DNA of 64,000 nt from Acorus gramineus (lineage: Eukaryota; Streptophyta; Magnoliopsida; Acorales; Acoraceae). Positions 1 to 64,000 of the stretch are shown one piece after another; position 1 is the stretch's first letter, and each line of letters starts with the position of its first letter. The notes beneath the pieces are model-generated. The model saw only the letters and a list, made by a program, of their open reading frames with translations, made no database searches and was not told the DNA's origin. The position numbers and the translations under genes are program-made. Location: the NCBI GenBank assembly GCA_030737835.1, contig JAUJYN010000019.1:1758433-1822432 (forward strand), given 5' to 3'.

Positions 1-66
1 GTCTATACAGGAGATCAATAAAATACTCTAAACAACATTGAAAATGACAACACAGACAATAAGGTA
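1..66 (-). repeat. antisense LTR 3'-end fragment, cut by the window edge
   Basis: The 66 bases are the reverse complement of the region just inside the 3' end of the chromovirus LTRs and match 30454-30519 and 43738 onward closely. The LTR terminus itself lies left of the window. The match stops at about 66, where the other copies continue into GCTGACATA. About 14 unassigned bases follow before a sense LTR begins at 81, so this is an inverted LTR-LTR junction. Confidence 0.8.
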
Positions 67-80
67 CACCTTCATGCTCA

Positions 81-2042
81 GTGCGCGAAGAGCACCCGAT
101 TTTCCCTCCCTTCCTTTCCTCCCTTGGGTAAGCTTTCTTCCTCCCTTTTTCTTGTGTAGATGCTTGATTAGGAGGTGTTTTTGGGTATGCATGGTTTGGA
201 TGTGTGTTAGGGGTGTGGGAGGGCTGAGGAAGGTGGTGGGTTTGGCTCGGGCGCGCGTGCGGGGTCATCCGCGCGCGTGCGCGCGAGTCTGCGCGCGCAG
301 GCAGAGCAGGCGCGCGCAGTCGGGGGCGCTGGGGGAGTGCGCGCGTACGCGCGGGCGCACGGGCGTGCGCGTGGAGTGCTGCGCGGGGGCGCAGTGCGCA
401 GGGTGCGCGCGGGGGTGCTCCGCAGGGGCACAGTACGTGCGGATAGGCGCAGGGCTGGAAGAGCGGTGCGCGCAGGTGCGCGCGAGCGTGCACACGAGCG
501 TGCGGCGTGTCTGGGCGAGCGGGCAGGGGCGCGGCAGCGCGCCTGGGCGCGCGGGCTGGGGCGCGGCAGTGCGCCCGGGGTGCGTGCGTGAGTGCGTGCG
601 TGCGCACCCATGCGTGTGCGTGCGGGTGGCCGTGCGCATGGCTGCCCGGCGGTGCGGGAGTGTGTCGGGGCACTCGGACTGGCGCGCGTACGGGCCTGTA
701 TGCATGCTTGTCCGAGTGTTGGGTATTTCTATCGTATTTCTTGCGTATTTGTGTATTTTACTCACCACTTTGGTTTCCCATGTCTTGCAGATCTGGACGG
801 GCGGTCACGCGACGACCCGGGTATTGGTGAGTGGGACAATCCAACCCAGTAGGGAGGCGTTCGATGCACGTAGGCGTGCATTGCCCTCCCCTGGGGCACC
901 ATAATTGCGTATTAATTTGTAATAAGTGTAATATGTGCTATGCATGATCATTATGTTGTATCCATGCCACCTTAGGCTTTGTATGCTAGGAATATGCACC
1001 CTTATGTTGTGGATAGAGGCCTATACATCCTGATACCATGTTTTCATGCTAGGAAAGCCTCGACCTACGCATGCTTCCCATTTAGTTTAATTTATTTAAA
1101 TCAAATGCGAGCTTATGGTTATTAGCATGCCTTAGAGAATGTTATAACCTCGTGGTTATAATATATGCTTCCCCGCATCTTATTTATGCGCCCTGGTGGA
1201 ATTCAGAAGAATTCATGACATTAATAGAGCTGAAATCGGTGTCGGAGGATCCAATGAGATCGTATCCGTGTGGATAGGCTGTTTCTCTTCCCTTCGTTGG
1301 ATCCGTGTAGGGACTCCTCAGCGTTAGACAGGCTGTCCTGACAGAGGGCTCCCATCTGTAGGTACCTCTGATGCGTCGGACTGTGCTGATCGTGGGAGTA
1401 GACCAGGCGAGCTACAGAGTGGAGGAGAGGCTATCGGTGGACCAAGGGTGATTAACAGCCTAGTCAGTCCCAAAAGACCATGTGACCCCTTTGAGGGTGA
1501 GGGTGTGGTGGGTCGGCGATGTAGCGACCCACTGGATTGTGTAGTACTGCCACTTAGAGGCTATAAATAATTTGAGGTTAATATGAATTGTGATGCATGG
1601 GTTGTGCTATTCATTGAGCGTGTGGCTCACCCCTCGCATATATTTTTCTCCAGTGATATCGGATTCGGATCTGAAGGAGGAGCTCCCCGAGGCACGTCAG
1701 CAGTAGCGGAGCAGCGTCACGTTCTGCGTCTGAGAGACCATCAGCATCCCCCTTTGATTGTATGTATTGTATTCCGTGCTTAGGCACACGTTTGTATTAC
1801 ATTTGGATGTCATTGTATATATTGGCTCTCACAGGACAGTTGATTATGTATCGGGTCTGTAATATGTCTTTTGAATTACAGACTCAGTCTTTTAGCTTCC
1901 GCTATTTGTGTATATATTATGTCAGCCTCATTGTTGTCATTGTTGATGATTGTTTAGAGTATATTATTGACCTCCTGTTTAGACTGCTGATATCATATAT
2001 ACCATTGCCGCGTCTCGGGGATGGCCGCCCTGGGGCGTGACA
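81..2042 (+). repeat. 5' LTR of element 1, lacking its U3 start
   Basis: Aligns by eye with 7728-9671 of the right LTR, starting at GTGCGCGAAGAGCACCC. It ends in the family terminus GGGGCGTGACA, five bases before the primer site. From left to right it contains a donor-like GGGTAAGC (about 126-133), a GC-rich purine/pyrimidine core (about 245-660), the 36-nt block (791-826), an intron-like stretch, a second acceptor-like CTCACCCC...TCTCCAG (ending 1653) and the AT-rich U5 end. The U3 with the TTGAC array is missing. Confidence 0.85.
791..826 (+). other. 36-nt microexon-like block in the LTR
   Basis: It sits between an acceptor-like stretch (TACTC branch-like, pyrimidine-rich, ending TTGCAG) and a donor-like GTGAGTGG. 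The same 36-nt spacing occurs at 8403-8438, 10123-10158, 12493-12528, 18395-18430 (donor mutated to GTCAGT), 21776-21811 (acceptor mutated to TGCAA), 25367-25402, 33765-33800 and 57299-57334. On the minus strand it occurs at 31609-31644, 44943-44978, 52640-52675 and 54345-54380. The splicing role is inferred. Confidence 0.6.
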
Positions 2043-2047
2043 AAAGT

Positions 2048-2059
2048 TGGTATCAGAGC
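2048..2059 (+). other. primer binding site, initiator tRNA-Met
   Basis: TGGTATCAGAGC, complementary to the 3' end of plant initiator Met-tRNA, lies five bases after the LTR end. This is where minus-strand cDNA synthesis would start. Confidence 0.95.
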
Positions 2060-2163
2060 CTGGTCCTGTCAGAGCCCGTGGTCTTTTCTTTTCGTAGAGA
2101 TGAGTCCTAGGATTTCTATATGAGTATTCTGATCCTAGTGTCTGGTTTTCTTAGGTTGCTGAT

Positions 2164-5100
2164 ATGCCTCCTCGCAGAGGAATGCGTGGACGTGGTCCCT
2201 CTCGGCCTTTGGAGGTTCCCGGACCTACCAGAGGTGAGGATGCTACTGGAGAGTCCTCGGCTATGGGGCCAGGACTGGTGCAGGAGCCTCCTGCATGGGA
2301 GCGTGCTTACGCTCGGATAGCAGATCTGGTGGAGACTCAGACCAGAGCATTAGAGGCTCAGACGAGGGCGTTAGCTGAGCAGGCTAGAGAGATTTAGGAG
2401 CTGAGGGCGGCCCGCGAGGCACTACCACAGGTCCCCTTGGTGGCAGATCCACCTGTGGTGCCCGACGTACCCCCTGTTCCCGTGGTGATTCCAGCGGTGG
2501 GAGTTCAGGATCCCCTGGAGAGGGAGGTGGAGCTAGAGGCTGCAGCGCGAGTGCATCAGAGTGGCCTCACTGCCTTTCTGAAGCTCCACCCTCCCGAGTT
2601 CCATGGACAGATGGCGGACCCCCTTGCCCCTGAGCGATGGTTGATGGAGGTGGACAAGATCTTCTCAACCATGCACTGCACCGATCACCAGCGTGTCTCC
2701 CTGGCCACCTTCATGCTGAAGGGTAGCGCCGCAGACTGGTGGGCTACCCGATCGGTGGACATTCCCGAGGGAGTGGAGCGACTTTTATGGGCGGGGTTCC
2801 GGAGGTATTTCCTGGAGGAGTACTTCCTGTTTTCGACGCCCCAGATCGTGATGCGGGAGTTTGAGCAGCTGACGCAGGGCTCCATGTCAGTCGCGGACTA
2901 CTCCACACGCTTCACGAGGCTTTCCAGGTTCGCCCCAGCCTTGGTGATGGATGAGGAGACGCGGTGTCATCGATTTGAGATGGGTCTCATCAGCACCATT
3001 CGGGTGCATGTCTCTTCACAGGCATTCACGAGGTACTCGGACTTGGTGTCTCGGGCGAAGACAGTCGAGCGAGACCTCGGGGCCTCCATGGGGGTTCCGA
3101 CCCCTTCTATAGACCAGAGACCTCCCAGGAGCCAGGACCAGGGACAGCGCAAGAAGAAGCGGCCCCGCTTTGATCAGAAAGCGGCTGCCGCTACTCCAGT
3201 TGATGTGGTGCCAGTGCGAGGTCCAGCACCCATTGCGGCAGTACCAGTCCAGTCCATGCAGCCGGAGAGGCGGCGCTGTTATCACTGTCAGCGCATCAGG
3301 CATATTTTGTATAATTACCCTGATGCTGGACGACCCCGTGTGCTGCCTCCGCAGTAGCAGCAGCATCAGCGCCAGCAGCAGCAGCCTCAGCCTCAGCAGC
3401 AGCAGCCTCAGCGTCAGTAGTAGCAGCCACAGGGTGGCCGTGTTGACCAGAGGAGGCAGCCAGTGCAGCCTGCGAGGCGTGCCCCTGCTCCTCAGCCGCA
3501 GTTTGTTCAGGGCAGAGTTGCAGCACTTTCGGTCGAGGAGGCGCAGGCTTCAGGTAGCATGGTCCGAGGTATTGTTCAAATCTCCCAGCTCCCTGCATAT
3601 GTGTTATTTGATTCTGGAGCCACGCACTCGTTCGTGTCTCCCGCTTTTGCGAGACAGACGGGCGTGGCGTCCGCCCCTCTTGATGTTATCCTGGAGATAT
3701 CATTGCCCGTCGGAGACCGTATTCTCCTCCGTTCTGTGTACCGAGGATGTACCGTGGTGATTGCGGAGCATGAGTTTCCAGTGGAGTTGGTGGAGCTCGC
3801 CATGACGGACTTCGATGCCATCCTGGGAATGGATTGGCTTTCAGCTAGTCACGCCAGCATCGACTGTTTTGCCAAGTCGGTGTCTTTCCACCTTCCGGGT
3901 CGGAGGTCCTTCCAGTTCGTGGGCAATCGTGACGTAGCCCCTTTGGGGTTCGTGTCGTCCATCCAGGCGTGGAGACTCCTTCAGGGAGGATGCGAGGGCT
4001 TTCTGGTGTATATTGCTGAGGAGGACGCACCGCTGCGGGCAGATATCAGTCAGACTCCGATTGTGGCAGAGTATCCAGAGGTTTTTCCCGATGATCTTCC
4101 GGGATTACCGCTGGATCGCGCGATCGAGTTTGAGATTAATCTAATTTCGGGGACCGAGCTGATTTTGAGAGCTCCGTACCGGATGGCCCCAGCAGAGCTG
4201 AAGGTGCTCAAGGAGCAGTTGGAGGAGTTGCTGGAGAAGGGCTTCGCACGTCCGAGTGTTTCTCCGTGGGGAGCCCCTGTTTTGTTTGTACGGAAGAAGG
4301 ATGGTTCGCTGCGGCTTTGTATTGATTACAGGCAGCTGAACAAGCGGACCGTGAAGAACAAGTACCCCTTGCCACGGATTGATGATCTGTTTGACCAGCT
4401 CCAGGGAGCGCGAGTCTTTTCTAAGATCGATCTCTGTTCGGGCTACTATCAGCTGAAGATCCGGGAGTCAGACATTCCGAAGACGGCCTTTCGTACCTGT
4501 TATGGGCACTACGAGTTCAGAGTACTGCCGTTTGGGTTGACGAATGCACCGGCAACCTTCATGGATCTGATGAACCGGGTGTTTCGGCCCTTCCTCAACT
4601 CCTTCGTAGTAGTCTTCATCGATGATATTTTGGTGTACTCGAGGAGTCTTGAGGAGCACGCTCACCATCTCCGCACTGTCTTGGAGACTTTGGCCCGACA
4701 TCAGTTGTTCGCCAAGTTCAGCAAGTGCGAGTTTTGGTTGGAGCGTATGGCCTTTTTGGGCCATGTGATTTCCGGCGAGGGCATATCTGTGGACCCGGAC
4801 AAGACGCTCGCCGTGTCGAATTGGCGTCGACCGTCGAACCCCACAGAGATTCGGAGCTTCCTGGGCTTGGCGGGTTATTACAGGAGGTTTGTCGAGGGTT
4901 TCTCGAAGATAGCTGTTCCTCTTACCCGCCTCACTCAGAAGGATGTCCGGTTCGAGTGGTCCCCGGCTTGCGAGGAGAGCTTCCTGGAGTTGAAGCGAAG
5001 GCTCACCTCAGCGCCAGTTCTTACCCTTCCGTCTGGGAGTGGTGGGTTCACAGTTTACTCCGATGCATCGCGGTTGGGTGTGGGTTGCATCCTGATGCAG

Positions 5101-6946
5101 CACGGTAAGGTTGTGGCTTACGCGTCGCGTCAGTTGAAGCCCCATGAGCAGAATTACCCACCCACGACTTAGAGTTAGCAGCGATCATCTTTGCGCTGAA
5201 GATGTGGAGGCACTACCTCTATGGCGAGGAGTTCGAGCTCTTTACTGATCACAAGAGCTTGACTTATCTGCAGTCCCAGCCGGAGCTCAACATGCGTCAG
5301 AGACGTTGGGTCGAGTTCCTGAAGGACTATGATTGTGACATCGCTTACCATCCTGGTAAGGCGAATGTCGTGGCGGATGCTCTCAGCAGGCAGCCCTTGG
5401 GCATGGCCGCCCACATGGCTGTACGTCGTTGGAGGCTTCTGGAGGAGGCCGCTTGCTGGATCAGCGTTCGAGAGACTCCTGCGGGTGGCTTTTTGGCCAG
5501 GCTAGTGGTGCAGCCCGTTCTTCTTGACGAGATCCGCACGGCTCAGGGGCAGGATCCTCACTTTCTAGTCCTCTCTGAAGGCGTCGCCCGGGGCGAGCGT
5601 CCGGACTACCAGATTCGCGAGGACGGGATCCTGCGGTTCAGAGGTCGAGTATGCATTCCTAACGCAGAGCTGAAGCAGAAGATCTTGGACGAGGCCCATC
5701 GTTCGAGGTACACAGTGCATCCTGGTGGCACGAAGATGTACAGGGGCCTTCGTCGTGGCTACTGGTGGCGTGGGATGAAGACGGATATTGCCCGTTTCGT
5801 TGCCCGTTGCTTGGTATGCCAGCAGGTGAAGTCGGAGCATCAGCGTCCTGCGGGGAAGCTGCAGTCCATTGAGATTCCTCAGTGGAAGTGGGAGCAGATC
5901 ACCATGGACTTCGTTTCGGGTTTGCCGAGGTCACGTTCGGGTCGCGATGCCATCTGGGTAATCGTCGACCGACTGACGAAGTCCGCTCATTTCCTCCCCA
6001 TCCGACTCACCGATTCTCTGGACACCCTAGCGCAGTTGTTTGTCTCCGAGATTGTTCGTCTCCATGGCACTCCCGTCAGCATCATTTCTGATAGAGACGC
6101 ACAATTTACTTCGAGGTTCTGGCGTAGCCTCCAGCACGCCCTTGGTACGAACCTCCACTTCAGTACAGCGTTTCATCCGCAGATGGACGGCCAGTCGGAG
6201 AGGACGATTCAGACCCTGGAGGACATGCTGCGAGCTTGCGTTCTTGACTTTGGGGGCATTGGGAGAGGCATCTTCCGTTGGTGGAGTTTGCCTACAACAA
6301 CAGCTACCACTCGAGTATCAGGATGGCTCCATACGAGGCGGTCTATGGCCGCAGCTGCAGGTCCCCCTTGTGTTGGGACGAGGTCGGAGAGCGCCAGTTG
6401 GAGGGACCAGAGATCATCCACCAGACCTCAGAGATGGTCAAGACGATTCGCGAGCGTATCCGAGTCGCTCAGAGCCGTCAGAAGAGCTACGCCGACCGTC
6501 GTTGCCGTGAGCACGTTTTCAAGGTTGGTGACCATGTCTTCCTGAAGGTGTCCCCGATGAAGGGCATCTTCCGTTTCGGCGTGCGGGGCAAGCTGAGTCC
6601 GCGTTTCATTGGGCCGTTCCTCATCCTCGAGCGAGTTGGGGAGGTGGCCTATCGCATAGCTCTGCCCCCACAGTTGGCTCAGGCCCATGACGTCTTCCAT
6701 GTCTCGCAGCTGAGGCGTTACGTCCACGATCCTGCTCACGTCATCCCGTTTGAGCCGCTCGTCTTCGAGCCGGACTTGTCATTCGTCGAGCAGCCGATCG
6801 AGATCCTGGACCGTCGCGAGAAGAGGCTCCGCACCAAGACCGTCCAGTTGGTCAAGGTGCGATGGCAGCACCGTTCCGGTGCCGAGGCCACTTGGGAGCT
6901 CGAGGACGCCATGCGTGACGCGTATCCGCATCTTTTCCCTTCCTAG
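2164..6946 (+). pseudogene. gag-pol: gag-pol polyprotein of element 1, inactivated
   Basis: It starts at the ATG of MPPRRGMRGRG, the start shared by all copies here. Domain order: basic N-terminus, coiled coil rich in ALEAQTRALAEQ heptads, capsid-type gag domain (about 2590-3000), CCHC knuckle (3277-3318, last Cys changed to Tyr), Gln-rich linker, aspartic protease (DSGA from 3610), reverse transcriptase (FIDD in place of YxDD, 4615-4626), RNase H, integrase with HHCC finger and D-D35-E (Asp 5907, Asp 6090, Glu 6198), GPF module, chromodomain (about 6770-6943). Breaks: TAG at 2395, 3355, 3418 and 3421, each at a CAG codon in relatives; one-base deletions near 5158 (RNase H) and 6255 (after the integrase core). 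All other domains read well, so decay is moderate. Only cellular suppression or complementation in trans could give activity. Confidence 0.92.
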
Positions 6947-6981
6947 ATGTTTTTGTATTTATTTTGAGGACAAAATTTTCT

Positions 6982-6994
6982 AAGGGGGGAAGAA
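6982..6994 (+). other. polypurine tract of element 1
   Basis: AAGGGGGGAAGAA lies immediately before the TGTTATATATG start of the 3' LTR. This purine run primes plus-strand synthesis in LTR retrotransposons. Confidence 0.92.
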
Positions 6995-9671
6995 TGTTAT
7001 ATATGTGTCACTTTTTGCCTTCTGGTCACCATTGGAGCATTCTGGCAGTTTTTCAACTTTTTCTTTTTTCGATCGGAACCGCTAAAATTTCAAACTTTTG
7101 GCTATCATCATGAGCTTGAGAACTCCGATTGAAAATCTAACTGCATATTATGTGTCCTGGTGCCATTTCAAGCCACTCACAAAAATTTCATCGAATTCCG
7201 GTAACGTTTCAGAATTTCGCAGTTCTGAATCGTATCCGGGTTTTGACCAAGCGAAAAGTCATTGGGAGACTTGACCAAGTCAAAGATGACTTTGACCAAG
7301 TCAATGTTGACCCTTGACTTGGTCAAAATCTTTTGTTTTCTAGTGTGGTTAGGTTGACCCAAGTCAAAGTTCACCTAACCTAGCTTAACCTAATTAATTC
7401 TAAGTGTAAGTGAGTGTGTGTGTGTGTGGCCTTTAAGTGAAGTCCACGCCCAAGAATAGTGCCCCTCCCTATTCATCTTCTTCTCCATCTCTCTCAAACT
7501 CTCTCTCCCTTCTCTTTAATCCTCCCTTTTGATCTAGTAGAAGGTGTTGGATTGGAAAACCCTAGAAGGAGACAAGGAAGGTGAGGACCCGATCTATCTT
7601 CCTATGGTCTCGGTTTCGCATTCCCCTTTTTTTTTCCTCCTCTCTAAGCTCCCTTTCTCATCTGTTTTCAGCCCCTCTTAGGCTGAGAAGAGGTCTTGGT
7701 AGTGGTGGCTTTGGTGGTGGCGAATCGGTGCGCGAAGAGCACCCGAAGTTCCCTCCTTTCCTTTCCTCCCTTGGGTAAGCTTTCTTCCTCCCTTTTCTTG
7801 TGTAGATGCTTGATTAGGATGTGTTTATGGGTATGCATGTTTTGGATGTGTGTTAGGGGTGTGGGAAGGCTGAGTTTTGGTGTGGGTTCGGCTCGGGCGC
7901 GCGTGCGGGGTCACCCGTGCGCGTGCGAGTGAGTCTGCACGCGCAGGCGTGCAGGCGCGTGCAGTCGGGCACGCTGGGGGCGTGCGCGCGTACGCGCCAA
8001 CGCGCGGGCGTGCGCGCGGAGCGCTACGCAGGGGGGCAGTGCGTGCGGTGCGCGCGGGGTGCTGCGCAGGGGCGCAGTGCGCGCGGGTGCACCCGGGGCT
8101 GGACGCTCGGTGCGTGCGGGCGGGCGCGAGTGTGCGTGCGAGCGTGCGGCATGTCTGGGCGTGCGGGCTGGGGCGCGGCAGTGCGCCCGGGGCGCGGGTG
8201 TGCGTGCGTGCGTGCGCACCCGTGTGTGCGCGTGTGGGTGGCCGTGCGCATGGCTGCCCGTGGGTGCGGGAGTGTGTCGGGGCATTCGGACTCGCATGCG
8301 TACTGGCCCATATGCATGCTTGTCCGAGTGTTGGGTATTTCTAGCGTATTTTGTATGTATTTGTGTATTTTACTCACCATTTTGGTTTCCCATGTCTTGC
8401 AGATCTTGACGAGCGGTCACGCGATGACCCGGGTATTGGTGAGTGGGACAATCCAACCCAGTAGGGAGGCGTTCGATGCACGTAGGTGTGCATTGCCCTC
8501 CCCTGGGGCTCCATAGTTGCATATTAGCTATTATTAAATATAAACCGTGCTATGCATGATCATTATGTTGTATCGATGCCCCCCTTAGACTTTGTATGCT
8601 AGGGATTTGCACCCTTATATTATGTATGAGACCTACGCATCCTGATACTATGTTTTCATGCTAGGAAAGCCTCGACCTATGCATGCTTCCCATTTAGTTT
8701 AATTTATTTAAATCAAATGCGAGCTTATGATTATTAGCATGCCTTAGATAATATTATAACCGTGTTGTTATAATATATGTCTCCCCGCATCTTAGTTATG
8801 TGCCCTGGAGGAATTCTGAAGAATTCATGACATTAGTAGAGTTGCAATCGGTGTCGGCGGATCCAAGTGGATCGTATCCGTGTGGGTAGGCTGTTTCTCT
8901 TCCCTTCGTTGGATCCGTGTAGGGACTCCTCAGCGTTAGACAGGCCGTCCTGACAGAGGGCTCCCATCAGTAGGTACCTCCTGATTGTGTTTCGGACTGT
9001 GCTGAATCGTGGGAGTAGACCAGGCGAGCTACGGAGTGGAGGAGAGGCTATCGGTGGACCAAGGGTGATTAATAGCCTAGTCAGTCCCAAAAGACCATGT
9101 CACCAGCTTGAGGGTGAGGGTGAGGGTGTGGTGGGTCGACGATGTAGCGACCCATTGGATTGTGTTGTTATTGCCACTTAGAGGCTATAAATGATTTGAG
9201 GTTAATATGAATTGTGATGCATGGGTTGTGCTATTCACTGAGCGTGTGGCTCACCCCTCGCATGTATTTTTCTCCAGTGATATCTGAGTCGGATCTGAAG
9301 GAGGAGCTCCCCGAGGCACATCAGCGGTAGCGGAGCAGCGTCACGTTCTGCGTGTGAGAGGCCGTCAGCACCCCCCTTTGATTGTATGTATTGTATTCCG
9401 TGCTTGGGCACACGTTTGTATTATATTTGGATGTCGTGTATATATTGGCTCTCACAGGACAATTGATTATGTATCGAGTCTGTTATGTCTTTGAATTACA
9501 GATTCAGTCTTTTAGCTTTCCGCTATTCGTGTATATATCATGTCAGCCTCATTGTTGTCTGTGTTGTCATTTTTTATGTTGTTTAGAGTATGTTATTGAC
9601 CTCCTGTATAGACTGCTGATATCATATATACCATTGCCGCGCCTCGGGGATGGTCGCCCTGGGGAGTGACA
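6995..9671 (+). repeat. 3' LTR of element 1, complete
   Basis: 2677 bp, starting TGTTATATATG and ending GGGGAGTGACA. U3 holds a cluster of TTGAC cores (7241-7370), a GT microsatellite (about 7417-7429) and a pyrimidine-rich stretch without a clear TATA box. ACCCTAGAAGG followed by a donor-like AAGGTGAGG lies near 7560-7585. Next come the GGGTAAGC donor-like site, the GC-rich core (about 7888-8290), the 36-nt block (8403-8438) and the second acceptor-like site (ending about 9277). Confidence 0.9.
7241..7370 (+). promoter_or_regulatory. W-box (TTGAC) cluster in U3
   Basis: About ten TTGACC/TTGACT cores lie on both strands within 130 bp, arranged as direct and inverted GACCAAGTC / GACTTGGTC units. 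TTGAC(C/T) is the core bound by plant WRKY factors. Similar arrays are present at about 24306-24425, 32630-32800, 46070-46195, 53750-53870 and 55325-55450. That WRKY factors drive these LTRs is an inference. Confidence 0.55.
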
Positions 9672-10164
9672 GGGAGAGGCTGGGCGCGCGTTGGGGGGCA
9701 GTCTGCGCATGTGCGCGCGCAAGCACGCGCGCAGAAGGGCGCTGGCAGGCGCAGGCGGGCACGCAGACGCGCGATGGCGCGTGCGCGCAGAGTGGGCGCA
9801 CGGGTGCGCGCGGGCGCTGGCGCGAGAGGGGGTGCGCGCGGGGAGTGCAGGCGAGTGCGCTCGGGCGTGCGCGAGCGTGCGATCGCGCGGGCAATGCGTC
9901 TGGGCGCAGGGCTGGGGGCCAGTCGGCGCGCGCGCGTGCTGGGGCATGCGTGGGGCTGCCCAGAGTCTCGGGTAGGTGCTGGGGCACCCGGGCATGCGTG
10001 CGTACGCGGTGCTCGCATGCGTGTGAGCCCGTATGCATGCATGTCTAAGTTTTGGTATTTCTAATGATTTCTAAGTGTAAATTGTGATGTTACTCACCAA
10101 GCTTGATGCCCTTACCCTGCAGATCTCGTCGGATGGGATGCGCGAGGTCCCGTGTATGGTGAGT

Positions 10165-10175
10165 GGTTCGATTCC
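10165..10175 (+). promoter_or_regulatory. pol III B-box-like motif in LTR C
   Basis: GGTTCGATTCC matches the B-box consensus of tRNA-type promoters (GGTTCGANTCC). Related forms follow the 36-nt block in LTR D and in the antisense LTR at 54106-55705, and degenerate forms occur in the other families. No convincing A box lies upstream, so a pol III function is doubtful. It may be a remnant of a tRNA-derived insertion, or chance. Confidence 0.25.
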
Positions 10176-11118
10176 AACCCCCCCCCTCTCTAGGGATGCG
10201 CTCGACCCGCGTAGACGCGAGTCGCGCATCGATGGGGCCCCCTAGCTATAATATGTAGATATCTTGATAATGCATGTTTTGCTATGATATAACCATGCCT
10301 TGTTAGACATTATATGCTAGGGATATACATCCATGTATCATGTATAGAGGTCCATACATGCCTAGACACCATGTCCCATGCTTGAAAAGCCTTGATCTAT
10401 GCATGTTTCCCATTTAGTTTAATTTATTTAAATCAAAATGAGATTATATTGGTATAAGCATGCCTTAGAGAATATTATAACTTTGTTGTTATAATATATG
10501 TTTCCCCGCATCTTAGTTATGCGCCCTAGAGGAATTCTTGAGAATTCATGACATTAGTAGTGTTAGAAATCGTTGTCGACGGATCCAAGAGGATCGTATC
10601 CGTGTGAGTAGGCTGTTTTCTCCCCTTCGTTGGATCCGAGTAGGGACTCCCCGACGTTGGAAAGCTGTCCTGACAGAGGGCTCCCATCCGTAGGTACCAC
10701 CGATGCGTTCAGAGGGTGCTGATCGTGGGAGTATACCAGGTAGAGGCTACGCGAGGGAGAGGCTACAGGTGGACCAAGGGTGGAGAGAAGCCTAGTCTGT
10801 CCCAAAAGGCCCATGGCACCCTAAAGGGTGAGGGTGGGGTGGGTCGGCGATGTTACGACCCACTAGCTTGTACAGTTACTCCCTTTTAGGGACTAATTTT
10901 TTTAAGGTTAATATGAGTTGTGTTGCATAGATTGTTGTTTATGCCTGTGTTTTGATATCTCGATAAGTGATTATTGAGAGTAGTTGTTTTTCATTGGGTT
11001 CGCTTTGCGAACATGGGATCGCTCTCCCCTTCGTCGAATCCGATGTAGGAACTTCTCGGATTACAGCTGTCCTAACAGAGGGCTCCCATCTGTAGGTACT
11101 ACCGATGCATTCGGGAAC

Positions 11119-11123
11119 GTACT
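11119..11123 (+). repeat. target-site duplication GTACT (left) of element 2
   Basis: GTACT precedes the 5' LTR and recurs directly after the 3' LTR at 19975-19979. Five bases is the normal size for Ty3/gypsy integrase. Confidence 0.93.
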
Positions 11124-11388
11124 TGTTAAATATAAGTCACTTTTAGCCTGCTGGTAACCATTGGAGCGTTCTGGCAGTTTTTCAATTTTTTTCGGTTTTC
11201 GATCGGAACCGCTAATTTTTGGACTGTTAGCTATCGTCCTGAGTTAGAGGACTCCGATTGGAAATCTAACTGCATATTTGGTGTCCTGGAGCCATTTTAG
11301 GCCTCTCACAAAAATTTTATCGAATTCCGGTAACGTTTTCAACATTTCAGCAGTTCCGGGGCATATCCGGGTGTTTTAAGTGACTTGC

Positions 11389-11396
11389 TATATAAG
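11389..11396 (+). promoter_or_regulatory. TATA box in 5' LTR of element 2
   Basis: TATATAAG lies about 265 bp into the LTR, ahead of a pyrimidine-rich CTCTCTCTCCCC stretch, as expected for a pol II core promoter. The matching box in the 3' LTR is at 17242-17249. Confidence 0.6.
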
Positions 11397-12840
11397 TGAA
11401 ATCTAAAATTAGATTGTCACTATTCATCATCCCTACCAAAAGCTTTCTCTCTCTCCCCTCTCTCCTTTTCTTCCATTTGATACCCTTAGAGCCCTCAAAC
11501 CCTAAAACCTAAAGCATAAGAAGTGTAGATCGGGTCCCGATCTACACCTCGGTGCTTTCAAATCCCAATTCCGACGAGTCTAGCCTCTCCATCCCCCCTC
11601 TTTCTCCTCTGTTTTGGGCCATTTCGAAGGCCGAGTGAGATCCGGGCGTTGGAGGGCTTTGGGGAAGCGTTTCGGTGCGCGGAGAGCAACCGGACATCCC
11701 TTCCTCCCCCTTGGTAAGCTCTTTTTCCTCTTATTTTTGGCTTAGATGCATGTTAGGAGGGGGGTTTTGTGTTTGGGTGGTGGTCGGCGGCTGTGGGAGG
11801 CTGTCGGAGGTGGTTGGGGGCGGTCGGAGGCCGTCAGAGGCCATTGGGTGGGTGGTGGAGGTGCTCGGGCAATGGGGGGTTCTATTTCTGGCAGCAGGCA
11901 GCAGCGGCAGCAGCACTAGCAGCGCGCAGGCTTGGCGCGCGCGTGCGTGCGCGCGGGTGTGCGCTCGCGAGGAGCTGGTGGTGAGCTGTGCGCGAGGTGC
12001 TGGTGGAGCAGCTGTGCACGAGGTGCTGGGCGAGCTGTGCGCGAGGTGCTGGGCGAGCGGTGCTGGGGGTGATGGCCGAGAGGGCAGTGCGTGCAGGGGC
12101 GTCGTGCAGGGTGCGCGCGGGGCGCGGCGAGGCAGGGTGGTGCGCGCGGGGTGCGCGCGGGGAGTGCGGGGTGCTCGCGGGCCGGCACGAGGCGTGCGGG
12201 GCGCGCCCAGGCCGCTGCGGGTTGGCGCAGTGGACGCGCGGTGCCCCGGGTGGTGCGGCGGCGTGTCCAGGCGGCGGGCAGGGGCCCGGCAGTGCACGGG
12301 GTGCGCGGGCTGAAGCGCGGCGGTGCACCCGGGCGGTCGGGTGGCCGTGCGGGTGGTTGCTGGGGTGCTCGGGCTAGCGTGCGTACGGGGCGTATGCACG
12401 TTTGTCGGTGTGTTGGGTATTTTAGAGTATTTTTAGTGTATTTTGGGGGTATTTGTGTATTTTACTCACCAAGTCAATACCCTGTCTTGCAGATCTTGAC
12501 GGACGGTCGCGCGACGACCCGATCTCTGGTGAGTGGGACGATCCAACCCAGTAGGGAGGCGTTACATGCACTTGGGCGTGTACCGTCCTCCCCTGGGGCA
12601 CCATAGTAAATATTGACCTGTTAATATGAAAAGCTATGAAAACATGATAATCTGTAGTATGCATGCCACCCTAGATTTGTATGCTAGGGACTTATACCCT
12701 TAGGACCCGTATCAGAGCCATGCACCCTGTTATCATGTTTCCATGCTAGGAAGCCCGACCGATGCATGTTCCCATTTAGTTTAATTTATTTAAATAAAAT
12801 GCGAGCATGTGATTATTAGCCTGTGTTAGTGAATATTATA

Positions 12841-12960
12841 GGGGAGGGGCCTCGCGAGGACAGCGGTGAGACCCGGGCTAGGGTACTCCGTGTTCCTTGT
12901 TTGGTTGTCGGGATGTCCTATATCGGGACCTCACGCTGCCCTCCCAAGGATTCTTTCCCC
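12841..12960 (+). repeat. 120-bp module inserted in the element 2 LTR (copy 1 of 4)
   Basis: A block beginning GGGGA and ending TCCCC, flanked by AATATT (12832-12837 and 12964-12969), interrupts sequence that is continuous in the LTRs of elements 1 and 3. The same block is at 18745-18864. Diverged copies lie inside element 2 (16210-16324) and inside element D (38532-38647). It may be a small mobile unit or a recombination-shuffled segment. Confidence 0.6.
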
Positions 12961-13299
12961 GTTAATATTCCAACCTTGTTATAACTATTATGCATGTTCC
13001 CCGCATCTTGGTTATGCGCCCTGGAGGAATTCTGAGGAATTCAGGACATCAGAGTTGGTAGGATGTGTTGTCTGCGGATCCGAGTGGATCATATGCGATG
13101 GATAGGCTGTTCTGTTCCCTTCGTTGGATCCGTGTAGAGACTACCCCGGCGTTGGAAAGGTCGTCCCGTGCAGGGGCTCCCATCAGTAGGCGCCTCCTGA
13201 TTTGGTAGAAGGACTGCGCTGAATGTGGGAGTGGCCAAACGACCTACGGAGTGGGGAGAGACTATCGGTGGACCAAGGGTGACCAACAGCCTAGTCAGT

Positions 13300-13545
13300 C
13301 CCAAGAGCCTAGGTCACCTATTGGAGGGTGAGGGTGAGGGTATGGTGGGCCGGCGATGTGGCGACCCACTGGATTGTAAGTCCCAATATCCTTGGTCACC
13401 CAGTGAGGGTGAGGGTGAGGGTGTAGCGGGTGGCGGTAGCGACCCGCTGGTTTTGTGTAATTAGTCCCAATATCCTTGGTCACCCATTGAGAGGTGAGGG
13501 TGAGGGTGTAGTGGGTTGGCGGTAGCGACCCACTGGATTGCGGAG
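13300..13545 (+). repeat. tandem G-rich module, three copies
   Basis: Three imperfect copies of about 75-90 bp, each with GTCCCAA..., GGTCACC..., a GAGGGTGAGGGTGAGGG run and a GGCG...GCGACCC(A/G)CTGG end. The first two contain four GGG runs close together, which fits a G-quadruplex. The array recurs at about 19195-19445. Elements 1 and 3 carry a single copy. Confidence 0.7.
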
Positions 13546-14068
13546 TTGTTGCCATTTTGTGGCTTGAGTAATGTGATTGTGGATTAAATTATATCTGGTT
13601 GTGGTTAATATAAGCTGTGATGCATGGGTTGTGCTATTCACTGAGCGTGTGGCTCACCCCTCGCATAATATTTTTCTCCAGTGTCATCTGAGTCGGATCT
13701 GGAGGAGGAGCTCCCCGAGGGACTTCATCAGTAGCGGAGTAGCGCCACGTCCCGCGAGTATCAGAGGCTATCAGCATCCCTTTTGCTTGTATGTATTATA
13801 TTCCGTGCTTGGGCACGTGTTTGTGTATTATTTGGATGTCTTTGTATATATTGGCTCTCACAGGACATATGATTATGTATCGAGTCTGTAGTATGTTTTG
13901 ATTACAGATTCAGTCTTTTTAGCTTCCGCATTTGGTGTGTATATCATGTCAGCCCTGCTTTTGTTCATTTTAGCTGTTGTGTGAGTATGTTATTGAACTC
14001 TTGTTACTGATATCATATATACACTTGCCGCGTCCCGGGGTCGGCCGGCCCTGGGGCATGACAAAAGT

Positions 14069-14080
14069 TGGTATCAGAGC
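14069..14080 (+). other. primer binding site of element 2
   Basis: TGGTATCAGAGC, five bases after the LTR end, complementary to initiator Met-tRNA. Confidence 0.95.
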
Positions 14081-14182
14081 CTGGTCCTGTCAGAGCCAAT
14101 GGTCTTCTTTTCGTAGAGATGAGTCCTAGGATTGCTATATGTGTATTCTGATCCTAGTGTCTGGTTTTCTTAGGTTGCTGAT

Positions 14183-15583
14183 ATGCCTCCTCGCAGAGGA
14201 CGGCGCGGACATGGTCCCTCTCGACCTTTGGAGGTTTCCGGACCTACTAGAGGCGAGGATGCTACTAGAGAGTCCACGGCTGTGAGGCCAGGATCGGCGC
14301 AGGAGCCTCCCGCATGGGAACGTGCGTTCGCTCGGTTAGCGGATTTAGTGGAGACTCAGACCAGGGCACTGTCGGCCCAGACCAGAGTGTTGGCAGAGCA
14401 GGCGCGGGATATCCAGGAGCTGAGGGCGGCCTGTGATGCAGTTCCACCTGTCCCCTTGGTGGAAGATCCGCCTGTGGTACCCGAAGTACCCCCAGTTCCG
14501 GTGGCAGTTCCGGCGGTAGGAGTTGAGGATCCCCTGGCGAGGGAGGTGGGGCTAGAGGCTGCAGCGCGGGTGCAGCAGAGTGGCCTCGCAGCCTTTCTAA
14601 AGCTCTGTCCTCCTGAGTTCTACGGCCAGTCGGCGGATCCCCTTGCCCCAAAGCGATGGTTGATGGAGGTGGAGGTGATCTTCTCAACCATGCTTTGCAC
14701 GGATCGCCAGCGAGTTTCCCTTGCCACCGTCATGCTGAAGGGTAGCGCTGCCGACTGGTGGGCTACCCGAGTGGTGGACATTCCCGAGGGATTGGAGCAG
14801 CTTTCATGGACAGGATTCCGGAGGTATTTCCTGGAGGAGTACTTCCCGTTCTCGACGCGGCAAATCGTGATGCAGGAGTTTGAGCGGTTGACGCAGGGCT
14901 CTATGTCTGTCGCCGACTACTCCATGCGCTTCACGAGGCTATCCAGATTCGCTCCAGCCTTGGTGATGGACGAAGAGACGCGGTGCCGCCGTTTCGAGCT
15001 TGGTCTCTGCAGCGCCATTCGGGTGCATGTCTCCTCCCAGGCTTTCTCGAGGTTCTCGGACTTGGTGTCTCGAGCGAAGACAGTCGAGCGAGACCTCGGG
15101 ATCCTCGTGAGGGTTCCGACCCCTTCTGCAGATCAGGGTCCTTCCGGGAGTCGGGACCAGGGGCAGCGCAAGAGGAGGAGGCCCCGTTTTGATCAGTCAA
15201 CGGCTGCCTCTCCTCCAGCAGATGCGGTGCCAGTGTGGGATTCGACACCCATTGCGACAGTTCCCATCCAGTCCATGCAGCCAGAGAGGCGGCGCTGTTT
15301 CCATTGTCAGCGCATCGGGCATATCAGATACAATTGCCCTGATGCTGGCCGACCTCGAGTGCTACCTCAGCATCAGCAGCCTCAGCGTCAGCAGCAGCCA
15401 CAGGGAGGTCGAGTTGACCAGAGGAGGCAGCCAGAGCAGCCGGCGAGCCGTGCCCCTGCTCCTCAGCCGCAGTTCGTTCAGGGTAGAGTTGCAGCTCTTT
15501 CGGCCGAGGAGGCGCAGTCTTTGGGCATCATGGTTCGAGGTAATGTTTTGTTTTCCCAGCTCCCTAGAATATATATGTGTTGA
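14183..15583 (+). CDS. gag: Gag polyprotein of element 2, intact reading frame
   Basis: 466 codons without interruption, from the family start MPPRRGRRGHG. It would encode the structural protein that assembles the cytoplasmic particle and packages RNA. Visible parts: basic N-terminus; coiled coil at about residues 45-90; capsid-type gag domain at about residues 135-275, with the WWATR and TQGSMSVADYS segments; basic GQRKRRRPRFD stretch; CCHC zinc knuckle with Cys372, Cys375, His380 and Cys385 all present; Gln-rich tail. The frame ends in foreign sequence just inside the protease start (last family residues SQLP). Relatives here carry stops within the same region, so an open frame stands out. 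Expression is plausible because the TATA box and primer site are intact, but is not shown. Confidence 0.88.
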   Translation: MPPRRGRRGHGPSRPLEVSGPTRGEDATRESTAVRPGSAQEPPAWERAFARLADLVETQTRALSAQTRVLAEQARDIQELRAACDAVPPVPLVEDPPVVPEVPPVPVAVPAVGVEDPLAREVGLEAAARVQQSGLAAFLKLCPPEFYGQSADPLAPKRWLMEVEVIFSTMLCTDRQRVSLATVMLKGSAADWWATRVVDIPEGLEQLSWTGFRRYFLEEYFPFSTRQIVMQEFERLTQGSMSVADYSMRFTRLSRFAPALVMDEETRCRRFELGLCSAIRVHVSSQAFSRFSDLVSRAKTVERDLGILVRVPTPSADQGPSGSRDQGQRKRRRPRFDQSTAASPPADAVPVWDSTPIATVPIQSMQPERRRCFHCQRIGHIRYNCPDAGRPRVLPQHQQPQRQQQPQGGRVDQRRQPEQPASRAPAPQPQFVQGRVAALSAEEAQSLGIMVRGNVLFSQLPRIYMC

Positions 15584-16358
15584 TTGTGGTTAAGCATGTG
15601 TGTGATGTTTCGTTGAGTGGATAAGGAGTGTGGTTGTTCGAGTTAAAGAGGCCGGGTTGTAGCCGTCCTGGCAGGAGGCTCTCATCCGTAGGTACCGCCG
15701 ATGCAGTCGGAGGGGTACTGATCGTGGGAGTATGCCAGGTAGGGGCTAACCCGAAAATGGATTAATGGATGATGTCGCGAGTGTGGAATCGTTCTCCCCT
15801 TCGTTGGACCCGAGTAGGGACTCCTCAGCGTTAGAGAGGCCTTCCTGACAGAGGGCTCCCATCAGTAGGCACCTCCTGATTTGGTTTCGGACTGTGCTGA
15901 ATTGTGGGAGCGGACCAGGCGGCCTACGGTGTGGAGGAGAGGCTACCGGTGGACCAGGGGTGAAGAACAGTCTAAGTCTCTCCCAAAGTCCCAATATGTC
16001 TCCTGATGGGAGTGAGGGTGTGGATGAGACAAAGACGCGTCGCCTCATGACCCAATTGTTGTTCGACCGTTCCCACGGATGTTGGGTCCGGTCTTGTGAT
16101 GGAGGTTGAAGGCTATCGGTGGGTGATTATCTAGATATAGATGATCCGGTGAGATTGGTAATGTTCTTTAAGAGTGATGTCTTCTTCTAGTGTTCCTTTT
16201 CTTGTTTTAGGGGCCGTGTGAGGTCAGCGTTCAGACCCGGGCTAGGGTACTTCGTGTTCCTTGTTTGGTTGTCGGGGTATCCTATATCGGGACCTCATGC
16301 TGCTCTCCCAAGGTTTCTTTTCCCAGTCAAGGGATACCCTGGAAGCATCAGCTGGTGA
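15560..16358 (+). other. rearranged LTR-derived filler replacing protease and RT of element 2
   Basis: After the protease start the pol sequence is replaced by about 800 bp of non-coding DNA. It resembles LTR modules: GGCTCTCATCCGTAGG-type segments at 15680-15745 and 15855-15960, a GACGCGTCGCCTC stretch like the 20430 region, and a copy of the 120-bp module (16210-16324). There are no LTR ends and no duplication, so it is not a clean insertion. No gene seen. Confidence 0.65.
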
Positions 16359-16931
16359 TGGATCAAGTGCGAGTTTGGATGGAGCTTATGGCCTTTCTGG
16401 GCTATGTGATTGTGGTGAAGGTATATCTGTGGACCTGGGTAAGACGCTTGCTATTTCGAATTGGCGTAGGCCGTCGAACCCCGCAAGGATTCGGAGCTTC
16501 CCGAGTTTGGCGGGTTATTGCAGGAGGTTTGACGAGGGACTCTCGAAGATAGCTGTTCCTCTTAACCGCCTTACTCGGAAGGATGTCCGGTTCGAGTGGT
16601 CCCCTTCTTGCGAGGAGAGCTTCCTGGAGTTTAATCGGAGGCTCACCTCAGCGCCAATTCTTACCCTTCCGTCTTGGAGGGGTGGGTTCGCAGTTGTGTA
16701 AAGGTGTGTCCACAATCCTGCTCACGTCATTCCGTTCGAGCCGCTCGTCTCTAAGCCGGACAGTCATTCGTGGAGCAGTCGATTGAGATCATGGACCGCC
16801 GCGTGAGGAGGCTCTGCACCAAGACCGTCCAGTTGGTCGAGGTGCGATGGCAGCACCGTTTCGGTGTCGAGGACACATGGGAGCTCAAGGATGCCAGGTG
16901 TGACGCGTATCCGCATCTTTTCCCCTCCTAG
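16359..16931 (+). pseudogene. pol remnants of element 2: RT thumb/RNase H start, then integrase end and chromodomain
   Basis: 16359-16701 matches the end of RT and the start of RNase H ([24 protein letters not shown]) and stops where the RNase H aspartate segment should begin. It then jumps directly to the region after the integrase GPF module. 16785-16931 reads as the chromodomain (EIMDRRVRRL ... TWELKD), ending at the family stop codon. Some 1.6 kb of RNase H and integrase are deleted at the joint near 16700. These pieces cannot give an enzyme. Confidence 0.85.
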
Positions 16932-16964
16932 ATGTTTTTGCATATTTTGAGGACAAAATTTCCT

Positions 16965-16977
16965 AAGGGGGGAAGAA
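16965..16977 (+). other. polypurine tract of element 2
   Basis: AAGGGGGGAAGAA, identical to that of element 1 and directly before the TGTTAAATATG start of the 3' LTR. Confidence 0.92.
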
Positions 16978-19974
16978 TGTTAAATATGTGTCACTTTTAA
17001 TCTGCTGGTAACCGTTGGAGCGTTCTGGTAGTTTTTTATTTTTTTTCGGTTTTCGATCAGAACCACTAATTTTTGGACTGTCAGCTATCGTCCTGAGTTA
17101 GAGGACTCCGATTGGAAATCTAACTGCATATTTGGTGCCCTGGTGCCATTTTAGGCCTCTCACGAAAATTTCATCGAATTCCGGCAACGTTTCTGAAATT
17201 TTGCAGTTCCGGGGCGTATACGGGTATTTTAAGTGACTTGCTATATAAGTGAGATCTAAAATTAGATTTGCCACTATTCATCATCCCTACCAAAAGCTTT
17301 CTCTCTCTCCCCTCTCTCCTTTTCTTCCATTTGAGCCCCTTAGAGCCCTCAAACCCAAAAACCTAAAGCATAAGCAGTGTAGATCGGTTCCCCCGGTGCC
17401 TTCAAATCCCGATTCCGGCGAGTCTAGCCTCTCCGTCCTCCCCTCTTTCTCCTCTGTTTTGGGCCATTTTGAAGGCCGAGTGAGATCCGGGCGTTGGAGG
17501 GCTTTGGGGAAGCGTTTCGGTGCGCGGAGAGCAACCGGACACCCCTTCCTCCCCCTTGGTAAGCTCTTTTTCCTCTTCTTTTTGGCTTAGATGCATGTTA
17601 GGAGGGGGGTTTTGTGTTTGGGTGGTGGTCGGCGGCTGTGGGAGGCTGTCGGAGGTGGTTGGGGGAGGTCGGAGGCCGTCGGAGGCCATTGGGTGGGTGG
17701 TGGAGGTGCTCGGGCAGTGGGGGGTTCTGTTTCGGGCAGCAGGCAGCAGCGGCAGCAGCACAGGCGGCGGGCAGGCTGGGCGCGCGCGTGCGTGCGCGCG
17801 GGCGTGCGCTCGGGAGGAGCTGGTGGCGAGCTGTGCGCGAGGTGCTGGTGGCCAGCTGGGCGCGAGGTGCTGGGCGAGCTGTGCGCGAGGTGCTGGTCGA
17901 GCAGCTGTGCGCGAGGTGCTGGGCGAGCGGTGCTGGGGGTGATGGCCGAGAGGGCAGTGCGTGCAGGGGCGTCATGCAGGGTGCACGCGGGTGCGCGCGG
18001 GGCGCGGCGAGGCAGGGGTGGTGCGCGCAGGGTGCACGCGGGGGCGTGCGGGGTGCTCGCGGGCCGGCGCGAGGCGTGCGAGGCGGGCGCGGGCTGCTGC
18101 GGTTGGGCGCACTGGATGCGCGGTGCCCCGGGTGGTTCGGCGGCGTGTCCAGGCGGCGGGCAGGGGCCCGGCGGTGCGCCGGGTCCGCGGGCTGAAGCGC
18201 GGCGGTGCACCCGGGCGGTCGGGTGGCCGTGCGGGTGGTTGCCGGCCGTGCGGGTGGTTGTCGGGGTGCTCGGGCTAGCGTGCGTACGGGGCGTATGCAC
18301 GTTTGTCCGAGTGTTGGGTATTTTAGTGTATTTTTAGTGTATTTTTGGGGTATTTGTGTATTTTACTCACCAAGTTGATTACCCTATCTTGCAGATCTTG
18401 ACGGACGGTCGCGCGATGACCTGATCTCCGGTCAGTGGGACGATTCGACCCAGTAGGGAGGCGTTACATGCACTTGGGCGTGTACCGTCCTCCCCTGGGG
18501 CACCATAGTAAATATTGACCTGTTAATATGAAAAGCTATGAAAGCATGATAATCTGTAGTATGCATGCCACCCTAGATTTGTATGCTAGGGACTTATACC
18601 CTTAGGACCCGTATCAGAGCCATGCCCCCTGTTATCATGTTTCCATGCTAGGAAAGCCCCGTCTGATGCATGTTCCTTTTACGTTTAATTTATTTAAATA
18701 AAATGCGAGCATGTGATTATTAGCCTGTTTTAGTGAATATCATAGGGGAGGGGCCTTGCGAGGACAGCGGTGAGACCCGGGCTAGGGTACTCCGTGTTCC
18801 TTGTTTGGTTGTCGGGATGTCCTATATCGGGACCTCACGCTGCCCTCCCAAGGATTCTTTCCCCGTTAATATTCCAACCTTGTTATAACTATTATGCATG
18901 TTCCCCGCATCTTGGTTATCCGCCCTGGAGGAATTTTGAGGAATTCAGGACACCAGAGTTGTTAGGATGTGTTGTCTGCGGATCCGAGTGGATCATATGC
19001 GATGGATAGGCTGTTCTGTTCCCTTCGTTGGATCCGTGTAGAGACTACCCCGGCGTTGGAAAGGTCGTTCCGTGCAGGGGCTCCCATCAGTAGGCGCCTC
19101 CTGATTTGGTAGAAGGACTGTGCTGAATGTGGGAGTGGCCAAACGACCTACGGAGTGGGGAGAGACTATCGGTGGACCAAGGGTGACCAACAGCCTAGTC
19201 AGTCCCAAGAGCCTAGGTCACCTATTGGAGGGTGAGGGTGAGGGTATGGTGGGCCGGCGATGTGGCGACCCACTGGATTGTAAGTCCCAATATCCTTGGT
19301 CACCCAGTGAGGGTGAGGGTGAGGGTGTAGCGGGTTGGCGGTAGCGACCCGCTGGTTTTGTGTAGTTAGTCCCAATATCCTTGGTCACCCATTGAGAGGT
19401 GAGGGTGAGGGTGTGGTGGGTTAGCGGTAGCGACCCACTGGATTGCGGAGTTGTTGCCATTTATGGCTTGAGTAATGTGTTTGTGGATTAAATTATATCT
19501 GGTTGTGGTTAATATAAGCTGTGATGCATGGGTTGTGTTGTTCACTGAGCGTGTGGCTCACCCCTCGCATAATATTTTTCTCCAGTGTCATCTGAGTCGG
19601 ATCTGGAGGAGGAGCTCCCCGAGGGACTTCATCAGTAGCGGAGTAGCGCCACGTCCCGCGAGTATCAGAGGCTATCAGCATTCCTTTGCTTGTATGTATT
19701 ATATTCCGTGCTTGGGCACGTGTTTGTGTATTATTTGGATGTCTTTGTATATATTGGCTCTCACAGGACATATGATTATGTATCGAGTCTGTAGTATGTT
19801 TTGATTACAGATTCAGTCTTTTTAGCTTCCGCATTTGGTGTATATATTATGTCAGCCCTGCTTTTGGTTGTGTTGTCATTTTAGCTGTTGTGTGAGTATG
19901 TTATTGAACTCTTGCTACTGATATCATATATATACTTGCCGCGTCCCGGGGACGGCCGGCCCTGGGGCGTGACA
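16978..19974 (+). repeat. 3' LTR of element 2
   Basis: 2997 bp, same order as the 5' LTR: TATATAAG (17242-17249), GC-rich core, 36-nt block (18395-18430, donor changed to GTCAGT), 120-bp module (18745-18864), G-rich tandem modules and the end GGGGCGTGACA. It is longer mainly through small duplications in the GC-rich core, for example GTGCGGGTGGTTG repeated near 18228-18260. The duplication GTACT follows at 19975-19979. Confidence 0.92.
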
Positions 19975-19979
19975 GTACT

Positions 19980-21198
19980 GACCATGGGAGTATACCAGGT
20001 AGAGGCTACCCGGGGAAAGGGCTACCGGTGGACCAAGGGTGTAGAGCGGTGAGTTGAAGAGGCCAGGGTATAGCTGTCCTGACAGAGGGCTCCCATCCGT
20101 AGGTACCACCGATGCATTCGGGAGCGTACTGATCGTGGGAGTATACCAGGTAGAGGCTACCCGGGAGAGGGTTAACGAATGATGTTGTGAGCGTGAGATC
20201 GTTCTCCCCTTCGTTGGATCCGATGTAGGAACTCCCCGGCGATTACAGTTGTCGTGACAGAGGGCTCCCATCCGTAGGTACCACCGACGCGGTCGGAAGC
20301 GTACTGATCGTGGGAGTATACCAAGTAGAGGCTACGCGGGGGAAAGGGCTACCGGTGGACCAAGGGTGTAGAGCAGTCTAAGTCTCTTCCAAAAGTCCCA
20401 AGAGTCTCCCTCCGGGAGTGAGGGTAAGGATGAGGTGAAGACACGTCACCTCGTGACCCATTCGTTGTTCGACCGTTCCCATAGTTATTGGGTCCGGTCT
20501 CATAATCGATGTTCAAGGACATCGTTAGGCAGTTATCTAGATGTAGATGATCTACTAGTGTTGTGTAGACCAGTAATTCCGGGTCTCTTCGACCGACGGT
20601 ATGGTCTCTCCCCAAAAGTCCCAAGAGTCTTCCTCCGGGGAGTGAGGGTGAGGGTGAGGTTGGTCGCGCGCCGCCACGTGACCTTGTTATTCATGGGTTT
20701 CCACTCATGTTTTCCTTGAAAGGAAATTGCTTATGTATTGAACTGATGTATGGTGATTGGTTTCCACTCACTCACTGAGCTTGTAGCTCACCCCTCGCAT
20801 ACTGTTTCTTTTCAGGGGCAGTGTTGGGCGTGGAGCTGGAGCTTTCCTGTGGCGTGGTCTTATGGGCGTGGAGTGTTCTTCCGGCGGGTGGCGAGTGCGA
20901 GGCTGTCAGCATTCCTAGAGTCATTTTATGTTTTGTAAATCGTGCATGTGGCACAGGTTGTATTTTCTTTGGTCTAGACTTGGCTCTCACAGGACAGTGA
21001 TTGTGTATTCGAGTCTGTAATAATGTTTTTGATTTACAGACATTGTTTATATATTATGCTTCCGCTTTTCAGTCAGTTATCATTATCTTTGCTTTGCCAC
21101 CTTGTGTATTGTTGTTGGAGTCTTTATTGACCTCAGGTATTGATAGCTGATATTTTATTATTGCCACGTCTCGGGGACGGCCACCCTGGGGCGTGACA
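19980..21198 (+). repeat. LTR C, right part, to its 3' end
   Basis: Continues LTR C after the insertion of element 2. It holds two further copies of the GACAGAGGGCTCCCATC ... GTATACCA module (about 20065-20340), GAGGGTGAGGGT segments, a second acceptor-like GCTCACCCC...CTTTTCAG (ending about 20816) and the terminus CTGGGGCGTGACA. No primer site follows. The next base lies inside LTR D, so GAGAT (21199-21203) would be its right target duplication, but the left copy is not visible. Confidence 0.78.
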
Positions 21199-23441
21199 GA
21201 GATGCTGATGAGGTGGTGGTAGTTGTGGTGGTCGTTGAGGTGATCGTGGGTGTGTCGAGAGCCCTGCATCTCCCCATTTCCCTCCCACTCTTTTGGTAAG
21301 GCAGAACTCTGTCTTGTAAAGATCTCTGTGAACTAGTATTTAGAGGCATATTTTTCTGATTGTGTCCACATGTGATATGATCCTTCATGTGTCTAGATAT
21401 TATATATGAAATTTGGTGTCATTATGATATCTGTGTTGTAAGTTAGAATCTGTTTTGCATGGATTTTCCAAATTCACGAGGGAATTAACCTACTTCTGGA
21501 AATATTTTATTTCGGGCTTGTAGAGGTAAAATTAGGTTATGATGTCTTCATGGATTATGATCCCAACATGTCAGAGAATGTGTATGATTTATTTCATAAA
21601 ATTTGGATGTGTATTTGGGGCTGTGGAGATCAAATGGTAGGGTTGGTTGTAGCAGGTCTAGCGGTTTTGCTCGATTATGTGTCAAGGAGTTGTTATGCAT
21701 GTTGTGGAAACTTTCAAGAGTTATGTAGTCTTTGTTTAAAGCACTCACCCCCTTTTTGATGCCCTGGCCTTGCAAATCTCGTCGATTGGATGCGCGACGA
21801 CCTGGGTATTGGTGAGTGGTTCGATCCAACCGTTCCGGAAGCGTTGGATGAACGTAATCGTGCGTCGCACATCCGTTGGGCACCCTGACTATACTACTTA
21901 TTTAGATAAGTAGTGTGGTCATGTCTGAAACATAATATGCTAGCTATTTGCATGCTAGATTATTATAGCTCGTATATTGCGTAGAACCCTCTTATTCTAC
22001 CTTATACTGGCATATGTATAGTATTTATGTGTGAATGATCATGGTTGCATGTATCTTGTGTGTTTTTATGGGTGTATAGAATATGGCATGACTTAGGTAA
22101 TCCCTTCTAGTAATACTAACCTATTATTATACATATCCAGCATGATTAAGCCTGGGTTAATAAACAGGCATATGCCTAATATTCCCTTGCAATAGGACTT
22201 GAGGGCGTGGTGTAGTTGTTGCGCCCATGCTAATGGGGCAAAGCTATGACCAACTTCTAGAGATGATGAGCTCTCTCTCGCCCTCTCTCTTTGTGCGAAC
22301 TGAGTAAGTAGATGTGGTTCCTACTTGACTCAGGTTCGTTTGGGAATATTGGCATGCACCTGTTAATGCGTGAGATCGCGCTTGATTCTTCTCTTTTAAG
22401 TTGGTGATATCCAACGCATGTTAGGGTATACTTGTATGCTAGTATGAATAATGGCCTTGTATGCATGTTTAATTAGGCCATACCATGTATGCATGATATG
22501 TTGTTTATGCTTTTATCCATGTTAGGGAGTACTCCCATGATTAATTATTATGTTATCGTGAATGTGGTTTATCTACACAACTATGGCAGAATTCTTCTAT
22601 TATGTTATGCGCATGTTAGACTAATTGTGCCTACCCGTGCTAGGCGTGGGTATGACCCTTAGTCGGGTTGTACCTTATTAGTTAGAGCGCAAGCGATGTA
22701 ATCACCCTTGCATCCGTGTGATGCACTCGTATGGAATTCAGGAGAATTCATTATTGTATCGGTTTTGTTAAACCGGTGGCCATTGCATTATGTTAGGCCT
22801 ACCCATGCCAGGTGCGTGTATGAACTGCCTGTTGGTTTATATGCCTTTCGGCTAATTTTTGCACGAGAGCAGAGGTAACTCCTCGTGTCCGAGTGACGCA
22901 CCTATGTGGGAGTTCAAGAGTATTCGATATCATCGGTATGTGATTATCCAGAGTAGTTTACTTTTCCATTGGGTTCTCTTTGCGAACACGGAGTATTTCC
23001 TCCCAATATCGTCCGTGTTGAAGCGACCTGGGTTGTAGCTGTGCTGTTAGAGGGCCCCCACCTATAGGTACTATCGATGCATGAAGCAAGATGCATTGAT
23101 CATGGGAGTATACTAGGTAGAGGTTACCCGGGAGAGGGCTAACAAATGATATTGCGAGTGCGGAATTGTTCTCTTCTTCATCGGATCCGTGTCGATGCTA
23201 CCCGGTGTTGTAGCTGTCCTGACAGAGGGCCCCCACCTTTAGGTACTATTGATGCATGCGGCAAGATGTACTGATCATGGGAGTATACCAAGTAGAGACT
23301 AACCGAGAGAGGGTTACCGGATGATGAAGGGTGTAGAGCAAACGGATTTATCCCAAAAGTCTCTAGGGTCACCCCTCTGGGGGCTAGGGTGAGGATGAGT
23401 TGAAGTCACGTCGTCATGTGACTCTTATACCCGTCGAGTAT
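21199..23441 (+). repeat. 5' LTR of element D, left part
   Basis: Matches 56741-58970 of the 3' LTR nearly throughout. It carries the 36-nt block (21776-21811, acceptor changed to TGCAA), CCATGCTAATGGGGCAAAGC (about 22225) and two copies of the GACAGAGGGCCCCCACC-like module. It ends in AGTAT (23437-23441), the left target duplication of LTR F. No gene is seen. Confidence 0.85.
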
Positions 23442-24057
23442 TGTTAGGCCTCATGATATTTTAATAATAATTTATGTAGAAATGGTCGTATTGCATAAGT
23501 ATTAGACTCATGTATGCTTAGCTTATATCCTAAGTTCCATATTTGGCATGATAGGATTTAATTTTGTTGGTATCTAAGATGATGTGGTTTAATTTTGATT
23601 TCTTCATGGGATATTTTGATTTCATACAAAATTGGAATTAGATCATCTGGATTCATGTAGCAAAAGTTATGAGTGTTTTTTCAATTATATCCCCCGGGGA
23701 TGAAAAAAACCTGGCAGTAGCTTTGTTTTATGTTAATTGTATAATTCGGAACAGTTAAAGGGATTATTGGAGATTGTCTTAAACATGAAAGTTGTAGATA
23801 ATCTTCTTGGCTTTCCAATGAAAGTTGAATTACATAATTCGGAGCTAGATTGTGGAAGTTATGACTATTTTACCAAAGGCTGTGCAGAATTTTAAGTCAG
23901 AGGTAGAATTGTCATTTCTCATTTCCTCTCTACACCCTTCAATGGACTTAAAAGGGGGTTTTTGCTAGGACACCAGCAGCAGATCTGGAACAAAATATTA
24001 GAAGAGAAGAAGAGGAGGAGAGGAAGAGAAGAGATTGAAGAGAGTTTTGGTGAGATC
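23442..24057 (+). repeat. solo LTR F, left part
   Basis: Starts TGTTAGGCCTC directly after AGTAT. It holds an AT-rich U3 and a purine-rich GAAGAGAAGAAGAGGAGG leader, ending in AGATC (24053-24057), the left duplication of element 3. It is not found in the 3' LTR of element D, so it is a separate insertion. Part of it (about 23560-23880) resembles 62030-62370. Confidence 0.82.
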
Positions 24058-26647
24058 TGTTATATATGTGTCACTTTTAGCCTTTTGGTCACCTTTGGGA
24101 CATTTCTGACAGTTTTTCAGATTTTTCTTTTTTTTGATCGGAACCGCTAAAATTTTGGACTTTTAGCTATCTGCATGAGTTTGAGAACTCCGATTGAAAA
24201 TCTAACTGCACATTATGTGTCCTGGTTCCATTTCGAACCACTCACGAAAATTTCATCGAATTCCGGTAACGTTTCAAAATTTGGCAGTTCCGAATCGTAT
24301 CCGGGTTTTGACCGAGTGGGAATGTCAAAGGGGGACTTGACCAAGTCAAAGAAGACTTGGACCAAGTCAAATTTGACCATTGACTTGGTCAAATACTTTT
24401 GTTTTTTTGTGTGGTTGGGTTGACTCAAAGTCAAGCCCCACCAAACCCTAATTGTTCCAAGTGTGTGAGTGTGTGTGTGTGTGTGTGTGGCCCTATTAGT
24501 GGGCGTCCCCCTTCTCTTTCCCATCTCACTCTCCCTCTCACTCACTCCATCACTCACTCCCTCTTCTTTCTTTGCTCCATTAGAGTTAGTAGAAGAAGAA
24601 GAAGAAGAAAACCCTAGAAGGGAAAAAGAAAGGTAAGGGTGTGATCTACCTTTGGGTGGTGTTTGATTGTTTTCCCTTTTCTCTATCTCCCTCTCATGGC
24701 TTCCCCCACCCCTGTTTCAGCCATTTTTAGGGCTTGAGAGTGGCTGAGGTGGTGGTGGTCTTGGTGGTGGCGGTTGTGGTGGTTTGGTGCGCAAAGGGCA
24801 CCCGAGCTTCCTCCCTTTTCCTTTCCCTCCTTGTTGGTAAGTCTTCCTCCTCCCTTAGCTTGTTTAGATGATTGATTAGGGTGTTTAAGTGGTTATGCAT
24901 GCTTTGCATTGGTGGTAGGGGGTGTGGGTGGGCTGAGGAGGGGGTCGAAGGGGCTCGGGCGCGCGGGCGGAGCCATCCGCGCGCGCTCGCGCGTACGCGC
25001 AGACGCTCGGGTGGGACCGCGGGGTGCTGCGCGGGCGCGCAGTGCGCGCGGGTAAGCGCCGGGCTAGACGCGCGGTGCGCGCGGGCGCGCGCGAACGTGC
25101 GCGCGCGCGCGTGGCAGCGCGTCTGGGCACGCGGGCAGGGGTGCGCCTGGGGCGCTGGGGCGCATGCGTGCGTGCGCGTGCGGGGGGCCATGCGTGTGGC
25201 TGCCTGAGGGCTCAGTGGGTGTGGGGGCACTCGGACTGCGTACGTACGTGCGTGCTCGCATGCGTGCGGGTCCGTATGCATGCTTGTCCGAGTATTGGGT
25301 ATTTCTAGTAAATTTCGTATGTATTTGTGTAGTTTACTCACCATATTGAATGCCCATGTCTTGCAGATCTTGGCGAACGGTCACACAACGACCCGGGTTT
25401 CGGTGAGTGGGTCAATCCAACCCAGTAGAGAGGCGTTCGATGCACGTAGGCGTGCATTGCCCTCCCCTGGGGCACCATAATTGTATATTAACTTGTGATA
25501 AATGAAAACTATGCAATGCATGATTAATATGATGTAACCATGCCACATTAGACCTTGTATGCTAGGGATATGCACTCATATATCATGTATAGAAGCCCAT
25601 AGATGCCTAGACACCATGTCCCTTGATTGGAAACCCCCGATCTATGCATCTTTCCCATTTAGTTTAATTTAATTAAATCAAAATGAGAGCATATTGTTAT
25701 AAGCATGCCTTGAGAATATTATAACCTTGTTGTTATAATATATGTTTCCCCGCATCTTAGTTATGCGCCCTGGAGGAATTCTTGAGAATTCGTGACATTA
25801 GTAGTGTTAGAAATCGTTGTCGACGGATCCAAGAGGATCGTATCCGTGTGGGTAGGCTGTTTTCTCCCTTTCGTTGGATCCGAGTAGGGACTCCCCGGCG
25901 TTGGAAAGCTGTCCTGACAGAGGGCTCCCTTTCGTTGGATCTGTAGGTACCTCCGATGCGTCAGACAGTGCTGATCGTGGTAGTATACCAGGTAGAGGCT
26001 ACGGAGTGTGGGAGAGGCTACCGGGTGGACCAAGGGAGGAGAGCAGTCTAATCTGAAAAGGCCCATGTCCCCCCCCTTAAAGGGTGAGGGTGAGGGTGGG
26101 ATGGGTCGGCGATGTTACGACCCACTAAGCTTGTGTAGTTACTCCCGTTTAGGGACTATAATTATTTAAGGTTAATATGAGTTGTGTTGCATGGATTGTG
26201 CCATTCACTGAGCGTGTGGCTCACCCCTCGCATATTCTTTTCCTCCAGTTGTATCTGAGTTGGATCTGAAGGAGGACCTCCCCGAGGCATCACAGCAGTA
26301 GCGGAGCAGCGTCACGTTTTGGGTTCTGCGAGTGAGAGGCCATCAGCATCCCCTTCTTGCTTGTATGTATTGTTGTCCGTGCTTGGGCACACACTTGTAT
26401 TTGGATGTCTTTGTTTATATTGGCTCTCACAAGACAGTTGATTATGTATTCTGGTCTGTAATATGTTTTTGAATTACAGACTCAGTCGTTTAAGCTTCCG
26501 CTATATGTATATATATTATGTCAGCTACATTATTGATTGTGTTGTCACTCTTGATGTTGTTTAGAGTATTTTATTGATCTCCTGTATAGACTGCTGATAT
26601 TATATATATTTGCCACGTATCGGGGACGGCCGCCCTGGGGCGTGACA
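24058..26647 (+). repeat. 5' LTR of element 3
   Basis: 2590 bp, TGTTATATATG to GGGGCGTGACA. U3 has the TTGAC array (24306-24425) and a GT microsatellite (about 24468-24488). AACCCTAGAAGGG precedes a donor-like AAGGTAAGG (about 24631). A GC-rich core (about 24955-25265), the 36-nt block (25367-25402) and an acceptor-like TCTTTTCCTCCAG near 26250 follow. Confidence 0.92.
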
Positions 26648-26652
26648 AAAGT

Positions 26653-26664
26653 TGGTATCAGAGC
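26653..26664 (+). other. primer binding site of element 3
   Basis: TGGTATCAGAGC, five bases after the 5' LTR. Confidence 0.95.
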
Positions 26665-26760
26665 CTGGTCCTGTCAGAGCCAATTGTTTTCTTAGAGATG
26701 AGTCCTAGGATTTCTATATGAGTATTCTGATCCTAGTGTCTGTTTTCTTAGGTTGCTGAT

Positions 26761-29700
26761 ATGCCTCCTCACAGAGGAATGCGTGGACGTGGTCCCCCTC
26801 GGCCCTTGGAGGTTTCTGAACCTACCAGAGGCGAGGAGTCTACTGGAGGGTCCTCGGCTATGGGGCCAGGACCGGCGCAGGAGCCTCCTGCATGGGAGCG
26901 TGCTTACACTCGTATCGTAGATCTAGTGGAGACTCAGACTAGGGCACTGGAGGCCCAGACTAGGGCGTTAGCTGATCAGGCACGAGAGATCTAGGAGCTG
27001 CGGGCGGCCTGTGAGGCACTTCCACAGGTCCCCTTGGTGGCAGATCCATTGGTGGTGCCCGACGTACCCCCTGTCCCCGTGGAGATTCCGGTGGTGGGAG
27101 TTCAGGATCCCCTGGAGAGGGAGGTGGAGCTAGAGGCTGCGGCACGAGTGCATCAGAGCGGCCTCACTGCCTTTCTGAAGCTCCACCCTCCCGAGTTCCA
27201 TGGCCAGACGGCGGACCCCCTTGCCCCTGAGCGTTGGTTGATGGAGGTAGACAAGATCTTCTCGACCATGCACTGCACCGACCGCCAGCGTGTCTCACTG
27301 GCCACCTTCATGTTGAAGGGTAGCGCCGCCGACTGGTGGGCTACCCGATCGGTGGACATCCCCGAGGGAGTGGAGCGACTTCTATGGGCTGGTTTCGGAG
27401 GTACTTTCTGGAGGAGTACTTCTCGTTTTTGACACGCCAGATCGTGATGCGAGAGTTCGAGCAGCTGACGCAGGGCTCCATGTCAGTCGCTGATTACTCC
27501 ACACGTTTCACGAGGCTTTCCCGGTTCGCCCCCGCCTTGGTGATGGATGAGGAGACGCGATGCCGTTGTTTCGAGATGGGTCTCATTAGCACCATCCAGG
27601 TGCATGTCACCTCATAGGCGTTCACGAGGTACTCAGACTTGGTGTCTCATGCAAAGACAGTCGAGCGAGACCTTGGGGTCCCTTTTGGGGGTTCCAACCC
27701 CTTCTGCAGACTAGAGGCCCCCCAGGAGCCAGGACCAGGGACATCGCAAGAAGAAGCGGCCCCGCTTTGATCAGTCAGCGGCCGCCGCTACTCTAGTCGA
27801 TGTGGTGCCAGCGCGAGGTCCAGCACCCATTGCGGCAGTACCAGTCCAGGCCAGGCGACCGGAGATGCGGCGCTGTTACCATTGTCAGCGCGTCGGGCAT
27901 ATTTTATATAATTTCCCTGATGCTCACCGACCCTGTGTGCCGCACCAGCAGCAGCAGCCACGCCAGCAGCAGCAGCCACAGCGTCAGCAGCAGCAGCCAC
28001 AGGGTGGTCGAGTTGACCAGAGGAGGCAGCCAGTGCAGCTTGCGAGGCGTGCCCCTGCTCCTCAGCCGCAGTTTGTTCAGGGCTGAGTTGCAGCACTTTC
28101 AGCCGAGGAGGCACAGGCTTCGGGTAGCGTGGTCCGAGGTATTGTTTTGATCTCCCAGCTCCCTGCATATGTGTTATTTGATTCCGGAGCCACGCACTCG
28201 TTCGTGTCTCCCGTTTTTGTGAGACGGATGGGCGTGGTGTCTGCCCCTCTTGATGTTGTGCTGGAGGTATCATTGCACGTCGGAGACCGTATTCTCTTCC
28301 GTTCTGTTTACCGAGGGTGTACCGTGGCGATTGCGGAGCATGAGTTTCCAGTAGAGTTGGTAGAGCTCACCATGACGGACTTCGATGCCATCCTGGGAAT
28401 GGATTGGCTCTCAGCTAGTCACGCCAGCATCGACTATTTTACGAAGTCGGTGTCTTTCCACCTTCCAGGTAGGAGATCTTTCCAGTTCGTGGGCGATCGT
28501 GACATAGCCCCTTTGGGGTTCATGTCATCCATCCAGGCGTGGAGACTCCTTCAGGGAGGATGTGAGGGCTTTCTGGCGTATATTGCTGAGGAGGATGCAC
28601 CACTGCGGGCAGATATCAGTCAGACTCCGGTCGTGGTGGAATATCTAGAGGTTTTTCCCGATGATCTTCTGGGATTACCGCCGGATCGCGCGATCGAGTT
28701 TGAGATTAATCTAATTCCGGGGACCGAGCCGATTTCGAGAGCTCCGTACCGGATGGCCCCAGCAGAGCTGAAGGTGCTCAAGGAGCAGTTGGAGGAGTTG
28801 CTCGAGAAGGGCTTCGCACGTCCGAGTGTTTCTCCGTGGGGAGCCCCTGTTTTGTTCGTTCGGAAGAAGGACGGTTCGCTGCGTCTTTGTATTGATTATA
28901 GGCAACTGAACAAGCGGACCGTGAAGAACAAGTACCCCTTGCCACGAATTGATGATCTATTTGACCAGCTCCAAGGAGCGCGTGTCTTTTCTAAGATCGA
29001 TGTTCGTTCGGGCTACTATCAGCTGAAGATCCTGGAGTCAGATATTCTGAAGATGGCCTTTCGTACCCGTTATGGGCACTACGAGTTCCGAGTACTGCCG
29101 TTTGGGTTGACGAATGCGCCGACAGCCTTCATGGATCTGATGAACCGGTGTTTCGGCCCTTCCTCGACTCCTTCGTAGTAGTCTTCATCGATGATATTCT
29201 GGTGTACTCGAGGAGTCTTGAGGAGCACGCTGACCATCTCCGCACTGTCTTGGAGACTTTGGCCCGACATCAGTTGTTCGCCAAGTTCATTAAGTGCGAG
29301 TTTTGGTTGGAGCGTATGGCCTTTCTAGGCCACGTGATTTCCGGTGAGGGTATATCTGTGGACCCGGACAAGACGCTCGCCGTGTCGAATTGGCGTCGAC
29401 CGTCGAACCCCACAGAGATTCGGAGCTTCCTGGGTCTGGCGGGTTATTATCGGAGGTTTGTCGAGGGTTTCTCGAAGATAGCTGTTCCTCTGACCCGCCT
29501 CACTCGGAAGGATGTCCGGTTCGAGTGGTCCCCATCTTGCGAGGAGAGCTTCCTGGAGTTGAAGCGAAGGCTCACCTCAGCGCCAGTTCTTACCATTCCG
29601 TCTGGGAGTGGTGGATTCGCAGTCTACTCTGATGCATCGCGGCTGGGTGTGGGTTGCGTCCAGATGCAGTACGGTAAGGTTGTGGCTTACGCATCACGTC

Positions 29701-30396
29701 AGTTGAAGCCCCATGAGCAGAATTACCCCACCCACGATTTAGAGTTAGCAGCGATCATCTTTGCGCTGAAGATGTGGAGGCACTACCTCTATGGCGAGGA
29801 GTTCGAGCTCTTCACTGATCACAAGAGCTTGACTTACTTGCAGTCCCAGCCGGAGCTCAACATGCGTCAGAGACGTTGGGTCGAGTTCCTGAAGGACTAT
29901 GACTGTGACATCGCTTACCATCCGGGTAAGGCGAATGTTGTGGCCGATGCTCTCAGCAGGCAGCCCTTGGGCATGGCCGCCCACTTGGCTGTACGTCGTT
30001 GGAGACTTCTGGAGGAGGCCGCTTGCTGGATCAGCGTTCGAGAGACACCTGCGGGTGGCTTTTTGGCCAGGCTAGTGGTGCAGCCCGTTCTTCTTGACGA
30101 GATTCGCACGGCTCAGAGGCAGGATCCTCACTTTCTAGTCCTCTCTGAAGGCGTCGCCCGGGGAGAGCGTTCGGACTACCAGATTCACGAGGACGGAATC
30201 CTGCGGTTCAGAGGTCGAGTATGCATTCCTGACGACGCAGAGTTGAAGCAGAAGATCTTGGACGAGGCCCATCGTTCGAGGTACACAGTGCATCCTGGTG
30301 GCACGAAGATGTACAGGGGCCTTCGTCGTGGCTAGTGGCTACTGGTGGCGCGGGATGAAGGCGGATATTGGCCGTTTTGTTGCCCGTTGATTGGTA
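26761..30396 (+). pseudogene. gag-pol: gag-pol of element 3, inactivated and cut off in integrase
   Basis: Same start and domain order as element 1 up to the integrase HHCC finger, where an LTR end interrupts it. Breaks: TAG at 26992 (the same gag codon as in element 1), a one-base deletion near 27395, TAG at 27615, a one-base gain near 27685, TGA at 28084 (AGA in relatives), a one-base deletion near 29150 inside RT, and a 7-bp tandem duplication near 30330 giving TAG at 30333. The zinc knuckle has lost its last Cys (to Phe). Protease DSGA (about 28180), the FIDD motif (about 29185) and RNase H (YSDAS, FTDHKS, ADALSR) can still be read. Incapable of autonomous movement. Confidence 0.9.
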
Positions 30397-32735
30397 TGTC
30401 ACGCCCCAGGGCGGCTGTCCCCGATACGTGGCAAGTATATATAATATCAGCAGTCTATACAGGAGATCAATAACATACTCTAAACAACATCGAAAATGAC
30501 AACACAGACAATAAGGTAGCTGACATAATATATACAAATAGCGGAAGCTTAAACGACTGAGTCTGTAATTCAAAGACATATTACAGACCCGATACATAAT
30601 CAACTGTCCTGTGAGAGCCAATATACCCAATAACATCCAAATACAAGTATGTGCCAAAGCACGGAATACAATACATACAATCAAAAATAGGATGCTGATG
30701 GCTTCTCGCTCGCAGAACGTGACGCTGCTCCGCTACTACTGTGGTGCCTCGGAGAGCTCCTCCTTCAGATCCGACTCAGATATAACTGGAGAAAAATATA
30801 TGCGAGGGGTGAGCCACACGCTCAGTGAATAGCACAACCCATGCATCACAATTCATATTAACCTTAAATAATTTATAGTCCCTAAAACGGGAGCAACTAC
30901 ACATTCTAGTGGGTCGTTTCATCGCCAACCCACCTCCCCCCTCACCCTCACCCTTTCCGGGGGGGTGACATGGGCCTCTTGGGGCATACTAGACCGCTCT
31001 CCACCCCTGGTCCACCCGGTAGCCTCTCCCACCCTCGTAGCCTCCACCTGGTATACTCCCACTATCAGTACTGTCCGACACATCGGAGGTACCTACGGAC
31101 GGGAGCCCTCTGTCAGGTCAGCCAACGCCGGGGAGTTCCTACATCGGATCCAACCAAAAGGAGAAGACAGCCTACTCACACGGATACGATCCTCTTGGAT
31201 CCGTCGACACCGATTTGTAACGCTAATAATGTCATGAATTCTCAAGAATTCCTCCAGGGCGCATAACTCAGATGCGGGGAAACATATATTATAACAACAA
31301 GGTTATAATATTCTCTAAGGCATGCTTGTAACTATATGCTCTCATTTTGATTTAATTAGATTAAACTAGATGGGAAACATACATAGTTTGGGGCATGGTG
31401 TCTAGGCATGCATAGGCCTCTATACGTGATGTATGGGTGCATATCCCTAGCATACAAGTCTAAGGTGGCATGGATACATCATATTAATCATGCATGCATA
31501 GCTTTACATTTATTACAAGTTAATACGCAATTATGGTGCCCCAGGGGAGGGCAATGCATGCCTACGTGCATCGAACGCCTCCCTACTGGGTTGGATTGTC
31601 CCACTCACTGAAACCCGTGTCATCGCGTGACCGTCCGTCAAGATCTGCAAGACATGGGCATTCAATATGGTAACTAAACTACACAAATACATAAGAAATT
31701 TACTAGGAATACACAACACTCGGACAAGCATGCATACGGACCCGCACGCATGCGAGCACGCGCGTACGCACGCGAGTCCGAGTGCCCGACACCCTCCCAA
31801 ACCCTCGGGCAGCCATACGCATGGCCCCCCGCACGCGCACGCATGAATGCGCACGCCCGCACGCGCCCCTGCGCCTCAGGCGCACTGCCGCGCCCCTGCT
31901 CGCTCGCCCAGACGCGCTGCCGCTCGCGCGTGCACCTCACGCCCCCGCGTAGCACTCTGCGCGCACGCCCGCGCGCCTGCGCGTACGCTTGCGCGCTCAC
32001 CAGCGCGCTCGTCTGTGCGTGCCAGCGCCTGCCTGCGCGCGCAGACACCTGCGCACGCGCGCGGATGACTCCGCACGCGCGCCCGAGCCCCTTCCACCCC
32101 CTCCTCAGCCCATCCATACCCCCTAACATCCATGCATACCATGCATACCCAGTCACACACCCTAAACAAGCATCTAAACAAGCATAGGGAGGAGAAGGAC
32201 TTACCCAAGGAGAGGAAGAACAAGGGGGGAAGCTCGGGTGCCCTTCGCGCACCGAATCGCCACCACCAAGACCACCACCACCTCAGCCTCTAGCAAGGCC
32301 TAAAGATGGCTGAAAACAGGGGGGAAGAGGAAGCCATGAGAGGAGGTAAACAAAGGGGAAAGCAAAACAAAAACCATGGAAAGATAGATCCAACCCTTAC
32401 CAATCTTTTTCCCTTCTAGGGTTTTCTTCTTCTTCTTCTTCTACTAGCTCTAATGGAGAAAATAAAGGGAAGGGAGAGATGGATATTTGATTTTGTGTGT
32501 ATGAGAGAAGAAGAGACGAGAAGAGAACATGAAGGGGACGCCCACTTAGGGCACACACACACACACACACACTCACTCACTCACACACTTGGAACAATGT
32601 TTAGGTGGGTTTGACTTTGAGTCAACCCAACCACACAAACAAACAAAAGAAATTGACCAAGTCAATGGTCAAACTTGACTTGGTCAAAGTCCTCTTTGAC
32701 TTGGACAAGTCTCCCTTTGACATTCCCGCTCGGTC
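30397..32735 (-). repeat. antisense LTR arm of the palindrome in element 3
   Basis: Begins with the exact LTR terminus TGTCACGCCCC joined to pol and runs backward through the second acceptor-like site, the 36-nt block (31609-31644), the GC-rich core (about 31740-32095) and the AC microsatellite (about 32558-32582). It stops in the TTGAC array at about LTR position 248. Details, such as the lack of the TTGGGT insert near the second exon-like block, make it closer to the element 1 LTR than to the 5' LTR of element 3, so it came from another copy. Confidence 0.85.
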
Positions 32736-35033
32736 AAAGGGGGGACTTGACCAAGTCAAAGAAGACTTGGACCAAGTCAAATTTGACCATTGACTTGGTC
32801 AAATACATTTATTTTTTTGTGTTGTTGGGTTGACTCAAAGTCAAGCCCCACCAAACCCTAATTGTTCCAAGTGTGTGAGTGTGTGTGTGTGTGTGTGTGT
32901 GGCCCTATTTGTGGGCGTCCCCTTCTTTTCCCCATCTCACTCTCCCTCTCACACACTCCATCACTCATCCCCTCTTCTTTGTTTCTTCCATTAGAGTTAG
33001 TAGAAGAAGAAAAAGAAAACCCTAGAAGGGAAAAAGAAAGGTATGTGTGTGATCTACCTTTGAGTGGTGTTTGATTGTTTTCCCTTTTCTCTATCTCCCT
33101 CTCATGGCTTCCCCCACCCCTGTTTCAGCCATTTTTAGGGCTTGAGAGTGGCTGAGGTGGTGGTGGTCTTGGTGGTGGTGGTTGTGGTGGTTTGGTGCGC
33201 AAAGGGCACCCGAGCTTCCTCCCTTTTCCTTTCCCTCCTTGTTGGTAAGTCTTCCTCCTCCCTTAGCTTGTTTAGATGATTGATTAGGGTGTTTAAGTGG
33301 TTATGCATGCTTTGCATAGGTGGTAGGGGGTGTGGGTGGGCTGAGGAGGGGTGGAAGGGGCTCGGGCGCGCGCGCGGATCGCGCGTACGCGTAGACGCGG
33401 CGTGCGCGCTGGGTGCTGCGCGGGCGCGCAGTGCACGCGGGTACGCGCTAGGCTAGACGCGCGGTGCGCGCGGCAGCGCGTCTGGGCGCGCGGACAGGGG
33501 CGCTGCAGTGCGCCCGGGGGGCTGGGGCACGGCAGTGCGCCCGGGTGGCGTGCGTGCGCATTCGTGCGTGCGCGTGCGGGGGGCCATGCGTATGGCTGCC
33601 CGAGGGATCGGGTGGGTGTCGGGGCACTCGGACTCGCGTGCGTACGTGCGTGCTCGCATGCATGCGGGTCCGTATGCATGCTTGTCCGAGTATTGGGTAT
33701 TTCTAGTAAATTTCGTATGTATTTGTGTAGTTTACTCACCATATTGAATGCCCATGTCTTGCAGATCTTGGCGAACGGTCACGCAACGACCCGGGTTTCG
33801 GTGAGTGGGTCAATCCAACCTAGTAGGGAGGCGTTCGATGCACGTAGGCGTGCATTGCCCTCCTCTGGGGCACCATAATTGTATATTAACTTGTCATAAA
33901 TGAAAACTATGCGATGCATGATTAGGATGATGTGACCATGCCACATTAGACCTTGTATGCTAGGGATACGCACTCATATATCATGTATAGAGGCCCGTAC
34001 ATGCCTAGACACCATGTCCCTTGATTGGAAATCCCCGATCTATGCATGTTTCCCATTTAGTTTAATTTAATTAAATCAAAATGAGAGCATATAGTTATAA
34101 GCATGCATAGAGAATATTATAACCTTGTTGTTATAATATATGTTTCCCCGCATCTTAGTTATGCGCCCTGGAGGAATTCTTGAGAATTCGTGACATTAGT
34201 AGTGTTAGAAATCGTTGTCGATGGATCCAAGAGGATCGTATCCGTGTGGGTAGGCTGTTTTCTCCCTTTCGTTGGATCCGAGTAGGGACTCCCCGGCGTT
34301 GGAAAGCTGTCCTGACAGAGGGCTCCCATCTGTAGGTACCTCCGATGCGTCGGACAGTGCTGATCATGGGAGTATACCAGGTAGAGGCTACGGAGTGTGG
34401 GAGAGGCTACCGGGTAGATCAAGGGAGGTGAGCAGTCTAATCTGAAAAGGCCCATGTCCCCCCCCTTAAAGGGTGAGGGTGAGGGTGGGATGGGTCGGCG
34501 ATGTTACGACCCACTAAGCTTGTGTAGTTACTCCCGTTTAGGGACTATAATTATTTAAGGTTAATATGAGTTGTGTTGCATGGATTGTGCCATTCACTGA
34601 GTGTGTGGCTCACCCCTCGCACATTCTTTTCCTCCAATTGTTTCTGAGTCGGATCTGAAGGGGGAGCTCCCCGAGGCATCACAGCAGTAGAGGAGCATCA
34701 CGTTTTGGGTTCTACGAGTGAGAGGCCATCAGCATCCCCTTCTTGCTTGTATGTATTGTTGTCCGTGCTTGGGCACACACTTGTATTTGGATGTCTTTGT
34801 TTATATTGGCTCTCACAAGACAGTTGATTATGTATTCTGGTCTGTAATATGTTCTTGAATTACAGACTTAGTCGTTTAAGCTTCCGCTATATGTATATAT
34901 ATTATGTCAGCTACATTATTGATTGTGTTGTCACTCTTGATGTTGTTTAGAGTATTTTATTGATCTCCTGTATAGACTGCTGATATTATATATATTTGCC
35001 ACGTATCGGGGACGGCCGCCTTGGGGCGTGACA
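32736..35033 (+). repeat. 3' LTR of element 3, U3-truncated (sense arm of the palindrome)
   Basis: Begins at about LTR position 266 within the TTGAC array and runs to GGGGCGTGACA, followed by AGATC. It closely matches the 5' LTR of element 3, including the TTTTGGGTTCT insert near 34702. The GC-rich core is shorter (about 33360-33660). The 36-nt block is at 33765-33800, and the second acceptor has lost its AG (CCTCCAATTG near 34635). Confidence 0.88.
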
Positions 35034-35038
35034 AGATC

Positions 35039-37371
35039 ATTTAAACCTTTGATTTCCTTTTTGTGACTTGTTTTGGTTTGTTGATTTGGATTCTTATTTG
35101 GGGGAAAATTACATTCATTTTTGCTCTAGGGTTTTAGTTCTTGATTTGGAGAAGAAGAAAAAGGATAAGTTGGAGTTAGAGCTATTATGGATGCATGGTG
35201 AGAGTCCTTTTTCTCTTATTTCTTTTCAATGGTTGTGGTTATTTGCTTTTTGGGGCTAAAGTGTGGTGTTATTAATGAGTGTTGAATATTTATGAGTGAG
35301 TTGGAGAATTTGTAGGACACAAGGTTCATTCTTTTGTTTCATATCATTAGAATTGTATGTTCATCATCTTATCTTTGAAGTTCATGAATTTTTGGGCATG
35401 GAAATGAGTTATTTTTGTGATGTTTTAGTTGCTAACTCATGTTCTATGTAATTGGGCTGAGGTATAGACTTTGATTTTGAAGTTTGATATGAAATTTGTT
35501 GGAATTGAGTAATTTTGGGTTCATATAACTGCTGCCCAGATTTATATAGTTGCTGCCCAAGTTCATTTTTGTGTAGGTGTGATGTTTTCTTGTTGATATA
35601 TAGGGGATTTAAATTGTGGGATGGTCAATGGATGAATGGCTTTTGATGATGTAGAATAATTGGTTTTTATAGTTGGAAGTTTAGGGTGTGATTTGCATTT
35701 ATTGGATAGGACCTTGGAATGTGTTCTAGATTAGTTTTTCATGCATGGACACTTTATTTCTTGGCTGATTTGATTATGTTTGTGTATCAGAGGGGGTCAC
35801 CTCAATGTGAAAATGTGGTGATCTTGTATTCAAGCTTATGGTGGGAATAACCATACTACCATGAGTCCAATAGTGATCATGATACTATTGGACTATCCAA
35901 GGCATGTGATTCATCGCGGGAGGTAGTACTCGTCTCGGTGAGTGGATCTAACTTGACATTCTGATAGTATAGTTCTATGCTAAGTCATGTTTATGGTAAC
36001 TATAAGATTATTAAGGTATGCATGACTTGGTGTCATCCATAAATATATTAAGACATGATTAAATATGTTCAATTGGGATTTCATGAATACTTGACATATA
36101 TGTAATTATACTACATTCTCACATGCTGATACATTAGTTTAACCTGGAATGTGTAGTTATAAGTAGGATTTGATATTATTGTATCATGTCATATCTTCAA
36201 TGCATATTAAGTTATGTTTTCTTCATGTTTTATAGATCTTTGCTTCATAATCTAGTTAGAGACATCATTAGGAATAGGGGATCTGATCGGATGGGTCGAT
36301 CCCGTTGCCTGTTATGGCTTATCTCGTAAGGCCTCAACCGGTGTGTGTTGAGCCTGCTTGGGGTCGCCTAATTATGATGCTTCGTGTGAGTCATGAGTGC
36401 GCACCTACAATTGAGGCGAGGGAAAACTCTAGGTATCCTTCACGAGGGAGCATTTTTGAGGTTCATCTAGGATGCCCACGGTATCCAGTAGATCAAATCG
36501 GCTACACGTCAGAGTGGTTGGATGACGGAGAGCTTTAGCCAAGATTGTGGGTTTGACAACCCTGTTTTCAAAGTGATGATGCCCAAGGCGGGTTCCATTG
36601 GTGCGATTTATATTGTAGTCGGGCTTTGGTGGACTTAATAGGTGGAGTGGAACTCCCTGTATTGGTCGAGCCGATGCATTTGCACTAATGGATCCCCTAG
36701 GAGAAGTCACTACACGACAGGAAAAAATGTGAGACGTTTGTGTGTAGTGACATTTCAGTCACTCGAGTATATATGTATAGCGTTGCTAACATGGGATGGA
36801 TCCCCTGTGGTATGGGACGCAGACGGATCTGTCTTTATGTTAGGGACATAAAGAGGTAGTGTGAGTCGGCCTGTATTAATTTAATCATTGATGTAATTAT
36901 TTATGGAAAGAACTGTACTTTGAGGTGTCTTGTAGTTAGTTCCATTCACGAGGCCTTCACCGGCTTACCCCTCTATTGTTATGGGTTTCTTCCAAGTGCT
37001 GCAAAGGGTGGGGGACAGGATCAGTGAGTTTGGGGTACAGTAGGAGCTTCTTGTGTGTCTCCCGATGATTTGACTAGAGCCTGTCAGCTATTTTGTGATC
37101 CTTTTTTATCAAGTCTTTTGTAGCACTTGTTGGTATGTATCATATAACTTTGTAATTATGACTTATGTTCACACGGGACGGCGATTGTGTATTCTTTTGA
37201 GGGCCAATGTTATATGTTTCTTGGCCTTGTGTTGTTAATATATGTATATACTCTTCCGCTGTTATCTCTAGTGATTCAGTCCTCTGTTATTTTGTTGTTT
37301 AATCTTGTCTTGACATACTCAGTATCATACACTTGTCACCCCTCAGAGACGGCCGCTCTTGGGGTGTGACA
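35039..37371 (+). repeat. solo LTR F, right part
   Basis: Continues LTR F after element 3 and ends TTGGGGTGTGACA, followed by AGTAT (37372-37376). It has a partial match to the microexon region (GTCTCGGTGAGTGG near 35932) but lacks the GC-rich core. With the left part it makes one LTR of about 2.9 kb with matching duplications and no internal region, hence a solo LTR. No gene is visible in this AT-rich stretch. Confidence 0.82.
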
Positions 37372-37376
37372 AGTAT

Positions 37377-38089
37377 ACTCTGGGTATGTTACGCCTAACG
37401 CTTGAGGTATTGTAGTGTATCTCTACCTCATAGTTGTTAGACTCGTTGTATCTTGTTATCCAGTAAATACCATGTGTTATGGATAATAGTTGTTCCTCCC
37501 TGACTGTCCCAAGAGCCTCCCTCCGAGAGTGAGGGTGAGGGTGAGGTTGGTCACGCCATCACGCGACCTTGTTATCCTTTGGGTTTCTACCCATGTTGTT
37601 CCTCGAAAGGAATTTGCCTTAGTATTGAATTGTTGTAATGGTGTTTGGTTTCCAGCCACTCACTGAGCTTGTAGCTCACCCCTCGCGTACTGTTTCTTTT
37701 ACAGGGGCGGTGTTGGGCGTGGAGCTGGAGCTTCCCTATGGCGCGGTCTTATGTGCGTGGAGCGTTCTGTCCGGCAGTTGGCGAGTGCGAGGCTGTCAGC
37801 AATCCTAGAGTCATGTATTTGTTAATCGTGTGTGTTGCACATGATGTATTTTATTTGGATTAGACTTGGCTCTCACAGGACAGTGATTGTGTATTCGAGT
37901 CTGTAATAATGTTTTGGTTTACAGACTTATTGATATTTTTATGCTTCCGCATTTTAGTTGAACTATCAGTTATCATTGTTTTGCCAGCTTTGTGTGTTAT
38001 TTATTGGAGTCATTGTTGACCTCTTGTACTTGATAGCTGATACTTTATCTATTGCCACATCTCGGGGACGGCCGCCCTGGGGAGTGACA
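37377..38089 (+). repeat. 5' LTR of element D, right part
   Basis: Matches the end of the LTR at 56140-59746, including GCTCACCCCTCGCGTAC...TTTTACAG (ending about 37704) and CTTGGCTCTCACAGG. It ends GGGGAGTGACA. It has a single copy of the TGAGGTAT...CTCTACCTC unit, which is duplicated in the 3' LTR. Confidence 0.85.
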
Positions 38090-38094
38090 AAAGT

Positions 38095-38106
38095 TGGTAT
38101 CAAAGC
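38095..38106 (+). other. primer binding site of element D, one mismatch
   Basis: TGGTATCAAAGC differs from the canonical site at one position (G to A), five bases after the LTR end. The change fits age-related decay. Confidence 0.85.
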
Positions 38107-38201
38107 CTGGTCTTGTCAGAGCCTAAGTCTGGTCGTATTGATGAGTCGTAGGATTGTCATCCAAGTACTTTGGTTTTCAAAGTTTATCTTAGGTTGCTGA
38201 C

Positions 38202-40440
38202 ATGCCTCCTCGTATCCGTGGACGTGGACGTGGCCACCCCTGGACCCCCCCTTAAGTTGTCGACTGGGTCGACTAAATAGGGTTAGTTGTTGGGTCCCTT
38301 GTTGTGGGATTAAGGCTTGGGCAGGAGTTTCCAGCTTAGTAGTATGGTAGTGATGAATTAGTTGCAATTTCTAAGGTATGGATCGCGTCTCGATAATGGA
38401 GCTTCGTTCCCGTGCATCGGTATTGCTGGTAACCATGGAGTTCGTGTGCGGCGCCAGTTTCAAGTTTTGAGGATGTGGCATATTGTTCATTAATGGGCAA
38501 TGTCTTCTTCCATTTTCCTGCTCAGGATTAAGGGGCCTTGCGGGGTCATCGTTGAGACCCGGGCTAGGGTACTCCGTGTTCCTTGTTTGGTTGTCGGGAT
38601 ATCCTATATTGGGACCTCATGGTGCCCTCCCAAGGGGTTCTTTTCCCGAGTCAGGGAATATCTTTGAAACATCTATTTGATGATTTCCTTTTCCTCTCAC
38701 TTGGAAGGTGCTGTAGTGAGTGGTGATGCGTACGATCGGGATTGGGTGCGTCCTTTTTGCAGCTTGGTGGGCGATCGCTTATGGACTGGGTTCCATAGCC
38801 ACATCTGGAGTCACTTCTATATATTATCATGCGTTGAGGCTACCCGGTAGAGACCAGAGCCCTGTGAGGTGCTCCCAGGTACTATCCAAGACGCTTGTTG
38901 GTGTGCCCATATGGCAGAGATAGTGGACATGGGAGGCTACCAGGTAGAGGCCACACCGGGAGAGGGCTACCGGATGATATCGAGAGCGTGGACTCCCCGT
39001 GATGAAGTTGCCCATTGATTGCAGGATGCTGGAGTTCCAATGGTTGTGATTGGGCGACCTGTTGTTGGCGGCATGTGGAGCATAGTTGTTGATACTGTCG
39101 TGTTTTGCCCCCACATTGGTCGTAAATGGAGAGACGCGATGCAAGTGTTCATGATGGAACTCAATCGCCGTTTCGGGTAGATGACGTCGCACAGGCACTG
39201 TCGAGATTTGATGACCTCCTGTTGCACATCTTGCAGATTAAGTGCTGTTGGGCGGCTTACCCAGCATGTCAGGGTCATCATGAGCACCAGGCCGAGGAGC
39301 ATTGACATGCTCGAGGAGCAGAATTTGGACTTAATCGTTCGAGGAGTTGTTTTGATCTCCCCGTGGAGGTTGAAGATCAAGTACCCCTTGCTGCGAATTG
39401 ATGATCTATTTGACCAGCTCTAGGAACAGTGTCTTCTCTTAGATCGATCTTCGCGCAGGGTACCACAAATTGGAGATCCGAGAGTTGGACATCCCATAGA
39501 TGGCCTTTCATGACCATTTCGGGCACTACGAGTTTTAAGTACTGCCGTCAAGGTTGATGAATGCGCCGGATGCCTTCGTGGATCTCAAAAGTTTATTGGG
39601 CTTCTGTGGACTACTTTAAGGTAGTCTTCATCGAGGTTGCTGGTGGCGCGAAGTAAAGCCGATATGGGTAACTTTGTTTCCCCTAGTTAGCTCGTCCTCA
39701 AGCAAAGTTTGGGAATCATCATCGCATTGGAATGCGTCAATCCATTGAGATTCCTCAGTGGATGTGGGAGTGGGTTATCAGGGATTGTTGCAGGCTCGCT
39801 AAAGTCACGTTCGGGTCGCGACGCCATCTAGCTGACCATTGACTGACTGACTAAGTCCTCGCTTCCCTCCCTATCCAATTGACTGAGTCTCGGACGCCTT
39901 GACGCGGGTATTTGCCTTCGTGATTCTTCGTCTACATGGCACTCCGGTCGGTGCTATTTCAGGTTGAGACACAAGGGTTACTTCAGGGTGCTGGCGTAGC
40001 GTAGCCTTTAGCAGGCTTTGGCGCGAGCCTCCATTTTAAAGTATAGCGTTTCACCGCCGATGTATGGCCAAGAAAACAGGACGATTCAGACCTTGGAGGA
40101 CATGCTAAGTGCCTGCGTGCTCGATGTTAAGGGCAGTTGGGTAGGGCACCACTCATTTGGTAGGGTTTTCCTACAAGACGACTGCCATTTGAGCATCCAG
40201 ATGGAACTGTAAAAAGCCACTCTACGAGCGTAGTTTTATACCTCTCTCATGTTGGGACGGTTGGAGAGCACCAATTGGAGGGGCCAAGAGTTAATTAAAT
40301 TGACCCTGCGGTTGCCAAGATGGTTCGTGTGTGCATCCGCACCTCTCGGACCGACAGAAGGGCTACGTAGATCATCGTCGCTAGGAGCTTACCTTCGTGT
40401 TTGGCGACCATGTTTTCCTAAAGGTGTCCTAGTTTAAGGG
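38202..40440 (+). pseudogene. gag-pol relic of element D (left portion)
   Basis: Only islands remain. The gag start (MPPRIRGRGRG) is at 38202. LTR-like and unassigned DNA follows, with the 120-bp module at 38532-38647 and a GGCTACC module near 38930-38975. RT pieces lie at about 39340-39600 ([13 protein letters not shown], then a GHYEF-type segment followed by a stop). Integrase pieces lie at about 39640-40200 (IPQW-like, SGRDAI-like and TIQTLEDML segments) and the module after the core up to about 40435. Stops and frameshifts are dense; gag body, protease and RNase H are unrecognisable. The relic is cut at 40440 by an antisense LTR and resumes near 55710. Confidence 0.75.
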
Positions 40441-41361
40441 TGTCACGCCCCAGGGCGGCCGTCCCCGAGACGTGGCAATAATAAAATATCAGCTATCAAT
40501 ACCTAAGGTCAATAAAGACTCCAACAACAACACACAAGGTGGCAAAGCAAGGATAATGATAACTGACTGAAAAAGCGGAAGCATAATATATAAACAATGT
40601 CTGTAAATCAAAAATATTATTACAGACTCGAATACACAATCACTGTCCTGTGAGAGCCAAGTCTAGACCAAAGAAAATACAACTTGTGCCACATGCACGA
40701 TTTACAATACATAAAATGACTCTAGGACTGCTGACAGCCTCGCACTCGCCACCCGCCGGAAGAACGCTCCACGCCCATAAGACCACGCCACAGGAAAGCT
40801 CCAGCTCCACGCCCAACACTGCTCCTGAAAAGAAACAGTCTGCGAGGGGTGAGCTACAAGCTCAGTGAGTGGCTGGAAACCAATCACCATACTACAGTTC
40901 AATACATAATCAATTTCCTTTCAAGGAAAACATGGGTGGAAACCCATGGATAACTGGGTCACGCGGCGGCGCGACCAACCTCACCCTCACCTCACTCCCG
41001 GAGGGAGACTCTTGGGACTTTTGGGGAGAGACCATACCGTCGGTCGAAGAGACCCGGAATTACTGGTCTACACAACACTACTGGATCATCTACATCTAGA
41101 TAACTGCCCCACGATGTCTTTCAACATCGATTCACAACCGGACGAAACAACTATGGGAACGGACGAACAACGAATGGGTCACGCGGTGATGTGTCTTCAC
41201 CACATCCTCACCCTCACTCCCGGAGGGAGACTCTTGGGACTTTTGGAAGAGACTTAGACTGCTCTACACCCTTGGTCCCCCGCGTAGCCTCTACCTGGTA
41301 TACTCCCACCATTAGTACGCTTCCGACCGCGTCGGTGGTACCTACGAACGGGAGCCCACTC
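40441..41361 (-). repeat. antisense LTR 3' part, LTR C-like
   Basis: Starts with the terminus TGTCACGCCCC and is the reverse complement of sequence like 20270-21198, including the GAGGGTGAGG segments and the GCTTCCGACCGCGTCGG-type module. It breaks at about 41358 within GGGAGCCC, joined through about four extra bases to the pol of element 4. With 54106-55705 it probably formed one antisense LTR inserted in the pol of element D. The flanks AAGGG (40436-40440) and AACTG (55706-55710) match only partly. Confidence 0.7.
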
Positions 41362-43562
41362 CACGGTCCGCTTGTTTAGTTGCCTGTAATCAATACAAAG
41401 CCGCAGCGAACCATCCTTCTTCCGCACAACCAAAATAGGGGCTCCCCACGGAGAAACACTCGGACGTGCGAAGCCCTTCTCTAGCAACTCCTCCAACTGC
41501 TCCTTGAGCACCTTCAACTCTGCTGGGGCCATCCGGTACAGAGCTCTCGAAATCGGCTCGGTCCCCGGAATTAGATTTATCTCAAACTCGATCGCACGAT
41601 CCGGCGGTAATCCCGAAAGATCATCGGGGAAAACCTCGGGATACTCTGCCACGATCGGAGTCTGACTGATATCTACCCGCAGCGGTGCGTCCTCCTCAGC
41701 AATATACGCCAGAAAGCCCTCGCATCCTCCCTGAAGGAGTCTCCACGCCTGAATGGACGACACGAACCCCAAAGGGGCTATGTCACGATCACCCACGAAC
41801 TGGAAGGACCTCCGACCCGGAAGGTGGAAAGACACCGACTTGGCAAAACAGTCGATGCTGGCGTGACTAGCTGAGAGCCAATCCATTCCCAGGATGGCAT
41901 CGAAGTCCGTCATGGCGAGCTCTACCAACTCCACTGGAAACTCATGCTCCGCAATCACCACGGTACACCCTCGGTAAACAGAACGGAGGAGAATACGGTC
42001 TCCGATGGGCAATGATACCTCCAGCATAACATCAAGAGGGGCGTGCGCCAAGCCAGTCCGTCTCGCGAAAGAGGGAGACACGAACGAGTGCGTGGCTCCG
42101 GAATCAAATAACACATATGCAGGGAGCTGGGAAATCAAAACAATACCTCGGACCACGCTACCCGAAGCCTGCGCCTCCTCGGCCGAAAGTGCTGCAACTC
42201 TGCCCTGAACAAACTACGGCTGAGGAGCAGGGGCACGCCTCACAGGCTGCACTGGCTGCCTCCTCTGGTCAACACGGCCACCCTGTGGCTGCTGCTGCTG
42301 ACACTGAGGCTGCTGCTGGCGCTGAGGCTGCTGCTGCTGCTGGTACGGCTGCTGCTGTAGCTGCTGCTGCTGCTACGGAGGCAGCACGCGGGGTTGGCCA
42401 ACATCAGGGCAATCATATGCGATATGCCCGACGCGCCGACAATGGTAACAGCGCCGCTTCTCCGGCTGCATGGCCTGGACTGGTACTGCCGCAATGGGTG
42501 CTGGACCTCGCACTAGCACCACATCGACTGGAGTAGCGGCAGCCACTGACTGATCAAAGCGGGGCCGCTTCTTCTTGCGCTGTCCCTGGTCCTGGCTCCT
42601 GGGAGGTCTCTGGTCTGCAGAAGGGGTTGGAACCCCCATGGAGACCCCGAGGTCTCGCTCGACTGTCTTCGCCCGAGACACCAAGTCCGAGTACCTCGTG
42701 AATGCCTGAGAGGTGACATGCACCCGAATGGTGCTAATGAGACCCATCTCGAAGCGACGGCACCACGTCTCCTCATCCATCACCAAGGCTGGGGCGAACC
42801 TGGAAAGCCTCGTGAAGCGTGTGGAGTAGTCAGTGACTGACAAGGAGCCCTGCGTCAGCTGCTCGAACTCCCGCATCACGATCTAGCGTGTCAAAAATGG
42901 GAAGTACTAGTCTAGAAAATACCTCCGGAACCCCGCCCATAGAAGTCGCTCCACTCCCTCGGGAATGTCCACCGATCGGGTAGCCCACCAGTCGGCGGCG
43001 CTACCCTTCAGCATGAAGGTGGCCAGGGAGACACGCTGGCGGTCAGTGCAGTGCATGGTCGAGAAGATCTTGTCCACCTCCATCAACCATCGCTCAGGGG
43101 CAAGGGGGTCCGCCGTCTGTCCATGGAACTCAGGAGGGTGGAGCTTCAGAAAGGCAGTGAGGCCACTCTGAGCACTCGCGCTGCAGCCTCTAGCTCCACC
43201 TCCCTCTCCAGGGGATCCTGAACTCCCACCACTGGAATCACCACGGGAACAGGAGGTACATCGGGCACCACTGGTGGATCTGCCACCAAGGGGACCTGTG
43301 GTACAGCCTCGCGGGCCGCCCTCAGCTCCTGGATCTCTCGAGCCTGCTCAGCTAACGCCCTAGTCTGGGCCTCCAGTGCTCTGGTCTGAGTCTCCACCAG
43401 ATCTGCTATCCGAGCGTAAGCACGCTCCCATGCAGGAGGCTCCTGCGCCAGTCCTGGCCCCATAGCCGAGGACTCTCCAGTAGCATCCTCGCCTCTGGTA
43501 GGTCCGGGAACCTCCAAAGGCCGAGAGGGACCACGCCCACACATTCCTCTGCGAGGAGGCAT
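41362..43562 (-). pseudogene. gag-pol: gag-protease-RT fragment of element 4
   Basis: Starts at 43562 (MPPRRGMCGRG). The gag coiled coil is open. A one-base deletion near 43172 shifts the frame, and TAG codons and changes near 42885-42910 break the capsid domain. The zinc knuckle (CYHC...GH...C, about 42410-42455) keeps all four ligands. TAG follows in the Gln-rich linker (about 42370) and near 42213. The protease DSGA (about 42105) and the segment to the start of RT (DYRQLNKRT) are open. The remainder of RT, RNase H and integrase is deleted at the junction with the antisense LTR. Confidence 0.88.
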
Positions 43563-43660
43563 ATCAGCAACCTAAGAAAACCAGACACTAGGATCAGAAT
43601 ACTCATATAGAAATCCTAGGACTCATCTCTAAGAAAAACAATTGGCTCTGACAGGACCAG

Positions 43661-43672
43661 GCTCTGATACCA
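43661..43672 (-). other. primer binding site of element 4
   Basis: TGGTATCAGAGC on the minus strand, five bases inside the LTR end at 43678. Confidence 0.94.
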
Positions 43673-43677
43673 ACTTT

Positions 43678-46437
43678 TGTCACGCCCCAGGGCGGCCGTC
43701 CCTGAGACGCGGCAATGGTATATATGATATCAGCTGTCTATACAGGAGATCAATAAAATACTCTATACAACATCGAAAATGACAACACAGACAGAAAGGT
43801 GGCTGACATAATATATACAAAATAGCGGAAGCTAAAAGACTGAGTCTGTAATTCAAAAGACATATTACAGACCCGATACATAATCAACTGTCCTGTGAGA
43901 GCCAATATATACAACGACATCCAAATATAATACAAACGTGTGCCCAAGCACGGAATACAATACATACAATCAAAAGGGGATGCTGATGGCCTCTCACTCA
44001 CAGAACGTGACGCTGCTCCACTACTGCTGATGTGCCTCGGGGAGCTCCTCCTTCAGATCCGACTCAGATATCACTGGAGAAAAATATATGCGAGGGGTGA
44101 GCCACACGCTCAGTGAATAGCACAACCCATGCATCACAATTCATATTAACCTCAATTAATTATAGCCCTTAACACGGGAACAACTACACATTCTAGTGGG
44201 TCGTCTCATCGCCAACCCACTTTCCCTCCCCTCACCCTCACCCTTTCCGAGGGGTGACATGGGCCTCTTGGGGCATACTAGACCGCTTTCCACCCCTGGT
44301 CCACCCGGTAGCCCTTTCCCACCCTCGTAGCCTCGACCTAGTCCACTCCAACTACCAGTACTGTCCGAGCACATTGGAGGTACCGGACGGAAGCCCTCTG
44401 TCAGGTCAGCCATCGCCGGGGAGTACCTACATCGGATCCAACCAATAAGGAGAAGACAACCTACTCACACGGATACGATCCTCATGGATCCATTGACACC
44501 GATGGTAACGCTAAATAATGTCATGAATTCACAAGAATTCATCCAGGGCGCATAACTAAGATGCGGGAGACATATATTATAACAACAAGGTTATAATATT
44601 CTCTAAGGCATGCTCACATTGATTTAATTAAATTAAACTAGGTGGGAGACATGCACAGATCGGGGCAAGGTGTCTAGGCATGCATAGGCCTCCATACATG
44701 ATGTAAGGGTGCATATACCTAACATACAAATCTAAGGTGACATGGATACATCACATTAATCAATATAAGGGTGCATATCCCTAGCATGCAAGTCTAACGT
44801 GGCATGGATACAACATAATATTCATGCAAGGCATAGTTTACATTTAATACTAGCTAATATGCAACTATGGTGCCCCAGGGGAGGGCAATGCACGCCTACG
44901 TGCATCGAACGCCTCCCTACTGGGTTGGATTGTCCCACTCACCAACACCCGGGTCGTCGCGTGATCGCCCGTCAAGATCTGCAAGACAGGGGCATTCAAA
45001 ACGGTGAGTAATTACACAAATACATAAGAAATACGCTAGAAGTACCCAGCACTCGAACAAGCATGCATACGGGCCCGCAGGCACGCGAGTCCGAGTGCCC
45101 CGACACCCTTCCGCACCCACGGGCAGCCATGCGCACGGCCACCCACACGCGCACGCACGGGTGCGCACGCACGCCCGCGCCGCAAGCGCACTGCCGCGCC
45201 CCAGCCCGCGCTCCCAGACGAGCTGCTGTGCCCCTGCCCGCGCACCCAGACACGCTGCCGCTCACGCGCGCACGCATGCTCGTGCGCGTCCGCGCGCACC
45301 GCGCATCCAGCCCTGCGCCTACCCGCGCGTACTGCACCCCTGCGCAGCACCCCGCGCACACGCCCACGCGCACCCCGCGCACTGCGCCCCCGCGCAGCAC
45401 CCCGCGCGCACGCCCGCCCGCACACCTGCGCTTCTGCGCACACGCGCGGGCGCCCGTCAACGCACCCGACTGTGTGCGCCAGCGCTTGCCTGCGCGCGCA
45501 GACTCGCGCGCACGCGCGCGGATGACCCCGCACGCGCGCCCGAGCCAATCCCACCCCCTTCCTCAGCTCTCCCACATCCCTAACACACATGCATACCATG
45601 CATACTCCATATGCACACCCTAACATGCATCTAAACAAGGAAATGGGAGGAGAAGGACTCACCCAAAGGAGGAAGAACAAAGGGATGAAACCGAGTGCCT
45701 TCGCGCACCGAAACACCACCACCAAAGCCACCACCACCAAGCCTCTTCTCGGCCCAAGAATGGCTGAAAACAGAGGAGAAAGGGAGCTAAGAGAGGAGGT
45801 CAACATAGGGGAAAGCAAATCTAACACCATGGAAAGATAGATCGGGTCCTTACCAAACTTTTCTCCTTCTAGGGCTTTCTTGTTCGAACTCTTCTACTAG
45901 ATCAAATGGGGGATTTAAAGAGAGGGGATGTGAGATTTGTGTGTGAGTGAGAGAGAGAAGAAGATGAATAATGAAGGGGTGCACGCCTAAGTGGCTCACA
46001 CACACACACACACACTTAGCCACTCACACACTCACATTAGGGCACTTAGGGTATTTTTGGTGAGCTTTGACTATGGTCAACTCAACCACACAAACAAACA
46101 AAGGAGGTTGACCAAGTCAATGGTCAAATTGACTTGGTCAAAGTCATCTTTGACTTGGTCAAGTCTCCCAATGACTTTTCGCTTGGTCAAAACCCGGATA
46201 TGATTCAGAACTGTGAAATTCTGAACGTTATCGGAATTCGATGAAATTTTCGTGAGTGGCTTGAAATGGCACCAGGACACATAATGTGTAGTTAGATTTT
46301 CAATCGGAGTCCTTAGGCTCAGGATGATAGCTAAAAGTCCAAAATTTTAGCGGTTCCGTTCGAAAAAAGAAAAAGTTAAAAAACTGCCAGAATGCTCCAA
46401 TGGTGAGCAGAAGTCTAAAAGTGACACATATATAACA
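43678..46437 (-). repeat. LTR shared by elements 4 and 5
   Basis: 2760 bp, TGTTATATATG to GGGGCGTGACA on the minus strand. It has a polypurine tract before it and a primer site after it. It contains the TTGAC array (46070-46195), an AC/GT microsatellite (about 45998-46014), the GC-rich core (about 45065-45550) and the 36-nt block (44943-44978). A CATATCCCTAGCATGCAAGTC-type unit is doubled near 44700-44800. Confidence 0.92.
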
Positions 46438-46450
46438 TTCTTCCCCCCTT
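46438..46450 (-). other. polypurine tract of element 5
   Basis: AAGGGGGGAAGAA on the minus strand, directly before the LTR start at 46437. Confidence 0.92.
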
Positions 46451-46485
46451 AGGAAAAGTTATCCTCAAAATAAATACAAAAACAT

Positions 46486-49400
46486 CTAGGAAGGGAAAAG
46501 ATGCGGATACGCGTCACGCATGGCGTCCTCGAGCTCCAAGTGGCCTCGGCACCGGAACGGTGCTGCCATCGCACCTTAATCAACTGGACGGTCTTGGTGC
46601 GGAGCCTCTTCTCGCGTTGGTCCAGGATCTCAATCGGCTGCTCCACGAATGACAAGTCCGGCTCGAAGACGAGCGGCTCAAACGGAATGACGTGAGCAGG
46701 ATCGTGGACGTAACGCCTCAGCTGCGAGACATGGAAGACGTCATGGGCCTGAGCCAACTGTGGGGGCAGAGCTATGCGATAGGCCACCTCTCCAACCCGC
46801 TCGAGGATGAGGAACGGCCCGATGAAACGCGGGCTCAGCTTGCCCCGCACGCCGAAGCGGAAGATGCCCTTCATCGGGGACACCTTCAGGAAGACATGGT
46901 CACCAACCTCGAAGGCGAGCTCACGGCGACGACGATCGGCGTAGCTCTTCTGACGGCTCTGAGCGACTCGGATATGCTCGCGAATCGTCTTGACCATCTC
47001 TGAGGTCTGGTGGATGATCTCTGGTCCCTCCAACTGGCGCTCTCCGACCTTGTCCCAACACAAGGGGGACCTGCAGCTGCGGCCATAGAGCGCTTCGTAT
47101 GGAGCCATCCTGATACTCGAGTGGTAGCTGTTGTTGTAGGCAAACTCCACCAACGGAAGATGCCTCTCCCAACTGCCCCCAAAGTCGAGAACGCAAGCTC
47201 GCAGCATGTCCTCCAGGGTCTGAATCGTCCTCTCCAACTTGCCGTCCATCTACAGATGAAACGCTGTACTGAAGTGGAGGTTCGTACCAAGGGCGTGCTG
47301 GAGGCTACGCCAGAACCTCGAAGTAAATCGCGCGTCTCTATCAGAAATGATGCTGACGGGAGTGCCATGGAGACGAACAATCTCGGAGACAAATAACTGC
47401 GCCAGGGTGTCCAGAGAATCGGTGAGTCGGATGGGGAGGAAATGAGCGGACTTTGTCAGTCGGTCGACGATTACCCAGATGGCATCGCGACCCGAACGTG
47501 ACCTCGGCAAACCCAAAACGAAGTCCATGGTGATCTGCTCCCACTTCCACTGAGGAATCTCAATGGACTGCAGCTTCCCCGTAGGACGCTGATGCTCCGA
47601 CTTCACCTGCTGGCATACCAAGCAACGGGCAACGAAACGAGCAATATCCGTCTTCATCCCGCGCCACCAGTAGCCACGACGAAGGCCCCTGTACATCTTC
47701 GTGCCACCAGGATGCACTATGTACCTCGAACGATGGGCCTCATCCAAGATCTTCTGCTTCAGCTCTGCGTCGTCAGGAATGCATACTCGACCTTTGAACC
47801 GCAGGATCCCGTCCTCGTGAATCTGGTAGTCCGGACGCTCGCCCCGGGCGACGCCTTTAGAGAGGACTAGAAAGTGAGGATCCTGCCCCTGAGCCGTGCG
47901 GATCTCGTCGAGAAGAACGGGTTGCACCACTAGCCTGGCCAAAAAGCCACCCGCAGGAGTCTCTCGAACGTTGACCCAGCAAGCGGCCTCCTCCAGAAGC
48001 CTCCAACGACGTACAGCCATGTGGGCGGCCATGCCCAAGGGCTGCCTGCTGAGAGCATCCGCCACGACATTCGCCTTACCCGGATGGTAAGCGATGTCAC
48101 AATCATAGTCCTTCAGGAACTCGACCCAACGTCTCTGACGCATGTTGAGCTCCGGCTGGGACTGCAAATAAGTCAAGCTCTTGTGATCAGTAAAGAGCTC
48201 GAACTCCTCGCCATAAAGGTAGTGCCTCCACATCTTCAACGCAAAGATGATCGCTGCCAACTCTAAGTCGTGGGTGGGGTAATTCTGCTCATGGGGCTTC
48301 AACTGACGCGACGCGTAAGCCACAACCTTACCGTGCTGCATCAGGACGCAACCCACACCCAACCGCGATGCATCAGAGTAAACTGCGAACCCACCACTCC
48401 CAGACGGAAGGGTAAGAACTGGCGCTGAGGTGAGCCTTCGCTTCAACTCCAGGAAGCTCTCCTCGCAAGCTAGGACCACTCGAACCGGACATCCTCTGAG
48501 TGAGGCGGGTCAGAGGAATAGCTATCTTTGAGAAACCCTCGACAAACCTCCGATAATAACCCGCCAAGCCCAGGAAGCTCCGAATCTCTGTGGGGTTTGA
48601 CGGTCGACGCCAATTCGACACGGCGAGCGTCTTGTCCGGGTCCACAGATATGCCCTCGCCGGAAATCACATGGCCCAAAAAGGCCATACGCTCCAACCAA
48701 AACTCGCACTTACTGAACTTGGCGAACAACTGATGTCGGGCCAAAGTCTCCAAGACAGTGCGGAGATGGTGAGCGTGCTCCTCAAGACTCCTTGAGTACA
48801 CCAAAATATCATCGATGAAGACTACTACGAAGGAGTCGAGGAAGGGCCGAAACACCCGATTCATCAGATCCATGAAGGCCGCAGGCGCATTCGTCAACCC
48901 AAACGGGTACGAAAGGCCGTCTTCGGAATGTCTGACTCCCGGATCTTCAGCTGATAGTAGCCCGAACAGAGATCGATCTTAGAAAAGACACGCGCTCCCT
49001 GGAGCTGGTCAAACAGATCGTCAATCTATGGCAAGGGGTACTTGTTTTTCACGGTTCGCTTGTTCAGCTGCCTGTAATCAATACAGAGCCGCAACGAACC
49101 GTCCTTCTTCCGCACAAACAAAACAGGGGCTCCCCACGGAGAAACACTCGGACGTGCGAAGCCCTTCTCCAGCAACTCCTCCAACTGCTCCTTGAGCACC
49201 TTCAGCTCTGCTGGGGCCATCCGGTACGGAGCTCTCGAAATCGGCTCGGTCCCCAGAATCAGATTTATCTCAAACTCGATCGCGCGATCCGACGGTAATC
49301 CCAAAAGATCATCGGGGAAAACCCCGGGATACTCTGCCACGATCGGAGTCTGACTGATATTTGCCCGCAGCGGTGCGTCCTCCTCTGCAATGTACGCTAG

Positions 49401-51262
49401 AAAGCCCTCGCATCCTCCCTGAAGGAGTCTCCACGCCTGAATGGACGACACGAACCCCAAAGGGGCTATGTCACGATCACCCACGAACTGGAAGGACCTC
49501 CGACCCGGAAGGTGGAAAGACACCGACTTGGCAAAACAGTCGATGCTGGCGTGACTAGCTGAGAGCAAATCCATTCCCAGGATGGCATCGAAGTCCGTCA
49601 TGGTGAGCTCTACCAACTCCACTGAAAACTCATGGTCCGCAATCACCACGGTACACCCTCGGTACACAGAACGGAAGAGAATACGGTCTCCGATGGGCAA
49701 TGATATCTCCAGCATAACATCAAGAGGGGCGGACGCCATGCCCGTCCGTCTCGCGAAAGCGGGAGACATGAACGAGTGCGTGGCTCCGGAATCAAATAAC
49801 ACATATGCAGGGAGCTGGGAGATCAAAACAATACCCCGAACCACGCTACCCGAAGCCTGCACCTCCTCGGCCGAAAGTGCTGCAACTCTCCCTGAACAAA
49901 CTGCGGCTGAGGAGCAGGGGCACACCTCACAGGCTGCACAGGCTGCCTCCTCTGGTCAACACGGCCACCCTGTGGCTGCTGCTGCTGACGCTGAGGCTGC
50001 TGTTGCTGGCGCTGAGGCTGCTGCTGCTGGCGTGGCTGCTGCTGGTACGGCTATTGCTGTAGCTGCTGCTGCTGCGGAGGCAACACATGGGGTCGGCTAG
50101 CATCAGGGCAATCATATGCAATATGCTCAACGCGCTGACAATGGTAACAGCGCCACCTCTCCGGCTGCATGGCCTGGACTGGTACTGCCGCAATGGGTGC
50201 TGGACCTCGCACTGGCACCACATCGACTGGAGTAGCGGCAGCCGCTGACTGATCAAAGTGGGGCCGCTTCTTCTTGCGCTGTCCCTGGTCCTGGCTCCTG
50301 GGAGGTCTCTGGTCTGCAGAAGGGGTTGGAACCCCCATGGAGACCCCGAGGTCTCGCTCGACTGTCTTCGCCCGAGACACCAAGTCCGAGTACCTCGTGA
50401 ATGCCTGAGAGGTGACATGCACCCGAACGGTACTAACGAGACCCATCTTGAAGCGACGACACCGCGTCTCCTCATCCATCACCAAGGCTGGGGCGAACCT
50501 GGAAAGCCTCGTGAAGCGTGTGGAGTAGTCAGCGACTGACAAGGAGCCCTGCGTCAGCTGCTCGAACTCCCGCATCACGATCTGGCGCGTCGAAAACGGG
50601 AAGTACTCCTCCAGGAAATACCTCTGGAACCCCGCCCATAGAAGTCGCTCCACTCCCTCGGGAATGTCCACCGATCGGGTAGCCCACCAGTCGGCGGCGC
50701 TACCCTTCAACATGAAGGTGGCCAGGGAGACACGCTGGCGATCAGTGCAGTGCATGGTCGAGAAGATCTTGTCCACCTCCATCAACCATCGCTCAGGGGC
50801 AAGGGGGTCCGCCGTCTGTCCATGGAACTTGGGAGGGTGGAGCTTCAAAAAGGCAGTTAGGCAACTCTGATGCACTCGCGCTGCAGCCTCTAGCTCCACC
50901 TCCCTCTCCAGGGGATCCTGAACTCCCACCACTGGAATCACCACGGGAACAGGGGGTACGTCGGGCACCACTGGTGGATCTGCCACCAAGGGGACCTGTG
51001 GTACAACCTCGCGGGCCGCCCTCAGCTCCTGAATCTCTCGTGCCTACTCAGCTAACGCCCTAGTCTGGGCCTCCAGTGCTCTGGTCTGAGTCTCCACCAG
51101 ATCTGCTATCCGAGCGTAAGCACGCTCCCATGCAGGAGGCTCCTGCGCCAGTCCTGGCCCCATAGCCGAGGACTCTCCAGTAGCATCCTCGCCTCTGGTA
51201 GGTCCGGAAACCTCCAAAGGCCGAGAGGGACCACGACCACACATTCCTCTTCGAGGAGGCAT
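46486..51262 (-). pseudogene. gag-pol: gag-pol of element 5, near full length but inactivated
   Basis: Runs from the ATG at 51262 to the family stop at 46486-46488 with every domain in order. Breaks: TAG at 51044 and 50051 (both CAG in relatives), a one-base deletion near 49890 between gag and protease, TAG at 49026 (CGG/CGA in relatives), a 31-bp deletion near 48906 removing the GHYEF-type RT segment, a one-base deletion near 48497, TAG at 47250 (CAG) and a one-base deletion near 46545 altering the chromodomain end. The knuckle keeps Cys-Cys-His-Cys but has Glu for the Gly before His. RT FIDD, the RNase H acidic residues and the integrase D-D-E can still be read. Decay is comparable to element 1. 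Confidence 0.92.
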
Positions 51263-51360
51263 GTCAGCAACCTAAGAAAACCAGACACTAGGATCAGAAT
51301 ACTCATATAGAAATCCAAGGACTCATCTCTAAGAAAAACAATTGGCTCTGACAGGACCAG

Positions 51361-51372
51361 GCTCTGATACCA
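51361..51372 (-). other. primer binding site of element 5
   Basis: TGGTATCAGAGC on the minus strand, five bases inside the LTR end at 51378. Confidence 0.94.
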
Positions 51373-51377
51373 ACTTT

Positions 51378-54105
51378 TGTCACGCCCCAGGGCGGCCGTC
51401 CCCGAGACGCGGCAATGGTATATATGATATCAGCTGTCTATACAGGAGATCAATAAAATACTCTATACAACATCAAAAATGACAACACAGACAGAAAGGT
51501 GGCTGACATAATATATACAAATAGCGGAAGCTAAAAGACTGAGTCTGTAATTCAAAAGACATATTACAGACCCGATACATAATCAACTGTCCTGTGAGAG
51601 CCAATATATACAACGACATCCAAATATAATACAAACATGTGCCCAAGCACGGAATACAATACATACAATCAAAAGGGATGCTGATGGCCTCTCACTCACA
51701 GAACGTGACGCTGCTCCGCTACTGCTGATGTGCCTCGGGGAGCTCCTCCTTCAGATCCGACTCAGATATCACTGGAGAAAAATATATGCGAGGGGTGAGC
51801 CACACGCTCAGTGAATAGCACAACCCATGCATCACAATTCATATTAACCTCAATTATTTTAGCCCCTAACACGGGAGCGGCAACACATTCTAATGGGTCG
51901 TTTCATCGCCAACCCACTTTCCCTCCCCTCACCCTCACCCTTTCCGAGGGTGACATGGGCCTCTTGGGGCATACTAGACCGCTCTCCACCCCTGGTCCAA
52001 CCGGTAGCCCTTTCCCACCCTCGTAGCCTCGACCTAGTCCACTCCAACTACCAGTACTGTCCGAACACATCGGAGGTACCGGACGGAAGCCCTCTGTCAG
52101 GTCAGCCATCGCCGGGGAGTACCTACATCAGATCCAACCAATAAGGAGAAGACAGCCTACTCACACGGATACGATCCTCATGGATCCGTCGACACCGATG
52201 GTAACGCTAAATAATGTCATGAATTCACAAGAATTCCTCCAGGGCGCATAACTAAGATGCGGGGAGACATATATTATAACAACAAGGTTATAATATTCTC
52301 TAAGGCATGCTCACATTAGATTTAATTAAATTAAACTAGATGGGAGCATGCATAGTCTGGGGCAAGGTGTCTAGGCATGCATAGGCCTCTATACATGATG
52401 TAAGGGTGCATATACCTAACATACAAATCTAAGGTGGCATGGATACATCACATTAATCAATATAAGGGTGCATATCCCTAGCATTCGAGTCTAAGGTGGC
52501 ATGGATACAACAAAATATACATGCAAGGCATAGTTTACATTCAATACTAGCTAATATGCAGCTATGGTGCCCCAGGGGAGGGCAATGCACGCCTACGTGC
52601 ATCGAACGCCTCCCTACTGGGTTGGATTGTCCCACTCACCAACACCCGGGTCGTCGCGTGACCGCCCGTCAAGATCTGCAAGACAAGGGTATACAAAATG
52701 GTGAGTAACTACGCAAATACATAAGAAATACACCAGAAATACTAAATACTCGGACAAGCATGCATACGGGCCCGCACGCACGCGAGTCCGAGTGCCCCGA
52801 CACCCTTCCGCACCCATGGGAAGCCATGCGCACGGCCACCCACACGCGCACGCACGGGTGCGCACGCACGCCCACGCCCCGAGCGCACTGCCGCGCCCCA
52901 GCCCGCATGCCCAGACGAGCTGCTGCGCCCCTGCCCACGCGCCCAGACACGCTACCGCGCGCGCGCGCACCCGCGTGCACCGCGCATCCAGCCCTGTGTC
53001 TACCCGCGCGTACTGTGCCCCTACGCAGCACCCCGCACGCACGCCCACGCGCACCCCGCGCACTGCGCCCCCGCGCAACACCCCGCGCGCACGCCCGCGC
53101 ATCTGTGCGTACGCGCGGGCGCCCGCCAACGCACCCGACTGCGCGCGCCAGCGCTTGCCTGCGCGCGCAGACTCGCGCGCACGCGCGCGGATGACCCGCA
53201 CGCGCGCCCGAGCCAATCCCACCCCCTTCCTCAGCTCTCCCACATCCCTAACACACATGCATACCATGCATACTCCATATGCACACCCTAACATGCATCT
53301 AAACAAGGAAATGGGAGGAGAAGGACTCACCCAAAGGAGGAAGAACAAAGGGATGAAACCGAGTGCCTTCGCGCACCGAAACACCACCACCAAAGCCACC
53401 ACCACCAAGCCTCTTCTCGGCCCAAGCAAAGGCTGAAAACAGAGGAGTAAAGGGAGCTAAGAGAGGAGGTCAACATAGGGGAAAGCAAATCTAACACCAT
53501 GGAAAGATAGATCGGGTCCTTACCAAACTTTTCTCCTTCTAGGGCTTTCTTGTTCGAACTCTTCTACTAGATCAAATGGGGGATTTAAAGAGAGGGGATG
53601 TGAGATTTGTGTGTGAGTGAGAGAGAGAAGAAGATGAATAATGAAGGGGTGCACGCCTAAGTGGCTCACACACACACACACACACTTAGCCACTCACACA
53701 CTCACATTAGGGCACTTAGGGTATTTTTGGTGAGCTTTGACTATGGTCAACTCAACCACACAAACAAACAAAGGAGGTTGACCAAGTCAATGGTCAAACT
53801 GACTTGGTCAAAGTCATCTTTGACTTGGTCAAGTCTCCCACTGACTTTTGCTTGGTCAAAACTCGGATACGATTCAGAACTGCGAAATTCTGAACGTTAC
53901 CGGAATTCGATGAAATTTTCGTGAGTGGCTTGAAAATGCACCAGGACACATAATGTGTAGTTAGATTTTCAATCGGAGTCTTAGGCTTAAGATGATAGCC
54001 AAAAGTCTGAAATTTTAGCGGTTCCGATCGAAAAAAGAAAAAGTTGAAAAACTGCCAGAATGCTCCAATGGTGACCAGAAGGCTAAAAGTGACACATATA
54101 TAACA
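51378..54105 (-). repeat. 5' LTR of element 5
   Basis: 2728 bp on the minus strand, same order as the shared LTR: TTGAC array (53750-53870), CA/TG microsatellite (about 53668-53684), GC-rich core (about 52755-53215), 36-nt block (52640-52675), ending GGGGCGTGACA. It is close to the shared LTR, with small indels mostly in the GC-rich core. Confidence 0.92.
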
Positions 54106-55705
54106 CCAATATTCTATACATCCATACACATTTCAAACAAATACATGCCCATACTAGAGGGGCGCATGCAACACAATCATTCATACATGTATATAAGCCT
54201 AGCATGCAAAATATCTACATATTATAGCTTAAGCATGGCCATACTACTTATCTACACAAGTAGTATAGCTAGGGGGCCCCATCGATGCGTGACGCGCGTC
54301 TACACGCATCCCGAGAGGGGGGGGGATTGGATCGAACCACTCACCAATACCCGGATCGCCGCGCGTCCGGTCTACGAGATCTGCAAAACACAACCAATGA
54401 TCCATAATTAAATTATGGAACCTCCTATCACACATATAAGCTTACTTCATGAAGACCCTAACCCCTGATACTTCCATATTATCACCCAAGACACATGCAA
54501 CCAACTCCTTGACACTCAACCAAGCAAAACTGCTAAACCTGCTGCAACCAGCCCTACTAATTGGTCTTCACAGCACCCAATACACTTCCCAAAATTATGA
54601 AATAAATCATGCACATTCTATGATATGCTGGGATCATAATCCATGAAGACATTAGAACCTAATTTTGCCTCTACAATCCCGAAACAAATCATTTCCCGGA
54701 GTAGGTCAATTCCTATGCGAATCTGGACAGATCATGCAAAACTGGTTCTAACTTACACCACAGATATCATAATGACCCCAAATTTCATATATAACATCTA
54801 GACACATAGCTGATCAAATCATAAGAAGACATAATCCTAAAAATATGCCTTTAAATACTAGATTCACTGAGATCTTTAAAAGACAGTGAGCTGCCTTACC
54901 GAAACAGGGGGAGGGAATTGGGGAGATGCGGGGTTCTCGACACACCCACGACCACCTCAACCACCACCACCACTACCACCACCTCATCAGCCACTCCACC
55001 AGCCTTCCTTGGCTGAAAACAGGGGGGGGGGGGGGGGAAGGCATGAGAAGGAGCTAATGAGAAGAGAAACAACAACAACAACTACAACAACATTAACACA
55101 CCTTTGAGTGCTCTTCCTCTTACACTTTCCTCTTCTTTTGCTTCTTCTTCTCCTTCTTTTCTACTTCTATTTAGCACAAAAAAAGGAAGAGGGAGTGAAG
55201 GAGAGAGTGAGAGGGAGAGGGAGAGGGAGATGAAGGGGACGCCCACTTCAAGCACACACACACACTCACACACACACACTCACACACTTAGGCATTAAAT
55301 GGTGAAAAAGGGGGTGGGTGGGGATTGACTTTGAGTCAACCCAACCAAACTAGAAAACAAAACCCATTGACCTAGTCAATGGTCTTCTTTGACTTGGTCT
55401 AGGTCTACTTGACTTGGTCAAAGTCACCCTTTGACACTTCAAAATCGGTCAAAACCCGGATACGATTCGGAATTGCCAAATTTCCTAAAACATTACCGGA
55501 ATTCGATGTAATTTTTATGGGTGGTACTAAACAGTACCATGACCCATAATATACAGTCAGATTTCCAATCAGAGTACTCTAACTCCCGCAGGTGGCTAAA
55601 AGCCAAAATTTTAGCGGCTCCGATCAAAAAAAACAAAAAGGCCCTGAATGACCCAGAAGTGACCAAGGCTTAACCGAAATGGCTCCAAATGACACAGGCA
55701 TAACA
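54106..55705 (-). repeat. antisense LTR E, U3-to-middle part
   Basis: On the minus strand it starts TGTTATGCCTGTG at 55705. U3 holds TTGAC cores (55325-55450) and CA/TG microsatellites (about 55252-55285). A purine/pyrimidine leader with a 16-base G run (55022-55037) and the 36-nt block (54345-54380) follow. It ends near TGTATAGAATAT, where the element 4/5 composite begins. It lacks the CpG-rich core of the other families. The probable continuation is 40441-41361. Confidence 0.75.
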
Positions 55706-56126
55706 AACTGGCATCCTTTGTTTCGACGTTCCGGGCAAGCTGAGATTGCCCTTCATCGGATCGATTCTCGTCCTTGAGTGGATTGGGGAGGTGGCTTGTC
55801 ATGTAGCCTTTCCCCCACGGCTGGCTCATGCTCACGACGTCGTCCTTGTCTCATAGCTGAGGCGTTATGTCCACGATCCTGCTCATGTCATTCTGTTCCA
55901 CCGCCTCATCCTCGAGCTGGATTTGTCGTTCGTGGAGTAGTGAATCGAGATAATGGACCAATGTAAGACGAGGCTCCACACTAAGACTGTTCCTTTGGTT
56001 AAAGTGCGTTGGTAGCACCAGTCTGGTGCCTAAGCCACTTGGGAGCAAAAACGGGCCCTATGCGTGATACATTCTACATTTTGTCTTCCCTTTGGGTTTC
56101 CTTAAATTTCGAGGACTAAATTTCCT
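55706..56126 (+). pseudogene. 3' end of element D pol: integrase tail and chromodomain relic
   Basis: Continues the pol cut at 40440. FRAS-like GKL and GPF-region remnants lie at about 55715-55800, then the QLRRYVHDPAHVI-like segment (about 55853-55890, preceded by TAG) and chromodomain traces (about 55920-56045) with several stops. Same order as 6577-6946 of element 1. Non-functional. Confidence 0.75.
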
Positions 56127-56139
56127 AAGGGGGGGAGAA
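56127..56139 (+). other. polypurine tract of element D
   Basis: AAGGGGGGGAGAA directly precedes the TGTTATGCTTG start of the 3' LTR, one substitution from the tract of the younger elements. Confidence 0.88.
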
Positions 56140-59100
56140 TGTTATGCTTGTGTCATTTGGAGTCTTATTTTTCGATTGGAGTCGCTAAAATTTTAGTTTT
56201 TAGCTACCTGCGGGAGTTGGAGTGCTCTGATTGAAAATCTAACTGCATATTATTGTTCGTGGTACCATCAACTACTGCCCATAAAAATTTCAGTGAATTC
56301 CGATAACGTTTTATAAATTATGCAGTTCCAAACCATATCCGGGTGTTAGGCGTTACTGGTTTGGTTGGAGGAATAGTATTAGATATTTTGGTGATTGTGA
56401 TCACCTTAGGTAACCTCACCACCTTTTGCTTAATGGTTAAGCAACCCCTTAGTTATTTTTGAGTGTTAGAGGGTGAGACTAGGTTATGTTTACCTCCCTC
56501 TTTTTCCATTGCTCTCACCCCCCCAATGAGAACTTTGTGAAGCTCTCTCTCTCACTCTCTCTCACTCACGTCTCTCCCTCTCCCTCTCTGTTTTTGTGTG
56601 TGTTGTTCAAAAAAAGAAAGAAGAAGAAGCGCAAGAGAGAGTGCAAGAAGGTGAGTGTGTTTGTTGTTGTTGATTCCCTTCTCTCTAGCTCCCTCTCATG
56701 CCCTTCCCCCCACCCCTATTTCCGCCAAGAAAGGCTTGAGGAGATGCTGATGAGGTGGTGGTAGTGGTGGTGGTGGTTGAGGTGGTCGTGGGTGTGTCAA
56801 GAGCCCCGCATCTCCCTATTTCCCTCCCCCTCTTTTGGTATGGAAGATCTCTGTCTTGTAAAGATCTCTATGGAACTAGTATTTGGAGGCATATTTTTGG
56901 GATTGTGTCCTCATGTGATATGATCCTTCATGTGTCTAGATATTATATATGAAATTTGGTGTCATTATGATATCTGTGTTGTAAGTTAGAATCTGTTTTG
57001 CATGGATTTTCCAAATTCACGAGGGAATTAACCTACTTCTGGAAATATTTTATTTCGGGCTTATAACGTCTTCATGGATTATGATCCCAACATGTCAGAG
57101 AATGTGTATGATTTATTTCATAATTTTTGGATGTGTATTTGGTGCTGTGGAGATCAAATAGTAGGGCTGGTTGTAGCAAGTCTAGCAGTTTTGCTCGATT
57201 GTGTATCAAGGAGTTGTTATGCATGTTGTGGAAACTATCAAGAGTTAGCTAGTCTTTGCTTGAAGTACTCACCCCCTTTTGATACCCTTGCCTTGCAGAT
57301 CTCGTCGGTTGGATGTGCGACGATCCGAGTATCGGTGAGTGGTTCGATCCAACCCTTCAGGAAGCGTTGGATGCACGTAGTTGTGCGTCGCGCATCCGTT
57401 GGGCACCCTGACTATACTACTTATTTAGATAAGTAGTGTGGTCATGTCTGACCCATAATATGCTAGCTATTTGCATGCTAGGTTATTATAGCTCGTATAT
57501 TGCGTAGAACCCTCTTATTCTACCTTATACTGGCCTATGTATAGTATTTATGTGTGAATGATCATGGTCTAATGTATCTTGTGTGTTTATATGGGTGTAT
57601 AGAATATGGCATGACTTAGGTAATCCCTTCTAGTAATACTACCCTATTATTAGTAATATCCAGCATGATTAAGCCTGGGTTAATAAACAGGCACATGCCT
57701 AATATTCCCTTGCAATAAGACTTGAGGGCGTGGTGTAGTTGTTGCACCCATGCTAATGGGGCAAAGCTATGACCAACTTCTAGAGATGATGAGCTCTCTC
57801 TCGCCCTCTCTCTTTGTGCGAACTGAGTAAGTAGATGAGGTTCATACTTGACTCAGGGTTGTTTGGGAATATTGGCATGCACCTGTTAATGCGCGAGATC
57901 GCGCTTGACCCTTCCCTTTTAAGTTGGTGATATCCAATGCATGTTAGGGTATACTTGTATGCTTATATGACTAATGGCCTTGTATACATGTTTAATTAGG
58001 CCATACCATGTATGCATGATATGTTGTTTATGTTTTTATCAATGTTAGGGAGTAACCCCATGATTTAATTATTATGTTATCGTGCATGTGGTTTATGTAC
58101 ATAACAACGTTAGAATTCTCCTATTATGTTATGCGCATGTAAGACTAATTGTGCCTACCTGTGCTAGGCGTGGGTATGACCCTTAGTCGGGTCGTACCTA
58201 ATTAGTTAGAGCGCAAGTGATGTAATCGCCCTTGCATCCGTGTGATGCACTCATATGGAATTCAGAAGAAGTCATTATTGTATCGATTTTGTTAAACCGG
58301 TGGCCATGGCATTAAGTTAGGCCTACCAATGCTAGGTGCATGTATGAACCGCCTGTTGGGTTATATGCCTTTGGCTTATTTATGCACGAGAGCAGAGGTA
58401 ACTCCCCGCGTCCGAGCGACGCATCTGTGTGGGAGTTCAAGAGTATTCGATATCATCGGTATGTGATTATCGAGAGTAGTTGACTTTTCAATTGGGTTCT
58501 CTTTGAGAACATGGAGTATTTCGTCCCAATATCGTCTGTGTTGAAGCGGCCCGAGTTGTAGCTGTCCTGACAGAGGACCCCCACCTATAGGTACTATCGA
58601 TGCATGCGATGTGGCAAGATGTATTGATCATGGGAGTATACTAGGTAGAGGCTACCTGAGAGAAGGCTAACGAATGATATTGCGAGTGTGGAATCATTCT
58701 CCTCTTCGTCGGGTCCGTGTCGATGATGCCCAGCGTTGTAGCTGTCCTGACAGAGGGCCCCCACCTGTAGGTACTATCGATGCATGCGGTAAGATGTATT
58801 GATCATGGGAGTATACCAGGTAGAGGCTACCCGGGAAGGGTTATCGGCTGACGAAGGGTGTAGAGCAAACGGATTTATCCCAAAAGTCCCTAGGTTCAAC
58901 ACTCCGTGGGCTAGGGTGAGGATGAGTTGAAGTCACGCGTCACATGACTCTTATACCCGTCGGGTATACTCTAGGTATGTTATGCCTAACGCTTGAGGTA
59001 TCGTAGTGTATCTCTACCTCATAGCAGAAGGACTTGTTGTACTATGTTATGTTTAACGCTTGAGGTATCGTAGTGTATCTCTACCTCGTAGTTGTTAGAC

Positions 59101-59746
59101 TCGTTGTATCTTGTTATCCAGTAAATACCATGTGTTATGGATAATAGTTGTTCCTCCCTGACTGTCTCAAGAGCCTCCCTCCGAGAGTGAGGGTGAGGGT
59201 GAGGTTGGTCACGCCATCACGCGACCTTGTTATTCTTTGGGTTTCTACCCATGTTGTTCCTCGAAAGGAATTTGCCTTAGTATTGAATTGTTGTAATGGT
59301 GTTTGGTTTCCAGCCACTCACTGAGCTTGTAGCTCACCCCTCGCGTACTGTTTCTTTTACAGGGGCGGTGTTGGGCGTGGAGCTGGAGCTTCCCTATGGC
59401 GCGGTCTTATGTGCGTGGAGCGTTCTGTCCGGCAGTTGGCGAGTGCGAGGCTGTCAGCAATCCTAGAGTCATGTATTTGTTAATCGTGCGTGTTGCACAT
59501 GATGTATTTTATTCGGATTAGACTTGGCTGTCACAGGACAGTGATTGTGTATTCGAGTTTGTAATAATGTTTTGGTTTACAGAGTTATTGGTATTCTTAT
59601 GCTTCCGCATTTTAGTTGAACTATCCGTTATCATTGTTTTGCCAGCTTTCTATGTTATTTATTAGAGTCATTGTTGACCTCTTGTACTTATAGCTGATAC
59701 TTTATCTATTGCCAAGTCTCGGGGACGGCCGCCCTGGGGCGTGACA
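56140..59746 (+). repeat. 3' LTR of element D, complete
   Basis: 3607 bp, TGTTATGCTTG to GGGGCGTGACA, the longest LTR here. It has a CTCTCTCTCTCAC-type pyrimidine leader (about 56540-56590) and the 36-nt block with intact sites (57299-57334), and lacks the GC-rich core. Two GACAGAGGRCCCCCACCT modules (about 58570 and 58750) precede a tandem duplication of about 67 bp (58976-59090) that is single in the 5' LTR, GAGGGTGAGGGTGAGG (about 59187) and the acceptor-like ...TTTTACAG (about 59361). Confidence 0.88.
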
Positions 59747-61049
59747 CTCTAAGTGTGAGAATATGTGAGAATGGGAAAATCTCAAATGTGTATGAGTGGT
59801 GGGGCAATTTTCCTTCTCAAGTGTGTGTGAAAGGGTATGAAATGAAAGTAATTGGAGCAATTTTCTTTTGATATGGGGGGGAACAATTGATATTTTAAGA
59901 AAATTGAATGCCTAACAGTTTGGAAAAGAAAAATACAATTTTATGCATACGTGTCAGTGACATAAGGGAGCATTTTAATTCTTCAATGGATTTTTTATGT
60001 GGGAGGGCAATATTTTCAATTTCTTAAAGTATAAGATACTATCAAGTCCTTGAAGGGGGGCCCTTGTGGGCACTTATGTCCAAGCTAGGATTGTATTTGA
60101 AAGGCATTGGCTTCAAGTGTCAACTTCTTAAGTTCGTGGTTCTCAAATGCTTGATCATATTATTTTAAACATTCTGGAAAATCCATGAATGCCCTAGGAA
60201 TTAAGTCAAAAAGCTCCTTTCGGATAAGGAAGATTTTAAATGAACTCATGTGAGTGTGTGCTGTTGTAAACATAGGAAAAGGTCTTTCTTTGGTTTAAAT
60301 TTCACCTTTCTAAGTAGACATAGTTTCATTCCAACTCCATAGCAAAAAATAAAAGGGTGGGGGTTGAATGGGGTAAGAGCAATATCTTCCTTGGGGCAAT
60401 ATTTAGAATTGTCCTAGTCTGGCATATGTCTTACTTTCTAGGTCCCTCTGGCTTTCTTCTTTTCACAACTTCTTTATTTGGGTGGAGAGTACAGCTTATC
60501 AGGCGTATACCCATGTTTTTAGTGGAGAGTACAGTCCGTTTGTTCGGATGTGTACTAGTATAGCCTTTTGTTCAGCATATACTGTGTGTAAAGGCATTTG
60601 CGTCTGCTAAAATAGAGAGTTTAACCCGTTTGTCTAGGTGTTGTTTTGATTTCTGGCCTCTCATTGCCTTTCCCTTTTTTTTTTGAGGGGGGGCTTTTCT
60701 ATTTTTCACCCCTGTTCTTTTCTGCTTCCCCAGACTCTAGAAGTGTTTATATAGTGCCAGAGCCGGTTTTAGGACATATGCCAGGTCCAGGACAATATCT
60801 CATTTTGTCTTTGAGGTTGATACAAATGAGAGCGGGAATAAAGGGGAGATGCTTTGGGTTTACAAAATTGTCCAAATCTACAAGGCAGGCAATTTTTCCT
60901 TTTATCAAATAAACTGATTCCTAAGTCATACTGGTGTGATGAAGGTGGCATGAGTGGTGAATATATGAGCTCAAGTAAAATGCAAGTTATCTTTGAGAGT
61001 CTTATAATTCTATCATTAGGTGCTAAACACTAGAAATCGCAGGAAAGAA
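59747..61049 (+). other. AT-rich sequence outside the nested stack, no gene identified
   Basis: No LTR ends, long open frame or RNA gene could be recognised. It holds two GTGGAGAGTACAG units (about 60481 and 60521), a T-run and G-run near 60672-60693, and short open frames without recognisable domains. It could be flanking DNA or the body of the antisense element whose integrase end lies at 61050-61375. Confidence 0.5.
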
Positions 61050-61375
61050 GAATAATATTTCTCAAGTATTGAGAGTTTTATGCATGGAATTTCTTTAGAT
61101 AAAGTGCATTCCACGAACCTGAGACTTCGACTCCTTCGGCATCCACCAAGCGATAGGCATTCTCGGAACAGGAATGGGTGATCACGTAGGGTCCCTCCCA
61201 TTTGGGTTGTAGCTTGCCCTTTTGTTGGGGCTGTCTTGATGGCATGATTTACTTAAGTACTAGCTCCCCAATTTTAAATTTTTTTTTTATTACTTTCGTG
61301 TCAAATCCCCTTGCCACCCTCCTCTGGTAGGCCTGGGCATGGTCCGTGGCTCTTAACCTCTTCTCGTCTATATAT
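61050..61375 (-). pseudogene. integrase C-terminal remnant of a different Ty3/gypsy lineage (Tat-like)
   Basis: Read leftward from about 61375: a helix with AYQRRVARGFDTKV, FKIGELVLK, a stop (61252-61254), then a basic linker, KWEGPYVITHS, AYRLVDAEG and WNALYLKKFHA with a final stop. This is the typical integrase C-terminal fold with WEGPY in place of the GPF of the chromoviruses, and there is no chromodomain after it. I assign it to the Tat/Retand-type non-chromoviruses from memory of that pattern. The catalytic core upstream is not found. Confidence 0.7.
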
Positions 61376-61391
61376 ATTTTTTTTGTGGTTC

Positions 61392-61690
61392 TTTTATTGT
61401 TTAAGAAAGCATGTAAACAAATATGTACATGAATCTGAAAGCATGAGCTGATAAACAAATGTTTTGGATTTTTTTTGTTTTTGGAAAGCATGGAAACAAA
61501 TATTTACAGGAGTGAGGAATGAAAGCTAATTAGCATGTTTTTTTTTCTTCTTCTTGTTTTTTTTTTTTTCTGGAAAGCATGTAAACAAATATGTACATGA
61601 ATCTGGAATGAAAGCTGATTAGCACATATATTTCTTTTTGTTTAGGAAAGCATGTAAACAAATATGTACAGGAATCTGAAAGCATGGAGG
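61392..61690 (+). repeat. imperfect tandem repeat with GAAAGCATGTAAACAAATATGTACA core
   Basis: Four imperfect copies, at about 61403, 61484, 61573 and 61645, of a core like AAAGCATGTAAACAAATA followed by TGTACATGAATCTG, separated by T-rich runs. It sits beside the Tat-like remnant. Satellite-like arrays are known near the ends of Tat/Ogre-type elements, so it may belong to that element. Confidence 0.65.
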
Positions 61691-61691
61691 C

Positions 61692-61880
61692 TTACTTGGG
61701 TGGATCAATCCCAGGCTTGTGGATTTGAACTATTTCTTCGAGTCGGCTAGCCTTTATAGGCTGACTCATTTCCGGTGGAGGTTTTGCAGGTTCAGCTCCT
61801 TCTTCTCTTGTCCTCTTGGGTTTTCGCCCTTGACTTAGAATATCTTCGAGCGAGTAATTCTTCATTTTGTATGAGTACAT
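61692..61880 (-). other. short open frame of unknown nature
   Basis: 62 codons from ATG on the minus strand, rich in Lys, Glu and Pro (KPKRTREEGAEPAKPPPEM). I do not recognise a domain. It ends where the tandem repeat begins and starts two bases before LTR 61882. It may be part of the decayed Tat-like element or chance. Confidence 0.2.
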
Positions 61881-61881
61881 C

Positions 61882-63870
61882 TGTTATGCCTGTGTCATTT
61901 GGAGCCTTATTTTTCAATCAGAGTCGCTAAAATTTTGGGTTTTAGCCACCTACAGGAGTTGGAGAGCTCTGATTGAAAATTAGGCTACATAATTGTTCTC
62001 CAAGAAGTTATGCATTTCCGATTTGGTATTTGGATTTAATGTTGTTGAAATCCAAGATGAAGAGGTTCAAATATGATTTTATCATGAGATGCTCAGTTTT
62101 GAGTTAGCTTTCATACAAAAGTGGAATTAGATCAACTGGATTCATGTAGTAAAAGTTACGGGTATTTTTCCAAGTATATCCAAAGGATGAAAAATTCTGG
62201 CAGCAGCCCTGTTCAATGTTTAGCTCACATTTCGGAATAGCTGGAGGGATTATTTGATCTTGGCATAAACATGAAAGTTGTAGATAATCTTCTTGGCTTT
62301 CCAAAGGATTTTGAATTGTGCAATTCGGAGCTATATCATGGAAGTTATGGCTGTTCGAGTGAAGCCTGTCCAGAGATTTCTGGTCAGGGACGTTTTGCTC
62401 ATTTAAATCCCTCTTTTGGCTATTTAATCCCCGATTGTCTCTCTCGCCTAACACTCTCGACCAGCCCTTCCGTCTATGAAAAATGAAGAAGATAAAGTGG
62501 AGGTGGTGTTGAAGTCCCCTCTTCGGATGTCTTGGTATGTTTGTTGTTTGAAGGGAGGTTCGGGGCGTCGATGGTGATAAAGGTGGAGCTGTGGCGTGTG
62601 GGTGTGCCGGAGCCGCGTATGGACCTCCCGCTCTCCGTGTTGGGTTCAGCCATGTCTTTTGTAGCTGATGGGGAGGAGTGGAAGCTCCATTGCTTTGTGT
62701 TGTTGTTGTGTATGCATGGAATTGAAGAAGATGAGGGAGAGAAGCCCATGTTCATGCGTTATGTGTTGTGTATGTGTGTATGCCACCCGCTTGTGAGTAT
62801 GTGTGAGTGAACCTTGGATGCCTTTTCATCTCTTCTTTCAAATGAGGTTCCTCATGCATCACTTGAACTTGTATTTGTAGGCTAAAAGGGGTGTAGGGGT
62901 GGCACATCGGGTGCTCGAGTGCATGCTTAGCATTCTCGCATGTGTGCGGAGCGCGTGGGAAGCGTGCACGGAGTGCTCGAGGGCGTGCTTGGCGTTGTCC
63001 GATGCATGCGGAGTGCGTGGGCAGCGTGCACGAGGTGCTCGAGGGCGTGCTTGGCGTTGTCCGATGCATGCGGAGTGCGTGGGCAGCGTGCACGAGGTGC
63101 TCGAGGGCGTGCTTGGCGTTGTCCGATGCGTGCGGAGTGCGTGGGCAGCGTGCACGGAGTGCTCGAGGGCGTGCTGGGCGTTCACCGATGCGTGCGGAGT
63201 GCGTGGGCCGCGTGCACGCGGTGCTCGGGGGCGTGCTTGCAGTATTCGGACCCGTTCGGGGTGTGTTTCGGGGTATCAAGCACCTTGTTATAGCCCAACC
63301 CAAACCATTGGTCAATTTCGGGATTGGATGATTCTTGGCGGATTGGTATCATGCTTCGGATTCAATTGTTTTCGCCCTCTTGTGTTTCGCGAGCCGTGCG
63401 CTCGTTAGGTGAGTGGTTTGATCCAATCCCCCCCCCCTCTCGAGATGTGCTCGATGCGCGTAGTCGCGCGTTGCGCATCGATGGGGCATCTTAGCTATAC
63501 TACTTGTGTAGATAAGTAGTATGGCCATGCTTAAGCTATAATATGTTAGATATCTTGCATGCTAAGGTTATGTACATGTATTGTATCCATGTATGAATGA
63601 TTGTGTTGCATGCGCCCCTCTAGTATGGGCATGTATTTTTTTTGAAATGTGTATGGATGTATAGAATATGGCATGCCTTAGGTAGTATTGTAATACTACT
63701 CCCACCATATTAATTGGAATATCCGGTATGATTAAGTCTCGGTTAATAACGGGCACCTGCCTAATATTCCCTTGCGATAAGACTCGAGGGCGTGGTGTAG
63801 TTGTTGCGCCCATGCTAATGGGGCAAAGCTATGACCAGCTTCATGAGATGATGATCTCCCCCGCCCTCTC
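61882..63870 (+). repeat. partial LTR (E-like), interrupted at 63871
   Basis: Starts TGTTATGCCTGTG as LTR E does and follows it for about 120 bp. It then switches to sequence resembling LTR F (62030-62370 versus 23560-23880). A leader, a GC-rich core made of a 62-bp minisatellite (62939-63240) and a donor-like AGGTGAGTGG with GGTTTGATCC (63410-63426) follow. The acceptor and the 36-nt block are not intact here. It continues with E/D-like sequence to CCTCTC, where an antisense LTR end begins. Confidence 0.7.
62939..63240 (+). repeat. 62-bp minisatellite, about five copies
   Basis: A unit with GTGCGGAGTGCGTGGGC, GCGTGCAC and GTGCTCGAGGGCGTGC recurs every 62 bp; GATGC(A/G)TGCGG starts are at 63001, 63063, 63125 and 63187. 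Middle copies are nearly identical and edge copies diverged. Sixty-two is not a multiple of three, so the open frames here are by-products of base composition. Confidence 0.88.
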
Positions 63871-64000
63871 TGTCACGCCCCAGGGCGGCCGTCCCCGGGA
63901 CACGGCAAGTGTATATATGATATCAGAATCTACGGAGGAGGTCAATAATATATCATACACAAACAACCAGAATGACACACAGACAATCAAAGAGGCTGAC
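63871..64000 (-). repeat. antisense LTR end running off the window
   Basis: Starts with TGTCACGCCCCAGGGCGG and continues as the reverse complement of an LTR 3' end, closest by eye to the element 2 family (CCCGGGAC...GGCAAGTGTATATATGATATC). It interrupts the LTR that began at 61882. The rest and its target duplication lie outside. Confidence 0.82.

Follow-up and report, generated by a model that had tools for sequence, protein, structure and literature searches.

Results and discussion

Retroelements of the window

The 64,000-nt stretch of DNA analysed here, referred to as the window, carries Ty3/gypsy elements with LTRs of 2-3 kb, in the middle of which sit 13 blocks of 36 nt (Table 1). Pfam searches placed RVP_2, RVT_1 and RT_RNaseH in one ORF, RT_RNaseH, Integrase_H2C2 and rve in the next ORF of the same element, and Retrotrans_gag in the family-C element. 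The resulting order, gag followed by protease, reverse transcriptase, RNase H and integrase, is that of Ty3/gypsy chromoviruses of the Tekay/Del clade. A chromodomain (PF00385) is weakly matched at the integrase C-terminus (E 1.5e-4, 22.1 bits vs a cut-off of 25.1). Right after the LTR ends at 2048, 14069, 26653, 43672 (minus) and 51372 (minus), and with one mismatch at 38095, stands TGGTATCAGAGC, which we take to be the initiator-Met tRNA primer binding site. The elements are called Tekay/Del-like here, a clade name that rests on gene order, the weak chromodomain match and TGGTATCAGAGC.

Several elements are incomplete or rearranged. For the first LTR of the window, similarity to its partner begins at position 78 (7725 in the partner); its first ~730 nt (6995-7724 in the partner) are missing, positions 1-77 being other sequence. 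The family-C element at 11124-19974 (plus) has a gag gene at 14183-15583 and, judged from self-comparison and its ORFs, only the end of pol between its LTRs, and looks non-autonomous. Two family-B LTRs, 30397-32738 on minus and 32733-35034 on plus, lie head to head and form a large palindrome.

A preliminary description of this DNA had interpreted the blocks as microexons of fixed length in a spliced LTR leader, with splice signals on both sides. All 13 are present where it put them (its minus-strand positions being the low ends of the blocks), each exactly 36 nt long from the acceptor-like to the donor-like edge. The pattern TGCAGATCT-N32-GTGAGTGG, with up to three mismatches, matches 13 times in the window, vs a mean of 0.21 and a maximum of 2 in 100 shuffles. 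Splice-signal motifs flank most of the window copies on both sides; four deviate, namely 18395, with GTCAGTGG at the donor-like edge, 21776, whose acceptor-like edge ends in TGCAA, 31644, with GTTACC in place of CTCACC, and 54380, which is without the CTCACC tract. We also noticed a 14th, diverged copy at 63243-63871 (plus), homologous to the others from GTGAGTGG (63409) onward and with the 36-nt block replaced. Its nearest upstream TTGCAG ends at 63242, 166 nt before GTGAGTGG, and lies behind a GC-rich 62-bp repeat arrayed in 5.3 copies (62910-63239).

Table 1. Coordinates of LTR features in the window; introns are predicted, and a slash within a motif marks a putative splice junction
Feature	Position	Strand	Remark
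Complete LTR (TGTTATATATG...GGGAGTGACA), 3' copy of element 78-9671	6995..9671	+	polypurine tract just upstream
Intron 0, 91 nt, AAG/GTGAGG...TTTTCAG/CC	7581..7671	+	borders by eye
Intron 1, 628 nt, CTTGG/GTAAGC...CTTGCAG/ATCT	7775..8402	+	equivalent exactly absent in 28 genomic copies
Intron 1 of 5' LTR, 663 nt	128..790	+	holds GC-rich core
Intron 1, family C 5' LTR, 779 nt	11714..12492	+	
Intron 1, family C 3' LTR, 836 nt	17559..18394	+	
Intron 1, family E, 480 nt	21296..21775	+	acceptor mutated to TGCAA
Intron 1, family B, 530 nt	24837..25366	+	
Intron 1, family B, 520 nt	33245..33764	+	
Intron 1, family E, 461 nt	56838..57298	+	donor GTATGG
Intron 1, family B, 560 nt	31645..32204	-	
Intron 1, family A, 684 nt	44979..45662	-	
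Intron 1, family A, 655 nt	52676..53330	-	
Intron 1, family F, 519 nt	54381..54899	-	
36-nt block, predicted first 36 nt of exon after intron 1	791..826	+	pattern match
36-nt block	8403..8438	+	pattern match
36-nt block, family D	10123..10158	+	best alignment with one insertion and one deletion
36-nt block	12493..12528	+	pattern match
36-nt block, then GTCAGTGG	18395..18430	+	pattern match
36-nt block	21776..21811	+	pattern match
36-nt block	25367..25402	+	pattern match
36-nt block	33765..33800	+	pattern match
36-nt block	57299..57334	+	pattern match
36-nt block	31609..31644	-	pattern match
36-nt block	44943..44978	-	pattern match
36-nt block	52640..52675	-	pattern match
36-nt block	54345..54380	-	pattern match
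Nearly invariant stretch from supposed donor GTGAGTGG	827..849	+	
Covarying hairpin: outer CCCAG/CTGGG (stem), middle GGGAGG/CCTCCC (stem), apical stem	845..895	+	conserved
Strong acceptor-like tract TTTTTCTCCAG, further down LTR	1643..1653	+	no genomic copy joining block to tract found

Predicted introns upstream of the block

Alignment of the LTRs revealed, upstream of the block, a CT-rich stretch that ends in YYTYG(G)/GTAAG; the sequence from there to the block differs strongly from family to family. Of 43 copies, 32 have a recognisable upstream donor of this kind, at 461-1361 nt from the block, and 11 (10123 and ten genomic copies) do not. In a set of 32 copies aligned at the acceptor, CTCAC lies ~30 nt before the AG in 26; among the six copies lacking it, L009, L028 and L029 have CTAAC, and 31644, 54380 and L010 have neither. 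We presume that CTCAC or CTAAC, standing near the 3' end of the predicted intron 1, is branch-point-like. TGCAG was part of the pattern used to find genomic copies and hence gives no independent support for the acceptor. The GC-rich core, placed within an intron by the preliminary description, does lie in intron 1 as delimited here (5' LTR, Table 1). Intron 1 has 64-74% GC in 27 of the 30 copies measured and 37-38% in three; since plant introns are described as generally U-rich (PMC3735527), the composition of the 27 counts against reading this segment as an intron.

Some families have a further candidate, intron 0, of about 91 nt (AAG/GTRAGG...TTTTCAG/CC), located further upstream than intron 1. 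For the example in Table 1 the automated pattern started at an earlier GT and gave 128 nt.

Genomic copies without intron 1

Real splice sites, together with occasional copying of spliced RNA, predict genomic LTRs that lack the stretch to the base. In 398.6 Mb of genome sequence (137 contigs), the junction YCTTGG/ATCTNGACGGNCGGTC gave 8 matches and YYTYG/ATCTNGACGGNCGGTC gave 20, with no match for either reversed-pattern control. Inspection of each in its context confirmed exon-1-like sequence fused to ATCT in 28 of 28 intron-less copies, a figure to be read as a count and not as a frequency. The interval bordered by GT...AG is thus precisely removed in all of them, and we consider its exact absence best explained by reverse transcription of spliced RNA. 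The left edge of the block, with its exact TTGCAG/ATCT junction, accordingly behaves as the true 3' splice site that had been proposed, and the proposal of a spliced LTR leader is likewise upheld by these junctions. With the joining position left free (0-12 nt) there were 406 matches, of which the first 100 comprise 8 exact junctions, the other 92 having an acceptor or a slightly altered form of it. CCTTGCAGATCT occurs in four of the 92, and these may represent either normal acceptors or deletions of DNA between CTTG repeats.

Eight of the intron-less copies were followed further upstream. Intron 0 is absent as well in four (L040, L041, L042 and L045), is kept in L039 and L044 and was not recognised in L046. 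In L043 (contig C8, about 17537040, minus), also without intron 1, it is cut to a 12-nt GT...AG remnant. L039, the one copy in which target duplication was looked at, is a complete intron-less solo LTR with CAGAG on both sides (a 5-bp target duplication).

Three pairs of intron-less LTRs, each with both members on one strand, have spacings of 5123, 5115 and 5088 nt; over 408-416 aligned positions, identity within the pairs is 96.8%, 93.5% and 99.8%, respectively. The blocks of the family-C element of the window are 5902 nt apart, which minus intron 1 (779 or 836 nt) makes 5123 or 5066; the spacing of the pairs is that expected for the family-C type. This arrangement fits elements in which both LTRs were rebuilt from spliced RNA. 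The pair on contig C54 is insecure, since a third intron-less LTR there, L071, is 94.7% identical to L073, vs 93.5% for the supposed partner of L073, L072. Six of the 28 copies being paired LTRs, the set stands for about 25 insertions.

A tree was built from 58 copies, 30 with the intron and 28 without. Those without it fall into 15 maximal clades and require 11 parsimony changes, vs 14-25 with shuffled labels, and are therefore partly clustered. The pattern suggests several losses, some with later spread or explained by sampling gaps, their number being uncertain with about 265 nt, sparse sampling and midpoint rooting.

The right edge of the block

The copies that bear out the left edge speak differently about the right one, which had been taken for a donor in use. 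All 28 run straight through it, with GTGAGTGG in 27 and ATGAGTGG in one (L068), so that splicing on both sides of the block is found at the left edge and in 0 of 28 copies at the right. The junction of the block with exon 3 at the next LTR acceptor had no genomic match (the pattern covers the A, B and C type of downstream segment only), and neither had the junction with the gag acceptor. Presence of GTGAGTGG was no condition for entering this set of 28. Counted from GTGAGTGG, 21 of the 23 positions +1 to +23 are identical in at least 26 copies, with +12 shared by 24 and +14 by 23; the donor bases thus differ little from the next 20 nt, most of which are as conserved. We also considered a TTGG/CCAA stem spanning the right edge and rejected it, the CCAA side being nearly fixed and its partner variable.

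These observations weigh against the view that the block is a true microexon, an exon of the translated RNA with the rest of the leader as intron, GTGAGTGG serving as a donor solely in mRNA that is not copied and splicing there removing either the hairpin or the primer binding site. Without the latter, RNA could not be reverse-transcribed, and its absence from the genome would be expected; the block/exon-3 product would keep that site, though, and its junction is missing all the same. As a donor, GTGAGT scores reasonably well (with ranking by base frequencies, its median rank among all GTs in a copy is 6, over 43 copies), acceptor-like sequences follow, both the strong tract down the LTR and TTCTTAG just before the gag ATG in five elements, and the diverged copy at 63409 is homologous only from the right edge on. 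Against this stand the uninterrupted passage of every spliced copy, donor bases no more conserved than most of the next 20 and a block length that varies from 29 to 39 nt. We regard this view as unlikely, at odds of roughly one to four, and the block is probably not a tiny exon of its own.

A related and slightly less probable scheme is a switch with two signals, in which RNA that goes on to be copied may undergo intron-1 splicing and GTGAGTGG splicing yields the 36-nt microexon only in translated mRNA. If it were true, GTGAGTGG-spliced RNA would be without the hairpin and/or the primer binding site and would never be copied, and the hairpin behind the donor would mark genomic RNA, like the packaging signal behind the major splice donor of retroviruses. 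In the leaders of HTLV-1 and foamy virus, a splice donor lies in R/U5 with the packaging signal behind it. The LTRs described here resemble such leaders in having a leader splice signal with adjoining structured RNA, and differ in that donor and acceptor are both inside the LTR, the retroviral acceptor lying outside.

The hairpin downstream of the block

The hairpin just downstream folds with a mean z of -3.1, and z is below -2 in 39 of 43 copies; 10123, 21776 and 54380 are among the four exceptions. Its middle stem covaries, with 22 cells changed on both sides, and in the apical stem, where subfamilies use different registers, one register gives 68% pairing and another 72%. The hairpin matched no known RNA family at the Rfam gathering score, and a search for tRNAs gave none either. 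We propose the hairpin as a candidate packaging or dimerisation element.

A folded element of this strength and covariation would also be expected if there were no splicing, the block being the 5' part of a conserved RNA/DNA element made up of block, 23-nt stretch and hairpin, and the intron-less copies having arisen by DNA deletion. The four CCTTGCAGATCT matches might indeed be deletions at the shared CTTG. Twenty-eight losses ending exactly at GT...AG in diverse copies are nevertheless unlike deletion, as are the four copies with a second exact GT...AG loss, and we find this explanation scarcely credible.

Length and reading frame of the block

A block pattern with flexible spacing gave 14,222 exact matches genome-wide and none in the reversed-pattern control; such a number in 398.6 Mb marks a very successful family. 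Among the first 100 matches, 77 blocks have 36 nt, 10 have 39, nine have 37, three have 35 and one has 29; blocks shorter than 36 nt make up 331 of the 14,222. Thirty-six nt is the modal length and not a rule, and the claim that bases vary and length does not fails outside the window. The family-D copy 10123 was considered as a case of compensating indels that keep 36 nt; this was rejected, for its genomic relatives have 37 or 39 nt, and the copy is no evidence for a length constraint. A self-contained RNA hairpin was likewise rejected as the reason for 36 nt, since the block alone folds like shuffles (z -0.8 to 1.6). GGTC/GACC within the block is 97% pairable, and both sides are changed in 6 cells.

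All 34 distinct 36-nt blocks leave the reported DL..R.RDDPGIG-like frame open, vs 27 and 20 of the 34 for the other two frames. As a general property it does not hold: the 35- and 37-nt copies break it, for which reason we rejected a coding frame as the cause of the length, and stops occur in L012 and L030. It is very improbable that the frame belongs to a small spliced protein encoded by the LTR, in which it would run on, without a change of phase, through the exon-like segment downstream (..SESDLKEELPEA..stop). Such a protein would account for the openness of the frame, for third positions being the most variable and for the in-phase run of the downstream segment to a stop at the same place in those A, B and C copies of the window in which the segment was recognised. 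It is opposed by the phase shift in 35-, 37- and 29-nt blocks, by the two stops just named, by the in-frame TAG with which exon 1 ends in L036 and L037 and by the lack of genomic matches for the block/exon-3 junction that it requires.

Preferred reading and proposed mechanism

Taken from the genomic copies, the reading that we prefer, with a probability of about 0.88, is that a spliceosomal intron of ~0.46-1.4 kb lies wholly inside the LTR of a very abundant Tekay/Del-like family and is spliced. On this reading the block is the first 36 nt of the downstream exon, which runs through GTGAGTGG into the nearly invariant stretch and the conserved hairpin. Nothing in the data pointed to the host-gene origin of the block that the preliminary description had raised as a possibility.

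The roles that we attach to this intron, namely its leader/R position, its effect on translation and the part played by the hairpin, are tentative and fall somewhat short of even odds, with start site, polyadenylation and degree of splicing deduced from the DNA. The RNA would start upstream, near the CT-rich tract, which would place the intron in the leader (R region), and the usual template for copying would be the unspliced RNA. Splicing would take out a long, mostly GC-rich leader segment, probably for a better Gag mRNA, and the spliced RNA would be copied now and then, giving rise to intron-less LTRs. The hairpin probably helps the RNA to serve as template, by packaging or dimerisation, because every spliced copy seen retains it.

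Comparison with known systems

The nearest known case would appear to be the SpIREs of human L1, spliced integrated copies that number 131 among 6,609 annotated full-length L1s of six subfamilies (PMC5860796). As far as that account goes, they share with the LTRs studied here an intron in the promoter/leader region, spliced RNA that is copied and integrated, an exact intra-leader junction by which such copies are told, and the status of a minority among copies; L039 adds an integrated spliced copy with target duplication. L1 is a non-LTR element, whereas here the intron lies in the LTR and an intron-less copy should show the change at both ends. Our elements, with LTRs and gag-pol, are thus SpIRE-like in working only and are no LINEs. 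SpIREs are called generally dead ends (PMC5860796), whereas some intron-less copies described here form small clades.

According to a review, plant LTR retrotransposons are generally without introns, and Ogre and EVADE stand out as exceptions (PMC12786077). Barley BARE1, Arabidopsis EVADE and Ogre resemble our elements in being spliced, which in BARE1 and EVADE yields a Gag-only mRNA beside the full-length RNA (PMC3735527, PMC12786077, PMC6317226). As these sources describe them, the introns of all three are in the internal coding region, unlike the present one, which lies inside the LTR and has spliced copies in the genome. Maize CRM, from another chromovirus clade, also makes spliced RNA, with back-spliced CRM1 RNA and, in one RIP sample, 5 CRM1, 2 CRM2 and 125 CRM3 normal-spliced reads (PMC7010299); in the accessible part of that report the junctions are not placed in the LTR and no integrated spliced copies are mentioned. 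Rice Retrosat2, assigned to the Tekay clade (PMC6317226), is similar in its very long LTR (3.29 kb) and very long R (245-2266), and differs in that the word intron occurs 0 times in the main text of its description (PMC3485330). A tapeworm TRIM element was rejected as a precedent, the case described being solo LTRs spliced into neighbouring genes and not an LTR-internal intron (PMC4558846). An intron inside a plant LTR was not met in the literature searched, which comprised titles and abstract openings, with subscription papers mostly outside.

Conclusions

An intron inside an LTR is unusual because the very sequence that is copied to rebuild both ends of the element is itself spliceable. Splicing can here be inferred from genomic copies alone, and the many copies, together with those exactly lacking the intron, would form a natural record of the RNA isoforms that have been reverse-transcribed. 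Such a record would make the separation of translated from replicated RNA directly testable.
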